Notes: generated by a model from the sequence alone, not told the origin. A stretch of 64,000 bases of DNA from Desulfurococcales archaeon (GCA_027083135.1 JALWQH010000020.1:1-64000), one strand, 5' to 3'; counted from the first letter of the stretch, positions 1-64,000 are shown. A program made the numbers and translations.

Positions 1-1246
1 CTTGGTGCGGGTTCATCTGCTTCACCCGCACCTCATGGGACTCAGTCGAGGAGAACGCCATTCTCCTCCCATCTGAGGAGAAATACTTTAACCCAATATT
101 TATAGCGCCAATAACGTCTCTATCAAGTACCATTCCATTATGTAACCTGCCTAGTCTTAGCTGAACCCTGATTACTCTTATCCTCTTCCTCCCTCTCACC
201 GCAATGCGGGTCATCGAGGGAGTATATTTACGAATGGTTTTACTTGTAAATGGGTCTGTGGAAGAAGTATATGCTTCGGAAACTTCAACTATGTGCAATG
301 GTTTACTATTAAGTACCTCAACCAGCTTTGCCACGCTCCATTGATGAATCCTATGCCTTAATGCAGTCTTTCTAACCTTTTCTGCTATTTTCTTTTTACC
401 TTTATGCACATTTCCAACGACAACAATTGCGTCGTTCTGAACTGCTAGTTGTTCAATAATTCTAGCAGTCTTATGGATGATGTCTTGTTTCCTTTCTTTT
501 TCTCTAAGCTTTCTAAGAGCTTTCCTAACACCCCGAGTCTTAGTGGACTTACCTTTGGTTATTCTCTTCCTCCTCTCAGCATAACCAATAACTATCCTCC
601 CAAGACCAGTCTCAATCCTATATACTTCGCTTAGTTTACCGTGGTTGAATAAGGCTAACGTAACATTATTCTCATTAACATCAACCGCAACAACATTACG
701 TGGATTATATGTTATCTCAAAGTTTTTCTTAAACGTAAGGTAAACAAGTATTTTTCTACCATTTATCTTAAGTTTTAACTCGCTTGACAACATCCAGCCG
801 TTATAGAGGTATCTATATAGTTGTTTATGCCATCTATAATGTAGCTTAATCCATCCTTTACGTGTTCTAATCCTTATTATACTATCCTCCGGCTTCCAAT
901 CTTGAGAATCAGATAGTGATACCGTTACCTTCTTAATCAATGGCTTACCGGTCTTAGCTATTCCTTTCTTCTTAAGTTCTCTGAATGACTTGGCTCTCCT
1001 AACGGCATCTCTATAGCATCCCTTGATAATCCTAGTTGGTAGCCAGGGATATTCTTTCCTGAATTTATGGTAGAAAACCTTGTGTAATGTTGATTGTGAT
1101 GCTTTATAATCTACGGCGTAATCCATCATTTCTTGAAGCATATTCTTGTATGCTTCGGTAATCTCTCCAAGGGCTTGCCTACCAATTCTATTTGTCCATG
1201 CTTCTAGGACTACTGTTCGTTTAAGGGTCTTTGACTGCTTGTTCAA
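1..1246 (-). CDS. tnpB: TnpB (IS607-type), C-terminus cut by window edge
   Basis: Open in one minus-strand frame from a TTG at 1246 to base 1, about 415 codons; the first bases overlap the end of the recombinase gene out of frame. TnpB proteins are RNA-guided RuvC nucleases related to Cas12. Visible landmarks: RuvC-I Asp at residue 189 (AVDVNENN), the C-terminal RuvC-III motif LDRDVIGAINI at residues 374-384, and a tail ending KQMNPHQ at the window edge. At the expected RuvC-II position the motif reads VVVGNVHKG, with Gly278 where TnpB normally has Glu. The stretch where the CxxC zinc ribbon usually sits (about residues 330-372) holds no cysteine. It could be an inactive or a divergent family member. 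The start is the least certain part. Confidence 0.85.
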   Translation of the reverse strand, partial: MNKQSKTLKRTVVLEAWTNRIGRQALGEITEAYKNMLQEMMDYAVDYKASQSTLHKVFYHKFRKEYPWLPTRIIKGCYRDAVRRAKSFRELKKKGIAKTGKPLIKKVTVSLSDSQDWKPEDSIIRIRTRKGWIKLHYRWHKQLYRYLYNGWMLSSELKLKINGRKILVYLTFKKNFEITYNPRNVVAVDVNENNVTLALFNHGKLSEVYRIETGLGRIVIGYAERRKRITKGKSTKTRGVRKALRKLREKERKQDIIHKTARIIEQLAVQNDAIVVVGNVHKGKKKIAEKVRKTALRHRIHQWSVAKLVEVLNSKPLHIVEVSEAYTSSTDPFTSKTIRKYTPSMTRIAVRGRKRIRVIRVQLRLGRLHNGMVLDRDVIGAINIGLKYFSSDGRRMAFSSTESHEVRVKQMNPHQ

Positions 1247-1841
1247 CTGTCTCCACCACCTTCCTATACTTTCTACTACGCTTACCGTAGATTCTACCAG
1301 CAAAGCTAGTAACAATCGCTATCAAATCCTCAACTAGCTCCTGATAATAGTCTTTTGGTTCCTCGTGGAAAGCAACTATAGTTCTTACACCATAAGCGTT
1401 AAAGAGCTGTTCAAGATACTTAAACCCGAATCTCGTTAACCTATCCCTATATGCCACCACAACAGCGTCTATCTGCCTCTTCCTAGCCATCTCTATAAGT
1501 TTCCTTAGCCCTCTCCTATCCTCTTTAAGACCACTAGCAATATCCCTAACAACTATGTATTCAGCTTGTGGAAAATGCTCCCTAACATAGTCTTCCAGCG
1601 AAGTTATCTGTCTCTCTAGGTCATCCTTTTGTGTATTATTGCTAACTCTGGCATATATGGCGATTCTCTTTAAACCAGCATAGAATCCCTTAGTTAATCT
1701 CCAATATTCTGATTCTGGTATATACCATCTACCATGAATATTGATTGCTCTAATCCTACCCTCCTTAATCCACTTAATAACACCACTACGACTAACACCC
1801 ATCAACCCAGCAAACTCACTAAGCTTGAACAATCGCTCCAA
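1221..1841 (-). CDS. tnpA: IS607-family serine recombinase (TnpA resolvase)
   Basis: A 206-residue protein with an N-terminal MerR-like helix-turn-helix (about residues 5-48, including GVSRSGVIKWIKEGRI) followed by a serine recombinase catalytic domain. The IYARVSNN motif puts the nucleophile at Ser67, and DRLTRFG near residue 133 is the usual Arg-bearing segment. IS607 TnpA proteins carry the DNA-binding domain in front of the catalytic domain, as here, and this is the full family length. The start is TTG at 1841; an in-frame TGA two codons upstream excludes a longer form. It overlaps tnpB by 26 bp. Both catalytic landmarks are intact, so the recombinase looks functional even though TnpB looks unusual. 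Confidence 0.92.
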   Translation of the reverse strand: MERLFKLSEFAGLMGVSRSGVIKWIKEGRIRAINIHGRWYIPESEYWRLTKGFYAGLKRIAIYARVSNNTQKDDLERQITSLEDYVREHFPQAEYIVVRDIASGLKEDRRGLRKLIEMARKRQIDAVVVAYRDRLTRFGFKYLEQLFNAYGVRTIVAFHEEPKDYYQELVEDLIAIVTSFAGRIYGKRSRKYRKVVETVEQAVKDP

Positions 1842-2046
1842 CGCACATCAAGTATTCACTAGTGTTTAAAATTATTTAAAAGTATCGTTAAAACTAAAAC
1901 AGCCTTAGATCATGGGATGATTCTCTGCATAGGAGATAGTGTTCTAAGCAGGCAATTCCCTGATTCAAATTCTTCTGGCAGCCACATCATTGAAGCGGGT
2001 GCAGGATCTGCTAGAAGCTAGCTTTATATAATCGGCGTAAAGCCTG

Positions 2047-2901
2047 GTGTTCATATGTACTGTGGTGATTCATGTGGGCAATGCTTTGACTAAGCCTATT
2101 CCATATGTTGGCGTGTCTGTTATGCAGATAGTGTGGTTCACGGTATTCCTGGTTGTAGGCGTGGTTATCGTAAGGATTCTTGCCAGGATCTTTGAGCGTG
2201 CTATGGGTAAGGCGGGTGCTCCACCACTTGTGGTCAGTATGGCTTCCTCTATGATCAGGGTTATAGGCTATGTTGTGGTGCTGCTTGCCGTGCTGCCTAC
2301 TCTGGGCATAAGTACTAGCGCTGCTGGCCTGGGATTATCAGCGATACTTGCCTTCATCATAGGATTCGGCCTCCAGGACACATGGGCTAATATGGCTGCA
2401 GGTGTGTGGCTGGCTGTGATAAGGCCCTTCGACATAGGGGACTTCATCAATACTGCAGGGCATACAGGAGTAGTGCAGGGGATAGGCGTAATGAGCACTA
2501 TCCTCAAGGCCCCTGACAATACCGTCATAATTATTCCGAATAGAAGCATATGGGGTTCGCCTATAACAAACTATACTCGGGAGCCTATTAGGAGGGCTTC
2601 AATAACCATAGGCGTGGCTTACGACACTAATCTAAGCAAAGCCATAGAGGCTGCCCTCAACACGGCTAGAAGGCATCCAGACGTGCTAGATGACCCTGCC
2701 CCTCAGGTGATCGTCTCAGAGCTAGCTGACTCCAGCGTAAACCTCGAAGTCAGGGTATGGACCGCTAAGGAGAACTACGCTAAAGTTCAAAGCGATCTGA
2801 AGAAAATGTTGTACGAGGAGTATGGGAGAGTGGGAATCGAGATACCCTACCCGCAGCTAGACGTCCATGTGAGAGATACACCTGAATGCAAGGCCGCGTA
2901 A
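2047..2901 (+). CDS. MscS-family mechanosensitive ion channel
   Basis: A 284-residue integral membrane protein. Three hydrophobic segments (about 22-45, 60-85, 88-115) precede a soluble C-terminal part. The third helix and following region carry the MscS signature: GLGLSAILAFIIGFGLQD, then RPFDIGDFI and PNRSIWGSPITNY. This matches the pore helix and beta domain of small-conductance mechanosensitive channels, which vent solutes on hypo-osmotic shock. The length is typical for the core family. It stands alone; neighbours are not related. A T5 run at 2962-2966 may end the transcript. The annotated ATG is the first in frame; an internal start near residue 27 cannot be excluded. Confidence 0.9.
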   Translation: MFICTVVIHVGNALTKPIPYVGVSVMQIVWFTVFLVVGVVIVRILARIFERAMGKAGAPPLVVSMASSMIRVIGYVVVLLAVLPTLGISTSAAGLGLSAILAFIIGFGLQDTWANMAAGVWLAVIRPFDIGDFINTAGHTGVVQGIGVMSTILKAPDNTVIIIPNRSIWGSPITNYTREPIRRASITIGVAYDTNLSKAIEAALNTARRHPDVLDDPAPQVIVSELADSSVNLEVRVWTAKENYAKVQSDLKKMLYEEYGRVGIEIPYPQLDVHVRDTPECKAA

Positions 2902-3044
2902 AAGCCCTACCTCATTTCTTTTCCAAGACGTGTAGGAGGATGCAGGACCATTGTGGGGAGATTTTTAACGAGGAATGGATGGACGATTACTCCTAGCACA
3001 AACCGTAATTAACCTTAGATCAGCGTCTCTCCTAGGGGTTCGAT

Positions 3045-4124
3045 GTGGGGCGGAGTCTACGAGCCCTTGCCGACAGTCTCCAATACTGCCGCGTGTCAAG
3101 CGACCTGGCGGGGCTTCCACGCATAGTTAGAGTGCTTGCAGCGTCGAGGCTATGTGTCCTCCCTATGACCCTCTACAGCGTGCTTATAGGGGGGCTTCTA
3201 GCCTGGCTTGACGGGTATAGTAATCCCTGGCTTCTCCTAGCACTGGCTGCAGGCTTTCTCCTAGCACACCTGGCAGACAACCTTCTCAATGATCTGACAG
3301 ACTATAAGCGAGGTGTAGATGAGCCCGGGTACTTCAGGCTTCTCTACGGCCCTCACCCTCTTCTCGACGGAATAATAAGTGTTGGTGAGGCCTGGGCCTC
3401 CGTGCTGCTTATACTTGGCTTCGACCTCCTCCTAGCAGGTTATCTGGGAGTGGAGGTTAGCCTGCTAATCCCTGTTCTAGCGGTCTCCGGAGCCCTAGTG
3501 ATGACATTGTATGGGGGATACCCTGTGGATGCCAAGAGAATGGGGCTGGGGGAACTATTGGTGGCAATTGTTTGGGGGCCTATAATTACTGGAGGAACCT
3601 ATCTAGCATTGACGGGGAGGATGGAGCTGCGGCAGGCAGCAGTATACCTGCCATACGCGGCGACTGTTAGCTTAGTATTAATAGGTAAGCATCTAGACAA
3701 GTTCGGCTTTGATGCAGCTAAGGGTATACGCACCCTGCCTGTCAGGTTAGGGGAGGTTAGGGCTAGGCTCCTAGCCTCGCTTATAGCTATTCTAGCCCCG
3801 CTGACAGCCTGGCTGGGAACATATTATTATACGGGGAGCTGGTGGAGCCTGGCAGCGCTGCTTGCACTGCCTCCCTGCCTAGCAGCAGCCAGGATGCTGG
3901 GAGGCGGGAAGCCTGCTCGAAGCCCGGCTGGATGGAGGGTGTGGCCACTATGGTATGCTGCCTGGGGCTTCATGACTTTAGACGCTACTGGCAGGTACCT
4001 GATAGCCGCACTGCTGCTCGTAGGCCTTGGAGGCATGGCGCGTTACACTGTGATCATACTGTTCATCGCAATGATGCTGGGAGATCTGCGTAGAACACAG
4101 TATTCCTTAATGCTTGCAGAATAA
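3045..4124 (+). CDS. UbiA-family prenyltransferase
   Basis: A polytopic protein of 359 residues with about eight to nine hydrophobic segments. It has both Asp-rich motifs of the UbiA superfamily: NDLTDYKRG (about residue 85) and DKFGFDAAKGIRTLPVRLG (about residue 220). UbiA enzymes attach isoprenoid chains to aromatic or glycerol acceptors; candidate roles are quinone (MenA-like) or archaeal lipid synthesis. A respiratory chain encoded in this window would need a quinone, which favours a MenA-like role, but no other quinone gene is adjacent. The GTG start at 3045 is the first in frame; a second GTG near 3092 is possible. Confidence 0.85.
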   Translation: MGRSLRALADSLQYCRVSSDLAGLPRIVRVLAASRLCVLPMTLYSVLIGGLLAWLDGYSNPWLLLALAAGFLLAHLADNLLNDLTDYKRGVDEPGYFRLLYGPHPLLDGIISVGEAWASVLLILGFDLLLAGYLGVEVSLLIPVLAVSGALVMTLYGGYPVDAKRMGLGELLVAIVWGPIITGGTYLALTGRMELRQAAVYLPYAATVSLVLIGKHLDKFGFDAAKGIRTLPVRLGEVRARLLASLIAILAPLTAWLGTYYYTGSWWSLAALLALPPCLAAARMLGGGKPARSPAGWRVWPLWYAAWGFMTLDATGRYLIAALLLVGLGGMARYTVIILFIAMMLGDLRRTQYSLMLAE

Positions 4125-4163
4125 TCTAAGCCTCAGCGGCAAGGTGGTGCTCTATTCATGTAG

Positions 4164-4190
4164 CCTGAATCAACGGGATATTATTTCAGG
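4164..4190. terminator. Inverted repeat between convergent genes
   Basis: CCTGAA at 4164-4169 is complementary to TTCAGG at 4185-4190, and A/T runs lie next to it (AAAAATAA from 4191). It sits between the convergent UbiA and M19 peptidase genes, where a bidirectional transcription stop would be useful. Archaeal terminators mainly need a T-run, so the hairpin itself may be incidental. Confidence 0.3.
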
Positions 4191-4203
4191 AAAAATAAGG
4201 GGG

Positions 4204-5403
4204 CTAGATTATTGTTTCTCTAAGCAGCCTCTCAATATTCCCCCCTATCACTAGGCTTATCTCCTGGTCACTATAGCCATGCTTAACCAGCCATCTCACA
4301 ATGTTTGTGAACTGGGATGGGTTTTCAAGGCCATCCACGAAGCTTACCTCCCTGTATGGCGGGAGGTTTTCCTTGGCGGCTGCATGGATGGATAGTTCTC
4401 CAGCGAACACCTTGTGTAATGCTACGTGGTCTCCGAACAGCGTGTCGGGGCCAAATGCCACATGCCTTATTCCAGCAAGCTCCGCAATGTATTCAAAGTG
4501 CTTCATAATGCTTTCCAGGGTGTGCCGCGGATTATCCTTGGTGAGAGTAGTGTGAGGTGAGGCCTCTACTCCGAAGACGCCGTTCTTCTCGGCTAGGGCC
4601 TGGATGACCTCGTCGGGCTTCATTCTACGTGAGGGCCATAATGCACGGGCGCCTGCATGCGTTATTGCTACGGGCCTCCTGCTAGCCTCTATTACCTCTA
4701 GGCTTGTCTTATCTCCAGCGTGGGCTAGATCTATGAGCATTCCAAGCTTATTCATCCTATCTACAAGCTCGTATCCGAGATCCGTTAGGCCGTTATCCTT
4801 CTTGTCCGCCAGGCCTCCAGCAAACTCGTTTCCCCTGCTGTAAGCTATCCCCATACATCTCGCACCTAGACCATATAGAACGTCGACTCTGTCTAGATCC
4901 AGGCCTATTCGTGGAGGACCTTCCAAGTGGAGGTACACAGCTATTCTACCCTCCCTGTGAGCCTTCACAGCATCCTCTGCCCTGCGGGCTATGAATAGGA
5001 GGTCCTGGTGATCAATGTCTGATGCAAATAAGCCTATCTGCCTCACCACGCTGCTCCAGCTCCATGGGTCAGGGCCGTCTGAGAGGGCTATGCCATCCAT
5101 AAGCCCCTCGAAATAGGCGTCCAGCCCTGATGCTGCTAGGCCCTCATATGCTATCCACATTCTCCCCCTCCTAGAATACTCTAGGAACTCGCCTGGATCC
5201 TCGGGGAACACTATTCCATGATCATGGAATGATATTGCTATGTTTTTCTCAAGTATCTCCTCAACTCTCTCCTCCTCGGCTTTGCTTAAAGGCACTATGC
5301 TTGACTCAACCCTGCCGAGCTGCCTTGCAAGCCTGAAAGGCTTATAGTCCCTTCCAGCCTCAAGGTAGCTGTAGGAGGAGTATCCCGTATACTTCTTCCT
5401 CAC
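4204..5403 (-). CDS. Peptidase M19 family, membrane (renal) dipeptidase-like
   Basis: A 399-residue metallo-dipeptidase of the amidohydrolase fold. Metal-binding landmarks of the M19 family are visible in order: SFHDHGIVFPED (HxD-type motif, about residue 58), YLHLEGPP (bridging Glu), GMLIDLAHAGDKT and AITHAGARALWPS (His ligands), and HVAFGPDTLFGDH (the Asp-bearing segment). Family members cleave dipeptides, often with a D- or dehydro residue. No signal peptide is evident, so it is probably cytoplasmic. The start is GTG at 5403, only 3 bp after the stop of the upstream serine hydrolase gene, so the two are surely co-transcribed and may act in one peptide-degradation route. Confidence 0.88.
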   Translation of the reverse strand: MRKKYTGYSSYSYLEAGRDYKPFRLARQLGRVESSIVPLSKAEEERVEEILEKNIAISFHDHGIVFPEDPGEFLEYSRRGRMWIAYEGLAASGLDAYFEGLMDGIALSDGPDPWSWSSVVRQIGLFASDIDHQDLLFIARRAEDAVKAHREGRIAVYLHLEGPPRIGLDLDRVDVLYGLGARCMGIAYSRGNEFAGGLADKKDNGLTDLGYELVDRMNKLGMLIDLAHAGDKTSLEVIEASRRPVAITHAGARALWPSRRMKPDEVIQALAEKNGVFGVEASPHTTLTKDNPRHTLESIMKHFEYIAELAGIRHVAFGPDTLFGDHVALHKVFAGELSIHAAAKENLPPYREVSFVDGLENPSQFTNIVRWLVKHGYSDQEISLVIGGNIERLLRETII

Positions 5404-5406
5404 CGT

Positions 5407-6804
5407 TCACCACCTCTCCCCAGGCTTCTCGGAAATTTTCCTGAGCCTATATCTCTCTAAGAGGAGGATGATTTCACCACCATCTAGGAGGAAGTCGACA
5501 TACTGTTTGCCTCCCGGTGCTGGAATATAGAATACCGGGTTATGCTCATCTAGTTTCTCAGGTATAAGTACGTATGTCTGCTTTGAGAGCAGTGTCCTCT
5601 CCTCCACTATCAATGCCCCTCCACTCCTCCTCACAGAGGCTTTCACTATTCCTCCTCTAGACTCGTAGAGGCCTGTAAGCCTGTCCAGCAGCTCATCCTC
5701 CCTCCATCCAGGCAGCTCCTCAGGCCTGCGGCCTAGCCCTAAAGCCAATCCTGCGAATGCTATCCTCCTCAACACCAGGGTTTTACCCGAGTTCGAGAGC
5801 ACTGCTACTCCTAGGCCGGTGTCCGGGAGGAAGGCCACATAGGCTGAGGAGACAGCTATGTTTCCACCATGGCTTACAAGCCTGTGTCCCAGGAAGCCTG
5901 TGCTTATGCTCCACCCATACGCGTAATATTGTTCTCCAAGCCCCGCCTCCACCGGCACTTTCATCCTCGGCTTAAGCATTTCTCCGAGAAGCCTTGGGCT
6001 TATGATCTCCACGCCTCCAGGCGTTCTCCCTCCAGCTAGATACATGTTTATGTATTTCGAAAGCTCGGCTACGCTGGATAACAGTCCCCCCGCAGCCTCT
6101 ATGAGCCTGTGGAAGGGGAACCTGACCTCTACCAACCTTCCATCCTCCTCGAGGTAGGGCGTCATCCTATCCCTATCCTCCGTGAATGCCTCTGGACTGA
6201 AAGTTGATCTCTCCATGCCTAGCAGGCGGAGTATCTCGTCTCTAACGAAATCCGCATAGGGTTTGCCTGCAACCCTCCTAATAATCTCGCCTAGGATCAC
6301 GTAGCCTGCGTTTAGATAGAAGTACCTTGAGCCAGGCTTAGCTACAGCATCTCCAGCATAAGTGTTAGCGTATAATAGGAGGTCATCTATGGTTTCAAGG
6401 GGTATCAGTGGATCAGCTTTCCCTAGGAGCCGTGCTATGAGCAGCTCTGCTGAAGCTAGGGAAGGCATGCCTGAGGAGTGTGTGAGTAGGTGTTCAACCC
6501 TGATCTCCTCTCCCCCCGGCCTCACCTTCAGCTCAACGTATTTCTCAACGGGATCCTCGGGGCTTAGAAGACCCTTCTCAACAAGCTTCATCACAGCTAG
6601 GGCTGTAAACGACTTGGTGACTGATCCAACACCATACAGCGTGTTAGGCGTTGCAGGCAAGCCTTCAGCCAGGCTTCTCGAGCCGAATCCCTCTGCAAAC
6701 AGTGTTTCACTCCGCCGGATAATCGCTATTGAGAGGCCAGGTATCTTGTTCTCAGACATCAAGACATGTATTATTTCCCTAAGCCTTGATTCATCCATGC
6801 CCAT
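5407..6804 (-). CDS. Serine hydrolase, class C beta-lactamase / PBP-like family
   Basis: A 465-residue protein with the three active-site motifs of penicillin-binding-like serine hydrolases: SxxK in VGSVTKSFTALA (about residue 62), YxN in YLNAGYVILG (about residue 162) and HGG in SHGGNIAVSS (about residue 325). A C-terminal beta-rich domain of about 100 residues follows. There is no signal peptide. Archaea have no peptidoglycan, so a D-aminopeptidase or esterase role is more likely than cell-wall work. It is the first gene of a pair with the M19 dipeptidase (3-bp gap), which supports peptidase or D-peptide salvage functions. The start is ATG at 6804; an in-frame ATG two codons later is equally possible. 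Confidence 0.87.
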   Translation of the reverse strand: MGMDESRLREIIHVLMSENKIPGLSIAIIRRSETLFAEGFGSRSLAEGLPATPNTLYGVGSVTKSFTALAVMKLVEKGLLSPEDPVEKYVELKVRPGGEEIRVEHLLTHSSGMPSLASAELLIARLLGKADPLIPLETIDDLLLYANTYAGDAVAKPGSRYFYLNAGYVILGEIIRRVAGKPYADFVRDEILRLLGMERSTFSPEAFTEDRDRMTPYLEEDGRLVEVRFPFHRLIEAAGGLLSSVAELSKYINMYLAGGRTPGGVEIISPRLLGEMLKPRMKVPVEAGLGEQYYAYGWSISTGFLGHRLVSHGGNIAVSSAYVAFLPDTGLGVAVLSNSGKTLVLRRIAFAGLALGLGRRPEELPGWREDELLDRLTGLYESRGGIVKASVRRSGGALIVEERTLLSKQTYVLIPEKLDEHNPVFYIPAPGGKQYVDFLLDGGEIILLLERYRLRKISEKPGERW

Positions 6805-6906
6805 AGAACCGCCTATTCCTAGTGTTAGGGGAAGATGATTATAAGGTTAGCATCAGAGAGTGGGAGGCTTGCCAAGGATTCCCTACAGTATAGGGCTATG
6901 AAGATG

Positions 6907-8745
6907 CTATTGCTCTCCGCTTTTCTTGAGTATGAGGTGGGCAAGTGCTGCTGCTATTTCCTCGAGCACGGCTATGCCGAGGTATCGTCCTTCCTTATCC
7001 ACAACTATCACGTAGTCATAGTCCTTGGCCATCATCTCCTCTACTGCCCGATCTAGGCTTTCATCCTCTCTCATAATGGGGGATACTCTGAGTCTAACTA
7101 GCCTTGAAGGAGTGTTAGGCTTAACCTCGCCTAGCTCTATAAGCATCTCGAGGTCCGAGAGATCCAGTGCTCCGCAAACCCTCCTATCATCGTTGACTAG
7201 GGGGACTACCCTCTGCCTCTGATTGATCATCATGTCTATGGCCTCCATCACAGGAGCGTCGGGGCTTATGGGCTTATACCTCCTGTCAACAACTTCTCCC
7301 AGAGTTATTCTGCGATGCATGCCGTATTTCCTGGCTCTCTCCACGGAGTCCATGAGAACCTCGACGCTCACCATTCCCGGTGCAAGCCTGTGTTCAAGCT
7401 GGGACGCATATATGCTTGGATGGCCTGAAAGCTCCCTCGCCACGAGCGCTGCTAGGAATGTAGGTACAATGAGGAAGTAGTTGCCTCCCATCTCGCTCAC
7501 CATTACTGATGAGGCGAATGGGGTCTTAGCTGCGGCCCCAAAGAATGCGGCTGTCCCTATATACGCGTATACAGTAGGGTCTAGGGGGGATATTCTCGCA
7601 CCGATAAGCATGCCGAAGCTTGCCCCTACCAGTGCTCCTGAAAGTATGCCTGGGGCGAATACTCCTCCACTGCCCCCCGAGGCTATTGAGAATCCCGTGG
7701 CAAGTATCTTTGCTACAGCTAGGATTAGGAGGGAGACCCAGAGGGGGGCGGAGAATATGAGGAAGTTGTGGGGATCCCCGCCTCTCATCGAACCTAGGAA
7801 TACTGCGAGTAGCCCTCTCCCATTACCTAGGATATAGGGTATGCCGAGCCCCATGGTACCCGTCATGAAGCCTCCTATCAGGGGTTTAAGGTACACGGTG
7901 TAGCGGAGCCTCATCCTAGCATACTCGAATAATAGTTTGAGGCTGTAGAAGCTTTTAGCATAGAGTAGGGCGAACGGAGCTGCGAATAATCCTAGCAGAA
8001 GGTAAGCCACTATTGATCCTGGAGCATAGAGGGCTTCTGTGCTCACCTTTATAGGTGGAAGTATCTCTTTGAATCCTAGTAGAGGCCCTGTAACAGCGTA
8101 TGATATGACGGAGGATATCATTGCCGGCACCAATGCCTGGACCTCAAAGTCCCTTCTATAGAGAACTTCTATGGCGAAGAGCGCTGACCCCATGGGGCTT
8201 CTAAACAATGCTGCTAGTGCTCCAGCCATCCCTGACACCACGGCTATCCTTCTGCCGCCGAACCCTAGGTGGAGATGCCTGGCGAGAATTGATCCTATTC
8301 CGCCGCCCATCTGTACTCCAGGCCCCTCAACTCCTCCACTGCCTCCAAGCCCTATGGTTGCCGCTGAGGCCAGAGCCTTAACCACTGGTACGTGGGGAGC
8401 CATTATGCCTGCACGCCTGTGGAAGACATCTATGGTTGCATCTGTTCCATGGCCCTCGGCTTCAGGGGCAAAGGTGTAGACGAGTATACTGCTTATAGCT
8501 GCGCCGAGGAGTATGGTTATAGGCAGCATCCACCGCTTAGATGCCCCTATTGCAAGCAAGGCGTAGTCCGAGGATATTTGCCCCTTATATCCTATCATCC
8601 AGGCCGCAGCCCTTGCTACAAGGTCTAAGAGATAGAAGAATGCTACGACGAATAGGCCTGAGGCAACCCCTATTATCGCTCCAAGTATAAGCCACTTCTC
8701 AAAGTATGTCAGCGAGGCTACGAGTTCCTTAAGCCTGCGGAGCAT
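6907..8745 (-). CDS. ClC-family chloride channel/transporter with CBS pair
   Basis: A 612-residue protein. The first 430 residues are strongly hydrophobic and carry ClC motifs: GSGGVEGPGVQMGGG (GxEGP, bearing the gating glutamate) and SGGSGGVFAPGILSG (the GxFxP selectivity segment). Residues from about 480 to the end form two CBS domains, which in other ClC proteins bind adenine nucleotides and regulate transport. The protein exchanges or conducts anions across the cytoplasmic membrane. The start is ATG at 8745. A 102-bp gap separates it from the serine hydrolase downstream on the same strand, so co-transcription is possible but not required. Confidence 0.93.
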   Translation of the reverse strand: MLRRLKELVASLTYFEKWLILGAIIGVASGLFVVAFFYLLDLVARAAAWMIGYKGQISSDYALLAIGASKRWMLPITILLGAAISSILVYTFAPEAEGHGTDATIDVFHRRAGIMAPHVPVVKALASAATIGLGGSGGVEGPGVQMGGGIGSILARHLHLGFGGRRIAVVSGMAGALAALFRSPMGSALFAIEVLYRRDFEVQALVPAMISSVISYAVTGPLLGFKEILPPIKVSTEALYAPGSIVAYLLLGLFAAPFALLYAKSFYSLKLLFEYARMRLRYTVYLKPLIGGFMTGTMGLGIPYILGNGRGLLAVFLGSMRGGDPHNFLIFSAPLWVSLLILAVAKILATGFSIASGGSGGVFAPGILSGALVGASFGMLIGARISPLDPTVYAYIGTAAFFGAAAKTPFASSVMVSEMGGNYFLIVPTFLAALVARELSGHPSIYASQLEHRLAPGMVSVEVLMDSVERARKYGMHRRITLGEVVDRRYKPISPDAPVMEAIDMMINQRQRVVPLVNDDRRVCGALDLSDLEMLIELGEVKPNTPSRLVRLRVSPIMREDESLDRAVEEMMAKDYDYVIVVDKEGRYLGIAVLEEIAAALAHLILKKSGEQ

Positions 8746-8814
8746 TAGTTTACTTCAGCCTCAATATAACAACTAGTAGTAAATTAACCTTAAAATGATT
8801 GCGTGCAGCCTCCT

Positions 8815-9492
8815 TTAGCTCCCCTTAACTATCCCTATAGATTCCCCGCAGAGCACGATTATAGTATCTGGGATTAGGGAGAGGCGGCTGCATAGCCTTA
8901 ATAATATCCCTATCTTTTCGGCTTGGAAAGCTAGGGTTCTCCATGGTGAGAGCGTGGAGCACGTTATCCATATTCTACCTCTTTTTCTAAGAGCCTGGGA
9001 AGCCATGATCAATATGCTTCGCACTACTCTTAGATCTCTGCCTCCGCACCATAGGTTATCTAGTGGATCCCTAGGCTCCAGGGGGAGGTATGGGGGGTTA
9101 ATTAGGGCTGAGTCGAAGGGAGCGTAGCTCATAGCTCTGCGCCACGAGTGGGTGAAAACCGTTTTGCCTTCAAGCTTGTTGATCCTTGCATTAAGCCTTG
9201 CAGTAGCTACTGGCAGCTTAGACTCATCGTATCCTACGGCTATCTCGACTTCGGGAAGCCTTGCTGCGAGCAATGCTAATACCCCTGTGCCTGTACCTAT
9301 ATCAATTACTCTGCCCTCAGGATGCATGGTTCTTGCAAGCATAAGTGTTGAGCCTGTGAGGAGGGGGTTGAAGACTCCTCGGGGAACATAGAGTTTCAGG
9401 CCTTCAAATGAGATAACCCTGCCTCCCATAGCCTTATGGTAGGCTCTAAGCATTCTGCGGCTTAGCAGCGCTCTAAGCCTCCTGCCAGTCAA
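8815..9492 (-). CDS. HemK/PrmC-like class I methyltransferase
   Basis: A 225-residue SAM-dependent methyltransferase. Motif I is RVIDIGTGTGVLALLA (about residue 68), and the NPPYLP motif (about residue 137) is the signature of amino-methyltransferases acting on glutamine, adenine or similar groups. Size and NPPY context resemble archaeal HemK2/Mtq2-type enzymes that methylate release factor aRF1, usually with Trm112. The substrate is inferred, not shown. The start is TTG at 9492, preceded by an AGGT-like ribosome-binding site. The HtpX gene is divergent upstream with about 90 bp between them. Confidence 0.8.
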   Translation of the reverse strand: MTGRRLRALLSRRMLRAYHKAMGGRVISFEGLKLYVPRGVFNPLLTGSTLMLARTMHPEGRVIDIGTGTGVLALLAARLPEVEIAVGYDESKLPVATARLNARINKLEGKTVFTHSWRRAMSYAPFDSALINPPYLPLEPRDPLDNLWCGGRDLRVVRSILIMASQALRKRGRIWITCSTLSPWRTLAFQAEKIGILLRLCSRLSLIPDTIIVLCGESIGIVKGS

Positions 9493-9582
9493 CCTGCATC
9501 AATCATGCCTAGAGTATTCATGGATAAATAGCGGTATGCCGGCAAACCAATATTATCCTCCTCTATATTAGCTAGCATAAGG

Positions 9583-10698
9583 GTGATAGGCATGCTGTGG
9601 CTACTCATATCGCCTATAGCTCTCCTCGTGGAGGGCGTGATGTTCGCGTTGATATTAGGGATAATCGCTGTGCTTGCCCCCAGGCTGATGAGAGGGGAGC
9701 CTAGGAGCCTCTGGGGTCTGAGAGCATCCATGATTATGACGGCGCTAGCGGTGACTGCTGGCAGTTTAGGCGTATTATACTTGGCTCTAAGCTATCTTGG
9801 AGCAACAGGCTTCGGGTTGAACATGCTCTTAGTGCTGGTGGTATTATTCATGCTTGCCCAGTGGCTCTTCTCACCAATGATCATAAACGCCGCGTATAGG
9901 GTGAGGGATGCCGAGGATCCATGGCTAATTGCAACCGTTGAGAGGCTTGCGAGAAACACTGGTCTCTCAAAGGCTCCCAGAGTAGTTATAGCTGACACCC
10001 CTATGCCCAACGCCTTCGCCTATGGGAGCCCGATAACAGGGAACTTCGTCGCTGTTACTAGGGGGCTGCTTAGACTGATGCCCAAAGAGGAGATCGCAGC
10101 AGTCCTCGGCCACGAGCTAGGCCATCTGAGGCACAGGGATGTAGCCGTCATACTGGCCCTAGGCCTCCTCCCAACAGCCATATACTTCCTGGGACGCATG
10201 ATGGTGGAGCTTAGCTGGTGGACTGGGATGGGTGGAGACAGGGAGAATGACAGCTCCCCCCTGCTGCTTCTAGCCATAGGGGCTGGGCTAGTGGCTGCAG
10301 GCATAGTCTTCCACTTCCTCGTCACGCATTTCAGCAGGCTCCGCGAATACTATGCTGACTCGAATTCAGCTAGGGTTATGGGTAGTCCTAGGCCTCTTCA
10401 GAGGGCTCTGGCCAGGCTCCACCTAGCCTACACTGATGATAGGCTTAAGGCTGAACTCAAGAAGAATAGCGCTGTTTCAACACTATTCATAGTCAACTAT
10501 CTTATAGATGCCTTCGGCTCAAGATTCTATGTGCCTGGCAGCGGGATAAGCATCAGCCGCGACATAGATAGTGTTGTAGAGGAGCTTAAGCATGCTAAGG
10601 TGAACGCGCTGCAGGAGCTGTTCTCCACTCATCCGCCTATTCCGAAGAGGCTGAGATTCCTTGACAGGCTGGCTGCTAGGAGGGAGGCTTGGACATAA
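9583..10698 (+). CDS. htpX: HtpX-like M48 metalloprotease
   Basis: A 371-residue membrane zinc protease. Two hydrophobic pairs flank the catalytic core. The HExxH motif is visible in VLGHELGHLRHRD (about residue 185), and the third ligand Glu lies in LREYYADSNSAR (about residue 257), as in HtpX. The family degrades damaged membrane proteins. The start is either GTG at 9583 or ATG at 9592, three codons later. Its stop overlaps the start of the next gene (TAATG), so the two are translationally coupled. Confidence 0.9.
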   Translation: MIGMLWLLISPIALLVEGVMFALILGIIAVLAPRLMRGEPRSLWGLRASMIMTALAVTAGSLGVLYLALSYLGATGFGLNMLLVLVVLFMLAQWLFSPMIINAAYRVRDAEDPWLIATVERLARNTGLSKAPRVVIADTPMPNAFAYGSPITGNFVAVTRGLLRLMPKEEIAAVLGHELGHLRHRDVAVILALGLLPTAIYFLGRMMVELSWWTGMGGDRENDSSPLLLLAIGAGLVAAGIVFHFLVTHFSRLREYYADSNSARVMGSPRPLQRALARLHLAYTDDRLKAELKKNSAVSTLFIVNYLIDAFGSRFYVPGSGISISRDIDSVVEELKHAKVNALQELFSTHPPIPKRLRFLDRLAARREAWT

Positions 10699-11420
10699 TG
10701 TCTAAGCCCAGGATAAGTGTTTCAAGCCCCTCTATTCTCCCCCTAATGCTCTATAGGGATAAGGGGTTTCAGGTAGCCTTAGGGCTCACATTGGAGCAGC
10801 CTAGGATAAGGATAGGGGAGGGGAGAATACTGTCCGAGGGGGATCCAGGCCTCCTCGGAAGAGAATTAACGATTATTTCAAGCATTATTGCAGAGATGCT
10901 TAGGGAGGAGGAGATTGTACCAGTATATGAGGCGGCTAGGCGTGGAGGCCTTAAGGGTTGGAGGGGATCCCTGGCTGCAGCAGGGTTTGCATACGGAGGC
11001 CTCCTAATGATTGCTGGGAAGCCAGGAGAGCTTCAGCCAGTTATCTCCAGGTTCCACCTCCCCTCCACGATGAGGATTGTCATAGCTGATCTTCCCTGCA
11101 GGCCTCCGGGGAGAAGAGGGGTCAAGGTGATCATGAAAGCCTTATCCAGGGTGTCCATTAAGGATCTAAAAGGCTTTCTAAGAACGCTTAGAGAGGCGGA
11201 GAATGCGAGGCTTGCTAAATGCGATATGCTGAAAGGCCTCCTAGAGGAACTCGGCGACAATGTTGTTGCAGGGGTATCCCCTACAGGATTATTATATGTG
11301 ATGGGGGAGGAACTGGATATGTGTAGGCTGGGTGAGATCCTCCTAGGCCTCGGAGTTGCAGGAGGATCAATTATAACTAACCCGCAGAACTATGGTGCGA
11401 GAGTCGAAGCCTCTATTTAG
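10698..11420 (+). CDS. Divergent GHMP-fold protein, beta-RFAP-synthase-like
   Basis: A 240-residue protein of uncertain function. The ATG at 10698 overlaps the TAA of htpX and is preferred over an upstream TTG. The opening (SVSSPSILPLML...GFQVALGLTLEQPRI) and the middle segment GLKGWRGSLAAAGFAYGGLLMIAG follow the order seen in beta-ribofuranosylaminobenzene 5'-phosphate synthases, GHMP-superfamily enzymes of methanopterin synthesis. However, the usual Gly/Ser-rich phosphate loop (GSGTQ-like) is not visible and the protein is shorter than that family. It may be a paralogue with another substrate or no catalytic role. This assignment rests on pattern resemblance only. Confidence 0.5.
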   Translation: MSKPRISVSSPSILPLMLYRDKGFQVALGLTLEQPRIRIGEGRILSEGDPGLLGRELTIISSIIAEMLREEEIVPVYEAARRGGLKGWRGSLAAAGFAYGGLLMIAGKPGELQPVISRFHLPSTMRIVIADLPCRPPGRRGVKVIMKALSRVSIKDLKGFLRTLREAENARLAKCDMLKGLLEELGDNVVAGVSPTGLLYVMGEELDMCRLGEILLGLGVAGGSIITNPQNYGARVEASI

Positions 11421-11591
11421 CCTGGAGAATTCTTGAAAGCTGGTTCTCCTTAAGGCTGGCTGTAAGAAGCCTGAACTAATGCATCAGGGTGCCATAAGCT
11501 ACGTATAATTAGGCATTCCCGTAGGAGAAGCCGATTTAGATCAGGGTTTCCTCTTAGTTTCCAGGGCACTTAAATTACACGGCTTAGAAAT

Positions 11592-12968
11592 TCAATCTAT
11601 TACTCTTTGCAGCCATGTTTTCCTAATGGTCCAGAGAAAGGCTAGTAGGCCTGCCCCTATGTTGCTTAGAGCCATGCCTAGGTATATTCCGAGGGGCCCT
11701 AAGCCGAGGTTGTATGCTAGTATTATGCTTAGCCCTATTCTAAGAACCCAGAGCCTGATCACCGATATGGCTGCATAGGTTTTCGTATGGCCTGAGCCAT
11801 TGGCGACTGCTCCGCCTATGAAGAATAATCCGAAGAAAGGTATGCTCCACACAAATACGCTCAGCATTCTTGAACCCTCTCTTAGGACGTCGGGCTCATT
11901 GACGAATAATGCGACGAGGGGGGCTCTGCCGGCAAATATTAGTGCTGCTCCCAGGCCCAGTACTCCTGCTGTAAGCGCCATGGATTTACGCGTGATCTCC
12001 CATGACCTGTCGTACTGCTGGGCCCCTATGTTCTGTCCAACCATTATTGATGTGGCTCTCATTAACCCCCATGTAAACGATTGTATTATATCCACTATAC
12101 GTACAGCTACACCGTATGCTGCGACAACTGTTGATCCGAACCTTGAGACTATTGACATCATAACTGTGAATCCCAGGCTAGTTGAGGACCGCTGGATCGC
12201 TAGGGGTGTCCCGATGCTGAAGACCTTTCTAAGCCACCATCCCTCGATTCTCAGGTCCCTTAGCCTAAGGCTTATTCCATGGAATCCTGCGAACAGGAGG
12301 TATAGGCCTATGGCCGAGGCAATCATTCTTGAAAATATTGTGGCTAGCGCCGCTCCTCTCACCTCGAGTCTAGGAGCCCCCAGCAATCCGAAGATCAGGA
12401 TTGGATCAAGGCCTATGTTAACCACTGCTGTTACAACCTGGATTTTCATAGGTGTCACAGTGTCTCCTATGGCGCTTGAAGCCATGTTGAATGCGAAGAA
12501 GGCGAATGCGAACGGTATGCCTGCAAATATTATTCTAGCGTATCCTAGGGCCAGCGGATATATGTCTGGAGGCACCCCCATTAGTCTGAGGAGATAGGAT
12601 GCTGTTAGGAATCCAGCCACACTTAAGCCTGACGCCATGAGAAGCGTGAAGCCTAGGAGCTGGCCTATGCTTCTCCTAGCCATCTCATAGTTCCCATCCC
12701 CATAATACTGGGATATGAGGGAGAGGCCGGCCATAGCATAGCCCATTCCAACAGAGTATAGGAACATTATGAGAGGCCATACAACTGTGGGTGCGCCGAA
12801 CGCCGCTTTACCCAGCCTGCCAAGCCACACAGCATCTATTAGGTTATAGGAGACGTTGACGAGATTGCCAATCACCACTGGCCAGGCAAGCCACAGCAGC
12901 GTTCCCAAAACGCTGCCCTTCAGTATCCTCTCCCGCCACGGGTTGCCCGACAAGCCGTAAACCTGCAT
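11592..12968 (-). CDS. MATE-family efflux transporter
   Basis: A 458-residue protein with about 12 hydrophobic segments in two homologous halves, each starting with the MatE pattern (LAWPVVIGNLVNVSYNLIDA near residue 25; IGTPLAIQRSSTSLGFTVMM near residue 250). MATE proteins export cationic drugs or metabolites using a sodium or proton gradient. The start is ATG at 12968. A perfect palindrome containing an A/T-rich core lies 13 bp upstream of this start, and a divergent PadR-like regulator follows, which suggests repression of this exporter by that regulator. An archaeal TATA box at the palindrome centre would give an essentially leaderless mRNA. Confidence 0.93.
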   Translation of the reverse strand: MQVYGLSGNPWRERILKGSVLGTLLWLAWPVVIGNLVNVSYNLIDAVWLGRLGKAAFGAPTVVWPLIMFLYSVGMGYAMAGLSLISQYYGDGNYEMARRSIGQLLGFTLLMASGLSVAGFLTASYLLRLMGVPPDIYPLALGYARIIFAGIPFAFAFFAFNMASSAIGDTVTPMKIQVVTAVVNIGLDPILIFGLLGAPRLEVRGAALATIFSRMIASAIGLYLLFAGFHGISLRLRDLRIEGWWLRKVFSIGTPLAIQRSSTSLGFTVMMSIVSRFGSTVVAAYGVAVRIVDIIQSFTWGLMRATSIMVGQNIGAQQYDRSWEITRKSMALTAGVLGLGAALIFAGRAPLVALFVNEPDVLREGSRMLSVFVWSIPFFGLFFIGGAVANGSGHTKTYAAISVIRLWVLRIGLSIILAYNLGLGPLGIYLGMALSNIGAGLLAFLWTIRKTWLQRVID

Positions 12969-12981
12969 TCACTGAGAATAC

Positions 12982-13009
12982 ATTTCCACTAAATATATTT
13001 AGTGGAAAT
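12982..13009. promoter_or_regulatory. Perfect 28-bp palindrome, candidate PadR operator
   Basis: The half-site ATTTCCACTAAATA at 12982-12995 is followed by its exact reverse complement to 13009. The centre (AAATATATTT, 12991-13000) also looks like a TATA box placed about 27 bp before the MATE start at 12968. GAATAC occurs just left of the palindrome (12976-12981), and an 11-bp inverted repeat GTATT-G-AATAC lies at 13013-13023. A repressor bound here would block both divergent promoters. Confidence 0.7.
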
Positions 13010-13039
13010 ACAGTATTGAATACATAAATAAAACGTGGT

Positions 13040-13477
13040 GTGAGGGAGTTGGCTAGGAGGAGCAGGCTTGCATGGGTTAAGGCTGCGCTGCTTGCCTACG
13101 GCGTTGTTAAGGGGGAGTTCTACGGCTATGAAGCATATAAGCTGTTCATAGAGGCTGGAGGCGAGAAGTGGAAGCCAAGTGTAGGCACGATCTATAAGAT
13201 GCTGGCTGAAATGGTTGAGGAAGGACTTCTCGAGCGGAGGGGTTCCTGGAAGACTCCTAGGAGAATGGTGTATTATTATAAGGTGACCAGTAAGGGTGTT
13301 GAAACATACGTGGAGAAGGCGTTACGTTATGCTGATAAGACTGCCTTCTGGCTTGCACTCGTAGTGGAGTCCCTAGTCAAGCTTGAAGAGCGGGGATACA
13401 GTACTCCTAGAAGCGTGGTGGATAAGCTTAGGAGACTGTGCTCCGCAGCCTCCCTCCTAGGAGACGGGGAAAAATAA
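13040..13477 (+). CDS. PadR-like winged-helix transcriptional regulator
   Basis: A 145-residue protein matching the PadR pattern: an N-terminal winged helix with AALLAYGVVKGEFYGYEAYK, WKPSVGTIYKMLAEMVEEGLL and the wing GSWKTPRRMVYYYKVTSKG, followed by a helical tail (about 90-145) that would dimerise. PadR-family proteins typically repress an adjacent exporter and themselves. It diverges from the MATE gene across a 71-bp spacer that holds a perfect palindrome. The start is GTG at 13040. CapA-like gene follows 36 bp downstream on the same strand and may be co-transcribed. Confidence 0.85.
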   Translation: MRELARRSRLAWVKAALLAYGVVKGEFYGYEAYKLFIEAGGEKWKPSVGTIYKMLAEMVEEGLLERRGSWKTPRRMVYYYKVTSKGVETYVEKALRYADKTAFWLALVVESLVKLEERGYSTPRSVVDKLRRLCSAASLLGDGEK

Positions 13478-13513
13478 AATGATGCGGTATATGGATGCTC
13501 GGAGGGCTGTGGC

Positions 13514-14800
13514 ATGCAGGCTTTAAGCCTAGTATTCACAGGGGATTCCTTCATAACTGCAAGGCTATCCTCCTGGAGGGATACAGGGTTTAGGAGGCTG
13601 GTCTCTATTCTCAGGTCAAGCGACCTGTCCTTCACAAACCTGGAGGTATTGATAAATGACTTTGAGGGCACACCTGCAGCGTATAGTGGAGGCACATATG
13701 CTGCTGCAAGGGGTTTTGTCGCGGATGAGCTTAAATGGATGGGCTTCAGCCTCGTGTCGAGGGCCAATAACCACGCCATGGATTACGGCGTCGAGGGGAT
13801 GAGGCGCACCGACTATCATCTCAGCCGCGTAGGCTTATCATGGTCAGGTGTAGGCATGAATTTAGGGGAGGCTAGAAGCCCAGCCTACCTGGATGTATCT
13901 GGAATGAGGGTATCACTAGTATCAGCTACAACATCCTTTCCCCCAGGCTCGGAGGCAGGGGAGCAGCGGCCTGATATGAGGGGGAGGCCGGGTGTCAATG
14001 CAATAAGGGTTAGGATAGTATACCAGGTCTCAGAGCACACGGCAGCGCTGCTTAGAAGAGTGGCAGGCAGGCTGGGCTTAAAGATTCACGGTAAGAAGGA
14101 GTTCATGCTCTTCGACCGGAGGTTCAGGGTAGGCGGCGAGGATAGGGTTTACATGGAGCCTGTGGAGAGGGATGTGGAGGCGAATCTACGCCAAGTATCA
14201 TCGGCTAGCAGGCAGTCGGATATAGTTCTCTTCTCACTGCACTCCCATCAAGCTGTGGGGCCTGCTGAGAGCACGCCGGATTTCCTGAGAAGCATGGCTC
14301 ACAGGATCATTGATTCAGGCGCCTCGGCGTTCGTAGGTCATGGGCCACACGTGCTGAGAGGATTAGAGATCTATAGGGGGAGGCCCGTAATGTACAGTCT
14401 CGGCAACCTCATCTTCCAGAACGACCTGGTTGAGAGGCAGCCCTGGGACCTCTACTATAGGTTCGGCCTCGGATTAGATGCTACTCCAGCAGACCTATAT
14501 GATGCTAGAGAGAAGGGCTCTGAGGAGATGAGACTTAGGGGGTTTAACTGGTTCACGCATGGGTGGCGCTACTGGGTGACGGTTGCTGTTAAAGCAGAGT
14601 TCGACGTTGACGGTGAGGCTAAGAGCATATATCTTTACCCCATAGCCCTTACTTGGAGGACTCCTAGAAGCAGGCGTGGCAGGCCTAGGCTTGCTAGAGG
14701 CAGGGCTGCTAGAAGAATCCTCGAGCATGTGGAGAGACTCTCCAAGCCTCTTGGAACAGAGCTGAGGATAAATGAGGGATACGCGGAGATCTTGTTCTAA
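13514..14800 (+). CDS. CapA-family metallophosphatase-like protein
   Basis: A 428-residue protein of the CapA (poly-gamma-glutamate synthesis) branch of the calcineurin-like fold. The family pattern is visible: [12 protein letters not shown] at the start, [28 protein letters not shown] (Asn-His motif, about residue 90), [12 protein letters not shown] and [13 protein letters not shown] with YSLGNLIFQ (about residues 270-305). No signal peptide is present, unlike many bacterial CapA proteins. The biochemical role in archaea is not established. An insertion of about 60 residues (about 170-230) separates the two halves. It lies between the PadR regulator and ribH. Confidence 0.82.
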
Positions 14801-14853
14801 GCCTCTTCAGACTACATGTATATATATGCTTGGGCTTAAAGGATGAGGCGGGT

Positions 14854-15315
14854 GTGATCCAGGTGATCAGGCTCGGCATAGTGGTAGCCGAGTTCAACTA
14901 TGATGTAACATCCCTTATGCTTGAGAAGGCTTTGAGCCATGCAGGTTTCCTTGGAGCCAAGGTCACCTATGTGGTTAAGGTTCCTGGAAGCTTCGATATA
15001 CCGTTCATGGTTAAACTCTTGTTAGAGAAGCCTGACGTAGATGCTGTTGTGACCCTGGGAGCTGTGATCCAGGGTGCTACAAGGCATGATGAGGTTGTGG
15101 CCCATCAGGCTGCAAGGAAGATACTTGACCTAGGCTTAGAGTACGGGAAGCCCGTGTCGCTTGGAATAATAGGTCCAGGGGCGTCTAGGATGCAGGCATT
15201 GGAGCGCATAGATGATTATGCTAGGAGGGCTGTTGAAGCCGCAGTTAAGATGGCCCGTAGGGCACGGGAGCTGAGGGAGGCTGTGCCTGGAGAGGAGCCT
15301 GTCAGCATAGGATGA
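14854..15315 (+). CDS. ribH: 6,7-dimethyl-8-ribityllumazine synthase
   Basis: A protein of about 153 residues that condenses 5-amino-6-ribitylaminouracil with dihydroxybutanone phosphate, the penultimate step of riboflavin synthesis. Family landmarks: [13 protein letters not shown] at the N-terminus, [32 protein letters not shown] with the catalytic His, and a C-terminal helix. The reading frame is open from a TTG at 14830, but archaeal RibH usually begins a few residues before the GIVVAEF motif, so GTG 14854 or GTG 14863 is more likely. The next gene, GTP cyclohydrolase III, starts 15 bp after the stop, making a flavin-precursor operon. Confidence 0.92.
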
Positions 15316-15330
15316 CAGAGTGTATGAGCC

Positions 15331-16050
15331 TTGATTTATACCAGGATAGCTGTATTGGAGCAGGTGGGGTATAGGGAGTGGACTGAGAGCCTGGGATCAG
15401 ATAGGGAGTGGCTTATCCAGGAGACACAGTCTCACCTATACCACGGCCTCCAAGAGGAAGCAGCGGAGATCGGCGCTTTCGTGCTTCCCCTCAGATACGA
15501 CTATATGATAATGCTTGCAAGCAGCTTAAGCATGGGGGAGCATGAGAGGCTGTTGAGGAGGGCTTCCAGCCTCAGCCCCGTGCCTGTTCGAATGGCCTCC
15601 TCCTGTGCTTTAACCCCCCTACGCGCGGAGGCTAGGTCTTCATCCAGGCTTAGGAAGCTGGCTCCAGGGACCTACGGTTACTCTAGATGCCCTGGCCCGG
15701 AGGCTATAGCTGTGGCGCACATAGATGTCAATGACTTCACATTCATAACGCTCAGCACGTCAACCTATAAGGCCTTCTGGCATGTCAGGAAGCTTCTACT
15801 AAGACTCCACTCTATTCTAGCTAGGCGTGGAGGAATAGTAAGCTATCTTGGCGGAGATAACGTTATAGCTGTGCTTCCAGTCGATGAGGCTGAAACAATG
15901 ATAGGGGAAATACTGGACGAGGAGCTTAAGGCTGGGATAGGTGTGGCCAGCAGGGCTAGAGAAGCTCTAAGACTAGCCGCCGCGGCTCTCGATAATATCA
16001 GGAAGAGCAGGGTTAAGGGGAAAAGAATGGTTTCTCTGGGAGGAGTTTAG
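15331..16050 (+). CDS. GTP cyclohydrolase III
   Basis: A 239-residue enzyme that opens GTP to the formylated pyrimidine intermediate that feeds archaeal riboflavin and deazaflavin synthesis. Family landmarks are the two metal/catalytic motifs of this cyclase-like fold: AHIDVNDFTFI (about residue 130) and SYLGGDNVIAVLP (about residue 172), then LKAGIGVASRAREALRLA. Length agrees with the family. The start is TTG at 15331; the ribH stop is 15 bp upstream. The N-terminal half (about 1-120) is the duplicated, more divergent domain. The operon pairing with ribH strongly supports the assignment. Confidence 0.88.
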   Translation: MIYTRIAVLEQVGYREWTESLGSDREWLIQETQSHLYHGLQEEAAEIGAFVLPLRYDYMIMLASSLSMGEHERLLRRASSLSPVPVRMASSCALTPLRAEARSSSRLRKLAPGTYGYSRCPGPEAIAVAHIDVNDFTFITLSTSTYKAFWHVRKLLLRLHSILARRGGIVSYLGGDNVIAVLPVDEAETMIGEILDEELKAGIGVASRAREALRLAAAALDNIRKSRVKGKRMVSLGGV

Positions 16051-16068
16051 GAGGACTTCAGGCCTGGA

Positions 16069-16407
16069 TTAAAGGCTGCTGAGCACTTCTCTAAGAGCCT
16101 CCTTCACAGTCTTGTTCTGCCCTGAAACGGTTACGACCTTTATTCCCACCTCTGAGAGCACTGCCATAGAGTTGGGGCCTATGTTACCCCCTACAGCTAC
16201 GTCGACCCCCTCATCTATGAGCTTCTGAGCAGCCTTGACGCCTGCACCGCTCGCAGCAGAGGCTCCCGGATTCCTCACAACTTTCACGTTCCTGATCTCC
16301 CCGTTTCCACCGACCTCCACTATAGTGAAGGTCTCACATCTCCCAAACCTAGTTGACACTGGGGCGTCAAGCCCCCCGCTACCCTCAGTGGCGAACCCTA
16401 TTCTCAC
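16069..16407 (-). CDS. NifX/NifB-type dinitrogenase cofactor-family protein
   Basis: A 112-residue single-domain protein of the family found in NifX, NafY and the C-terminus of NifB. Its pattern runs RIGFATEGSGGLDAPVSTRF, then FTIVEV, DVAVGGNIGPNSMAVL and VVTVSG. In nitrogenase systems these domains carry iron-sulfur or FeMo cofactor precursors; stand-alone archaeal copies have no proven role. It is the last gene of an operon with two MinD-ferredoxin ATPases (31-bp gap), which suggests a role in metal-cofactor handling. No other nitrogenase gene is nearby. The start is GTG at 16407. Confidence 0.85.
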   Translation of the reverse strand: MRIGFATEGSGGLDAPVSTRFGRCETFTIVEVGGNGEIRNVKVVRNPGASAASGAGVKAAQKLIDEGVDVAVGGNIGPNSMAVLSEVGIKVVTVSGQNKTVKEALREVLSSL

Positions 16408-16437
16408 TTCCAGCCACCCCTTGATACCGTATCCGGC

Positions 16438-17388
16438 TTAATTATTACTAGGTTTGTATGGCTCGGGTTTCCTCGGCCTATGCTTAACGAACCATGATGC
16501 CCAGTTCCTCAGGATATTTTCAATTTTGCCCGCTATTTCCAGTAGGGCCTTGCTTGCAGGTGAGTCGGGATATGCTTCTATTAGGGGTTGGGCCTCAGCC
16601 ATGGATCTGGGGACAGCGTCGTCATACGGTATTTTTCCAAGAAGATGGATGTTGTTCTCCCCAGCATATTCAGCGAGCCTCTCACTGTACTCAGGGTTCA
16701 CATCATACTTGTTGATCACGAGCATTGCCGGCATCATGAAGTGTCTTGTCAATGCATGTATGCGTTTAAGGTCGCTTAGACTTGCAGGGGTGGGTTCCGC
16801 AACGAGGATTGCCGCATGTGCTCCTGCAAGCGATGATATTACCTGGCATCCTATGCCTGCCGCGGAGTCGAGTATTATGACTGAGCTGTCTGAGGCCAGG
16901 CTTCTGGCAATATTCTTCACCTCTGTGACTATTTTACCTGAGTTCGGCCTGCCTGCATAGAGCCTCGCGCCTACTAGGGGGAACCCGTAGCTTGTAGTAG
17001 TCCACCTCAGCTTCCCCCTAGTGCTTCTCCTCCTACGTATAGCCTTCTCAGGGCATACTAGTATACAGGTGACGCATCCCTCGCATACCACCTGGTTGAC
17101 CCTGTAATGCCCATCTACTAGCTCTATGGCGTTATAGCTGCATGCATCGGCGCATAGCCCACAGTCCGTGCACTTGTCCCGCAGGATCTCGGCTACAAAC
17201 CCCTCCTCATACTCCTTCTCATTGCTCCACTCCGTGTTTCCCAGCACTAGGTGGAGGTTAGGCGCCTCGGCATCAGCGTCGGCTGCAACTATGCTCCACC
17301 CCTTTCTATGCAGGTATAAGGCTAGGGTGGCTGACAGCGTGCTCTTACCTACTCCTCCCTTACCGCTAGCTACGGCTAGCTCGATCAT
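16438..17388 (-). CDS. MinD-superfamily P-loop ATPase with ferredoxin insert (second copy)
   Basis: A 316-residue ParA/MinD-type ATPase: deviant Walker A GKGGVGKSTLSA at residues 10-21, and VIILDSAAGIG as the Walker B region. Two [4Fe-4S] ferredoxin motifs are inserted at about residues 73-115: CTDCGLCADAC and CEGCVTCILVC. Such proteins are thought to couple ATP hydrolysis to iron-sulfur or redox partners. ATG start overlaps the stop of the upstream paralogue by 4 bp (ATGA), so the pair is translationally coupled and could form a heterodimer. A basic C-terminal tail (HRPRKPEPYK) is specific to this copy. Confidence 0.88.
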   Translation of the reverse strand: MIELAVASGKGGVGKSTLSATLALYLHRKGWSIVAADADAEAPNLHLVLGNTEWSNEKEYEEGFVAEILRDKCTDCGLCADACSYNAIELVDGHYRVNQVVCEGCVTCILVCPEKAIRRRRSTRGKLRWTTTSYGFPLVGARLYAGRPNSGKIVTEVKNIARSLASDSSVIILDSAAGIGCQVISSLAGAHAAILVAEPTPASLSDLKRIHALTRHFMMPAMLVINKYDVNPEYSERLAEYAGENNIHLLGKIPYDDAVPRSMAEAQPLIEAYPDSPASKALLEIAGKIENILRNWASWFVKHRPRKPEPYKPSNN

Positions 17389-18263
17389 GCTATCACCTCT
17401 AGCAGCCTGGATGCAAGGCTTCTGAAAACAGAGGCTTCAGGCGACTGGGGCCTGTACTCGACTATAGGTCTCCCCGACACATAGGATTCGACTATCAGCC
17501 TTGAGTAGGGGATCCTTCCAGCTATCTCAGCGTTATGCCTTCCCGCCTCCTCGGCTATCTTGTCCTCGGAGCCTATGCCTGTCCTGTTTACTACGACCCA
17601 GGCCTCTATTCCAAGCATGTCGAGCAGCTCTAGGATGAGTGAGAGGTCATGTAGCCCTAGAGGCGTAGGCTCTGTTACAACTATTGCCAGCTTGCTTCCC
17701 TCCAAGGCTATTGCAACACTGCTACCCGTGCCTGCAGAAGTATCTATGAGCAACATGTCTCCAGGCTCCTCCTCAGCCCTACGTTTCGCGGCTATTACTG
17801 CTGGAGGAGTATGCTCCTCTCCCTCCCTCAACATTCCTGTAACCAGGGTGAATTTAGATGAACCTGTGCTTATCGGCGTAGCATAAGTATATCCTATGAT
17901 TCTCCTCCCCTCAACTATGGCGTCGTAGGGGCATGCATAGTAGCATGCCCTGCATCCGCTGCACAGTCTCGGCAGGACGAATGGCAGCCCCTCCCTGGTC
18001 ACTATTATTGCCCCTGTATCGCACACCCTGGCGCATACGCCGCACTTGGTGCATTTCCCGTAGCTTATGAATGGGAGCATTGTCTCTATTGGTTTTTTAT
18101 TAGCCAGCTCTGCTTTAAACAGCACGTGGTCGTTGGGGCATTCCACATCAAGATCTGCTAGGACAAGGTTTCTCTCTAATGCCAGTATTACGGCCAGGTT
18201 GACTGCAACAGTGCTCTTACCTGTCCCTCCCTTACCTCCAGTTACAGCTATCCTAGTCTTCAA
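17385..18263 (-). CDS. MinD-superfamily P-loop ATPase with ferredoxin insert (first copy)
   Basis: A 292-residue paralogue of the next gene. Deviant Walker A GGKGGTGKSTVAV lies at residues 9-21, DMLLIDTSAGTGSS is Walker B, and two [4Fe-4S] motifs CTKCGVCARVC and CSGCRACYYAC sit at about residues 72-115. All eight cysteines are present. It follows directly on the stop of the Panacea-like gene with no spacer, and overlaps the second ATPase by 4 bp. Retention of two complete copies in tandem is the usual arrangement for this family, in line with a heteromeric complex. The target is unknown. Confidence 0.88.
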   Translation of the reverse strand: MKTRIAVTGGKGGTGKSTVAVNLAVILALERNLVLADLDVECPNDHVLFKAELANKKPIETMLPFISYGKCTKCGVCARVCDTGAIIVTREGLPFVLPRLCSGCRACYYACPYDAIVEGRRIIGYTYATPISTGSSKFTLVTGMLREGEEHTPPAVIAAKRRAEEEPGDMLLIDTSAGTGSSVAIALEGSKLAIVVTEPTPLGLHDLSLILELLDMLGIEAWVVVNRTGIGSEDKIAEEAGRHNAEIAGRIPYSRLIVESYVSGRPIVEYRPQSPEASVFRSLASRLLEVIA

Positions 18264-18656
18264 TTAGAAGCCACCTCTAGCCAGCAGCTCCCTATACCTC
18301 TTATCCCTCACAATAAGCTTGTTAAGTTCAGAGTCATTTAGGCCGGATACTTCCTGGATAATACTATCAACCATGCTTTCAACCTTCTCTCCTAGTGAGG
18401 GCGGCTGGCAAATGTATTCTACGCACTTCTTCTCCTCAGAAGTTCTGAAGCATTCATCCTCCTCCAAGGCCTCTTTGAAACCTGGAATATAGAATCCCGC
18501 CTCGAAGCCATCGATCCTGAAGCTAGCTAGAGGCCTGCCTAGCTTTTCCAAGGCCTTCCAGTTCGCTAAGACTAGTATCCGGCTTATTCTGAAGGGGTGG
18601 AGGCATCCAGCCTTACTCACAATATATCCCACCAGCTTCACCATGTCCCCGCTCAT
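18264..18656 (-). CDS. Panacea (DUF4065)-like small protein
   Basis: A 130-residue soluble protein. The N-terminal part, LHPFRISRILVLANWKALEKLGRPLA followed by an aromatic/Gly segment ending FYIPGF, resembles the Panacea/SocA-like domain found in antitoxins and in crenarchaeal proteins of unknown role. Four cysteines occur (residues about 18, 78, 87, 92), the latter three clustered as CFRTSEEKKCVEYIC, which could bind a metal, though this is not a known motif. It is the first gene of the MinD-ferredoxin operon. The family assignment is by pattern only; a regulator or an assembly factor are both possible. Confidence 0.5.
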   Translation of the reverse strand: MSGDMVKLVGYIVSKAGCLHPFRISRILVLANWKALEKLGRPLASFRIDGFEAGFYIPGFKEALEEDECFRTSEEKKCVEYICQPPSLGEKVESMVDSIIQEVSGLNDSELNKLIVRDKRYRELLARGGF

Positions 18657-18867
18657 TGCAGTATACCCGGATAATGGCTAGGCATATGGGCTTAAAATTC
18701 TTTAACCAATGTTAAAGATGACGTTGCTCCTTGCTTCTTCATTTATCCTAAATGCCTGAAGGGGAACCCGCTTCCTCTAACCATACCACTTTATGTTTTT
18801 GCTTCATTGTGATGCGGCTTCATTGGTTCCAGCCTCGCCTATAAAGATGTTCAAATTTCTATGGGTT

Positions 18868-18962
18868 CATGGGCCTAGGAGCCCAGCGGCACCTGGGGCC
18901 CCGCATCCACGCCTAGCCGGGGACTCGGAGCAATGCTTCCATCACCTAGGCGGGTCTGGGTA
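18868..18962. ncRNA. GC-rich island, candidate structured RNA or element remnant
   Basis: About 95 bp of clearly higher GC than the flanks. GCCTAGG at 18873-18879 can pair with CCTAGGC at 18945-18951, enclosing CCCCG/CGGGG (18899-18903 with 18918-18922) and GGAGC/GCTTCC (18927-18940). A TATA-like box sits about 28 bp upstream on the plus strand (18840-18846), and another on the minus strand (18982-18988), so the strand is open. On the minus strand it ends in CCCATGAACCC, resembling the 3' ends of some archaeal tnpB genes, where guide RNAs lie; no RuvC motif precedes it. It matches no tRNA, 5S, SRP or RNase P pattern known to me. Confidence 0.3.
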
Positions 18963-19059
18963 ACATTGGGGCCGATAACGCATATAAACCATCTTGAGCC
19001 GCAGAACACGAGTCGATATAGAAAACTGTAATCTAATGTTTCTGCCTCCACACCCCTAG

Positions 19060-19096
19060 TTTATAAGGCATCTATACATATGCTGTCTTAAGACAG
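19060..19096 (+). promoter_or_regulatory. TATA box and 14-bp palindrome before solute-binding gene
   Basis: TTTATAAG at 19060-19067 is a good archaeal TATA box. The perfect palindrome CTGTCTTAAGACAG at 19083-19096 lies where transcription would begin, about 30 bp before the GTG start at 19126. The position suits a repressor site; it could alternatively form a short hairpin in the leader. Confidence 0.45.
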
Positions 19097-19125
19097 GGGG
19101 TTGAACCTTAGCTAAGATAAGAATA

Positions 19126-19866
19126 GTGCTGCTAGCAGTGATCCTGGTCATGGTGGTTGCAGGCCTGCTGATAGCCTTTATGCTGCAAAAGGGGCTTGAA
19201 GGAAGGACACTAGTGGTAGGTGTTTCCCCGGACTTTCCGCCCTTGGAGTACTGGGATAACGGTACGCTTAAGGGTGTGAGCATTGACCTCATACAATACG
19301 CTGCTCATCAGTCAGGCTATACTCATATACGCTATGTCTCCATACCTTACAGGGAATTATTGGATGCTGTGAACAACGGCTCCGTGGATGTTGCAGTAGG
19401 CGTGCTTTTCACAGCCAATGCTGCCTCTAAGGCTCTGCTTACATCACCCTACTATAATATAACCATAATTATATTAAGCGTATCTAGCCAGAGACCCCAA
19501 AGCATAGGTGATCTCGAAGACCTGAGAGTAGGAGTGCCTATAGACGATGCTCTAACATTAAACCTACTACGCTCTGCTAATAGAAGGCTGGGACTAAATA
19601 TAACCATAATCCCATTAAACCTGACATCACATAGACCGCAAGCAGAGCATATAGACGCAATAGTTACATCACATCAGCCGGAAAAATGCAGCAGCACCTG
19701 TGTGAAGATAACTCTAAGCTACAGCTTCGCGGTTAGGAGGGGGAATACAGAACTTCTCTCCAAGCTTAACTCGTCCCTATGCCAGGCTTATAGAAACGGG
19801 ATCCTGGAGGAAATAGAGTCTAAGTATGACGCTCTTAACATCAGGCTTTCCAAGGAGCCTAGGTGA
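19126..19866 (+). CDS. Extracellular solute-binding protein, family 3-like (orphan)
   Basis: A 246-residue protein: an N-terminal hydrophobic anchor (about 2-22) followed by a periplasmic-binding-type domain with the family 3 opening VVGVSPDFPPLEYWDNGTLKGVSIDLI and VDVAVGVLFTANAASKALL. Family members bind amino acids or similar polar ligands outside the cell. No lipobox cysteine follows the anchor, so it is probably membrane-tethered by the uncleaved helix. There are no permease or ATPase genes beside it, so it works with a transporter encoded elsewhere or as a sensor. GTG at 19126 is the only sensible start; a stop lies eight codons upstream. Confidence 0.78.
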   Translation: MLLAVILVMVVAGLLIAFMLQKGLEGRTLVVGVSPDFPPLEYWDNGTLKGVSIDLIQYAAHQSGYTHIRYVSIPYRELLDAVNNGSVDVAVGVLFTANAASKALLTSPYYNITIIILSVSSQRPQSIGDLEDLRVGVPIDDALTLNLLRSANRRLGLNITIIPLNLTSHRPQAEHIDAIVTSHQPEKCSSTCVKITLSYSFAVRRGNTELLSKLNSSLCQAYRNGILEEIESKYDALNIRLSKEPR

Positions 19867-19924
19867 AAGAATTCTATGTAAATAATATTAGACTTGACAT
19901 ACAATGTATTCACTGGTGACTATA

Positions 19925-20425
19925 ATGTCTGAAAAGGAGGAGAGAAGGGTCGTCACGATAAGGAATATTGATGAGGAACTTTACAATAAGGCTATGAGCC
20001 TTGCACGAAGCCTGGGAAAAACTGCAGGGGAGATCGTTAATGATGCTCTACGCCTATTAGTCTCAAGCCTTGAGGCAGGAGCCGCTACAGCTGAGATCAT
20101 AGGCAGAAGCGTGGGTGAGAGAGTTGAGGAGGCTAGGCAGAAGCTGCTAAGCATAATTAGTGTAGGAGATCTAGATGAACTCATCGTGACGAACAAGGAC
20201 CTCAAGGAGATCGATAAAAAGATAATGTTTAGAAACATAGGCAGACTCGTATTCGGAGAGGATATTGATCCAAGAGTGTTCGATGAGAAGGTTGCAGGCA
20301 TAGTTTATTGTGATGCTCTCGTGATTCCTGAAAACCTGCCTAAACTTAAGGTTCTAAGTAAGGCTAGGTTCATCAAGAAAATTGAAATAAGAATGGGTGG
20401 CAGGGAGGAGGCTCAGACAGGCTAG
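19925..20425 (+). CDS. Hypothetical protein with ribbon-helix-helix-like N-terminus
   Basis: A 166-residue soluble protein. The first 45 residues (RRVVTIRNIDEELYNKAMS, then TAGEIVNDALRLLVSSL) match the beta-alpha-alpha pattern of ribbon-helix-helix DNA-binding proteins. The remainder is charged and unrecognised; it may sense a signal or bind a partner. ATG 19925, preceded by GGTGA, is preferred to the upstream in-frame ATG at 19904. It lies between the orphan solute-binding gene (same strand, 58-bp gap) and the convergent icd gene, so it might regulate the former. Confidence 0.55.
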   Translation: MSEKEERRVVTIRNIDEELYNKAMSLARSLGKTAGEIVNDALRLLVSSLEAGAATAEIIGRSVGERVEEARQKLLSIISVGDLDELIVTNKDLKEIDKKIMFRNIGRLVFGEDIDPRVFDEKVAGIVYCDALVIPENLPKLKVLSKARFIKKIEIRMGGREEAQTG

Positions 20426-20671
20426 TATCCCCTCTCCTATGATACTTTTTGGTTTTATGAGCGGGACTGGCCTTTTAGCGCAGGAACATTGGCTTAGCCC
20501 TAACTGCATGAAGCCCTGTCGAGCCCAAACGCCACGAGGCTCCAATCTGAGGCATATTCCTCGCTGCAAAGCAGGTCATCGGCTCCATAAATAATCCCTA
20601 CTGAAAACATTTAAAGCATCAATGAGATTGAAGCAACCTGCCTAACAAATAATGGGAGATTGGTGTATTGC

Positions 20672-21931
20672 TTACATCTCCTTAATATACTCTATTAACG
20701 CTTCTCCATACTCCTTTGTTCCCAGCGGCTCTACTCCAGGCATATGGCGTGCCAGATCGTAGGTGACCTTCTTGTCGGCTATTGCTCTCCTTATAGCCTC
20801 TTTTATCAGGCTTACAGGCTCCTCCCAGCCCATGTGTTCTAGGAGGAGGCAGCCGCTCAGAATCTCTGCGGAGGGGTTCACTTTGTTTTTACCAGCATAC
20901 TTGGGGGCTGTTCCATGTACGGGTTCGGCTACAGCCATGTAGTCTCCTGCATTCATGCCTGCAGCCATGCCTATGCCTCCTACCAGGGCATTAGCCTCAT
21001 CGCTTATGTAGTCTCCATTAATGTTTGGAGCAACTATTATGTCGTAGTCCCATGGCCTCGTAATTATCTGCTGCAACATGTTGTCAGCTATCCTATCGTT
21101 CACGAGTATCTTTCCCTCAGGCATTTCCCCATTATATTTCGAGTAGAGCTCCTCCTCTGTGACAATATGGTCTCGGAACTCCTCGAGGGCTAGCTCGTAT
21201 GCCCATTCCCTGAATGCTCCCTCAGTATACTTCATTATGTTGCCCTTATGCATTATTGTGACAACCCTTCTCTTCTTTCTGACAGCGTATTGGAGGGCTT
21301 TCCTCATTAAACGCTGGGTGGCGAACTTTGTGATAGGCTTTATACCTATTCCTGCATCCTCCCTCAGCTCTACTCCCAGCTCCTTCTTCAGGAACTCTCT
21401 GAGCTTCGCGGCTTCAGGGCTGCCTGCAGGCCACTCTATTCCAGCGTAGAGGTCCTCGGTATTCTCCCTGAATATAATGAAGTCAACCTTATCCGCGTAG
21501 CGGTGGGGTGCTGGCTGCCCAAAATACTGGACAGGCCTGATATTAGCATATAGGTCTAATGCTTTCCTTATGGCAACATTGAGGCTCCTATACCCTCCCC
21601 CCACTGGTGTTGTTAGAGGCCCCTTGATGGCAACCTTAGTGTACTTTATGGCTTCTAAAGTATCTCTGGGTAGGAGCTCACCGTAGATCTCCTGGGCTTT
21701 GTGCCCAGCGTATATCTCCCACCAAACTATCCTTCTCCTCCCTCCATACGCCTTCTCAATAGCGGCGTCTAGGACTCGGCGGGCCACTGTGACTATCTCT
21801 GGGCCGATGCCGTCTCCCTCTATGTAGGCTACTATAGGATTATCTGGGACAACTAGCTTGCCGTCAACTATTCTTACAAGCTCACCCTCCTCTGGAGGTT
21901 TAATCTTCTTAAACTGATACTCGCTCACCAC
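20672..21931 (-). CDS. icd: Isocitrate dehydrogenase (NADP-type)
   Basis: A 419-residue enzyme that oxidatively decarboxylates isocitrate to 2-oxoglutarate in the citric acid cycle. Landmarks: IAYIEGDGIGPEI-like start (YIEGDGIGPEIV, about residue 38), the substrate loop GGGYRSLNVAIRKALDLYANIRP, IIFRENTEDLYAGIEW, the metal-binding NINGDYISDEANALVGGIGM and the coenzyme segment VHGTAPKYAGKNKVNPSA. The length is that of the homodimeric bacterial/archaeal type. Coenzyme preference is inferred from the family. It is a single gene, with the peptide ABC operon ending 95 bp upstream on the same strand. Confidence 0.95.
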   Translation of the reverse strand: MVSEYQFKKIKPPEEGELVRIVDGKLVVPDNPIVAYIEGDGIGPEIVTVARRVLDAAIEKAYGGRRRIVWWEIYAGHKAQEIYGELLPRDTLEAIKYTKVAIKGPLTTPVGGGYRSLNVAIRKALDLYANIRPVQYFGQPAPHRYADKVDFIIFRENTEDLYAGIEWPAGSPEAAKLREFLKKELGVELREDAGIGIKPITKFATQRLMRKALQYAVRKKRRVVTIMHKGNIMKYTEGAFREWAYELALEEFRDHIVTEEELYSKYNGEMPEGKILVNDRIADNMLQQIITRPWDYDIIVAPNINGDYISDEANALVGGIGMAAGMNAGDYMAVAEPVHGTAPKYAGKNKVNPSAEILSGCLLLEHMGWEEPVSLIKEAIRRAIADKKVTYDLARHMPGVEPLGTKEYGEALIEYIKEM

Positions 21932-22026
21932 GGATCACCCGTCTCTCTTCTTCTGGCGCGTCATTAGAATAATCTTCCTAAAAAATAAAGCCCTAATAAA
22001 ATGCCCTGATAAGACTAGAAGCATTA

Positions 22027-22911
22027 CTAGTGTCTGAGCCTAGGATTCACTATTTCATCCAGGGCGTATCCTATGAACACGAATGACAGTACTAGTAGAA
22101 GTATGCCTACACCTGGCGGTACAACATACCACCAATAACCAGCAGCTAAGGCGCCGTTATCGTAGGCGTAGTGGAGGAGCATCCCCCAACTCGTGTGATG
22201 CGGATCCCCTAGTCCTAGGAAGCTGAGCGCAGCCTCAGCCAGTATTGCCCCTGAGATCTGGAGGATCATGTTAGCGAAGAGCAGTGGTGTGACGTTGGGG
22301 AATATGTGTTTGAACATGAGTCTACCGCTGCCTGCCCCCACGGATCTCGCTGCCTCCACGTATGGGAGCTCCTTGACTACAAGGACCTGGCTTCTAATGA
22401 TCCTGGCTATAGGTGCCCAGCTGACAATGGCTATCACCATTATGATGTTGGTGAAGCTGGGTCCAAGTATTGCTGCGAAGATTATCATCAGCACTATTGC
22501 AGGTATGGCTAGGAAGGCCTCTGTAACTCTCATTAAGAGATCGTCCACCCATCCTCCCATATAGCCTGAGATGAGGCCTACTAGGCCTCCAATAAAGGTG
22601 CTGAGCAGAGCCGCGGTTATACCTATGATTAGGCTTACCCTTGACCCATATATGAATAGGCTGAAGAGATCCCTTCCCATCTCATCCGCTCCTAGGAGGT
22701 GCTGGCGGCTTGGAGGGCTGAACGGTGGCGCAACATTGGTTTGCCACTGCCCATATGGTGCTATGTAGTCTGCTGCAACCGCCAGGAACACGAAGAAGAG
22801 AAGTATTACCAGGCCTACCATGCCGAACTTATTCCTCCTGTAAAGTGACCAGAAGTCTGCTGCCTTCCTCTTCATCTCCGACAGGTATTCTTCAATTATT
22901 GCTGCCACCAC
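22027..22911 (-). CDS. Peptide ABC transporter permease, DppC/OppC-like
   Basis: A 294-residue permease with six hydrophobic segments. The N-terminal OppC-type sequence FWSLYRRNKFGMVGLVIL and the ATPase-docking EAA loop (PYVEAARSVGAGSGRLMFKHIFPN, about residues 183-206) are clear, followed by EAALSFLGLGDPHHTSWGMLL typical of DppC. It forms the membrane channel with DppB. It starts 10 bp after the dppB stop. No DppD or DppF ATPase gene follows; isocitrate dehydrogenase is next. Confidence 0.93.
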   Translation of the reverse strand: MVAAIIEEYLSEMKRKAADFWSLYRRNKFGMVGLVILLFFVFLAVAADYIAPYGQWQTNVAPPFSPPSRQHLLGADEMGRDLFSLFIYGSRVSLIIGITAALLSTFIGGLVGLISGYMGGWVDDLLMRVTEAFLAIPAIVLMIIFAAILGPSFTNIIMVIAIVSWAPIARIIRSQVLVVKELPYVEAARSVGAGSGRLMFKHIFPNVTPLLFANMILQISGAILAEAALSFLGLGDPHHTSWGMLLHYAYDNGALAAGYWWYVVPPGVGILLLVLSFVFIGYALDEIVNPRLRH

Positions 22912-22921
22912 TGATCACCCC

Positions 22922-23899
22922 TTACTTGTATCTTACCCTAGGGTCAAGCAGCGCGTAGATTATGTCGGCCGCATAGTTGGCTACGAGGAATGAAACCATT
23001 ATCAATGCGAATAATCCTTGAAGCACCGGGTAATCCCTAGTGTCCACGGCCTCGTATAGTAGGCTTCCAAGCCCATCCAGGCTGAACACCGTCTCCGTTA
23101 ATACTGCCCCCGTGAATATGCCTGCCAGCTCTAACGCTATTATGGTTGTAAGGGGCAGCATAGCGTTTCTCAGAGCATGCTTATATAGCACTATTTTCTC
23201 AGGCAGCCCCTTAGCTCTAACCGCGCTTATATAATCCTCCGTAAGGATATCTATCAGGGTGTTGCGGACTATTAGGAAATTGTAGCCTATCTGGATCAAG
23301 ACCAGTGATATTAATGGGAGGGTTAGATGTCTAAGATAGTCTGCCGCGTAGCTCCACCATGATGAGTAATGCATGCCTGCGCTCACAGTTCCTCCAAGCG
23401 GGAATATATTATAGTGGACGCTGAACACTATGAGCAGGAGCATTCCAAGCCAGAATACAGGCATAGAGTAGAATGTCAGGGATACCGTTATCAGCGATAC
23501 GTCGAGCTTCGAGCCTCTCCTTTGAGCCGCTATCACTCCTAGAAGCACTCCTAGAAGTATGGCTATTACCACGGAGGATCCAACTAGTATCAACGTGTTC
23601 CACAACCGGTATCCCAGAATCATTCTTATAACGGGTTGACCAGTGTGAAACGAGTATCCGAACTGCCCCTTGAAGAAATTCTTGATGAAGTAGAGGAACT
23701 GGACCTCAAGAGGCTTGTCGAGGCCCAGCTGCTTTCTTAGCATCTGCCTTGTCTGGGGCGGGATCTTGGGGTTCAATATTAATATAGCGGTAGGGTCGCC
23801 TGGCATCACTCTAAACAGGAAGAAGCCGATGAGCATCAGTACGAAGAACGTAACTATGGTTTCTGCTCCTCTCCTAATGGCATACTCCTTTAACCCCAC
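22922..23899 (-). CDS. Peptide ABC transporter permease, DppB/OppB-like
   Basis: A 325-residue permease with six hydrophobic segments. OppB-type features: RVMPGDPTAILI and LRKQLGLDKPLEVQFLYFIKNFFKGQFGYS near the N-terminus, and the cytoplasmic EAA loop DYISAVRAKGLPEKIVLYKHALRNA (about residues 217-241). It pairs with the DppC-like subunit encoded immediately downstream. The binding-protein gene ends 72 bp upstream. The substrate (oligopeptide, sugar or other) cannot be read from the sequence, since this family in archaea also transports oligosaccharides. Confidence 0.93.
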   Translation of the reverse strand: MGLKEYAIRRGAETIVTFFVLMLIGFFLFRVMPGDPTAILILNPKIPPQTRQMLRKQLGLDKPLEVQFLYFIKNFFKGQFGYSFHTGQPVIRMILGYRLWNTLILVGSSVVIAILLGVLLGVIAAQRRGSKLDVSLITVSLTFYSMPVFWLGMLLLIVFSVHYNIFPLGGTVSAGMHYSSWWSYAADYLRHLTLPLISLVLIQIGYNFLIVRNTLIDILTEDYISAVRAKGLPEKIVLYKHALRNAMLPLTTIIALELAGIFTGAVLTETVFSLDGLGSLLYEAVDTRDYPVLQGLFALIMVSFLVANYAADIIYALLDPRVRYK

Positions 23900-23971
23900 C
23901 TATCCCCACCGAGCCGGGCACTGATCAGGAGAAAAAGAGATGTGTGCTTTTATGTCTTACCTACATTCGTG

Positions 23972-25981
23972 TTATTTTTTCTTGGTGTAGTAGTATGCTG
24001 CTGCTAGTATTATGATGATTATTATGATGGTTGCAGCCCAGAGGCCAGCAGTAGAAGCACCCCTCTCAACAGTCTTAGTAGTGGTTGCCACGGATGACAC
24101 TGTGTGAGTTGAGGTTACTGTCACAGTGGTTGTTATGGTCTTCGCCGCTGGTGGGGTAGTGGTGCTGGTAGACGTGGCGGTCTTAGTTGTGGTTGTAGAT
24201 GTTGTAGATGTTGTAGTTGTGGTGCTGGTTGTGGTGGTGAGCTTAGTTACAGGTATTTCGGGCTTAAGTCCCTTGAAGTTAGCGTTGATCAGGGTCCAAT
24301 AGTTGACGGGGCCTCCAGGCATGTCTACTATTCCGCTCAGCTCTGCTCTGTATGCCTGCATCCAGTATCTTATATACAGAGGTACTAACGGAACCTGGTC
24401 GGCTAGGATCTCCTGTAGCTTGTAGTATATCTGAACTCTTTCCTTCTCATTTACTGTCTGATCAGCCTTGGCTACGAGTTTATCGAAGGTGTCGTTGATG
24501 AATCCGTAAGGATTGTTTCCTCCAGGCACGTACTGGCTTTTAACATAGTATGCTGAATAGTACCAGGGTTCGAAGTTAGCGTCATTCTCTATTATGTATA
24601 GCTGGAACTTGTGCTCCGTGTATACTTTGTCTACCAGGGTGTCGAAGTCTAGGGGCTCGTTAGTGAGCTTGATGCCTATCTGCTTGAACCATTCAACCAT
24701 CTTGTCTCCTATTCTCACTCTAACCTCATCGTAGCTGGGTGTATATATGGTGAGGGATATGGTCTTTCCTTCAGGTGTGTCTCTCCACCCATCCCCGTTC
24801 CTATCTTTGAATCCAGCTTCGTCTAGCAGCTTCTTAGCTTCATCTAGGTTGAACTCGTATTTAGGTACATTGAAGTTGACCCACTTCTTATAGCCTGGAT
24901 GCACGTAGGTATAGGTTGTCATAGCGTATCCCAGCATGAGTGTCTTCACTATCCACTCCTTGTCTATGGCGTGTGCCAGTGCTTTTCTCACAAGCTTGTT
25001 GCTCAGCACAGGATCCTTCATGTTGAAGCCCACATATCCTACATACACGTCAGGCGTCTTTGGGAGAACTATGTGTGGATCAGACTCTGCATCTTTGATC
25101 ACTGCGTATGGTACTGTCCAGATCATCATGTGTGCTTCTCCTTTCTTAACTGCCAGGTACTCCGCCTGAGTTTCCTTGTACACCTTGTAGATCAGCATGT
25201 CTACCCTGGGGAACCCTTTCTTAAAGTAGTAGGGGTTCTTAGCCATGTCAAGCTCCTCGCCCTCCTTCCATTTCACCAGCATGAAGGGTCCATTGCCTAT
25301 TCTAAGGTGATGGTATTTGTTGACGAATGCCTCAACCTTGCTTGCCACGTCGCTTGGCTCGTTCTGCTTTATCAGTTTCAGAACTTTGCTTACATCGTCG
25401 CTGCTCATGGGGTTGAACTGCACTGGATCGGAGAATACTTGTGGAACGTACTTCCATATGTGCTCTGGAAGTATTATCATTGTGCCGAAGGTTCTAAGCA
25501 TCCATACATACTTCTGCTTCAGGTGGATCTGGAAGGTATAGTCGTCTATCACTTTGGCGCTGTCAACGTACTGTACGTCGGGGTACCAGCTCGGAGGCTT
25601 GTATTTTAGGAAGAAGTTTATGGTGAACACTATGTCCTTAGCTGTGAAGGGCACGCCGTCCTGCCAGTACGCGTTTTTAACTATGTGGAAAGTCCATGTA
25701 AGCCCGTCAGGACTTACCTGATACGAGTTGCATAGCCATGGCTTGGGCTCCAGGTCAGGCCCTATTTCAAACAGTGTGTCATATGTTACTAGGTTAAGCC
25801 AATAGTCATACCATGTCTCAGACTTCATTGGGTTAGGATTCTTAATGTACTGTTTCTGCGCGATGATCAGTGTCTGCTGATCTGAAGCCTTGGCAGGCAG
25901 CACGCTTAGCGTGGATAATACTACCGCAGCTATCATTATCGACGCGGTTAGCACAGATATTATCTTTTTATTCGCATGCAT
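23972..25981 (-). CDS. Extracellular solute-binding protein, family 5 (DppA-like)
   Basis: A 669-residue secreted and membrane-anchored binding protein. There is a signal peptide (residues 1-33, ending LPAKAS), a family 5 domain (about 40-570, with GLTWTFHIVKNAYWQDGVPFTAKDIVFT-like core and VRKALAHAIDKEWIV), then a Thr/Ser-rich stalk (about 575-640) and a C-terminal transmembrane helix ending YYYTKKK. This architecture is typical for archaeal surface binding proteins and fixes the domain outside the membrane. First gene of the operon with two permeases. The Thr-rich stalk is low-complexity and probably glycosylated. Confidence 0.92.
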   Translation of the reverse strand: MHANKKIISVLTASIMIAAVVLSTLSVLPAKASDQQTLIIAQKQYIKNPNPMKSETWYDYWLNLVTYDTLFEIGPDLEPKPWLCNSYQVSPDGLTWTFHIVKNAYWQDGVPFTAKDIVFTINFFLKYKPPSWYPDVQYVDSAKVIDDYTFQIHLKQKYVWMLRTFGTMIILPEHIWKYVPQVFSDPVQFNPMSSDDVSKVLKLIKQNEPSDVASKVEAFVNKYHHLRIGNGPFMLVKWKEGEELDMAKNPYYFKKGFPRVDMLIYKVYKETQAEYLAVKKGEAHMMIWTVPYAVIKDAESDPHIVLPKTPDVYVGYVGFNMKDPVLSNKLVRKALAHAIDKEWIVKTLMLGYAMTTYTYVHPGYKKWVNFNVPKYEFNLDEAKKLLDEAGFKDRNGDGWRDTPEGKTISLTIYTPSYDEVRVRIGDKMVEWFKQIGIKLTNEPLDFDTLVDKVYTEHKFQLYIIENDANFEPWYYSAYYVKSQYVPGGNNPYGFINDTFDKLVAKADQTVNEKERVQIYYKLQEILADQVPLVPLYIRYWMQAYRAELSGIVDMPGGPVNYWTLINANFKGLKPEIPVTKLTTTTSTTTTTSTTSTTTTKTATSTSTTTPPAAKTITTTVTVTSTHTVSSVATTTKTVERGASTAGLWAATIIIIIIILAAAYYYTKKK

Positions 25982-26118
25982 GTTCCCACCATGCTCACAA
26001 TGTGGTTTCAGTATAGTATACCTGTAGTCTCTTATTAAATGTATCTCACACTCAAATTATATGGTTTTCACATTTTTAATACGTAATCGCATGGCCAACA
26101 TGTTTAAAGGAGATGCAT

Positions 26119-26568
26119 CTAGTTTTCCCAGGTCTGTATATAGCGGCATTTACGGGGAGCTGTGCCTGACTCCATATCCCTTATAATCTCCTCCAGCAGT
26201 CTGCGGGGCTTGAAGTATTCGAGTATCTCCTCGGGTCTATGCCACTCTAGGACGACGTGTTTTTCAAGGGATCTGGGTTCCGCTGAAGATGATATGCCGC
26301 ATAGGAAGTAAAATACGAGTTCGTGTCTAAGCCTCCCCCGGAAATAATAGAAGTTCTCGTTGACTATGTAAAGCCTGCCCACCGTGACATGGACTCCAGC
26401 CTCCTCCATCATCTCTCTGGCCAGGCATAACGGCAGGTTTTCATATGTCTCCAGCCTCCCTCCCGGGAACCTGTAGAAGTTCCTCTGCCTTCCACGCTGG
26501 AATAACATGGCTTTATTCCTAGTGATTATGCATCTTGCAGCAACTTCTAGGTCTCTTCTCCTAGCCAT
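26119..26568 (-). CDS. Nudix hydrolase
   Basis: A protein of about 149 residues with a complete Nudix box: GGRLETYENLPLCLAREMMEEAGVHV (about residues 30-56; Gly, two Glu pairs and REMMEE match the consensus). Nudix enzymes hydrolyse nucleoside diphosphate derivatives. An in-frame GTG three codons upstream is possible, but ATG 26568 fits better. It lies 16 bp after the TorD-like gene and may be the last gene of the molybdoenzyme operon. Whether it acts on a molybdenum-cofactor nucleotide or is unrelated cannot be told. Confidence 0.82.
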   Translation of the reverse strand: MARRRDLEVAARCIITRNKAMLFQRGRQRNFYRFPGGRLETYENLPLCLAREMMEEAGVHVTVGRLYIVNENFYYFRGRLRHELVFYFLCGISSSAEPRSLEKHVVLEWHRPEEILEYFKPRRLLEEIIRDMESGTAPRKCRYIQTWEN

Positions 26569-26584
26569 GCCTAGCACCCGGGAT

Positions 26585-27268
26585 TCAGGCTAATCCTCCC
26601 TCTTCAGCTTTAATGAAGCTGTCGAGCGCCCTAACCAGATACACGTATGTCTGCAGCTCAGAATGCTTTGCCAGGCATTCTGAGAGCCTTGGAACCCATC
26701 TGGAGAGGCGGTGTATAAAGGAGGCGTATTTATTCAGGGATTCCTCACTCTCCTTCTCTGCGGCTTTTTCTAGAAGATATGCTGCGAACTCCAGCTCCAC
26801 TGATATGTGGTCGGGTGATGCTTCCCTCACCTTCACGCCGCTTGCCTCATAGAGGGCTGTTAGTGAGGCAAGCACGTCGAGCATGCTCTTAGTCTCCAAA
26901 TATCTGGGTGAAGACTGGGCTCCGGGAACCTCTATGAAACTGCTACCAGCCACCTCTCCAGGCTCAATATAGGAAGATTCCAGGGGAGGGCATGGAGGCC
27001 TAGGCAGGCCAAGCTCAAATGTGGAGACATATGATGCCTGAAACTCGTCTCTTCCAAGCCTACCTAGCTCTCTGCGGAAGGCCTCCTTAGCCTCCTCTAA
27101 AAGCCTGATAGCCTCACCTAAACTCTTCTCTCCAGCATTACTGAGTAGCTGTTGGAGGAGTTCTATTCTGCCTGGTATGAGGGGGACGTCATCATCGTAT
27201 GGGTAATCGAGGATCCTTGAGAACAGCCTGTAGATCTCTGCTTTAACCATAAGCTCAGCTTTATTCAT
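26585..27268 (-). CDS. TorD/DmsD-family molybdoenzyme chaperone
   Basis: A 227-residue all-helical cytoplasmic protein. The opening EIYRLFSRILDYPYDDDV, the central FQASYVSTFELGLPRPPCPPLESSYI and the helical C-terminus follow the TorD/DmsD/NarJ pattern. These chaperones bind the Tat signal peptide of a molybdoenzyme and assist cofactor insertion before export. The catalytic subunit of the same operon has a Tat motif, a good match. It follows the membrane subunit gene by 50 bp. The pairing is inferred from location. Confidence 0.82.
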   Translation of the reverse strand: MNKAELMVKAEIYRLFSRILDYPYDDDVPLIPGRIELLQQLLSNAGEKSLGEAIRLLEEAKEAFRRELGRLGRDEFQASYVSTFELGLPRPPCPPLESSYIEPGEVAGSSFIEVPGAQSSPRYLETKSMLDVLASLTALYEASGVKVREASPDHISVELEFAAYLLEKAAEKESEESLNKYASFIHRLSRWVPRLSECLAKHSELQTYVYLVRALDSFIKAEEGGLA

Positions 27269-27318
27269 GCATTAACCCCTGTTCAAACTGGTTATAGTGG
27301 TGAAAAAGAGTTGTTATT

Positions 27319-27822
27319 CTAGCTCCTAGGCATAGGTAGGCCTAGGAGCTTCAGCAGAGGCTCCATAACGCTGTGCCCCTGGGAGAGGTATCCGCCTGCA
27401 GCGCCAAGGGCTGTCACCAGGAACGCCCCTATCAGGGCCAGGATCACAGTATATGTTAGCGCAGCATTATCACTCCATACTTTTTCCTTTCTAGCCATGA
27501 CGGCATAATAGATTCCCAGATATGTGAAGAATGCTGCTATGGCGAAGGTTGTCTTGAATCTGAACCAGGCTGAGGCTGCGAAGGCTGATGCAGGGAAGTC
27601 GACCATGGCGCTGGCTCCAACTATTATTATAGCCCATACTGATAGCAGGGATAGTACGTGTATAGGCTTTGTGAGCCAACGCTCCGCGAACTCTCTCTTA
27701 CCTATTATTCTAGCTATCAGCCCCACTATTACTAGGAGGCTTACACTCATGGTTAATCCAACAGCGAAGTGTGCTGCTATGGGATGCCAGACAGGGTGAA
27801 GCGAGATGGGCATGACCATCAC
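27319..27822 (-). CDS. Small polytopic membrane protein, DUF2231-like, possible heme b anchor
   Basis: A 167-residue protein with about four hydrophobic helices. The N-terminus has three histidines (SLHPVWHPIAAHFAVGL, residues 8-18), followed by His in KPIHVLSLL (about 53) and SQGHSVMEP near the C-terminus. The pattern resembles DUF2231-type membrane proteins, some of which are suspected to bind heme b. Its place in the molybdoenzyme operon, where NarI/EbdC-like cytochrome subunits usually sit, suggests it passes electrons from the quinone pool. Heme binding is inference. The start overlaps the upstream gene by 4 bp. Confidence 0.6.
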   Translation of the reverse strand: MMVMPISLHPVWHPIAAHFAVGLTMSVSLLVIVGLIARIIGKREFAERWLTKPIHVLSLLSVWAIIIVGASAMVDFPASAFAASAWFRFKTTFAIAAFFTYLGIYYAVMARKEKVWSDNAALTYTVILALIGAFLVTALGAAGGYLSQGHSVMEPLLKLLGLPMPRS

Positions 27823-28037
27823 CTCCTCCTAGCTATTAGGGCTCCCAGCACCACTACCACCACCAGCAATATTACGGCATATGCTGTTTCCTTCCATAGC
27901 CATGAGGCCACTGATCTTGCTGCAGCCCCCTTAGCCGACTCATCCACTACTACTGCACCATAGATCAGCATGGCCATGAATGGTATTAGGCCGAGCATCG
28001 TGCCCCACGAGTATAGGATTTTTCTCCAGCTGCTCAT
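27819..28037 (-). CDS. Small membrane protein of molybdoenzyme operon
   Basis: A 72-residue protein with two hydrophobic helices (about 10-30 and 48-68) and a basic C-terminus (IARRR). No family recognised. It overlaps the ferredoxin-subunit gene upstream and the DUF2231-like gene downstream by 4 bp each, so translation is coupled across the three. A structural membrane anchor for the exported heterodimer is a reasonable guess; no cofactor-binding residue is obvious. Confidence 0.65.
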   Translation of the reverse strand: MSSWRKILYSWGTMLGLIPFMAMLIYGAVVVDESAKGAAARSVASWLWKETAYAVILLVVVVVLGALIARRR

Positions 28038-28984
28038 TTCTGTTCACCCATCCTGTGCGAGTAGAAGCTTGTGAGAACTCTGATCAGCTTCGAGCTTCTC
28101 CCCTTCTTTCTCTCAGCTTCCAGGATCTCCTTAACCCTCCATATATCCTTGCTGAACAATTCCTCAAGGTATTTCTTATCGTATCTTGGTTTCCCGTCAG
28201 GCCTAGGCGGAGTTAGAACGGGAGGCACGTAGAGCACCCTCGGCTTAGTATTGAGTTCTGGTAGGAGGGGTATGGCAACCTTATACTCCTTTATCAAAAC
28301 GTGTACAGGGCTGTCTGGATCCTCTATTCTGCCGAAGAACCTGGCTCTAGCAGGGCATACTTGAACGCATATTGGATCTAATCCCTGGTCGACGAGGGGA
28401 GCGCACATTATGCATTTGGATGGCGTTCCTAGCTTCAGGTTCCAGAAAATCCTCCTATACGGGCAGGCCTCGAAGCATGCCTGGCATCCCAGGCATAGCT
28501 GTGGGTCAAGCATGACTATGCCGTCCTTACGCTTGAATAATGCGTGGGAGGGGCAGCTTTCAACGCATGGAGGGTTTTCACAATGCATGCATTGGATCGG
28601 GAGGTAGAAGTACCAGGCATCCTTAGGCGTCTCGCCTACGCCTTGATCCCAGTTCCAGTTGGGCCCCCATTGAGGAGCAGGCTGAGGGGTTATGTCGGGA
28701 GGAGTCTTACCTGTAGTATTGTTCACCAGCTCCTCATATCTGAATCTGAAGTCCGGCTCATAGTCCTTCTTGCTCTGCCTCTCACCCTTCTTGCTCTTTT
28801 CCAACCAGTTCTTCGGGTATCCTGGCCCAGGCCTTGTCTCCGTTATGAGCCACCATGCATGCTCCGCTCCAGGCTCCTTCGAACTCCACCAAACCTTGCA
28901 TGCAATGGCGCATGCTTGGCATCCCAGGCACTTGTTCAAATCTACGACGAGTGCAGCCCCTTTATCCGGAGTGTTATCCGCCAT
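28034..28984 (-). CDS. Four-cluster ferredoxin subunit of type II molybdoenzyme
   Basis: A 316-residue electron-transfer subunit with four complete [4Fe-4S] motifs: CLGCQACAIACK (about residue 18), CMHCENPPCVESC (about 134), CLGCQACFEAC (about 164) and CIMC with CVQVC (about 190-212). The segment FYLPIQCMHCENPPCVESC and KEYKVAIPLLPELNTKP-RVLYVPP resemble the beta subunits of nitrate, dimethylsulfide and ethylbenzene enzymes (NarH, DdhB, EbdB). In those the third motif often has Trp or Tyr and holds a [3Fe-4S] cluster; here it has all four Cys. No signal peptide, so it would be exported with the Tat-bearing catalytic subunit. Confidence 0.88.
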   Translation of the reverse strand: MADNTPDKGAALVVDLNKCLGCQACAIACKVWWSSKEPGAEHAWWLITETRPGPGYPKNWLEKSKKGERQSKKDYEPDFRFRYEELVNNTTGKTPPDITPQPAPQWGPNWNWDQGVGETPKDAWYFYLPIQCMHCENPPCVESCPSHALFKRKDGIVMLDPQLCLGCQACFEACPYRRIFWNLKLGTPSKCIMCAPLVDQGLDPICVQVCPARARFFGRIEDPDSPVHVLIKEYKVAIPLLPELNTKPRVLYVPPVLTPPRPDGKPRYDKKYLEELFSKDIWRVKEILEAERKKGRSSKLIRVLTSFYSHRMGEQK

Positions 28985-29000
28985 GCCTGCTCACCCCCTC

Positions 29001-32000
29001 CTACTTGGCCTTCTCCACCTCCACGCTTGTGTCACACTCGTTGCCTGTTACCCCCCAGAGGTTCCAGCCATACTTGAGGTGATAGTAGGGTGGATTAGGT
29101 TCCTCGGGATATGTGACTGCCTGCGTCGGCTTGGGTCTTATAGGGGTTACACTGTTGAACCATCCTTTAACAAAAGTCACCATCTCGGCTCCATCAGGTA
29201 TCCAGATCTCCCCGGGTTTGACTGCAGGGGTTACACGGGCTGGTGCTACGAGTTCGCCGTAAATGTTGTAGACTCTAACCATGTCCCCATCCTTTATTCC
29301 CCTAGCCTCAGCATCCTTCTTGCTCATTGAGACCACGGCCCTATATCTCTGCAGCCTTAGGAGAAGATCAAGATCCCTGAATGTGGAGTGGGTTCCCCAT
29401 CTCTCGTGAGGCGTGTTCAGCTTGATTGGAGCAGGCTTACCGTTGGGCAGTGGGTCTGTTTCAGGCTCCCTGTATATGGGGAGTTCCTGGCCCAGGGTTA
29501 GGAAGTAGCTGTGATCAATGTAGAACTGCTGCCTGCCTGTAAGGGTCTTCCCTCCCTTAGGGATCACGCCTAGATATTTTGATATGAATAGCTTGGGGAC
29601 CTTGAACACCACGTTGAGTTCAGGCTTATTGACCAGTATGACAGTAGTGTAGTGGAGCTTTCCTCCAGCAGGCCACGGTATCTTCTGCTCAACATTATCC
29701 ACCCATGGTGTTAGTGGGCGGGGCCTTGTCTGGGCTGCTGGGAATGGCACTGGATGCTTTCTTATCAGCTCTAGGAGGCCTGCAATATATCCGTCTATGT
29801 CTCCCTGCAGTAATCTTCTTTCAACAAGGAATCTCACCTCTGGGGCAAGCTGGTTCTTATACTTATCATATAGCTCTGCGTCGGGGTACATTATGGGGCT
29901 GTTCTTAAGTATGAAGTGCGCCGCCATTTCTGGGGTTTCGAGGCATCCCTCCCTAGCATACCCTTTGAAGTAGGGGTTCTCCTTGCACTCCGCGTCCACG
30001 AAGTCTCCATAGATCTTAGCATAGTCCCGGTCAACATTGTATTTCGGGTCATGCCATTTGACCCCGCCTCTCCTAGCAGCCTCCTCGCTTACAGCCTTGG
30101 CCAGCTCTTTGAAGACATCGAAGTCATGCTTGGACTCACCTATAGGCTCTATAGCAGGGTTGAATGCCTGTATATATACGTGCATAGGCGTAGTTTCCAC
30201 ATCGAACTTCTCGTACCATGTGGCTGCAGGCAGTATGTAGTCTGCAAACACGGCTGTGCTGTTGACCCTGAAGTCTATGACTACAACTAGTTCCAGGAGA
30301 TCAGGGTTGCTGAACCATTCCTTAACCTTGAATCCGCCTTTAGCCTGGTTGAGGTAGTTTCCACGCCATATGAACATGGCGTGAGGTCTTTTCGGCGGCT
30401 GAGGATAGATTGGCATCCAGCCCTTAGCCATGGCTTTGATCAGCAGGTAGTTCCTATAACCCCTCTCATTGCGTGGATCAGGGCTTACAGGCTCCTGGAA
30501 TCTTCCCGGCAGGGGGCCTGGAAGCTTCGTTATGCTTCCATCCTCTATCCCCTTAACTATTTCATCCAGGTTTTTCCCCAGCTTCCATAATTCAACATAG
30601 TAGTGCGCCCAGGTGAACAGGGTTCCATTCTCGTTCCTCGTCTTAAGTATCCTGCCATACTTGCCTAATCCTTTAAGCCACACCTTGTACTGGCCTGTAT
30701 ACTGGCTGAAACCTGCGCCAGGCCTCCCAATATTCCCTGTAAGTGCTAGTAGGAGTATCATGGATCTATTGTTAATGTCATTATTGTACCAGTGGTTTGC
30801 CCCGCCTCCCTCTATTATATGGGTGGGCCTTGTCCTGGCGATCTCCTCTGCCAGGCTTCTAATAGTTGATGCTGGAACCCCCGTGATCTTCTCAGCCCAC
30901 TCTGGAGTCTTATCCCTCAGCTTCTCCCTGAGAATCGTGAAGACTGTCTTAACCTTGACTGTGCTTCCATCCTTAAGCTTAACCGACCACTCGCCTTCCA
31001 ATGATGGATTTATATTATACTTGGCTAGGTCCAGGGTCTCCCTCTCATCTCCCAGGCATCCTGGAGGGATCACGGGTTTACCCGTATTCTGATCCCACAC
31101 GTATAGTTTGAAGGGGCTTCCCCTCTCCACCATGTCGCTTTCTCTGAGAAACCTGCCGTTATCTGTTCTAACTAGGAAGGGGAGGTCGGTGTATGTTTTC
31201 ACGTATTCCTCATCGTACAGCTTGTTCTCCACTATGTGGTGTATCATGGCGTTAACCATGGCTGCATCCGTGCCAGGCTTGATGCTTATGAACTCGTCTG
31301 CGATCCTAGCCGTGGCTGTGAAATCAGTCCCTATGTAGACGATCTTTGTACCCCTATACTTCGACTCAACTATGAAGTGCGCCGCAGCAATCCTGCTTTC
31401 AGCAGCATTGGATCCCCAGAGTATTATGAGCTTAGCCCTCGTCCAATCCCACTCCTCAGACTCCTCTGTCTGGGTTCCCCAGGTCATAGGCTCCCCTGGA
31501 GGCAGATCGCAGTACCAGTCGTAGAAGCTGAGGGGACCTGAGGCTCCAAGCACGTTGGCAAACCTGTATCCGGCGCCTGCTGACACATAGTTGTATGCAG
31601 GTATGGGTGAGAAGAACACTATGGTGTCTGCCCCCTCCCTCTGTATTATGTCAAGGAGCTTTGATGCTATCTCCCTCTTAGCCTCATCCCATGTTATCCT
31701 CTTAAACCTGCCCTGCCCCCTATTTCCAACCCTTTTATACGGGTATCTGACCCTCATCGGCCCATGCACGTATCTAACATAGGATGCCCCCCTGACGCAT
31801 CCCCTAGGATTATACGCGTCCCCTGCAACAGGATCATATACATTATAGTCTGAGGCCTGTATTAGGCCTACTATAGTGTTGCCTCGGACAAAGGCATTCC
31901 AGCCGCAGGCCTGGGTACAGTTAGCCGCGCAGACTGATCTCACAACCTTATCATAGGCTATTCTGCCAGCGTACATTCTAAGAGCTCTCCTATGAACTAT

Positions 32001-32147
32001 GGGTTCAAGGTAGCGGTAGGCAGGCCTCGTCCTCCTAAGCTCCTCGAGAGACGCCACCAGAACGGCTGAAGCAGTGCCTGCTGCAAGAAGCTTTAGGAAC
32101 TCCCTCCTACTCATCCCGCCTTCATCGGCATCCTCCAAGCAGACCAC
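29001..32147 (-). CDS. Molybdopterin oxidoreductase catalytic subunit, type II (NarG-like), Tat-exported
   Basis: A 1048-residue Mo/W-bisPGD enzyme. A Tat motif SRREFLKLL precedes a hydrophobic stretch. The N-terminal cluster motif is VCAANCTQACGW with CVRG about 35 residues on, that is Cys where type II enzymes often have His. SFYDWYCDLPPGEPMTWG (about residue 205) is the type II signature, with an Asp as the expected Mo ligand, followed by WGSNAAESR and PGTDAAM. Substrate (nitrate, selenate, chlorate, sulfur compounds or other) cannot be assigned. A long C-terminal domain ends near PDGAEMVTFVKGW. GTG 32147, TTG 32138 (behind AGGTGG) and ATG 32114 are possible starts. First gene of the respiratory operon. 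Confidence 0.9.
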   Translation of the reverse strand: MVCLEDADEGGMSRREFLKLLAAGTASAVLVASLEELRRTRPAYRYLEPIVHRRALRMYAGRIAYDKVVRSVCAANCTQACGWNAFVRGNTIVGLIQASDYNVYDPVAGDAYNPRGCVRGASYVRYVHGPMRVRYPYKRVGNRGQGRFKRITWDEAKREIASKLLDIIQREGADTIVFFSPIPAYNYVSAGAGYRFANVLGASGPLSFYDWYCDLPPGEPMTWGTQTEESEEWDWTRAKLIILWGSNAAESRIAAAHFIVESKYRGTKIVYIGTDFTATARIADEFISIKPGTDAAMVNAMIHHIVENKLYDEEYVKTYTDLPFLVRTDNGRFLRESDMVERGSPFKLYVWDQNTGKPVIPPGCLGDERETLDLAKYNINPSLEGEWSVKLKDGSTVKVKTVFTILREKLRDKTPEWAEKITGVPASTIRSLAEEIARTRPTHIIEGGGANHWYNNDINNRSMILLLALTGNIGRPGAGFSQYTGQYKVWLKGLGKYGRILKTRNENGTLFTWAHYYVELWKLGKNLDEIVKGIEDGSITKLPGPLPGRFQEPVSPDPRNERGYRNYLLIKAMAKGWMPIYPQPPKRPHAMFIWRGNYLNQAKGGFKVKEWFSNPDLLELVVVIDFRVNSTAVFADYILPAATWYEKFDVETTPMHVYIQAFNPAIEPIGESKHDFDVFKELAKAVSEEAARRGGVKWHDPKYNVDRDYAKIYGDFVDAECKENPYFKGYAREGCLETPEMAAHFILKNSPIMYPDAELYDKYKNQLAPEVRFLVERRLLQGDIDGYIAGLLELIRKHPVPFPAAQTRPRPLTPWVDNVEQKIPWPAGGKLHYTTVILVNKPELNVVFKVPKLFISKYLGVIPKGGKTLTGRQQFYIDHSYFLTLGQELPIYREPETDPLPNGKPAPIKLNTPHERWGTHSTFRDLDLLLRLQRYRAVVSMSKKDAEARGIKDGDMVRVYNIYGELVAPARVTPAVKPGEIWIPDGAEMVTFVKGWFNSVTPIRPKPTQAVTYPEEPNPPYYHLKYGWNLWGVTGNECDTSVEVEKAK

Positions 32148-32275
32148 CTTTGATTCAGGCAGTTATATTATATTATAAGGATATTATCAAAAATAAGTGC
32201 AGCCTTAGATTTTCTAACCTCTACTGGGAAGATGAATAATGGTTGAACTCATGGTTAACATGGTAGTGGCAGGCT

Positions 32276-33604
32276 ATGTATAGGGTTTGGTGGGATCTAC
32301 GGCTTAACACTGTGCTGCTAGGTGATCCTGGGAGGCCTGGAGCAGTAGAATTAGTGTTGAGGAGGGATTCGAGGCTTGCATCAAGATATGAGAAGCAGGT
32401 TGTCTCAAGCCTGGTTGGCGAGATGTTTGGAGTCCAGCTACCCGTGAATGACAGGATCATGCTGCTGCATAGAACTCCTTCTCAGGGATATGCTGTGGAA
32501 GTATATTATGATGCTGTAAGGATAGGTGTGCTTGAGCATACTGCGCCTCCATCTGCATGGATCCTCCATCCTTATGCATCGCTGGCCCACATACTGGTTG
32601 GGCTGGGGGCACGGGTTAATTTCGAGGCGAATATTCATGGGAGAATTAAGGGTAAGAAGCTTTCTAGAAACGAGTACCGCGTGGTGTCTAAGCCTTCCTC
32701 GCAGTGGGGCATAGTTGCTGCGGGAAGGGCTTTGGGAGTAGCACGCCTGGAGAGTGACGGCTCCTTAAGGGTTAGAGATATTGTTAGGGCTAATATAAGG
32801 CCTCTCAGCCCTTCTCAGCCAGCCTCCAAGCATAATAAGGCCTATCTAGCAGGGATCGAGGAGGAGGCTATAGGATTCCTGCATGAAAACCTTAGAGATA
32901 AGAGTAGAGTCTATGCTACTCTAAGCGGAGGCATGGACAGCGAGGCAGCAGCAGTTCTTGCGGCCGAGGCCCTAGGGCCAAGCCGCGTGGAGGCGCTGCA
33001 CATAGATACAGGCATAGGGTTCAGGGATGCTGGAAGACATGCTGAGAGAATAGCCTCTATGCTCGGCTTCAAGCTAACCGTGCTTAGGGCAGGGGATGAG
33101 AGGTACTGGGATGAGCTTCGCCGACGAGGGCTGAACACCAGGGATAACAGGTGGTGTACATGGGTTCTCAAGCTGGAGCCTGTGAAGCAGTTCTTCGCGG
33201 GGAGGAGGCACCATGTGATTGAAGGGCTAAGAATATATGAGAGTGACTCTAGGGCTAAGCTGCGTAGGGTTAGGCGTAACCCGCTTATCCCAGGGCAGAC
33301 GCAGTATCTCCCTATATTACGGTGGCCTAGACTCTACGTGCAGCTGTTCCTAGAGTATAAGGGCATGCCTGTAAACCCATTATATGATGAGGGGCTTGAG
33401 AGAATAGGCTGCGCTATATGCCCCGCAATGCATCTCTACGAGCTGCTCATAGCTAGGAGGCTAGAGCCTGGCATTCACTCCAGGTTCATAGCAGAGCTGT
33501 CAAGCCTCCTAGGCTTAGAGGAATCCTGCGTTGAAATGCAGGTATACTCTGCACAGTGGAGAAGCATTTCAAAGAGGGGGGCAGAGGCCTTCAGCCAATG
33601 CTAG
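32276..33604 (+). CDS. PAPS-reductase-like PP-loop protein
   Basis: A 442-residue protein. Residues about 215-370 form an adenine-nucleotide alpha-hydrolase fold: PP-loop ATLSGGMDSEAAAVL, LHIDTGIGF, RWCTWVLKLEP and EGLRIYESDSRAKL, as in phosphoadenylylsulfate reductase family proteins. A CAICPA motif near residue 380 could bind metal with another Cys. The N-terminal 200 residues are an archaeal extension seen in such proteins and not recognised by me. Role in sulfate assimilation is possible but many archaeal members modify RNA or other molecules. It diverges from the molybdoenzyme operon across 128 bp of AT-rich DNA. Confidence 0.75.
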   Translation: MYRVWWDLRLNTVLLGDPGRPGAVELVLRRDSRLASRYEKQVVSSLVGEMFGVQLPVNDRIMLLHRTPSQGYAVEVYYDAVRIGVLEHTAPPSAWILHPYASLAHILVGLGARVNFEANIHGRIKGKKLSRNEYRVVSKPSSQWGIVAAGRALGVARLESDGSLRVRDIVRANIRPLSPSQPASKHNKAYLAGIEEEAIGFLHENLRDKSRVYATLSGGMDSEAAAVLAAEALGPSRVEALHIDTGIGFRDAGRHAERIASMLGFKLTVLRAGDERYWDELRRRGLNTRDNRWCTWVLKLEPVKQFFAGRRHHVIEGLRIYESDSRAKLRRVRRNPLIPGQTQYLPILRWPRLYVQLFLEYKGMPVNPLYDEGLERIGCAICPAMHLYELLIARRLEPGIHSRFIAELSSLLGLEESCVEMQVYSAQWRSISKRGAEAFSQC

Positions 33605-34452
33605 AGTTTGAAGTCCAGTACAACCTGGTATCTCCTAGGCCCAACGGTTCTAACAACCCTTGAGTACACTAGCCTGGCATTCACCCCTATCTCCCTGAAT
33701 CTCCTCATGTACCGTGATGCAAGGATCTCCACGGGGTTTTCTCCAGGCCTCGCCCTCGTGAAATCATATACGTGTATGTATCCCCCTCCCCTCAAGGCTA
33801 TAACAGCCTGGGGCAGATACTTGTAGGAGAGTTCTTGAAGAGGCATGAGGATGCGGTCAGCTATTCCTTTAAGCCTCTCCTCAGCTATCCTGGCGGCGTC
33901 TCCTAGAATAGGGATGACTTTTCCTTCAACTCTGTTAAGCCTGATGTTCTCCTCCATGTACCTGTATGCATCTGGGTTTATGTCTATGGAGTAAACGATC
34001 CGTGGATCAGCGTGTCTAGCCATGATTATCGAGAATAATCCTGCTCCTGCAAACATGTTGACCACTACTTCTCCAGGTCTAACCAGCCTGGCTATCCTGG
34101 CATGCTCGTAGCCGAGCCTGGGGGAGACGTATACTCTACGTATGTCAACCTTAAACATGCATCCATTCTCCCTATACGTGGTTTCACTCCTCTTCTCCCC
34201 TGCCAGGTGGATGTACTTCCGGGTTCTATAGGGGCCTGATACGCTGCTAGCTGTGCACCAGACGCTTCTAACATGCTTGATCCTGGCGATAACAGCCTCT
34301 CCTAGCTTTCTAAGAGGCTCTAAGGGGTAGTTGAAAGGCCTCCTAATCACAGCTATGTCACCTATGATCTCCACTCTACCCCATATTCTACGCGCCTCCC
34401 TCTCGCCAAGCACCTCGGCTGCAATCTCCCTTAACAACTTCCTCCTAGCCAT
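33601..34452 (-). CDS. trm5: tRNA (guanine37-N1)-methyltransferase, Trm5 family
   Basis: A protein of about 283 residues. The N-terminal domain carries RTRKYIHLAGEKRSETTYRENG, and the Rossmann part shows VSPRLGYEHARIARLV, NMFAGAGLFSIIMARHA (SAM loop), YSIDINPDAYRYMEENI and MPLQELSYKYLPQAV, the equivalents of Trm5 motifs. It methylates N1 of G37 in tRNA, and archaeal paralogues make wyosine intermediates. The short N-terminus suggests a Trm5b/c-like form. ATG 34452 is preferred over GTG 34461. Its stop overlaps that of the convergent PAPS-reductase-like gene by 4 bp. Confidence 0.88.
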   Translation of the reverse strand: MARRKLLREIAAEVLGEREARRIWGRVEIIGDIAVIRRPFNYPLEPLRKLGEAVIARIKHVRSVWCTASSVSGPYRTRKYIHLAGEKRSETTYRENGCMFKVDIRRVYVSPRLGYEHARIARLVRPGEVVVNMFAGAGLFSIIMARHADPRIVYSIDINPDAYRYMEENIRLNRVEGKVIPILGDAARIAEERLKGIADRILMPLQELSYKYLPQAVIALRGGGYIHVYDFTRARPGENPVEILASRYMRRFREIGVNARLVYSRVVRTVGPRRYQVVLDFKL

Positions 34453-34536
34453 TGCCGGCACCCTATAGATCCAGGCCTGCTGCTAATGATTTATTCCAGG
34501 CTCCCATTATTAGTGTGAGGAGGCGGTGTAGGCTCC

Positions 34537-34965
34537 TTGGAGGAATACCTGGTGAGATGGGGTTCAGGCTCCCTGCGCTTAAAGGCTGGTGAAAGCTCTC
34601 TGAGCGTAGATGCTGCTAATGCATCCATACTCCTAGAGTCTAGGATGCTGAGGATTAATGGATCTGTGGGAAGCTGGGCGGATGCTGCTTTAGGCAGGGA
34701 TAGATGGGTATACGTGGACTTCCGGGAGGAGTTCAAACCTATTCCCACGAGGAGGGGGGCAACTTCCAGGGTTCTCTTGAAAGGATTATATGATGCTAGG
34801 AGCATCGATGTAGGGTTTGAGAAGTACCTCACAATAGTGGTTCCCGGCTTCTTCCTCTACGACTATGTTATTATATCTTCGTGGAGAATGGCTGTGAAAT
34901 CCCCTGCTAAGAGGAGCTTCTACTTTGATCATACGGATGCTTCCCTAACCATATATATTGTCTAA
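34537..34965 (+). CDS. Hypothetical protein
   Basis: A 142-residue soluble, beta-rich-looking protein not recognised. It starts at TTG 34537; a stop lies seven codons upstream. The sequence is mixed in charge with a hydrophobic stretch LTIVVPGFFLYDYVIISS (about residues 103-120). It lies between two minus-strand genes, overlapping the 3' end of the amidohydrolase-like gene by 21 bp. Base usage is like that of its neighbours and the frame is open for its whole length, which supports a real gene. Confidence 0.5.
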   Translation: MEEYLVRWGSGSLRLKAGESSLSVDAANASILLESRMLRINGSVGSWADAALGRDRWVYVDFREEFKPIPTRRGATSRVLLKGLYDARSIDVGFEKYLTIVVPGFFLYDYVIISSWRMAVKSPAKRSFYFDHTDASLTIYIV

Positions 34966-35937
34966 TAAGCCCTTCAGGATCTCTGAGGCCTCCCTCAGCT
35001 TCTCCTCCCCTACTAGGAGGTGTTCCCCTCCATCTATGACTACATTATCCCCCACTATCATTGTCTCCACCTGTCTCAGCGATAGGTGGGAGGAGGGCTT
35101 CCAGGATCCCGGGTCCACCCAGCCTGGAGGCCTATCTATCCTCACAACTATGACGGCGTCTCTGCTTCCCGGCACTAGGCTCCTCATATACGTTCCCTCC
35201 ATGATTTTCTCCACAGGCATGCCGCTTGCCTCCAGGCTTAACGCTGCGGCATTAATATCGTAGAGGCTCCACGCACCTATGCCCACCGCTATTCTCCCCG
35301 CCCTTGGAATATGGCCTGGAGTAGCTATGCTTACAGCCCTGCTGGAGGAAGAATAGAATACTGCGAGGGCCCCATCCACATCTATGCCATGCCCGTAGAG
35401 AGGCTTATCTCTAGGAGTCTCCACATCCCTGCTGCACACCGCTATTCCTGCCTCCCCTACTGATAGGTCTCTACGCCAATCATAGTTTTCCAGGCAGCCT
35501 GCTGGAACAGCTATTACGGCGTCTATGCCTAGCTCTGAGGCAGCCCTGGATACGCATTCTGCATGGATGTCTTCGAGCACTGCATGCCCAACGCCTGAGA
35601 GCGATGCTTCGTATAGGCCTAGGAGGCTTGAAGCCCATGCTGCCTCACAGTCCAGCTCCTCTAGAAGCCTTCTAGCAGCAGGTATGCTGTATGGGTCTCG
35701 CCCCATGATAAAGTCCCTCACGGGGTACAGGGTAGCATGGATTAACGCTGCTGTTCTGGCAGGGAGAACTATTCTACCCTTGCCTCCCACCACTAGGTCT
35801 GCATACCTATGCTCCTCAGGTACTGGCTGCCTGCCCACGGCTTCTACTCTGCCCTCAGCCATGTATACGTATCCTTTCCTCACGGGTTTAAGGGTGTCAG
35901 GATAGGCTACGAGATCCCCTAATATGAGGATCCTCAA
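34945..35937 (-). CDS. Amidohydrolase-like protein lacking metal ligands
   Basis: A protein of about 330 residues with amidohydrolase layout: an N-terminal small beta domain (LGDLVAYPDTLKPVRKGYVYM), the strand GGKGRIVLPARTAALIHATLYPVRDFIMG where active enzymes have LPGFVNAHTH, and a C-terminal VGDNVVIDGGEHLLV. The HxH metal motif is absent: the place reads AALIHATLY. It is therefore likely inactive as a standard metal-dependent hydrolase. TTG 35937 overlaps the stop of tatD as TTGA, which decides the start against an upstream in-frame ATG (35997). Coupling to tatD suggests a joint function. Confidence 0.68.
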   Translation of the reverse strand: MRILILGDLVAYPDTLKPVRKGYVYMAEGRVEAVGRQPVPEEHRYADLVVGGKGRIVLPARTAALIHATLYPVRDFIMGRDPYSIPAARRLLEELDCEAAWASSLLGLYEASLSGVGHAVLEDIHAECVSRAASELGIDAVIAVPAGCLENYDWRRDLSVGEAGIAVCSRDVETPRDKPLYGHGIDVDGALAVFYSSSSRAVSIATPGHIPRAGRIAVGIGAWSLYDINAAALSLEASGMPVEKIMEGTYMRSLVPGSRDAVIVVRIDRPPGWVDPGSWKPSSHLSLRQVETMIVGDNVVIDGGEHLLVGEEKLREASEILKGLLDNIYG

Positions 35938-36674
35938 CGCCTTACACCCCTGATCCTTAAACCTATCTTTAATGCTATGTTCTTGAAGTTGCTCCAAACC
36001 TGCTTCTCCACTGCTCCGGCATCTAGCCCCTTCTCCTCGGCTATTATCATTATGGACTCCCTAACCATCAGTGGGTTGAGCCTTATTCCCCTATAATTGT
36101 AGGGAGCATCGCTCTCTGTTAGAATGTTGGTGAGGGGTGCCTCCTTGGCAATCATCCTATGCTTAGCCTGTATGCGGGCACTGGGGTTTATGGATACATA
36201 GTAGCCTACTGACACCAGTTCGCGCAGCGTGTCAAGCGGGCCAGTATACCAGTGGAAGGAGGCTACTGGAGGCTCGTATCTCAAAACCTCCCGCAATGTC
36301 TCCCTCCATGCTCCCGGGGCATGGAGGTTTACGGCTAATCCATGCTCCGAAGCCTCCCTTAGAAATATCCTGAAGACCTCTAGCTGCTTATCCCATGTAT
36401 GAGGCTTGAATCGTTTGTCAAGCCCGATCTCACCTAGGATCCTTACATCATGGTTGTCTAGGAGGCTTGAAACCCTGTATGCCTCCTCTACTGGGGCTTC
36501 GTCAAGGCTCCATGGATGCAGGCCTATGGCTGGAATAATATTAGGGTGTTTTTCCGAGAGGAGCAGGGTCTTAACCGAGGATTCGTAATCATCGCTTACA
36601 GCCACTATAATGATGCCCGAGTATTTCTCAAGGTCTTCCAGCTCATGTGCATGGCAGTGGAAGTCAACCAGCAA
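35934..36674 (-). CDS. TatD-family metal-dependent hydrolase
   Basis: A 246-residue TIM-barrel nuclease-type hydrolase. VDFHCHAHEL at residues 3-12 holds the HxH metal pair, followed by GEIGLDKRF, VNLHAPG, ASFHWYTGP and LTESDAPY with the final Asp, all in TatD order. The family includes 3'-5' DNA exonucleases and D-aminoacyl-tRNA deacylases. The start is ATG at 36674. Its stop is coupled to the amidohydrolase-like gene (TTGA). Confidence 0.85.
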   Translation of the reverse strand: MLVDFHCHAHELEDLEKYSGIIIVAVSDDYESSVKTLLLSEKHPNIIPAIGLHPWSLDEAPVEEAYRVSSLLDNHDVRILGEIGLDKRFKPHTWDKQLEVFRIFLREASEHGLAVNLHAPGAWRETLREVLRYEPPVASFHWYTGPLDTLRELVSVGYYVSINPSARIQAKHRMIAKEAPLTNILTESDAPYNYRGIRLNPLMVRESIMIIAEEKGLDAGAVEKQVWSNFKNIALKIGLRIRGVRR

Positions 36675-36737
36675 GTCCCCGCCCCTTTGAGAACAGGGTG
36701 TATGGCAACTATAAATGTATTAGAAATGCCTGGGAGG

Positions 36738-38159
36738 TTAGGGTAGTGCAGCCCTGGCCATTAGCTGGAGGGCGCCTAGGCCGAGCACCACCGATATTAT
36801 TGCAGCCACTACTACGACTGAGGCTAGTTCAGGAGGCTCCCCTATCCTGCCTGGTGTTTCAGGCTCCTCGAAGTACATGGCTTTTATGATCTTCGCATAG
36901 TACGCTACGGATATCACGGTGTTTAGCAGTGCTATTAGGGCTAGCCAGGGAGCCGCATAGGCTACTGAGGCGAAGAGGTATAGCTTGCTCCAGAACCCTA
37001 TGATCGGCGGCATACCCATGAGGCTGAAGAGAAGGGTTGTGAATCCCGCAGCAGTGTACGGCATCTTCTTGCCTAGTCCTTTGAGATCTGAGAGCATTAC
37101 TCCTCCAAGCTTCTCCTTAACTGCGGCTAAGGCTGTGAAGCTGCCAACCTTGCCGAAAGCATATGAGGCGAAGTGCATTGCAAGCCCCATTAAAGCCCAG
37201 TCAGGCCTCATACCCGAGATCGCAGCTAATCCTGCGAACCCTACGAGGAAGTATCCTGCATGAGCGATGCTGCTGTACGCCATCAGCCTCTGAGCATTAT
37301 CCTGCACTAGTGCTCCCAGGTTACCGTAGGTCATTGTGAGTATTGCGAAGAGGGCCATTAGGCCCAGCCACTCGTAGGGATAGTTGCCTGCTATCGGTGC
37401 CACCAGCCTATATATTGCTAGTACAGCCATGGCCTTGGATGCCATGGACACGTATGCTATCAGGGTTGGGTGGACTCCTCCATAAGTGTCGGGGAGCCAT
37501 CCCTGGAAGGGGAAGACACCCATCTTGAACCCTGCCGCAGCTACTACGAGGCCTATGGTCGCTGAGACGAAGGTCACACTCATCCCTACTGGGACTAGGC
37601 GTGGAGAGACCACCAATCCCCTATTCATGGCGAAGACCAGTATTATGCCTAGGAATAGCAGGGTCGATGAGGCTGCACCCATTACAGCATACTTCACTGA
37701 GCCCTCGGCTGAAGCCTCATCCTTTGCAAGCGCTGTCATAGCATAGGATGCTACTGACGCCAGTATCCATGCAGACATTGCTACCAGCAGGTTTGACAGG
37801 AATATTATGGAGTATACGCCGAAGAGTATCAGCATTGTGAGCCCATAGAACGCTGAGGCTGTCCCCCACTTCTCAACCACTGGTCCTGCAGCATATATTG
37901 CCAGCATGGCTGCGATGGATAGTATGAGTGCGAAGAGGGCTCCATAGGCATCCAGGGTTAGCGTGGAGCTGTATATGGGTTCTGGAACCCTGCCTATCAT
38001 TGAGGAGAAAAGCAGGGATGAGAGCACTGATAATATTAGTGATGATGCTACGGCAGTCATCCAGGCATATGTCCTGTTCCTTATGAGGGGTATGAATAAT
38101 GCTGCTACGAGGGATACGGTGAACATTGCATCCGCATATATGTCGGGCGAGACGCTCAT
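36738..38159 (-). CDS. nuoN: NADH-quinone oxidoreductase-type subunit N
   Basis: A protein of 473 residues with about 14 transmembrane helices, the antiporter-like subunit N of complex I. The Proton_antipo_M pattern includes FKMGVFPFQGWLPDTYGGVHPTLIAYVSMASKAMAV (Lys and Pro-rich channel segment), MAYSSIAHAGYFLVGFAGLA and MGMPPIIGFWSKLYLF. The reading frame is open 213 bp further upstream, but ATG 38159 overlaps the stop of nuoL as ATGA and gives the standard N-terminus MSVSPDIYAD, so the longer form is rejected. Last gene of the complex I operon. Confidence 0.92.
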   Translation of the reverse strand: MSVSPDIYADAMFTVSLVAALFIPLIRNRTYAWMTAVASSLILSVLSSLLFSSMIGRVPEPIYSSTLTLDAYGALFALILSIAAMLAIYAAGPVVEKWGTASAFYGLTMLILFGVYSIIFLSNLLVAMSAWILASVASYAMTALAKDEASAEGSVKYAVMGAASSTLLFLGIILVFAMNRGLVVSPRLVPVGMSVTFVSATIGLVVAAAGFKMGVFPFQGWLPDTYGGVHPTLIAYVSMASKAMAVLAIYRLVAPIAGNYPYEWLGLMALFAILTMTYGNLGALVQDNAQRLMAYSSIAHAGYFLVGFAGLAAISGMRPDWALMGLAMHFASYAFGKVGSFTALAAVKEKLGGVMLSDLKGLGKKMPYTAAGFTTLLFSLMGMPPIIGFWSKLYLFASVAYAAPWLALIALLNTVISVAYYAKIIKAMYFEEPETPGRIGEPPELASVVVVAAIISVVLGLGALQLMARAALP

Positions 38160-40276
38160 ATTATCCACCCCACATACCATATTACTATTAGGAGGAGTAC
38201 GACTAGTCCAAGCCACATGGTTAGCACGTAGTGGTTCAATACGCCTGTCTGGAGGCGCCTCACCCTCCTTGAGACGGAGAGAGTGCCGTTGACGAGCTTC
38301 ACGTGGAAGCCTACATCTATGGCCTTCTCGGCTGTAGCGTATAGGCCTCTGGCCGACGACATGAAGAACCATGGCATGAAGCGGTGGTAGAATGAGTCGA
38401 CTAGGGCGTTGTTAACGTACTTGTAGGTCACGTCTGCTAGGGCTCTCCCACCCTTAACGAATATCCAGTAGTATATACTGTTTAGATACCATCTATCGTA
38501 GAGGAACTTGTGGAGCCATGTGAGGCTGGGGCTCTTAACCACGTAGTCGTAGGGCCTCATAAGCTTCGCCTGATACAGGTATACTGCTATTCCCAGGCCT
38601 GTGAGGGCTAGGGCCACGCTTATGGATGTCAGGGATAGGCTCATGGATATGTGTAGGGCTTCTCCATGCATGGCTAGTGTTGCTCCAGGTATCAGTGTCT
38701 CCAGTCTATCCTGGATCCAGGGCCAGGCGAGGCCTATGATGAGGCTTAGGAGGGCAAGGGTTAGGTAGGGGAGCAGCATGAGTGGATGGGCTTCGTGGAG
38801 GTGCTCTGCATGCTCCTGTACACGGTGGCTTGGCTTATAGTAGAACACCATTATTATCATCCTGAACGTATATGCTGCTGTGAGCAGGGCTGTTATGACT
38901 CCCAGTAGCCAGGGTATGGTTGCACCAGCCTCATGGGCTACATCGAGTATCGTGTCCTTCGACCAGAAGCCTGCGAAGGGAGGTATGCCTGATAGGCTTA
39001 GGCCTGCAAGCAGCATTGAGATGGCTGACCACTTCATGTATTTCGCCAGGCCGCCCATATCATCCATGAATCTGGAGTGGACTGCATGTATAACTGCGCC
39101 GGCTATTAGGAATAGGGCTGCCTTGAACACGGCGTGGCTTACTAGGTGTGAGAGGCCTGCGAACACTGCTAGCGGCCCCTCACCCATCATGCCTCCTGCA
39201 GCTATGCCTAGGAACATGTATCCCAGCTGGCTGGCTGTGGAGAATGCTAGGACCAGCTTTAGCTCCCTGGCCACGATGGCCATGGTTGCCATCATGAATG
39301 CCGTGAACCCGCCTATCAACGCCACCCATCCGAAGAAGTGTATGAAGGTATTGTAGGCTGCTATTCCCATAGTGTCTCTGACAACATGGGATGCTACAAC
39401 GAATATGGGTGTGAATCTCAGCAGGAAGTATACTCCGGCTTTAACCATGGTTGCAGCATGTATGAGGGCTGAAACTGATGTCGGGCCTGTCATAGCTGTG
39501 ACAAGCCACTCGTGGAATGGGAACTGCGCGCTCTTAGCCATTGCCCCCAGAATGAAGAATGCTAGGAATGCCGCCAGTATGCCTCTAGTGTATAGTCCTC
39601 CGGCCCATACTTCGGGGTGAGCTACCATGGCGTGGAAGCTCGTAGTGCCTAGGAGATAGTGGATCGCAGCTGTTCCTATAAGTAATCCTACGTCGCCTAG
39701 CCTTGTGAATACTAGGGCTCTTAGGCCTGCATGGCTTGGCGGGAAGCACATGGAGATGCCTAGGGCTTTCCTACCGGGATCGCCTACGCATCTCTCCTCC
39801 TCATCCGTGAACCAGTGGCCGATGAGGGCGTAGCTGGCTAGGCCTGTGCCCTCCCATCCAATGAACATTGCTATCAGGTTGTCTGAGAGCACTAGTAGCT
39901 GCATGCTTCCCACGAAGAAGCTGAAGAAGAACCAGTATCTCGTCTGCCCTGGATCCCCGCCCATGTATTCCAGGCTGTACACGGCTATGAGGAAGCTGAG
40001 CCATGAGACAACCAGGGCCATTATGGTTGAAAGAGTGTCGGCATAGTAGCCTATGGTGACGTTGAGGCTGGGAACCCAGGTGAAACTATGCTCCAGGATC
40101 TCCCCGTGGGTTAGGGTTTTCAAAGCTATTAGGGTTGAATAAATAGCGGCTGTGAATATGGAGAGTACTCCTGCCAGCCCTTTAACCCTCCCTTTAACAG
40201 GGTGCAGCAGTAGTACTAGGGCCGCCCCCACATAGGGGGCCAGCCAGGCCGCCACGTAGCTTGCAGGTCCCTCCAT
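38156..40276 (-). CDS. nuoL: NADH-quinone oxidoreductase-type subunit L
   Basis: A 706-residue antiporter-like subunit L. Landmarks: FVGSMQLLVLSDNLIAMFIGWEGTGLASYALIGHW in the N-terminal domain, SAQFPFHEWLVTAMTGPTSVSALIHAATMVKAGVYFL, FSTASQLGYMFLG and LSGIPPFAGFWSKD. The long C-terminal part would hold the lateral helix typical for subunit L. It conducts protons or sodium across the membrane. Start ATG 40276; 35 bp after nuoM. It ends in the ATGA overlap with nuoN. Confidence 0.95.
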   Translation of the reverse strand: MEGPASYVAAWLAPYVGAALVLLLHPVKGRVKGLAGVLSIFTAAIYSTLIALKTLTHGEILEHSFTWVPSLNVTIGYYADTLSTIMALVVSWLSFLIAVYSLEYMGGDPGQTRYWFFFSFFVGSMQLLVLSDNLIAMFIGWEGTGLASYALIGHWFTDEEERCVGDPGRKALGISMCFPPSHAGLRALVFTRLGDVGLLIGTAAIHYLLGTTSFHAMVAHPEVWAGGLYTRGILAAFLAFFILGAMAKSAQFPFHEWLVTAMTGPTSVSALIHAATMVKAGVYFLLRFTPIFVVASHVVRDTMGIAAYNTFIHFFGWVALIGGFTAFMMATMAIVARELKLVLAFSTASQLGYMFLGIAAGGMMGEGPLAVFAGLSHLVSHAVFKAALFLIAGAVIHAVHSRFMDDMGGLAKYMKWSAISMLLAGLSLSGIPPFAGFWSKDTILDVAHEAGATIPWLLGVITALLTAAYTFRMIIMVFYYKPSHRVQEHAEHLHEAHPLMLLPYLTLALLSLIIGLAWPWIQDRLETLIPGATLAMHGEALHISMSLSLTSISVALALTGLGIAVYLYQAKLMRPYDYVVKSPSLTWLHKFLYDRWYLNSIYYWIFVKGGRALADVTYKYVNNALVDSFYHRFMPWFFMSSARGLYATAEKAIDVGFHVKLVNGTLSVSRRVRRLQTGVLNHYVLTMWLGLVVLLLIVIWYVGWII

Positions 40277-40311
40277 GGCTCCACTACCCCTCCTCCACTA
40301 TCATTATCCCT

Positions 40312-41862
40312 CTAGATCCCGTATACTGTGTGGAAGTAGGCTAGCATCGGGTCAAGCATGGTGTAGACGACGAAGAATGCTACCACACCTATTGCTGCGA
40401 GCACTGCCATCGGTACTAGTAGGCCTGGGCTAGCCTCATGGGCGTCTTCAAGGTGTTTGGGTAGGGGTCCATAGAACGCCCTCTTCATTGTTAGGAAGGC
40501 GTATGCTGTTGAGAGGCCTATGCCTATCATTAGGAATACACCTATGGTTACAAATGCTGCTGCTCCGTGATCCATGCCGTACTGTACTGCGCCTCTAACT
40601 ATCAGGTACTCGCTCCACAGTCCAGGGGTCGGAGGGATGCCTGTTATGAACATGAATCCTAGGAGGCCTAGTGCAGCGGTGAACGGCATCTTGGTGGCTA
40701 GGCCGCCCATCTTGGGTATGGCTCTCAGACCATGCAGCGTTGCTATTAATGTACCGGCGGTGAGGAAGAGGATGGCCTTTCCGAAGGCGTGGACAAGGTA
40801 GTGCAGTATTGCGCCGCTCATGCCGTATGCTGTTATGGTTGAGAGTCCTAGGAGCAGGTACCCCATCTGCGAGACGCTGCTATATGCTAGTAGGCGCTTG
40901 AAGTCCGTCTGGACCAGTGCCATGAAGCCTCCGTAAATCATGGTTAGCAGCGCCCATCCGATGAGGTAGGGTGCAGCGCTTGCGAACGTGGATGGGAATA
41001 ATGTATACACTATTCTGATGAGCATTGCGCCGCCTATGCCGATGAGGTTGGGGCTCAGCAGGGCTGAGATCGGTGTGGGGGCCTCTGCATGCGCGTATGG
41101 CAGCCATATATGTACGCCGAAGACAGCCATCTTGACCAGCAGCCCTACAACCATTAGGATTAACGCTGTTTTAAGCAGGGCTCCGCTTAGAGCAGCGTCC
41201 GCCAGGCCTAGCAGCATCTTACCTGTAAACGGGTTAAAGAAATCGAAGCCTGCCTTGAAGCCTACTGCTAAGGCTCCCAGCAGGAAGAGTACTGCTCCTA
41301 CATGAGTCCACAGCAGGTAGAGTATAGCTATTCTAACCCTGTCTCCATATCCATAGAAGGCTATTAGGAGGAAGCTAGGTATCAGCGTTAGCTCTAGGAA
41401 CAGGTAGAACTCTATGGTATTGGTGCTTAGCAGCGTTCCTATCATTGCTGCGGCGAAGAGCGTGTAGAGGAAGAAGTAGCTTCCCCAGCTCGGAGGCTTC
41501 TCGCCCTTCTCATGCATCTCCTCTATCCTGTGCCTCATGTAAGGCACCGAGTATACGGCGGTGAAGGCTGTGACCGCTGCTATGCTTATTAATACTGGGA
41601 AGGCTACTGCATCCATTATGAAGGCAAAGTTGCCTAGCGTTGGAACAGTCCATACTTCTGGATCCCTGATCACGCTGCCTAAGCCGTACTTGTATGCCAG
41701 TATCAGGAAGACGAGCAGCGAATATCCTAGGGCGCCTGCATTTATGGTTGCATGTATCTCCGGGCTTACCTTATCCCTCATAAGCCATGAGGCTATGGCT
41801 ACTGCTACGGGTACCACTACTGTTGAGAGGAGAGCCGGGTTACCTAGGATTATTTCATTCAC
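40312..41862 (-). CDS. nuoM: NADH-quinone oxidoreductase-type subunit M
   Basis: A 516-residue antiporter-like subunit with about 14 helices. The core pattern KMAVFGVHIWLPYAHAEAPTPISALLSPNLIGIGGAMLIR (subunit M form, with AEAPTP) is decisive against L or N, and YSSVSQMGYLLLGLS and GIPPTPGLWSEYLI follow. It lies directly behind nuoK. As M precedes L and N here, the order of the distal antiporter genes is M-L-N. Confidence 0.95.
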   Translation of the reverse strand: MNEIILGNPALLSTVVVPVAVAIASWLMRDKVSPEIHATINAGALGYSLLVFLILAYKYGLGSVIRDPEVWTVPTLGNFAFIMDAVAFPVLISIAAVTAFTAVYSVPYMRHRIEEMHEKGEKPPSWGSYFFLYTLFAAAMIGTLLSTNTIEFYLFLELTLIPSFLLIAFYGYGDRVRIAILYLLWTHVGAVLFLLGALAVGFKAGFDFFNPFTGKMLLGLADAALSGALLKTALILMVVGLLVKMAVFGVHIWLPYAHAEAPTPISALLSPNLIGIGGAMLIRIVYTLFPSTFASAAPYLIGWALLTMIYGGFMALVQTDFKRLLAYSSVSQMGYLLLGLSTITAYGMSGAILHYLVHAFGKAILFLTAGTLIATLHGLRAIPKMGGLATKMPFTAALGLLGFMFITGIPPTPGLWSEYLIVRGAVQYGMDHGAAAFVTIGVFLMIGIGLSTAYAFLTMKRAFYGPLPKHLEDAHEASPGLLVPMAVLAAIGVVAFFVVYTMLDPMLAYFHTVYGI

Positions 41863-41868
41863 TTCTTC

Positions 41869-42171
41869 TCACCCCTTCATCTTGGATGCACGTGTTACAT
41901 CGGTTGTTCCCAGGATGCGGAACATGAATACTATGATGGGAACCGTGACACCTATCTCGGAGCTTGTGAGGGCTATTACGAATAGGGCTAGGATCATGCC
42001 CTGAAGAGCCCCTATCGAGGAGGCCATGGCGAGCAGAAATAGGAGTTCAGCGTTGAACATCAGCTCCAGTGATATCAGTATCCTGACGGCGCTTCTATGA
42101 GCTATGGCTCCATAAGCCCCTATGGCGAAGAGCATTGCCGCGGTTACATAGTACATCTCTATGGTCATCAC
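41869..42171 (-). CDS. nuoK: NADH-quinone oxidoreductase-type subunit K
   Basis: A 100-residue protein with three hydrophobic helices, including RILISLELMFNAELLFLLAMAS with the conserved membrane Glu pair used for proton transfer and LTSSEIGVTVPIIVF (third helix, Glu conserved). The length is typical. ATG overlaps the nuoJ stop by 4 bp. Confidence 0.95.
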   Translation of the reverse strand: MMTIEMYYVTAAMLFAIGAYGAIAHRSAVRILISLELMFNAELLFLLAMASSIGALQGMILALFVIALTSSEIGVTVPIIVFMFRILGTTDVTRASKMKG

Positions 42172-42665
42172 TTCTTCTCACCTCTCGCTACAACTATCCC
42201 CTCAATCATTATGGTGGCTAGGGAGGCTACTACTAGGAGCAGTGGGAACCAATAGTCATCTATGAACTCCTTGGCAACCCTGCCTAGATCAATGTTGATT
42301 GACGGGAGAACTCCACCTATACCTGTAGACACGGCAATCATGTAGAATACTAGGCCTAGCAGCACGGCGTTCAGGACGCTTACAGTTGCCAGGCTTCTCA
42401 TGAGGCGTGGCTCCTGCCTCATCATGACGACGCTGAACACCATGAATGTTACAGTGGCTCCGACATAGACGAGAAGGTGGAAGGCAGCCACGTATCCGTA
42501 GCCTAGGAGGGCTATGAGGCCTGCCACGGATGTGCCTGTGAAGCCGAGGGCTACTGCAGCGTACACTGCCTGCTCCGTGCTGACTGCAACTAGCCCTGAG
42601 CCCAGGGCTATTAGGCTTAGGGCCAGGTAGGCGAACTCCTCTAAGACGCTGTTACTCGGGCTCAT
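42168..42665 (-). CDS. nuoJ: NADH-quinone oxidoreductase-type subunit J
   Basis: A 165-residue protein with five hydrophobic helices and the subunit J pattern AVYAAVALGFTGTSVAGLIALLGYGYVAAFHLLVYVGATVTFMVF (the tyrosine-bearing third helix). It overlaps nuoI by 14 bp and nuoK by 4 bp. It belongs to the proton-pumping membrane arm. Confidence 0.93.
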   Translation of the reverse strand: MSPSNSVLEEFAYLALSLIALGSGLVAVSTEQAVYAAVALGFTGTSVAGLIALLGYGYVAAFHLLVYVGATVTFMVFSVVMMRQEPRLMRSLATVSVLNAVLLGLVFYMIAVSTGIGGVLPSINIDLGRVAKEFIDDYWFPLLLVVASLATIMIEGIVVARGEKK

Positions 42666-43155
42666 GCTTCAACCCCTCCTCCTCGTCGAATTCAACCTTA
42701 ACTTTACGTCCTCCCTCCTCCTCTGCAGGAGATTTCCACTCCCTGTCAAACCTGCCTGGAAGAGGCAGGTAGATCATCCCCTCCATATCCTCCTCGGCAA
42801 TATCATGCACAGGAGTGTGCTCCAGGGCGTTGACGGGGCATATGTCGACGCAGAAGCCGCAGAAGATGCATCTCTGATAATTTATGCCTGGATACATCTT
42901 CTTCTCTCCTGGAAGCTTGTACATCTTCATAGCTGATGCTGGGCACACCTGTGCACATAGGCTGCAGCTAATGCACTTATCCTTGTGTAGCCTTATCATC
43001 CCCCTATAATTCCTGCCTAGATCTATCACGTATTCAGGGTACCTGACAGTCATCCTGGGTTTCGCGAACAGGTATCTTAGCCCCGTCGCTATGGCTGCTG
43101 CATGCATCTTGAGGGAATACAGGGGATTTCTCCTTATCCTGTCAGCTATGCTCAT
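42652..43155 (-). CDS. nuoI: NADH-quinone oxidoreductase-type subunit I (ferredoxin-like)
   Basis: A protein of about 167 residues with two [4Fe-4S] motifs: CISCSLCAQVCPASA and CIFCGFCVDICPVNALE, that is, clusters N6a and N6b carrying electrons to subunit B. The open frame reaches further upstream, but an ATG at 43155 (MSIADRIRRNP) or a GTG at 43164, which overlaps the nuoH stop as GTGA, give the usual N-terminus. An acidic C-terminal extension (about 35 residues rich in Glu) follows the fold. Confidence 0.93.
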   Translation of the reverse strand: MSIADRIRRNPLYSLKMHAAAIATGLRYLFAKPRMTVRYPEYVIDLGRNYRGMIRLHKDKCISCSLCAQVCPASAMKMYKLPGEKKMYPGINYQRCIFCGFCVDICPVNALEHTPVHDIAEEDMEGMIYLPLPGRFDREWKSPAEEEGGRKVKVEFDEEEGLKHEPE

Positions 43156-43160
43156 CCCTG

Positions 43161-44186
43161 TCACACCCCTGCTATTAGTAGTCCGAAGCTCCATAGTGCC
43201 GCTATGAGTGAGAGGGGTACGAGCCTCCTCCACCCCAGGCTTAAGGCCTGGTCAAGCCTGTAGCGCCCGTAAACCCCTCTCAGGAACACTGCGAATAGGA
43301 GTAGGATATAGGTCTTGACGAAGAGCATCACTCCCCCCAGCGCGGGATATATGCTTCCAAGCCCATGGATGACGGGGAGCCAGCCGCTCAGAAACATTTC
43401 CACGAATACGAGCATTAGAACATAGAGATATAGATAGCTTGCCCCCATGACGAGGCCGTAGAGTATGCCTGAATACTCTGTGAACGGTCCTGCCACTATT
43501 TCCTGCTCTCCCTCCACTATGTCGAAGGGAAGCTTGGATGATGCCATCAGCATGGCTACGAAGAACACGAATCCGGCTATAGGGTTAATGATTATTCCGG
43601 GAAGGCCTAGAGAGGCCTGCTTCTCAACCATGACTGAAAGGTCCAGTGTCTTATAGTAGAGCGCGGCAGCAAAGGCTGATATGAATAATGCTACCTCGTA
43701 GCCCACAGTCATGAAGGCCTCTCTAATGCCTCCCACCAGGGTGAACTTATTGTTGGCTCCCCACGCCATCAATATTATTACTACTGGTATCAGCGCTCCT
43801 AAGGCCAGGACTAGGGGCAGGCTGTAAGAGACCGCTACGCCCACATAGCTGGGGGCTGCAGGTATGAATATGAATGGTAGAACCGTGACGGTTAGGGCTA
43901 GGGCAGGAGTAGCCAGGAAGACTATTTTGTCAACCTGCCTCGGTATTATGGGCTCCTGGAAGAAGAAGCGGAGGGCATCAGCTATCATCTGCAGGGCCCC
44001 TCCTATCTGCTTAGACACGTAGAGGGGCCCGTATCTGAGCTGAACCTTGGCTGCCATCTTCCTCTCAGCCCATATTAGGGTTAGAAGCACTACGAGCCCT
44101 ATGGTTAGGCCTGGATATATGAATGGTGAGAAGAAGTATGGTTCGAGGATGAAGTTTATTAGAGGGTCTAGTGGCCCAAGCATCAC
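43161..44186 (-). CDS. nuoH: NADH-quinone oxidoreductase-type subunit H
   Basis: A 341-residue polytopic protein with about eight helices. The signature loops are visible: WAERKMAAKVQLRYGPLYV (quinone-channel entrance, with the usual ExKxxxxxQxRxGP), DALRFFFQEPIIPRQ and LPFDIVEGEQEIVAGPFTEYSG. It connects the hydrophilic arm to the pumping arm. GTG 44186 overlaps the nuoD stop (GTGA), with an ATG one codon on. Confidence 0.95.
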   Translation of the reverse strand: MMLGPLDPLINFILEPYFFSPFIYPGLTIGLVVLLTLIWAERKMAAKVQLRYGPLYVSKQIGGALQMIADALRFFFQEPIIPRQVDKIVFLATPALALTVTVLPFIFIPAAPSYVGVAVSYSLPLVLALGALIPVVIILMAWGANNKFTLVGGIREAFMTVGYEVALFISAFAAALYYKTLDLSVMVEKQASLGLPGIIINPIAGFVFFVAMLMASSKLPFDIVEGEQEIVAGPFTEYSGILYGLVMGASYLYLYVLMLVFVEMFLSGWLPVIHGLGSIYPALGGVMLFVKTYILLLFAVFLRGVYGRYRLDQALSLGWRRLVPLSLIAALWSFGLLIAGV

Positions 44187-45412
44187 CTATCACCCTCCGG
44201 GGGGAAGTAGTCTATGCTTCCATATATTACGGGGAGATCCATGAAGCGTGCACCCCTGGTGAGGTGGCGGAAGAGCACGACGTTCCTGAAGGCGGGGGTT
44301 ATGATCCTCACCCTGTACGGCTTAGTGTCACCCGTGCTTACTATGTGGTAGAACACTTCGCCATGCCCCATCTCCCCTCTAGCCACAGCCTCGCCTGCAG
44401 GGGGCTTCAGCCTTATGAAGGCTCCTGGAAGCTTGATCCTACCCGTCTCAGCAACGTGTTTCCTCAGAGCCGGGGGTATGAGCCTCATATACTTGTCGGC
44501 GAAGAATGGGCCTTGAGGCATCTTGTCTAATACCTGTTTTATTATCCTCATGCTCTGCTTTATCTCCTCTATTCTGACTAGAAGCCTGGCCAGCGAGTCT
44601 CCCTCCTCCATAACCGGTATCTCGAAGTCTAGTTCAGGGTATGCTCCATACTTCTCGGCTATGCGTGCATCATAGTGGACGCCGCTGGCCCTCAGGTTCG
44701 GGCCTACTATTCCAAGCCTGCTTGCATCATTCTTGGTTAGCACGCCTACCTCCCTGAACCTAGCCACGGTTACAGGGTTGTAGACGAATATCTTCATGTA
44801 GTCTTCAAGCCTTCTCTCCATGTATCTTATTGCCTTGAGGGCCTTCTCCTTGAATCCCTGGGGTAGATCCCTTCTAACCCCTCCAGGTATTATGTATGTG
44901 TGGGTGAGCCTCGCCCCTGTAAGCTCTTCTGCAAGCTGAACCCATATTTCACGGTCCCCGAAGCTCCACATATACATGGTTGAGTGGTTGATGAATATGC
45001 CTGTAAGCCCGAAGCCGTAGAGGTGGCTTGAAATCCTATTTATCTCTGCTAGAAGTGTGCGGAGATACTTCGCTCTTAGAGGAGCCTCTACTCCAAGCAT
45101 CTGCTCTACTGCTCTGACGTAGGGCCATGTTATATTGGCTGAATCTATTATCGTCGCCCTCTCGAAGAGGGGTATGCTCTTCAAGTACTCCCTTGTCTCT
45201 GAGAGCTTCTCCATTGTTCTATGAACATAACCTATGTCGGGGTCAGCGTTAACTATTATGTCTCCATCCAGCCTCACTACTATTCTCATGTGTCCTGAGG
45301 CTGGGTGCTGGGGGCCTATGAAGATCTCGTATAGCTCCATCCCCTCAGCATCCCTACCCATGGGCCTGTACCTGAAGCCCGGCTCCTTGATCGTGCCGGG
45401 CCCGTAGCCCAT
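44183..45412 (-). CDS. nuoD: NADH-quinone oxidoreductase-type subunit D (49 kDa)
   Basis: A protein of about 409 residues related to the NiFe-hydrogenase large subunit, which forms most of the quinone site. Landmarks: IGPQHPASGHMRIVVRLDGD (with the QHPASGH motif), DPDIGYVHRTMEKL, GITGIF-like LTGIFINHSTMYMWSFGDR, GPNLRASGVHYDAR and GEMGHGEVFYHIVSTG. The ORF is open to 45505, but ATG 45412 just downstream of the nuoC stop fits. C and D are separate genes, unlike the fusion in enterobacteria. Confidence 0.95.
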   Translation of the reverse strand: MGYGPGTIKEPGFRYRPMGRDAEGMELYEIFIGPQHPASGHMRIVVRLDGDIIVNADPDIGYVHRTMEKLSETREYLKSIPLFERATIIDSANITWPYVRAVEQMLGVEAPLRAKYLRTLLAEINRISSHLYGFGLTGIFINHSTMYMWSFGDREIWVQLAEELTGARLTHTYIIPGGVRRDLPQGFKEKALKAIRYMERRLEDYMKIFVYNPVTVARFREVGVLTKNDASRLGIVGPNLRASGVHYDARIAEKYGAYPELDFEIPVMEEGDSLARLLVRIEEIKQSMRIIKQVLDKMPQGPFFADKYMRLIPPALRKHVAETGRIKLPGAFIRLKPPAGEAVARGEMGHGEVFYHIVSTGDTKPYRVRIITPAFRNVVLFRHLTRGARFMDLPVIYGSIDYFPPEGDR

Positions 45413-45419
45413 ATCCGTC

Positions 45420-45908
45420 TCACTGCTTCTGCTGCCTTGTGAGGTCAACGATGAATCCCTCCACCTTGATCCTGTAATCCTTGCGTAGAGGCGGGATCCC
45501 CTCATAGTCTGAGGGGAGGAGCAGGTGCCTGAGGTCAGGGTGCCCCTCGAACACTACTCCCAGCATCTCCCATGTCTCCCTCTCCGGGAACTCGGCGCTA
45601 GGCCACACGTCTATTAGTGTGGGCACTCTTGGATCATCTCGGGGCACCCTTGTGTATAGTTTAATGATAATTGATTTCAGGTCAGGCTCATAGCTCTCGG
45701 CATGCCAGGAGACCTCCATCTCCTTCTCCTTGATCCAGTCTACACCTTCCACGCTTGCAACGTGGTCGAAGCCCATTTCAACAAGCCTTCGGGCAGCCTC
45801 TACGAGGCTTGAAGCCTCTACCCTGACGCTATAGTAGTTGGGCTTCTCCTCCCTGATCTCAGCTGCAATGTCTCCGAGCTTCTCCTTGAGGTCTTCCAGC
45901 AGCCCCAT
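45420..45908 (-). CDS. nuoC: NADH-quinone oxidoreductase-type subunit C (30 kDa)
   Basis: A protein of about 162 residues. Subunit C motifs: DHVASVEGVDW, IIKLYTRVPRDDPRVPTLIDVWPSAEFPERETWEMLGVVFEGHPDLRHLLLPSDYEG, a near-complete match to the family core (WxxAxWxERExxDmxGixFxGHPdLrrlll). ATG 45908 behind GGTGAGG is chosen; the frame is open to 45944. It lies between nuoB (69 bp) and nuoD (7 bp). Confidence 0.95.
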   Translation of the reverse strand: MGLLEDLKEKLGDIAAEIREEKPNYYSVRVEASSLVEAARRLVEMGFDHVASVEGVDWIKEKEMEVSWHAESYEPDLKSIIIKLYTRVPRDDPRVPTLIDVWPSAEFPERETWEMLGVVFEGHPDLRHLLLPSDYEGIPPLRKDYRIKVEGFIVDLTRQQKQ

Positions 45909-45977
45909 CCTCACCGCCCCTGGGGGGTTCTGAGGCATGGGCATCCTCTTGAAGAGGGGTTTAAATCATTAATGCAG

Positions 45978-46538
45978 CTACTCATCTGTCCCCACCTCTC
46001 CAGCACTTTCATACTTCTTCTCCCTCTTCAGGTATCTGGCCTCCCTGATCTTACGCTGCAGTAGTACTATTGCCCTGGCCACTGCTTCAGGCCTCGGGGG
46101 GCATCCAGGTATGAAGACGTCTACGGGGAATATTTCATGGGGCCTGACAATATTGTAGCTGTTGTAGAATATTCCGCCGTCTATGGCGCATGCCCCCATA
46201 GCTATGACGAACTTGGGGTCAGGCATCTGCTCGTAGACTATTCGCGCCGCCTTAGCCATCTTCTTGGTCAGCGTACCCTCTATCATTAATAGGTTGCATT
46301 GCCTTGGGGAGAGGAATGGTAGGAAGCCGAACCTCTCAGCATCGAAGCGGGGATTCGCTGCCGCGGCGAACTCTGCGCCGCAGCATGATGTTGTGAAGTG
46401 GACGGGCCATAGTGAGAATGCTATGGACCAGTCCCTAACACTTCTCAGAGGGGTCTTGTTTACAAGCCAGTCCGCAGCCTTGCGGGCTGATTCCTCCAAT
46501 CTGCCTATGAATATCCATCCTGATCGCGGGCAATCCAT
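45978..46538 (-). CDS. nuoB: NADH-quinone oxidoreductase-type subunit B (PSST)
   Basis: A 186-residue Fe-S protein that carries cluster N2. The four Cys ligands are present: SCCGAEF (two adjacent Cys), MGACAIDGG and IPGCPPRPEA. WPVHFTTSCCGAEFAAA matches the family. The start at ATG 46538 follows the nuoA stop by 4 bp. Confidence 0.96.
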   Translation of the reverse strand: MDCPRSGWIFIGRLEESARKAADWLVNKTPLRSVRDWSIAFSLWPVHFTTSCCGAEFAAAANPRFDAERFGFLPFLSPRQCNLLMIEGTLTKKMAKAARIVYEQMPDPKFVIAMGACAIDGGIFYNSYNIVRPHEIFPVDVFIPGCPPRPEAVARAIVLLQRKIREARYLKREKKYESAGEVGTDE

Positions 46539-46542
46539 GATG

Positions 46543-46926
46543 CTACGCCTCCTCAGGCTTCCTGAAACGCCATAAATCTATGTTTCCAGCCTGCCTAACC
46601 GCGTATATGAATGGAGGTGTGGCTATCCCGATTATGGCGAGGAAGAGGTAGAACATGTTGGGGATGCTTCCCCCATAGTAGGGGAAGAGGAATATGAGTG
46701 CGAGGATGGGTTCGAAGGCGAGGAAGATTATGAGGTAACCGTAATACTGCATGGGGAGCCAGCTTCTAGCCCTCCCTTTAGGCGGGTTTCCAGCCTCGTA
46801 CCTCATGGTCTTCATGGGGTACTCCGGCCCCCTGGCTATGAGGCGCGCCAATGCTACGACGAGGAGGAGCACCGCCATGTTGATCACTAGGACAAGGGAT
46901 ATTGAGATGATGGCTTCGCCTGCCAT
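46543..46926 (-). CDS. nuoA: NADH-quinone oxidoreductase-type subunit A
   Basis: A 127-residue protein with three hydrophobic helices. The first loop KTMRYEAGNPPKGRARSWLPMQYYGYLIIFLAFEP includes the conserved YE-G-PxG and FxxxFDxE-type segments (here FLAFEPI). First gene of the complex I operon; a TATA box lies 40 bp upstream. Confidence 0.93.
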   Translation of the reverse strand: MAGEAIISISLVLVINMAVLLLVVALARLIARGPEYPMKTMRYEAGNPPKGRARSWLPMQYYGYLIIFLAFEPILALIFLFPYYGGSIPNMFYLFLAIIGIATPPFIYAVRQAGNIDLWRFRKPEEA

Positions 46927-46965
46927 CCTCTTCCTCGCCTCATGCCTAGGAGGCGTCAGACTAGA

Positions 46966-46973
46966 CTTTATAT
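46966..46973 (-). promoter_or_regulatory. TATA box of complex I operon
   Basis: ATATAAAG on the minus strand lies about 40 bp before the nuoA ATG, which gives a predicted transcription start near 46944 and a leader of roughly 18 nt. A perfect palindrome GGTTAGCTAACC at 47003-47014 is located 30 bp upstream of this box, in the spacer to the divergent binding-protein gene. Confidence 0.5.
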
Positions 46974-47074
46974 GTTATGCCCCTGAATTTTAAAGAAACT
47001 CTGGTTAGCTAACCTGCAGTATCCTTGGAGGAGGGCAATACTCTTAAAGAGGCTTCTAGACCTGTTAGCTCCAG

Positions 47075-48061
47075 GTGCTGGAAGTGGCATGGAGCTTCGC
47101 TCAGAAGCTAGTGGTATCGCTGTTCATCCTGCTGGTGGTTACAGCCGTTGTCGCATACGTGTATGGTAAGCCTCCCCAGAGGGTTGAGCTCAGGATCGGT
47201 GTCCTGGAAGGTTATCCCACCACGCTTTTCCTGGCGGAGCAGTATGGTATTGGAGCCAGGTATGGAATAGTGCTCAAACTAGTGAGGTTTAGGAGCAGCG
47301 GGGAGCTTATGGAGGCCCTGGATAATGGGAGCATAAATATGGCTGTCCTCCCCCCATACATGGCTGCCCAGCGTATACTTGGCAAAGGGGACCTAGTAGT
47401 AGTGGCTATAGATCTACTTGACGACAGCGGCTTAATGGCTCTAAGATCCCTCAACATAACCAATGTGACAGGGCTTGAGGGAGTCAGGATAGGTGCTGAT
47501 GAAAGCTCACCCGAATACAAGCTGTTCTCATACCTCTACAAGGAACTCTACAATAGAAGCGTGGAAACCCTAAACATAGTTAACACACCATACCCCCAGA
47601 TAATCCAAGCAGCAGCAAGCCACGAGATATCCGCAGCCATAGTGAGAGAACCCTACCTAGCAATACTCCAGTCAGACTACAATTACAGCGAAGTAGAGAA
47701 AATATCAACAATGATGAGCAAGCAGCTGGGAACCCAGGAGCAAATACCATACACACTCATAGTAGCATCATCCAAACTAGCATCAGAGAAACCCGAAGGC
47801 CTCGACTCATTCGTCAAAATGCACGACTACACAGCCACAGTATGGCAGGAGAGAGCAGACCTAGACGAAGAAATAGTCATGACAAAACTAAACCTAACAG
47901 CAGCACAAGCCTCACTACTAGCAGCAAACATGCCAGCATGGACCAAAGGACTAACAGACACAGCCATAAAAATGATAAAAGACACATGGCAAACAGAATG
48001 GAAAGCAGGGATACTCAAACAAAACCCAGCAAAAATAGGAACACAATACTTCTGGGCATAA
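47075..48061 (+). CDS. NMT1/SsuA-like solute-binding protein (orphan)
   Basis: A 328-residue protein: an N-terminal hydrophobic anchor (about 8-28), then a type II periplasmic-binding domain with LRIGVLEGYPTTLFLAEQYGI, GSINMAVLPPYMAAQRI and AAIVREPYLAIL, in the pattern of NMT1/THI5 and sulfonate-binding proteins. It probably captures a small organic compound outside the cell. No permease or ATPase gene is beside it. Base use drifts along the gene: from about 47600 onward the coding strand is A/C-rich with very few T in third positions, unlike the first half. GTG 47075 is the start. Confidence 0.8.
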   Translation: MLEVAWSFAQKLVVSLFILLVVTAVVAYVYGKPPQRVELRIGVLEGYPTTLFLAEQYGIGARYGIVLKLVRFRSSGELMEALDNGSINMAVLPPYMAAQRILGKGDLVVVAIDLLDDSGLMALRSLNITNVTGLEGVRIGADESSPEYKLFSYLYKELYNRSVETLNIVNTPYPQIIQAAASHEISAAIVREPYLAILQSDYNYSEVEKISTMMSKQLGTQEQIPYTLIVASSKLASEKPEGLDSFVKMHDYTATVWQERADLDEEIVMTKLNLTAAQASLLAANMPAWTKGLTDTAIKMIKDTWQTEWKAGILKQNPAKIGTQYFWA

Positions 48062-48476
48062 TACATAGGGCCTAAACTATGTGTACTTGATTTTCTATTA
48101 AAGTCACTTAAAGAATTACACCTTGGTTGATAAATGTAGACAAATTATGTTAAATAAAGAATGGCGCAAAACTCGTATTCCTTTAGGAAGGTATCCAGTT
48201 GGGATCATCTATGGGATCTCCGCCGGTTAGTGAAATCATCGCTGCCAGTAGTATGAGCAGTACTAGAACTAATTCCTTTCTCTCTAGTAATGTTTTTATA
48301 TAATATAGTATGGTATTCTTTTTCATGATTATATCACCAAAAATATGCAGCCCAAGAGGATGTATATTATTTTATGCAGTGACACACCTTAAGCAAGACA
48401 TATAACTATGAAGTGCCATGTATGTTTGTCTAAAATACTATGCTATTCATTATCGTTATCTAGGGCTTAACTTATT
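48062..48476. other. 415-bp AT-rich intergenic region
   Basis: AT-rich DNA between two plus-strand genes. Apart from the 47-residue membrane ORF on the minus strand (48183-48326) I see no other coding sequence, RNA or repeat. The 150 bp upstream of the regulator gene hold several AT-only runs such as ATTATTTT and TTATTATG, so promoters of both divergent genes would lie there. Confidence 0.5.
48183..48326 (-). CDS. Small one-helix membrane protein, 47 residues
   Basis: A short gene, ATG 48326 to TAA 48183. It has a basic N-terminus (MKKNTILYYIKTLLERKE), one hydrophobic helix (about residues 19-34, LVLVLLILLAAMISLT) and an acidic, Pro/Gly-rich tail with GGDPIDDPNW. GGTGAT, 10 nt before the ATG, could serve as ribosome-binding site. 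It is too short for usual gene callers. No family is recognised. It diverges from the two-HTH regulator gene across 150 bp. The tail suggests a fixed function outside or inside the membrane; a regulatory or signalling micropeptide is only a guess. Confidence 0.5.
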   Translation of the reverse strand: MKKNTILYYIKTLLERKELVLVLLILLAAMISLTGGDPIDDPNWIPS

Positions 48477-49694
48477 ATGTTAGAAATACTCAAAAGCTCC
48501 CCGGAAGAGCTGCTAATGCTACGATGCAGAGGATTTGAATCTCTAGATGCAGAAATAATACTATTCATAGAGAAGCTGCAATATTATGATCCAAGGATAA
48601 GCATCCGGGAGTTGGCTAAAGAGCTTAACCTAAGTCGAACCGCTATATATACTAGGCTTAAAAAAATTAAGGAGCTAAAGCAGTGCAATATACTGAGAAT
48701 GGAGCTTGAAATAAGGAATCTTATGATAGGATTAGGGAGAATCTTGATCATTGCTGATAGAAGCTTTGCTCCTACAGCTAAGGAGGCTCCAGGCGAACAC
48801 TGGTTAGAGTCATATATGAGGACATTGGATGGAAGGTATGTGCTTGCCAGGTATTATTATGTGGTGGAGGGGTTTAGGAGGGACATTCTCGATTACTTAT
48901 CCATACCTTCTAGAATCAGGCCTAAGATACTCTCAATTCTTGATATCAGTATTATTCGCGGTAATAAAATAAAGTTTACTAAGTACTATGATATTGTTAG
49001 GAAAAGACTGATCATTCCCTGGGATGAGCTAAGACAGGGGATACTATCTAAGGATGTTGAGCCCTTCTATATAACTGAAAAGCCTCGCTCTAAGCCTTAT
49101 GACCTAGCAGATCTAGTTATACTTGCAAACTTACAAAAGGATCCTTTCTTATCGTTCCGTGAGCTGGCTAGGGTGTATTCTACTCACCTATACATGATAA
49201 GAAACTGTTTTGTCGAGCATTTATATAAACCTGGGATCCTTGGAGGATTTTTTGGATACGGTTTTTTAATTGAACCTAAAGAAAGGTTAATAGCAATAAA
49301 TGTACTTAGATTTCCTGATAAGGAGGCTAGGGGTAAATTTATATCTGGAACCTATGGTAAACCCCCAATATTCAGTTATAATCTTCCTTATAGGCGTTTT
49401 ACCCAAGATATTATACTAGTTGCCATAACGGTTATGCCGTTGTCAGAGTATCCCCGTTATATTCGGTTTTTAGATTTCTTGTATGATAGGGGGATGGTTA
49501 AGGGCTATGAGCTTTACCCTATTGCTATAGGTAGGGATTTGGTTAAGGCTCATACTATACCTTATAGGAACTATGATCCATTTTCCCAGCATTGGATATT
49601 GGATGAGAAGCAGCTTGATGAGATGACGGTTAAGTTTGCTTCTCTTCTTGAGCGAACTGGTTTTATTAAGAGGAAGAGGAGGCGTCGGAGGTGA
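48477..49694 (+). CDS. Putative regulator with two AsnC-type HTH domains
   Basis: A 405-residue protein. An Lrp/AsnC-like helix-turn-helix lies at about 22-55 (ISIRELAKELNLSRTAIYTRLKKIKE). A second, more divergent one is at about 210-245 (DPFLSFRELARVYSTHLYMIRNC), so the protein is probably an internal duplication of HTH plus effector region. It ends in a run of basic residues (KRKRRRRR). The gene is AT-richer than its neighbours and may have been acquired by transfer. The targets are unknown; the divergent micropeptide gene and the upstream solute-binding gene are candidates. Confidence 0.6.
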   Translation: MLEILKSSPEELLMLRCRGFESLDAEIILFIEKLQYYDPRISIRELAKELNLSRTAIYTRLKKIKELKQCNILRMELEIRNLMIGLGRILIIADRSFAPTAKEAPGEHWLESYMRTLDGRYVLARYYYVVEGFRRDILDYLSIPSRIRPKILSILDISIIRGNKIKFTKYYDIVRKRLIIPWDELRQGILSKDVEPFYITEKPRSKPYDLADLVILANLQKDPFLSFRELARVYSTHLYMIRNCFVEHLYKPGILGGFFGYGFLIEPKERLIAINVLRFPDKEARGKFISGTYGKPPIFSYNLPYRRFTQDIILVAITVMPLSEYPRYIRFLDFLYDRGMVKGYELYPIAIGRDLVKAHTIPYRNYDPFSQHWILDEKQLDEMTVKFASLLERTGFIKRKRRRRR

Positions 49695-49845
49695 GGGTGC
49701 TTGGGTTTCATGGCTTATGTGCTGGGGGCGCTGCGTGAGGGATTCTTGTTTTCATGTCTCTTTATTTATGGAGTATTGTCACATGAGAGGCTTGTTTTCC
49801 TTTACAAGGTGATAATTATATAGATGCAGGCTTTTTCCATGGGGA

Positions 49846-50172
49846 TTGAGTGTGGAGGGTAGTGGTAGTGAGGCTATGAATGGCTTCATCACTAATATTG
49901 TGAATAGGGTTGCTAGGGAGAAGGGTTGGAGGGAGGCTATGGTGGCTGACTATGTTTTAAGGGAGGTTGTGATAGGGCGTTCTAGGGATCCCAGGCTCAT
50001 TAGGCTTGCCTTCTACTATATGGGGAGTTTCAGTGATCTGCGTGAGGAGGATGAGAAGCTTAGGAGGGAGCTGCGCTCCATGTTCCCTTTAGTGGGAAGC
50101 AGGGGGGAAGATGACGGAAGGGGAGGTCTTGAGGACAGGTTCGGGGTGCTTAGAATATTTGCCGGAGCCTAG
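49846..50172 (+). CDS. Hypothetical protein
   Basis: A 108-residue soluble, charged and largely helical protein not recognised. The start is TTG 49846 or GTG 49852; a TATA-like TTATATA lies about 25 bp upstream, consistent with a leaderless transcript. It is convergent with nadM and overlaps its 3' end by 4 bp. Codon use resembles the neighbours. Confidence 0.5.
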   Translation: MSVEGSGSEAMNGFITNIVNRVAREKGWREAMVADYVLREVVIGRSRDPRLIRLAFYYMGSFSDLREEDEKLRRELRSMFPLVGSRGEDDGRGGLEDRFGVLRIFAGA

Positions 50173-50696
50173 TCTCTGCGGCTTATAGCCCTTATCCTCA
50201 GGTCACCTCTGATCTCCTCGATGATCCTTGCAACGGCTGGGGGTACGAGCCTCCTCCACTCAGGGTTACCTTCAGCTATAAGTCTACGTATATGCTCCCC
50301 CCTATACTTCGATCTATCATAGCTTGGGGGCTCCTCTACGCGTAGCCCTGCATCCCTGAACACCTGTGCTAATACGGGGTTCCTCGTCACAATGGCTTCT
50401 ACGGGGGGCACCATTTTAACCACGTAGAGGGCGCATCCAACATGAACCTCCATTGTTGGGAGGCAGCTCGTGATAACCCTGTCTAGGGGGACACCTGCCT
50501 CCCGGAGAGCCTCCCTAATCATCCATATCCTCTCTCCAGCTGTGAAGGGGTTATGAAAGGTGTGGCTCTCCGAGGCCATGCCGACCATTATAACTATTTC
50601 ATCGTAGTGTTGGAGGGTCCACTGAACAACCCCTAGGTGGCCGTTATGGAAGGGCTGAAACCTCCCGAAGAACAATGCCCTATGCTTACCGGCCAT
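50169..50696 (-). CDS. nadM: Nicotinamide-nucleotide adenylyltransferase
   Basis: A 175-residue archaeal NMN adenylyltransferase, which makes NAD from NMN and ATP. The nucleotidyltransferase motif FGRFQPFHNGHLGVVQW (residues 10-26, GxFxPxHxGH) and the C-terminal YRGEHIRRLIAEG (equivalent of ISxTxIR) are clear, and ESHTFHNPFTAGERIWMI matches the archaeal NadM group. Length is typical. Single gene with its own promoter. Confidence 0.95.
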   Translation of the reverse strand: MAGKHRALFFGRFQPFHNGHLGVVQWTLQHYDEIVIMVGMASESHTFHNPFTAGERIWMIREALREAGVPLDRVITSCLPTMEVHVGCALYVVKMVPPVEAIVTRNPVLAQVFRDAGLRVEEPPSYDRSKYRGEHIRRLIAEGNPEWRRLVPPAVARIIEEIRGDLRIRAISRRD

Positions 50697-50836
50697 TGCT
50701 TCACCCGGGCTTCATAGGCCACTCACCACCCTATTAAACATGCCCGCCGTGAATCTAACACGTGTATCCAAGCCTGGCGGCATGGAGCGGTATGTTCTTT
50801 TACCCGTCTAGCCCGTCAAAGCCTCGGCGGTGATTA

Positions 50837-51670
50837 ATGGGTCCGGCTGGGATGCTTGCAGCCTTCCTGGCAGCGGCTTTTGCAGGCTTTCTAGGAGCCC
50901 TTCTAGGGATAGGCGGAGGCTCCATCATGGTTCCAACATTCATCATATTCCTGGGGATGGATCCAAAGATAGCTGTGGCTACAAGCCTGGCCGCACTGAT
51001 AGCAACCAGCGCTATAAGCAGCTCCGTATACTTGAAGAAAAACCTGGTTAACGTTAACCTAGCCGTTGTTCTCGAGGGAACTACTGTGATAGGCTCCATA
51101 GTGGGAGCCTCCATAGCAACCCTCATACCATCATGGCTCCTGGAAACAATATTCGGCATAGTACTAGCATACACATTCGTGGTTATGATTAACAGGACTC
51201 TCAGGCCTCCTACAAGGGATTACAGGACTAATCCCCATGGACGCTTCGTATTCTTCGATGAGTCTCTGGGAAGGGAAATAAGATATAATTATAGGAGGGT
51301 AGGCCCCGCTGCAAGCCTGAGCTTCCTGGCAGGCCTGGCCTCAGGCATGCTCGGCATAGGTGGAGGGGTGATCAAGGTGCCCATACTGGACCTGATCGCA
51401 GGAGTGCCGATGAAGGCTGCTGTAGCTACGAGCAGCTACATGATAGGCATAACAGCCTCAGCAGGCTCAACAGTATACTTCGCTGCAGGCCTCATAGACC
51501 CTGTGCTAGTAGCGCTGGCAATACTGGGCATAGTCCTCGGCTCCAGAAGCGGGGCATCAATAATGAACAGGCTTAGATCAAGGACTCTCAGACTACTATT
51601 CTCAATCCTCCTAGCATACTATTCCTATAAGATGGTTGTAAGAGGCCTCACCATGGGTGGTATAATATGA
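50837..51670 (+). CDS. TauE/SafE-family permease (sulfite/organosulfonate exporter type)
   Basis: A 277-residue membrane protein with about eight helices arranged as a duplication, each half starting with the family motif GLGIGGG-like (LLGIGGGSIMVPTFI near residue 20 and MLGIGGGVIKVPILD near 178). The family moves sulfite, sulfoacetate or similar anions. Substrate is not readable from the sequence. It overlaps the DUF1634-like gene by 4 bp. Confidence 0.88.
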   Translation: MGPAGMLAAFLAAAFAGFLGALLGIGGGSIMVPTFIIFLGMDPKIAVATSLAALIATSAISSSVYLKKNLVNVNLAVVLEGTTVIGSIVGASIATLIPSWLLETIFGIVLAYTFVVMINRTLRPPTRDYRTNPHGRFVFFDESLGREIRYNYRRVGPAASLSFLAGLASGMLGIGGGVIKVPILDLIAGVPMKAAVATSSYMIGITASAGSTVYFAAGLIDPVLVALAILGIVLGSRSGASIMNRLRSRTLRLLFSILLAYYSYKMVVRGLTMGGII

Positions 51671-51927
51671 CGAGCCTGAAGGACATATCCGACACCCTTA
51701 AGACAGGGATAGTATTGGGCTTAGCGCTGATATGGATAGGCCTCATACCAGGCTTAAAGCCAATACTATATGTAGGCATACTAACAGTTATACTGACTCC
51801 CCCAACAGCCCTCCTCCTAGCATTCCACTACCTCTACAAGAACTATGAGAACAAGGTATACGCGGCCTTCGCCCTAATAGACGCTGCAATAATCTACGGC
51901 TCACTGCTCTACCATATGCTGCATTGA
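51667..51927 (+). CDS. Small membrane protein, DUF1634-like
   Basis: An 86-residue protein with about three hydrophobic helices. The position, directly behind and overlapping a TauE/SafE gene (ATGA), and the size match DUF1634 proteins that accompany this permease in archaea. Individual function unknown. Confidence 0.7.
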   Translation: MTSLKDISDTLKTGIVLGLALIWIGLIPGLKPILYVGILTVILTPPTALLLAFHYLYKNYENKVYAAFALIDAAIIYGSLLYHMLH

Positions 51928-51937
51928 TGTTTAATCA

Positions 51938-51982
51938 TACATGTAAATTTTACATGGATATGTATAGGAATATACTTATACA
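51938..51982 (+). promoter_or_regulatory. Inverted repeat and TATA box of the nucleoside ABC operon
   Basis: CATGTAAA-T-TTTACATG at 51940-51956 is a perfect 17-bp inverted repeat with one central base. TACATG occurs at 51938-51943 and again at 51951-51956, and ATGTA follows at 51960-51964. ACTTATACA at 51974-51982 is a possible TATA box, placing the transcription start near 52003, 13 bp before the ATG at 52016. Confidence 0.5.
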
Positions 51983-52015
51983 TCTTTCAACAGACCTGAG
52001 CATAGGGGTCATAGC

Positions 52016-53335
52016 ATGTCATCACCCCCTGACCAGTCTAGGAGGGAGTTCCTATACGCCCTGGGCGCAGCTGTTGTTGCAGGTGCAGCAGGCTTTGCTG
52101 CAGGGAAGCTTCTTGGAGGAGGGAAGACCAAGACCGTGACCAAGACTATTCCCAAGACATTCACAACTACTCAGACCGTGACAAGCTCCTCCACCACGGG
52201 CAGGCTTAAGGCTGGATGGATCTACGTGGGCCCCATAGGGGATGTTGGCTGGACGCACGCGCATAATGAGGGGAGACTCGAAGTTGAAAAAACCCTGGGA
52301 TCAATTGTTGAGACACGCTATATTGAGAATGTTCCTGAAACTCAGGCTGAAGGCGCATTGGAGCAGCTTATAGACTGGGGAGCCAAGATAGTGTTCGCCA
52401 CGAGCTTCGGCTTCATGCCTGCCGTGAAGAATGTGGCTAAAAAACACCCCGACGTCTGGTTCTGGCATTGCAGCGGCCCCTACGAGGAGTTCCTAGGTAT
52501 ACCTAATGTAGGCACATATTTCGCTGAGCTGTATCAGGCATATTATCTAAGCGGGTTCCTGGGAGGAGCTGTAAGCCAGACAGGCAGGTTCGGCTATGTC
52601 CCAGCATTCCTCATACCTGAGGTTAGGAGGCATCTCAATGCATATGCTCTGGGAGCGAGGGACGGCTACAGGCTTATGCATGGTAAAGACAAGGATGTTA
52701 AGGTGTACGTGGCTCCCGAGCTCAAGGCCTGGTATGCTCCAGATAAAGCCAGGATCGCTGCCAAAAGCCTTGTAGACAACTATAATGTTGATGTCCTAGC
52801 CTTCACTGAGGACAGCTACACTGTCCTCAAGGTCGCCGAGGAGTATCAGGAGAAGGGTAAGAAGGTGTGGAGCTTCAGCCATTACAGCGATATGAGCAGG
52901 TTCGGCCCAAAGGCTGATCTAACAGGGCAGCTCGTGGACTGGGGAGTAATCTACGAGTACATCCTGGCAAAACTGTTTGCAGGGATAGCGGAGAAGGAGG
53001 ATATCTGGGCTAGGTTCGGAGACTTCGTGCCTATAAGGTGGAGGAGACCTGTAAGCCAGAGCACCATGGGCACTAAGGAGGGCGCAGCCTATATGGGCCG
53101 CGTCAATACCAGTGTCATACCTCCTCAGGCATTAAGCAAGGCTAAGGAGCTCTACGAGAAGATGAAGGAACTGTTATTTGAGCCTTTCAGCGGATACGAC
53201 CCTATAACAGGGGAGCCTAGGGAGCTCTACGATAATAAGGGCAACAAGATTGTAGGTAAGGGTGAACGCCTAGGGAGAAATGAGCTTTGGAGCACTAACT
53301 GGCTCCTAGACAACGTGGAGCAGGTGTCAAGCTAA
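52016..53335 (+). CDS. BMP-family (BmpA/Med) ABC transporter substrate-binding protein
   Basis: A 439-residue exported protein. The N-terminus SRREFLYALGAAVVAGAAGFAAG is a Tat-type signal, followed by a Thr-rich linker and the BMP domain, with KAGWIYVGPIGDVGWTHAHNEG, ATSFGFMPAVKNVAKKHPDVWFWHCSG, GAVSQTGRFGYV and VDVLAFTEDSY. The BMP family binds nucleosides or purines in known cases. First gene of a four-gene ABC operon. A T6 run just after its stop (53338-53343) may partly end transcription, so that the binding protein is made in excess. Confidence 0.9.
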   Translation: MSSPPDQSRREFLYALGAAVVAGAAGFAAGKLLGGGKTKTVTKTIPKTFTTTQTVTSSSTTGRLKAGWIYVGPIGDVGWTHAHNEGRLEVEKTLGSIVETRYIENVPETQAEGALEQLIDWGAKIVFATSFGFMPAVKNVAKKHPDVWFWHCSGPYEEFLGIPNVGTYFAELYQAYYLSGFLGGAVSQTGRFGYVPAFLIPEVRRHLNAYALGARDGYRLMHGKDKDVKVYVAPELKAWYAPDKARIAAKSLVDNYNVDVLAFTEDSYTVLKVAEEYQEKGKKVWSFSHYSDMSRFGPKADLTGQLVDWGVIYEYILAKLFAGIAEKEDIWARFGDFVPIRWRRPVSQSTMGTKEGAAYMGRVNTSVIPPQALSKAKELYEKMKELLFEPFSGYDPITGEPRELYDNKGNKIVGKGERLGRNELWSTNWLLDNVEQVSS

Positions 53336-53337
53336 GG

Positions 53338-53343
53338 TTTTTT
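53338..53343 (+). terminator. T6 run behind substrate-binding gene
   Basis: Six consecutive T residues lie 2 bp after the stop codon of the binding-protein gene and 44 bp before the ATPase start. Oligo-T runs end archaeal transcription; within an operon this would reduce expression of the downstream permease genes. Confidence 0.4.
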
Positions 53344-53385
53344 CACCCCTCATTCTCAAATAACCAGTGATGAAGGCTGGCAGTA

Positions 53386-54918
53386 ATGAGGGATGCTGTG
53401 AATACTTCGAGAATAGCTGTTGAGTTCATCGAGGTTACGAAGAAGTATCCAGGCGTGGTTGCTAATAACAGAGTGTCCTTCAAGGTCTATGAGGGCGAGA
53501 TCCACGGCCTGCTAGGCGAGAATGGTGCAGGCAAGACCACGCTTATGAAGATCCTTTACGGCCTGGAGCACCCCGATGAGGGCTATATTAAGATTTATGG
53601 GAGAATAGCTGGACATAGGTCGCCTAGGGATGCCCTCCGCGAAGGCATAGTCATGGTTCAACAGTATCCCAGCCTCATCGACAGGCTTACAGTTGAGGAG
53701 AACATCCTACTCGAACTCCTAGGCGCAGGCATCAAGCTTGGGAGGGAGAGGCTTAGGGAGGCTCTTAGAAGAATAGGGGAGGAATACGGCTTAAAGCTGA
53801 GGCCCAGGGCATACGGATGGCAGCTATCAATGGGTGAGAAGCAGAGAGTAGAGCTGGCTAAAGCCATCCTACTTAACGCAAGGATACTCATACTAGATGA
53901 ACCCACCACTATCCTCTCACCTGTAGAGGTTGAATCGCTCTTCAGGTTTGTGAGAAGGGTTTCTGAGAAGGGGGTAACAGTACTATTCATAACCCATAGG
54001 CTTAGAGAAGCCCTGGAAGTCTGCGACAGGATCACTATTCTACGCAGAGGAGTAGTTGTAGGAACAGTTGAGTCAAGTGAAGCTACGCCAGCCAGACTGG
54101 TTGAAATGATGTTCGGCTCAACCCCGCCTCAAGAGCTTAAAGCTCCCAGTACAGGTAGGCCTGGAGGCGTAGTGCTCAAGGCCCACCGCATATGGGTGCG
54201 TGGAGACCAGGGTGCCTGGGCTGTGAGAGACGTGTCGCTGACTCTTAGGTCGGGGGAGATCATGGGTATTGTAGGGGTCTCAGGCAATGGGCAGCGGGAG
54301 CTGGCTGAAGCATTAGCGGGTCTTAGACGGGTTGAACGGGGATTCATAGAGGTGGATGGTGCAAGGTTCAGCAGGGGATATAATCCTAGAATAGCCCTCA
54401 ACTTAGGCGTCTCATATATACCTGAGGACAGGATCGGCGTGGGGATAGCGAGAGGGCTGAGCGTTGCTGAAAACACTGTTCTAAGAGACCTGTGGTGGAA
54501 CAAGTTTGTGCGTAGAGGCATAATATCTTGGGGCAGGGTGAGAGAGCATGCATCCCGTATAATCTCCAGCTACGGTGTTAAGGCTCCAGGTCTCGACGTA
54601 CCCGTAGAATCATTATCCGGGGGGAATATTCAGAGGCTCATAGTGGCAAGGGAGATTGAGAGAAACCCGAGAATACTGGTGGCCCATAATCCTACAAGTG
54701 GCCTCGACGTATCAGCCGCCAATAAGATAAGGAGGATGCTCGTTGAGATGAGCCTTAAGGGGACGGGGATAATTCTCTTCTCGGACGATCTAGACGAGGT
54801 GCTAAGCCTGAGCAGCCGTGTGGCGGTAATGTATGCCGGGAGGCTTCTCGGCCCTCTGGAGAGAGGCGAGATCAACTCTCGTAGACTAGGCTACGCTATG
54901 GCTTCAGGCGTATTATAG
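53386..54918 (+). CDS. ABC transporter ATPase, nucleoside/sugar (RbsA-like) type, two ABC domains
   Basis: A 510-residue fused double ATPase. First domain (about 1-250): Walker A GLLGENGAGKTTLMKI, QPSLIDRLTVEEN, signature LSMGEKQRVELAKA, Walker B ILILDEPT. Second domain (about 265-505): degenerate P-loop GIVGVSGNGQRELAEAL, PEDRIGVGIARGLSV and LSGGNIQRLIVAREI. This is the usual arrangement in the ribose/nucleoside CUT2 and BMP importer group. It powers the two permeases that follow. Confidence 0.94.
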   Translation: MRDAVNTSRIAVEFIEVTKKYPGVVANNRVSFKVYEGEIHGLLGENGAGKTTLMKILYGLEHPDEGYIKIYGRIAGHRSPRDALREGIVMVQQYPSLIDRLTVEENILLELLGAGIKLGRERLREALRRIGEEYGLKLRPRAYGWQLSMGEKQRVELAKAILLNARILILDEPTTILSPVEVESLFRFVRRVSEKGVTVLFITHRLREALEVCDRITILRRGVVVGTVESSEATPARLVEMMFGSTPPQELKAPSTGRPGGVVLKAHRIWVRGDQGAWAVRDVSLTLRSGEIMGIVGVSGNGQRELAEALAGLRRVERGFIEVDGARFSRGYNPRIALNLGVSYIPEDRIGVGIARGLSVAENTVLRDLWWNKFVRRGIISWGRVREHASRIISSYGVKAPGLDVPVESLSGGNIQRLIVAREIERNPRILVAHNPTSGLDVSAANKIRRMLVEMSLKGTGIILFSDDLDEVLSLSSRVAVMYAGRLLGPLERGEINSRRLGYAMASGVL

Positions 54919-54929
54919 GAGGAGGCATT

Positions 54930-55970
54930 ATGCCTAGGCTAAGAGTGGCTAGGAGGACGTCTCCCCCCAGCATGGCTCTCAGAGTAGAAGCCTTTATCCT
55001 CCCTCTCCTAGTAGTATTCGCTATCTATGCCTTCCTGCTTGAGGCATGGCATGTCAGCGTGGTGAAAGCTGTCGAGATCATCGGCATGCAGCTTGCAAGC
55101 GGGGATAGTCTTCGAAGAGTCTTCATGGCGTCCATGCCCATATTCTTTCCAGCCCTAGGCCTGGTTATAGCCTTCAGAGCAGGTGTGTGGAACATAGGTG
55201 CTGAGGGCCAGCTGCTGCTAGGCATGATTGGAGCGACATGGGTAGCCCTCTTCGCAAACCTAGGCGTGCTAACCATTCCAGCCATGGTGCTTCTAGCCAT
55301 GCTTCTAGGAGCTCTATGGGCCCTGATTCCAGGGCTTCTGAGAGGCCTGCTAGGAGTAAACGAGGTTTTAACGACGCTCATGTTAAACTATGCTGCAGCG
55401 TATCTTCTCAACTATCTTGTCGAGGAGCCTTGGAGGGATCCACATGGATACGGCTTCATTAAGACAAGGGAGTTTCCAGGTAGAGCTGAGATAGGTTTAA
55501 CAGGGATAATCCTGCTCGCCACCATACTGACCGTGGCGGTAGTGGTTGTTGCCAGGTATATGAGGATAGGATTCTACATGCAGGTTCTAGGATCAGGCTT
55601 CAAGGCAGCCACGTATGCTGGGGCCTCCCCCCTACACTTAATAGTAGCATCCATGCTGATGAGCGGCGCCTTAGCCGGTGTTGGAGGAATGATTGTGGTT
55701 TCAGGCATAACGGGGATGCTCATGGAGGCTGGGAGGATGTCGCCTGGCTACGGGTATACAGCCATAATAGCTGCATGGCTTGCAGGCCTCAACCCTATAG
55801 GAGTGATCCTGTCCTCCCTTTTTCTAGGGCTGCTCGTTGAGAGCGGGTTCGCTCTCCAATCATCCCTAGGCTTAAACGTAGGGGCTACAATGCTGCTGGA
55901 GGGCCTCCTCCTCCTAGCAGCTGCTGCATACAGGTTTATGGAGGAATATGAGGTGAGGGTTGAGCCATGA
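54930..55970 (+). CDS. ABC transporter permease (nucleoside, NupP-like)
   Basis: A 346-residue permease with about ten hydrophobic helices in the branched-chain/ribose family. The typical segment FRAGVWNIGAEGQLLLGMIGATW (about residue 86) and GLLRGLLGVNEVLTTLMLNY identify it. First of two permeases, overlapping the second by 4 bp. Confidence 0.92.
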   Translation: MPRLRVARRTSPPSMALRVEAFILPLLVVFAIYAFLLEAWHVSVVKAVEIIGMQLASGDSLRRVFMASMPIFFPALGLVIAFRAGVWNIGAEGQLLLGMIGATWVALFANLGVLTIPAMVLLAMLLGALWALIPGLLRGLLGVNEVLTTLMLNYAAAYLLNYLVEEPWRDPHGYGFIKTREFPGRAEIGLTGIILLATILTVAVVVVARYMRIGFYMQVLGSGFKAATYAGASPLHLIVASMLMSGALAGVGGMIVVSGITGMLMEAGRMSPGYGYTAIIAAWLAGLNPIGVILSSLFLGLLVESGFALQSSLGLNVGATMLLEGLLLLAAAAYRFMEEYEVRVEP

Positions 55971-56884
55971 ATGCTGAGGCCATGTCCTCCCTGCTCTCAT
56001 ACATGCTTATATATGCAACACCCATAATGCTTGCCGCCCTCGGCGAAACACTGGCTGAGAAGTCAGGCATACTTAACCTGGGTATAGAGGGTATAATGGC
56101 TGTAGGCGCATCCACAGGCTTCGCAGTATCAGTCGCCTTGAACAGCCCTATGGCAGGCCTAGTAGCAGCTATGCTTTCAGGATTAGCCCTAGGCGTACTC
56201 CACGAACTACTGGTAGATAAGGTTAGGATAAATCAAATTGTAAGCGGGCTGGCCATAGCTATAGCAGGAGCAGGGCTGGCTGACGTTGTAGGTTCAGGAT
56301 ACGTAGGAGTTTCAGGGAAAAGCCTGGGATACAGGGTGAATATAGGCATCCTCAGCCGCAGCCCCCTAACCTCATGGCTAAACGGGCACAGCATCATAAC
56401 GTATCTCGGAATAATACTCGCCTTCATCATATGGGCCGCCCTCAGGATGAGCAGCTACGGCCTCTTCCTGAAAGCCACGGGTGAAAACCCATATGCAGCT
56501 AAGGCTGCAGGTGTAAATATATATAGGGTTAGACTGCTGGCCACAGGTATAGGGGGACTACTGGCGGGGCTTGCTGGATCATACCTGTCCCTAGTAGTGT
56601 ATTCAGGCTGGTTCGACAACATGACTGCTGGGAGAGGCTGGCTAGCCCTAGGCGTAGTCATACTCGGAGCCTGGAACGCTATAGGAGTATTACTGGCATC
56701 CCTCTTCGTAGGATACATGATGGCCCTGCCCTACGTTGCAGGTAAGCTGGGAATCCATGTTAACGCTAATCTGCTTCAATCCATACCCTACATAGCAGTA
56801 GTCGTGGCGCTAGCAGCAGCATACATGCTTGGAGGGGAGCATAGATTAGGAGCCCCCTCATATCTGGGTAGAAGCTTAGACTAA
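55967..56884 (+). CDS. ABC transporter permease (nucleoside, NupQ-like)
   Basis: A 305-residue permease with about nine helices; GETLAEKSGILNLGIEGIMAVGASTGFAV and ATGENPYAAKAAGVNIYRVRLLATGIGG are the family signature. Pairs with the preceding permease as a heterodimer. Last gene of the BMP operon. Confidence 0.93.
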   Translation: MNAEAMSSLLSYMLIYATPIMLAALGETLAEKSGILNLGIEGIMAVGASTGFAVSVALNSPMAGLVAAMLSGLALGVLHELLVDKVRINQIVSGLAIAIAGAGLADVVGSGYVGVSGKSLGYRVNIGILSRSPLTSWLNGHSIITYLGIILAFIIWAALRMSSYGLFLKATGENPYAAKAAGVNIYRVRLLATGIGGLLAGLAGSYLSLVVYSGWFDNMTAGRGWLALGVVILGAWNAIGVLLASLFVGYMMALPYVAGKLGIHVNANLLQSIPYIAVVVALAAAYMLGGEHRLGAPSYLGRSLD

Positions 56885-56962
56885 GACGGTACAGCTAGCC
56901 GGAATGCTAAAACACACTGAGCAACCATGTTAAAAATAAAAGAATTCTAAGGGAAAATATTG

Positions 56963-59251
56963 TTACTTTCTCTTCAACATTATTGCTGCTCCAGCTATGA
57001 TTATTATGAGCAGTGCCACGCCTACTATGACTGCTGTACTTGTCTTCCTGCTCTTCGTAGTAGTCGGGTTTGTTGCAGATGTTGTTGTGGATGTTGTAGC
57101 GGATGGGGTGCTGCTTGTTGTAGTAGTGGTTGTGCTTGTTGTTTTGCTTGTGGTTGTTTTGGCTGGGGTTGTAGTTGTCTTGCTAGTTGTTGTGCCTGTA
57201 CTGCTAGTGGTGGTTTTGCTGTGAGTACTAGTGGTCGGCGTGCTCGTCGTGGTTTCCATGGTAGTTGTGGTGGTCTTGCTGGTTGTGGTGGTTCTACTTG
57301 TCGCAGTACTCGTAGTCGTAGTAGAAGTAGTGGAAGAAGCAGCAGTACTCGTAGTCGTTGTAGTGGTGGTGCTGATAGACGTAGTGGTAGGCACAGTTGT
57401 GGTTGTCGTAGTTGAAGTAGTGGTGCTGGTGGTGGTTGTGGTTGTAGTAGTGGTTGTGCTGGGTGCTGCTGTTTCAACCGCGATTACTGGTGATAGTGAG
57501 GATAATGTTACTGTAACATAGTTGTTCTTTGAAACTATGGGTTTGAGGAACTCCCATGTGCCGTTGTGAAGTCTATGTGCAACATATATTGTCCCTGAAG
57601 CTTGTTTTTCAAGGTATATTGTCACGTTTATGGGGCCGTTTATGTTTAGGTTAAGGTCATATGCCTTTGAAAGCGCCTTGTATCCGCTTGGAGGATTAAT
57701 GTTGATTATCCTTATCGTTGAGATGCCTGAGAGCATTGTGCTGCCTGTTGAGATGTTGAGTCCTCCGCTCTTAGGCTTATAGTATAATGTTATGTTCCTG
57801 GATGGTTTCAGCACCTTTATGTGTGCTGGGTTATTGTAGGGGGTTTCAACTATGATCCTGGTCTTATTGGGAATTATTACTACGGGTATTTCTCCACTAT
57901 TCCTCAGCTGCTTGAAGATCAGAGTGCCTGGCTTCTCAGCGCTCATTATGGTGCCGTTAACTATTATGTGGAAGCTGTGGGCTAATGTGTAGTTTGCCGG
58001 TGTGAATGCCATGTAGGTGCCTGTAGCGTTACCAGCCATTAATTCTATTCCGCCTGTGCTATGTACCTTTACAAGGCTTCCGGGATCAGCGTTTCTCAGC
58101 ATGGATGTTGTGAAGCCTCTGATGCCCTCCTGGACTAGGAAGAGGTCAGGTGAATCTATATTGCCTTCACCATAAGTGTTAAGCGTGTCTCCTCTTATGC
58201 TTAGGGCTCCGCTCAGCTCTCTAACTATGCTGTATCCTGTCAGGCCTGCTATGGGGATTCCCTGGCTGAAGTTGCCTTTAGCTAATAGGTGGAATCCTAG
58301 GCTTCCATTAATTGTGGCATTATAGTTTGAGGCGACCATGTGTGTCGAGGAGTTCAGGCTTATCTCGAAGCTATTAATGGATAAGTTGTATCTCTCCAGT
58401 TTGCTTAGACTCACGCCTGGAAGCATGGGCTCCGTCCTACTATGCCTAGACGTATAGGCTACTGAGAACACATGCATCCTCCTGACAGGATCATAGGTGT
58501 AATTAGGCATTACACCCAGATTCCCTGAAAGCAGTATGAATGGCACTATGCCCATCTGGGCTGCTGTGATGTTTGTGGAGGAGCTGTTAGCCACTATATG
58601 TATGACTGTCTCTGTTTTAATGCTGTTGTTATCCTTCAGGGTGGTGTTAACTGTTTCCTCTATGTCTGCCTTAACAACAGCCTCACTGCTATTGATTCTC
58701 GTCACACCGTTAGGCATAACGGCCTTAAGCGTAGTTGTGGATACTTGCTTCCCCCTAGTTGTACTGCCCTTGAGATCAAACTTGAAGTCGTATAGGGTTT
58801 TCATCCCGCCGCCTGTTAGGTTGAATGCTAGGTGCAGCTCGCCGGAAAACTCTGTTCCGCTTCCACGTATGTCTAGATGGATCGATGCGTCGCTTGTCAT
58901 AGCAGTATTCTCTCCGGGCTGCGGGTTGGGGTATCTTGTAATGGAGCTGAAATCACCCTTCAGATCAGCATGAATTGTTGTTTCATTCATCCCGTAGGAG
59001 CCGTCTATATATCCGCTAAACACTGTCCTACTAGTGTTGCCAGGCACGCTGATCGCTGATGTCAGGTTCTGGGAGACATTGTATTTGAAGGAAACATTGT
59101 CTGGGGATATGTTGAACTCGGCCTTAACCATAGGTGCTACTCTGCCTTTAGGCCCCCCTGCACCCATGAGTACAGGCATGGATGACGCTAGTATTAGTGG
59201 GAGAATCAAGGCTGCTGTAAGCGTCAATATTGTTTTCTTACTGTTCACCAT
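56963..59251 (-). CDS. Large Thr-rich cell-surface protein, membrane-anchored
   Basis: A 762-residue secreted protein. Signal peptide (residues 1-30), then about 560 residues of beta-rich, Asn/Ser/Thr-rich sequence with very many N-glycosylation sequons (NxS/T), then a low-complexity stretch of about 150 residues almost only Thr and Ser (about 595-735) and a C-terminal transmembrane helix ending in KRK. This is a typical archaeal cell-envelope layout: exposed domain, glycosylated stalk, membrane anchor. No family is recognised. The Thr-rich DNA gives several long but meaningless open frames on the other strand. Confidence 0.78.
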   Translation of the reverse strand: MVNSKKTILTLTAALILPLILASSMPVLMGAGGPKGRVAPMVKAEFNISPDNVSFKYNVSQNLTSAISVPGNTSRTVFSGYIDGSYGMNETTIHADLKGDFSSITRYPNPQPGENTAMTSDASIHLDIRGSGTEFSGELHLAFNLTGGGMKTLYDFKFDLKGSTTRGKQVSTTTLKAVMPNGVTRINSSEAVVKADIEETVNTTLKDNNSIKTETVIHIVANSSSTNITAAQMGIVPFILLSGNLGVMPNYTYDPVRRMHVFSVAYTSRHSRTEPMLPGVSLSKLERYNLSINSFEISLNSSTHMVASNYNATINGSLGFHLLAKGNFSQGIPIAGLTGYSIVRELSGALSIRGDTLNTYGEGNIDSPDLFLVQEGIRGFTTSMLRNADPGSLVKVHSTGGIELMAGNATGTYMAFTPANYTLAHSFHIIVNGTIMSAEKPGTLIFKQLRNSGEIPVVIIPNKTRIIVETPYNNPAHIKVLKPSRNITLYYKPKSGGLNISTGSTMLSGISTIRIININPPSGYKALSKAYDLNLNINGPINVTIYLEKQASGTIYVAHRLHNGTWEFLKPIVSKNNYVTVTLSSLSPVIAVETAAPSTTTTTTTTTTSTTTSTTTTTTVPTTTSISTTTTTTTSTAASSTTSTTTTSTATSRTTTTSKTTTTTMETTTSTPTTSTHSKTTTSSTGTTTSKTTTTPAKTTTSKTTSTTTTTTSSTPSATTSTTTSATNPTTTKSRKTSTAVIVGVALLIIIIAGAAIMLKRK

Positions 59252-59307
59252 GATACACCTTTAAGCTTGAGGAGACCCTGGTCTTTATAAATATTCCCTA
59301 TATATCA

Positions 59308-60609
59308 TTACCTTTCAGCTACGCGGCATGCGAGGAGGGAGAGCAGTATGAATGTGAGGCCGAGGACGTATGCAACGTAGAATGCATCGTCGAACACCAT
59401 CAACGTCATCTTATCTATTATTCTCCAGGCATTTATGTCGGGATGCCTTATGTGGACATGGAACCACCAGCTTAGAGGATATATGAAGACCCATGCATTT
59501 ACAGCTATGTAGGCCTGTATTGATCCAAGCCTGCTGCATGCCTTCATGTAGGGTAAGGCTAAGGCGGCTAAGCCTAGGAATACAACCATGTATTGATAAT
59601 TAACCCTCCAGTATGATGCTAGGAACACGATGTATACCGCCAGCATATAGTCATACATATTTCTCCCAGGCCTCCTATACAGGCCGTAAAGCGTCAAGGC
59701 TAGGAGAATGAGAAAGGTAACCCACCAATATCTAATCAGGCTGAGGGCAGAGCCGATATTCCTGGTATTATAGAGGTATGTGGCTATGCTTGAAAAACCA
59801 TTGAAATCATATGATAATGGCTTCACGGGGCCTGGATTCGGGGCTGCACTTATGCTTTTAAACATGCCTGGAATAGAGGAGGGGCAAGCGATCATGAATG
59901 GGAGCAGGGGGGTTAGAAGCCCTACCACCAGCCCCAAAGCATAGTTCCTGAGAATCCTGCTCCTCCTCAATGCGAGGTATATTATTAGCCCTAAGATAGG
60001 GGGGCCTACAACCTGCTTCGCCATGAACGCATATCCCGATAGAACACCCGCCGCCAAGGGATTCTCGTCTAGGATGAGTAGTCCTCCTAGGAGGAGGGCC
60101 AATGCTATTTGGTCAAACATGCCGTATATTGATGAGACATATATGGTTGCTGGGCTTAGGAAGTAGAGAGCCATTGAGGCTAGGCCCCACTTCTCACCTA
60201 GTCTTCTACGGATGATCAGGTAGAGGAGAATAGCGGAGGCTACATCGCCTAGTATGAGGACGCTCTTCACGGCCACTATCCATGAGCGTGGAACATAGAC
60301 ATAATACGTCCTCTCCCTCCAGAACATTGCAAGCTTCTCCGGCGACGCGAATCTCAGACCTCCGAGAATAGTTATCCATATCGGCCCGTACACGTATGGC
60401 CAGTTGTAGGGCCATCCCTCGCTTCTCCACATGGAGGCGGAGGCATACTTGTAGAAGCATGCCCCGTGGCGTAGGAAAGTATCAGCAAACCCTGCGAACT
60501 GAGCTATATCCGAGCCTGTTGATATGGGTGCTGGGAGAACTCTCAGCACTAGTCCTGTGAGAAGCACTATGCCTAGCAGTATTAGGCTTCTCCTAGAATG
60601 GATAAGCAT
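59308..60609 (-). CDS. GT-C type membrane glycosyltransferase
   Basis: A 433-residue protein with about ten to twelve hydrophobic helices. The first outer loop holds STGSDIAQFAGFAD, with an Asp in the position of the catalytic Asp of dolichol-phosphate-sugar-dependent GT-C enzymes. Similar polytopic proteins (DUF2029/mannosyltransferase type) glycosylate lipids or surface proteins in archaea. It starts 2 bp after the tRNA-synthetase stop and lies next to a heavily glycosylatable surface-protein gene, which may be its target. Acceptor and donor are inferred. Confidence 0.65.
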   Translation of the reverse strand: MLIHSRRSLILLGIVLLTGLVLRVLPAPISTGSDIAQFAGFADTFLRHGACFYKYASASMWRSEGWPYNWPYVYGPIWITILGGLRFASPEKLAMFWRERTYYVYVPRSWIVAVKSVLILGDVASAILLYLIIRRRLGEKWGLASMALYFLSPATIYVSSIYGMFDQIALALLLGGLLILDENPLAAGVLSGYAFMAKQVVGPPILGLIIYLALRRSRILRNYALGLVVGLLTPLLPFMIACPSSIPGMFKSISAAPNPGPVKPLSYDFNGFSSIATYLYNTRNIGSALSLIRYWWVTFLILLALTLYGLYRRPGRNMYDYMLAVYIVFLASYWRVNYQYMVVFLGLAALALPYMKACSRLGSIQAYIAVNAWVFIYPLSWWFHVHIRHPDINAWRIIDKMTLMVFDDAFYVAYVLGLTFILLSLLACRVAER

Positions 60610-60611
60610 TG

Positions 60612-61865
60612 CTAGGGGACCAGTATGTCTGGTGTGCGGGGGTATAGGGCAGCCTCATGTATCTTGCTTAGATGCAGCATGGTTAGGAGAAGCCTCTCAA
60701 CACCCATGCCGAACCCTCCATGCGGCGGGACACCATAGTCAAACATCTCAAGATACCAGCCGAAGCTCTCAGGCCTGAGGCCCTGCTCCCTCATCCTCTC
60801 TCTAAGCCTCCTGGGATCATGCTCCCTTAAGCCGCCACTACTCCACTCAACGCCATACTCTCCTCCCCCCATCATATCTATCCTGTGAGCATATCTTGGA
60901 TCCTCCCTGGAAACCATGTAGTAGAATGCTGTCTGGCTTGCAGGGAACTCTGTTATAAAGAATGGGTCTTCGAACTCGCTGCACAGGGCTTTCTCCTCAT
61001 CCGAGCCGAAATCCATCCCCCACTCCACCTGGAAGCCCTTCCTGCGGAGAATGTTGAGGGCCTCCTCATAGCCTATCTTCTCATAGCTTTTAGGGGGCTC
61101 CAAGCTTACTCCAAGGATCTCCAGGTCTGATTCATTCTCCTCAGCTACCTTCTCATAGACGTGCTTTACGAGGCGGAACTGCAGGTCCATTAGATCCTCC
61201 TTTGAAACCAGTGCCTGCTCAACATCTATTTGCCAGAACTCGGTTAGATGCTTCCTAGTCCTGGATTTCTCAGCCCTGAAGCTAGGCCCAATGGTGAACA
61301 CTTTGCCGAAGGCTGCGACAGCTGACTGCTTGTACAGCTGAGCGCTCTGAGCCAGGTATGCCTGCCTGTCAAAATACTTGACGGGGAATAGCTCTGCTCC
61401 CCCCTCCGTAGCGCTCGCTATTATTATGGGAAAGTGAAGTTCCACGAATCCCTCATTGTAGAGGAACTCCCTAGTATGCTTGGAGAGGCTTGACCTTATG
61501 TTAAATATGGCTTTGACTTCAGGCCTCCTTATATCCAGGTACCTGTATTTTATGCGAGTTGGAAACTCTGCCTCAACCTTGCCTGTTAGATCTATGGGTG
61601 TAGGCTTGGATTCCGCGAGGACCTCTATTTTACCAGGAATGATCTCCGGCCCTACTCTAGCCACCTGCCGTTCAGCGGGCTTCCCCTCAACACATATAAA
61701 GTACTCTGCCCCTAGGTTAGAGGCGTTTCTCCACACATCATCTGGCACAACTCCCCGCTTAGCTGTAAGCTGAACTACACCCTCAAATGTTCTAAGCACT
61801 ATGAATACTATCCTGCCTACACGTCTCACCCTGGCTACATGGCCGCAGACCTTCTGCCTAGTCAT
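60612..61865 (-). CDS. Class IIb aspartyl/asparaginyl-tRNA synthetase
   Basis: A 417-residue enzyme: N-terminal OB-fold anticodon domain (about 1-100), then the class II catalytic core. Motif 2 is FRAEKSRTRKHLTEFWQIDVE, motif 3 GFGMGVERLLLTMLHL. It mixes signatures: IIASATEGGAELFPV and the lack of an AsnRS-type TTGTTEGGA are AspRS-like, while KYFDRQAYLAQSAQLY, SRTRKHLTEFW and the C-terminal EAALYPRTPDILVP are like archaeal AsnRS. It could be an Asp enzyme, an Asn enzyme, or a non-discriminating one. The start ATG 61865 and length are normal for the group. Confidence 0.85.
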   Translation of the reverse strand: MTRQKVCGHVARVRRVGRIVFIVLRTFEGVVQLTAKRGVVPDDVWRNASNLGAEYFICVEGKPAERQVARVGPEIIPGKIEVLAESKPTPIDLTGKVEAEFPTRIKYRYLDIRRPEVKAIFNIRSSLSKHTREFLYNEGFVELHFPIIIASATEGGAELFPVKYFDRQAYLAQSAQLYKQSAVAAFGKVFTIGPSFRAEKSRTRKHLTEFWQIDVEQALVSKEDLMDLQFRLVKHVYEKVAEENESDLEILGVSLEPPKSYEKIGYEEALNILRRKGFQVEWGMDFGSDEEKALCSEFEDPFFITEFPASQTAFYYMVSREDPRYAHRIDMMGGGEYGVEWSSGGLREHDPRRLRERMREQGLRPESFGWYLEMFDYGVPPHGGFGMGVERLLLTMLHLSKIHEAALYPRTPDILVP

Positions 61866-61917
61866 AGCTCAGCCCTTCACCTGGGCTTGGAGAGCAGGTT
61901 ATAATTAAATGCTCCCC

Positions 61918-63843
61918 TCAGCCTTTAAGATGCTCTTCAAACCACTCTAGGATCAGTTTCAGCCTCTCAACCCTATGCTTAGGCTTGCCGCTGCGGCTTA
62001 GATCATGGTTCTCCCCTGGGAAGAGGGCTAGTCTAACCTTCTTCCCACGGATCTTTAGTGCTGTGTATAGTTGTAATGCTTGGTCTAGCCAGCATCTATA
62101 GTCTTCTAGGCTGTGTATTATTAGGAGGGGCGTCTCAACACCATCAACATACCTCAAAGGACTCCTAAACCAATACTCCTCATGACTACGCCACGGAGTT
62201 GTGGCCAGCTGGTCTTCAGCGAAATACCATCCAATATCGGTTGTCCCATAGAAGCTTGTCCAGTTGCTTATGGATCTCTGGGTGACTGCTGCTTTGAACC
62301 TGTTGGTGTGGCCTATGATCCAGTTCGTCATAAAGCCCCCATAACTACCACCAGCAACCCCGATCCTCCTTGGATCTATGAAGTCGCTCTGCGATAATAC
62401 GTAGTCCAATGCCTCCATGAGATCCTGGTAGTCCCTATCTCCATATCTGCCTCTAATATCCCTGAACTCTTCGCTATAACCGTCGCTCCCCCTAGGATTC
62501 ACGTAGATCACTGCGAAGCCATTGGATGCTAGGAGGTGGAATTCAAACATAAAGCCCTCCCCGTACTGTGTAGCAGGCCCCCCATGTATCTCTAATACTG
62601 CTGGGCATGGATTCTGAGCGCTGCAGGCTTTGGATCTGAGGACCCAGCCCTCTACGGCTACTCCATCCGTGGCTGTGAAGCTGAACTTCTCAGGCCGTTT
62701 AAGCTTGGCCTTCGATAGGAAATACTCGTTGAACCCTGTAAGCTTAACAGGCCCTTCACCAGGATCCAGGGCGTAGAGTTCTGGAGGCTCATCTGCCCTC
62801 ATATACGTGTATGCTACAAGACTTTCAGACGCGTCGAAGTCGTCTACAACTCCCCCCTCAACGAGTTTTTCAGGCTCCTCGTGAGGCTTAACCCTATATA
62901 GGTGGACCTCCCCACCTGCAGCCACGGGGTAATATATGTAGCCGTCGGGAGACCATATTAGGCTCCTAGCACAGCTAGGGCCTCTAGCATCACTGTTAGC
63001 CATATTATTAATATCGAGGTCTATGACCGATATTCTCTCAGGTTCCCCTCCATCCTCGCCTATAAGCCATAATTTAAGGTGGCTGGAGAGCCCTCTAGGC
63101 ATTGCATGCCCTCTGAACACCAGTCTTCCACCCTCAGGGCTCCACGCTAGATCCCTTATAACCATGGGTTTCTCCAGCAGTGTTTTCCTCTCACCTGTCT
63201 CCAGGTCAAGTATCTCAATGTTGGTTAGGAATGGTTTAAGCCTGTCAACCGAGACAACCATGGCTATTTTCCTGGAGTCCGGGCTCCAGGACGCGTAAAG
63301 CACCTCTTGATCCCCGCTTGTAACCTGTTCTACTATGCCTGAAGGCACATCTACGATGAATAAGTGCCGCCTGGTTCCATGGATCCAGCCCTCCCCGTTG
63401 AACCAGACAGGCACATCGTCTATTATCCTCACATCCTCCTTCTCCCCGCCGCCTACCCTGCTTATGAATAATATTTTCCTGGAGTCCGGGCTCCACTCAT
63501 AGTGCCTTATCCCGCCTTCAGCCACTAGGAGCTTCCAAGGCTCAGCTGAGCCCGGCTTCATAAGCCATAATTCCGCTATCCCGGGCTTCTCATCGGATTC
63601 GCGTTTCGAGATGAATGAGAGTAGCCTTGAATCAGGGCTCCACCTAGGACACCTATCATTAACTCCGCGTGTGAAGCCTTTAGCCTCACCGCTCAGATCT
63701 ACGAGCCATATGGATGACTCGTAGCGATCCTTGTCTAAATTGATCCTAGTAGCAGTGAACGCTATGTCTCTGGTAGACCTGTTGATATGGGGGTCAGATA
63801 CGAGTACGAGTTTGCCTATATCTCTCGGCTCTAATCCGCCCAT
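61918..63843 (-). CDS. S9-family acylaminoacyl-peptidase/prolyl oligopeptidase-like
   Basis: A 641-residue serine peptidase. Residues 1-370 form a beta-propeller with repeated SPDSR blades (RWSPDSRLL, EWSPDSRKI, SWSPDSRKI, AWSPEGGRL). The C-terminal alpha/beta hydrolase has the nucleophile in GVAGGSYGGFMTNW (about Ser 498), the Asp in LLIIHSLEDYRCWLD and the His in FPGENHDLSRSG. The enzyme releases N-acylated amino acids from peptides or cleaves short peptides. It starts at ATG 63843. Confidence 0.92.
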   Translation of the reverse strand: MGGLEPRDIGKLVLVSDPHINRSTRDIAFTATRINLDKDRYESSIWLVDLSGEAKGFTRGVNDRCPRWSPDSRLLSFISKRESDEKPGIAELWLMKPGSAEPWKLLVAEGGIRHYEWSPDSRKILFISRVGGGEKEDVRIIDDVPVWFNGEGWIHGTRRHLFIVDVPSGIVEQVTSGDQEVLYASWSPDSRKIAMVVSVDRLKPFLTNIEILDLETGERKTLLEKPMVIRDLAWSPEGGRLVFRGHAMPRGLSSHLKLWLIGEDGGEPERISVIDLDINNMANSDARGPSCARSLIWSPDGYIYYPVAAGGEVHLYRVKPHEEPEKLVEGGVVDDFDASESLVAYTYMRADEPPELYALDPGEGPVKLTGFNEYFLSKAKLKRPEKFSFTATDGVAVEGWVLRSKACSAQNPCPAVLEIHGGPATQYGEGFMFEFHLLASNGFAVIYVNPRGSDGYSEEFRDIRGRYGDRDYQDLMEALDYVLSQSDFIDPRRIGVAGGSYGGFMTNWIIGHTNRFKAAVTQRSISNWTSFYGTTDIGWYFAEDQLATTPWRSHEEYWFRSPLRYVDGVETPLLIIHSLEDYRCWLDQALQLYTALKIRGKKVRLALFPGENHDLSRSGKPKHRVERLKLILEWFEEHLKG

Positions 63844-63930
63844 GATGATGGGGCACCTCTAGGAAACCTAGGATGATGAGCAGCGTTAAAAGCTTAAGCA
63901 ATGGCCGCCTAGAATATATGGGAAGGAGTA

Positions 63931-64000
63931 TTGGTTGACATAGTTGCATGCACGAACTCCCAGATCCTTGCCTCAAGGATTGCTGGAGCCTTAGGGGCGA
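63931..64000 (+). CDS. prs: Ribose-phosphate pyrophosphokinase, N-terminus only
   Basis: TTG at 63931 begins an open frame that reads VDIVACTNSQILASRIAGAL, the N-terminal strand and helix of PRPP synthetases (compare the common opening IxxGxxSQxLAxxIAxxLG). GGAAGGAG at 63921-63928 is a strong ribosome-binding site. Cut by the window edge after 23 codons. It diverges from the S9 peptidase gene. Confidence 0.7.
   Translation, partial: MVDIVACTNSQILASRIAGALGA

Follow-up and report, generated by a model that had tools for sequence, protein, structure and literature searches.

How does a molybdoenzyme whose operon lacks NarI draw electrons from the quinol pool of an archaeon? This question is raised by a locus in a 64,000-nucleotide stretch of DNA from a thermophilic Desulfurococcales archaeon, referred to here as the window. 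The known electron routes into type II molybdoenzymes run via NarI, via Rieske/cytochrome b or via c-type cytochromes, and those into related molybdoenzyme families via NrfD/DmsC-like proteins. In the window, two small membrane proteins are encoded alongside the enzyme, and no described enzyme of this kind uses such a small two-protein anchor. The reading that we favour, at roughly even confidence, is that the locus encodes an outward-facing, Tat-exported and quinol-oxidising terminal reductase from an undescribed type II clade, which most likely converts nitrate to nitrite.

Gene layout and relatives of the operon

The window contains a five-gene unit on the minus strand (32147-26585), consisting of genes for a catalytic subunit (A), an iron-sulfur subunit (B), a 72-aa and a 167-aa membrane protein and a chaperone, all of which are present. 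The relevant features are as follows.

29001..32147, minus strand: A, catalytic subunit, type II (Asp-ligated) DMSO-reductase family, Tat signal SRREFLK; TIGR03479 E 4e-231 (below its cut-off), Pfam Molybdopterin and Molydop_binding
28034..28984, minus strand: B, iron-sulfur subunit with four complete Cys sets; TIGR03478 E 3e-88 (below the curated subfamily cut-off)
27819..28037, minus strand: 72-aa two-helix membrane protein, motif WGTxLxLIPF, no His; no Pfam match
27319..27822, minus strand: 167-aa four-helix membrane protein, remote DUF2231 likeness
26585..27268, minus strand: TorD/NarJ-type assembly chaperone; PF02613 E 7e-18, TIGR03482 E 6e-15 (the latter below the curated subfamily cut-off)
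26119..26577, minus strand: NUDIX hydrolase (PF00293), co-directional and downstream of the unit
36738..46926, minus strand: complex I-like operon; Pfam types NuoA, B, D, H, J, K, L, M and N

A first-pass annotation had described a type II molybdoenzyme operon with unusual membrane subunits at 26119-32147, with all genes joined by 4-bp overlaps. We confirmed the genes and the extent of the five-gene unit (26585-32147); the NUDIX gene is absent beside the relatives' operons and its product is probably outside the complex. Overlaps of 4 bp were found only for B/72-aa and 72-aa/167-aa, and gaps separate A from B (16 bp), the 167-aa gene from the chaperone gene (50 bp) and the chaperone gene from the NUDIX gene (7 bp). 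The likely start of A is the in-frame ATG of MSRREFLK (about 32114), and that of the 167-aa protein is one of the ATGs that closely follow the GTG. The GC and GC3 values of the operon genes are typical of the genome. Immediately upstream, on the plus strand, lies a gene for a divergent PAPS-reductase-like/PRK08557-type protein (32276-33604).

A scan of 84,980 genomes with A returned two close relatives, both bacterial MAGs: L016 (Thermodesulfatator sp.) and L017 (Ca. Desulfaltia sp.), with A subunits 69-72% identical to that of the window. Both carry the identical five genes in identical order. Their 72-aa homologues (38% and 31% identity, respectively) occupy the same operon position and share the motif WGTxLxLIPF, and their 167-aa homologues are 49% and 48% identical to the window protein; in all, the search yielded just three homologues for each of the membrane proteins. 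Since this gene order is kept in two bacterial MAGs, the membrane pair is a conserved module, and the comparison supports the view that it travels with A between Archaea and Bacteria. The L016 locus is flanked by ORFs that, read by eye, resemble bacterial hslVU, which makes its bacterial origin credible.

The two closest archaeal relatives, L011 and L012, belong to the same order as the window archaeon and encode A subunits that are about 73% and 70% identical, together with B and the chaperone, but they have no small membrane genes between these and no visible membrane partner. A search of both genomes (incomplete, 78-82%) with a four-helix profile gave no match, and thus A-B may not strictly need the pair. 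The chaperone homologue ends the unit in L011, L012, L016 and L017 alike. The clade of A is rare among the genomes sampled, at 3/229 in the window's class, 7/395 in the bacterial phylum of L017 and, at the level of an ortholog, 1/41 in the Thermodesulfatator class. A plasmid search with the four-helix protein and a viral-contig scan with A gave no match. We rejected a 70-aa ORF beside haloarchaeal narG as a counterpart of the 72-aa protein because it does not share the WGTxLxLIPF motif.

Catalytic and iron-sulfur subunits

In a maximum-likelihood tree of 31 catalytic subunits, the window, L011, L012, L016, L017 and five bacterial enzymes (L026-L030) formed one clade (support 100/100), sister (99/98) to a group of PcrA, haloarchaeal NarG, ClrA/EbdA and NarG. 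SerA, DdhA and NxrA were left out of the trees; NxrA scored low in a PDB search with A (204 bits). The placement was unchanged without long branches, and constrained joint clades were rejected for haloarchaeal NarG (AU p 0.0026), PcrA (0.0199) and NarG (0.034). Against TIGR01580, A reached 450 bits for a cut-off of 1084. These data support a position of the clade outside the sampled characterised clades, namely NarG, haloarchaeal NarG, PcrA, ClrA and EbdA. The three enzymes with both small genes form a single subclade (95/94 and 96/95). The phylogeny suggested at first pass gave A a clade of its own, and a placement within a characterised clade, with both membrane genes already described there, was not found. 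We know of no biochemistry for any member of this clade.

A carries YDWYCDLPPGEPMTWG, in agreement with the NarG/EbdA-type signature noted previously. The reported Cys in place of the common His in the first cluster motif was also found: the window motif reads CAANCTQAC, and 10/10 members of the clade use Cys as first FS0 ligand where NarG, haloarchaeal NarG, PcrA, ClrA and EbdA use His, which makes the Cys a clade trait. The solved structure of a NarG variant (3ir5) has Cys where 1r27 has His, indicating that the FS0 site tolerates this ligand. All ten members also have WYCD aligned with NarG D222, the Asp Mo ligand in the conserved YDWYxD region. The NarG pocket residues N52, Y220, D222, H546, H1092 and H1098 (mature numbering, verified on the E. 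coli sequence) are retained throughout the clade. Several of them are missing in ClrA and EbdA, and the pocket is thus of the NarG/PcrA and not of the hydrocarbon-oxidising kind. Cys at FS0 also occurs in another, distinct type II-like clade (L032, L033, L034 and L038) that lies outside all references used; its hosts belong to the Thermodesulfatator class, plus one genome of the window's class.

The four full Cys sets ascribed to the ferredoxin subunit were borne out in B. The position in question is Cys in the five-member subclade, Trp in NarH, Tyr in haloarchaeal NarH and ClrB, His in EbdB and Ala in PcrB and the sister clade. From these complete sets, B is predicted to bind four [4Fe-4S] clusters, not three plus a [3Fe-4S] cluster. 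By analogy, a full Cys set in the last site would fit an NrfD/PsrC-type partner. The C-terminus of B reads YPTWK[IVL] in clade members without the membrane pair and this tail is missing in those with it, a pattern that hints that the tail belongs to a different membrane partner.

The membrane pair and the source of electrons

The first-pass annotation had named a His-bearing DUF2231-like protein and a 72-residue protein as membrane subunits. Both are real genes conserved in two MAGs, but the DUF2231 likeness is remote. The match to PF09990 had an E value of 0.63 for one 167-aa homologue and of 0.002, over the full length, for the three-sequence consensus, which at 18.6 bits stays below the Pfam gathering score of 26.4. 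The 167-aa protein has an HPxxxHF motif on helix 1. Four helices are predicted, and a PDB fold search with the weak AF2 model (pLDDT 63.5) gave no match below E 0.001; the three-sequence profile matched PDB sequences at chance level only. We know of no function for the DUF2231 family, and our literature search found no paper linking DUF2231 to molybdopterin or molybdoenzymes.

The only invariant His residues of the 167-aa protein are H13 and H18, five residues apart on helix 1; D75 is also invariant. H55 and H150 are lost in L017, and the 72-aa protein has no conserved His. Positive charges are concentrated in loops 1-2 and 3-4, so that by the positive-inside rule both ends of the protein, together with H13, H18 and D75, are predicted to face outside, on the side of the Tat-exported A-B. 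As the invariant His are confined to what is predicted to be the outer end of helix 1, a heme-free site of the NrfD/PsrC kind is more likely than hemes like those of NarI. The quinone site of PsrC is located at the P-side within TMH1-4, where it includes His21 and adjoins a [4Fe-4S] cluster (PMC8076601).

We propose that the 167-aa four-helix protein, packed against its two-helix partner of 72 aa, would hold A-B on the outer membrane face and oxidise quinol there. Electrons would pass through the four [4Fe-4S] clusters of B to FS0 of A and on to Mo-bisPGD. The reaction would in itself be electroneutral; energy would be conserved at an earlier point in the chain, by the complex I of the same window, the likely quinol supplier.

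Judged by its gene content and relatives, the source genome (1.75 Mb, 57 contigs, 99.6% complete, 1.6% contaminated) belongs to a crenarchaeal class, probably Thermoproteia in GTDB terms. It encodes complex I, SDH, Tat, Moco enzymes, UbiD, UbiX and a siroheme-route heme cluster. Using phmmer with few references, together with motif scans, we found no match in it to NarI, NrfD, an EbdC-like subunit (haloarchaeal query), Rieske, cytochrome b, CyoB or CydA, no c-type cytochrome, no terminal oxidase (heme-copper or bd) and no ORF with at least two CxxCH motifs. NuoE/F/G also had no match in the genome (E. coli NuoF/G queries included), and the NuoC and NuoI positions of the complex I-like operon (36738-46926) were not identified. 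A second molybdoenzyme, PhsA-like, has its own cytochrome b-type gamma subunit. No other donor was found in these searches, which leaves the four-helix protein as the best candidate for a subunit that oxidises quinol and as the only visible candidate link between the quinol pool and A-B in this cell. The earlier suggestion of a respiratory complex with its own quinone link therefore gains from the co-travelling pair, the position of A among type II enzymes outside the sampled clades and the lack of an alternative donor in these searches; the quinone role of the pair is our inference.

Three further loci are of note. A heme O synthase gene (TIGR01473, above cut-off) occurs in the source genome (L164:2651-3532; G000:C24, 42.7-43.5 kb) although no heme-copper/bd oxidase or Rieske protein was found there. 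The siroheme decarboxylase subunits AhbA and AhbB are apparently fused in one 327-aa ORF (L165:15665-16648; G000:C29), adjoining hemA, hemB, hemL, hemC and two heme-type radical SAM genes. In another genome (L013:3932-6907; G035), a molybdopterin catalytic gene with one in-frame TAG, possibly an error, a pseudogene or read-through, lies beside an NrfD-like gene.

Two other accounts of the pair have to be weighed. The 167-aa protein could be a quinol-oxidising subunit with heme b, functionally a small equivalent of NarI or FdnI, as its four helices, the several His of the window protein and the complete siroheme-route heme pathway would allow. Indeed, since heme is made in this cell, one b heme in this protein is possible. 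However, H13 and H18 alone are invariant and sit at one end of one helix, and the 72-aa protein has no conserved His, which suits a NarI-like heme pair poorly; the heme idea raised for the 167-residue protein is thus weakened, and we consider it unlikely. It is also rather improbable, in our view, that the two proteins only anchor or assemble A-B and that the real donor is another soluble or membrane carrier. The lack of the pair in L011 and L012 speaks for such an arrangement, as does the sister clade, in which Rieske and cytochrome b genes stand in the same cluster, as in haloarchaeal nar clusters. Against it, the genome yielded no bc1-like complex, no c-type cytochrome and no further known donor subunit. 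A bolder reading, to which we give somewhat less than even odds, is that the pair forms a new class of heme-free quinol-oxidising module. It would have replaced Rieske/cytochrome b in one outward-facing type II lineage and been passed as a unit between Archaea and Bacteria, and it would provide a first function for the DUF2231-like fold.

Substrate, direction and comparison with known systems

The first-pass annotation had left the substrate open, and the relatives' neighbourhoods and the pocket residues now narrow it toward nitrate. HAO-family octaheme cytochrome genes, or contig-end fragments of them, occur within a few kb in all eight bacterial loci. In addition, a NapC/NrfH-type tetraheme cytochrome is encoded in L016 and L017, and a histidine kinase with a Tll0287-like sensor is common to L017 and L026. 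Taken together with the NarG pocket residues, the HAO-family genes make nitrate the likeliest substrate. HAO-family octahemes beside nitrate reductases have been proposed to reduce nitrite in ammonifying thermophiles, in species using Nap (PMC5276818, PMC5317091, PMC6896113). For the DNRA thermophiles and alkaliphiles T. dismutans, D. alkaliphilus, Caldithrix and Deferribacter, the enzyme described in the literature is Nap and not the present one. No recognised nitrite-handling gene was found in the archaeon, which may release nitrite; this is a weak point of the nitrate reading.

The lack of such a gene would also suit another oxyanion (perchlorate/chlorate, selenate or arsenate) as the substrate, an outcome that we judge less probable than not. 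PcrA is the best PDB sequence match of A (551 bits), which keeps a chlorine oxyanion possible, and archaeal (per)chlorate reduction has been reported, according to titles cited in PMC6650914. This reading has to contend with the HAO-family neighbours in all eight bacterial loci and with the retained NarG pocket residues, as PcrA differs in the surrounding motifs (WYGDHPT, TQHWYY). The enzyme might instead run oxidatively, for example as a dehydrogenase or nitrite oxidase that passes electrons into quinone. Its relatives EbdA and NXR run in this direction, and a four-cluster B could suit a lower potential. We consider this very improbable, given that A lacks several pocket residues of EbdA, that the searches revealed neither a terminal oxidase nor another high-potential acceptor and that the HAO-family adjacency in the relatives suits reduction. 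On an Alisedimentitalea plasmid (L071:6119-11648), a deep-branching type II A-B lies beside a chlorite dismutase family gene, a chaperone and a cytochrome c, and is possibly an undescribed (per)chlorate reductase on a conjugative plasmid.

If our reading is correct, a small separate membrane pair would be an unrecorded electron entry route in an archaeon with seemingly few other respiratory parts. It would also open DUF2231-like proteins to functional study for the first time and offer a simple setting in which to test how a quinol site made of four helices operates. With this clade, the known span of probable nitrate reductases from hot, anoxic environments becomes wider.

Haloarchaeal pNarGH resembles the window system in its outward-facing type II A-B without NarI and with a chaperone in the cluster, and its Rieske and cytochrome b genes form an arrangement common to the sister bacterial clade. 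It differs in A (41% identity), in His at FS0, in Tyr in the last B site and in having an EbdC-like subunit and no two-helix/four-helix pair. PcrAB, which scores highest among the solved relatives (42% identity in the aligned columns), is likewise a periplasmic A-B, but has His at FS0, Ala in B and WYGDHPT where the window has WYCDLPP, and it branches separately (joint clade rejected at AU p 0.02). NarGHI shares N52, Y220, D222, H546, H1092 and H1098 with the window A, which in contrast lacks NarI, is Tat-exported, is about 200 residues shorter and falls in a separate clade (AU p 0.034). Trimers of the EbdABC/ClrABC/DdhABC type have a heme-binding gamma subunit, and the haloarchaeal EbdC-like query had no match in the window genome. 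DUF2231 (PF09990) is related at most through a weak full-length profile match below the Pfam cut-off, with HPxxxHF on helix 1. The likeness to NrfD/PsrC would be one of analogy, in a His on helix 1 and an Asp that are both predicted to lie on the outer side, next to a [4Fe-4S] cluster; those proteins have eight or more helices (two four-helix bundles, 8-10) compared to four, and no sequence relation was found. In conclusion, the window encodes a conserved cross-domain variant of these enzymes, plausibly with a new quinol module.
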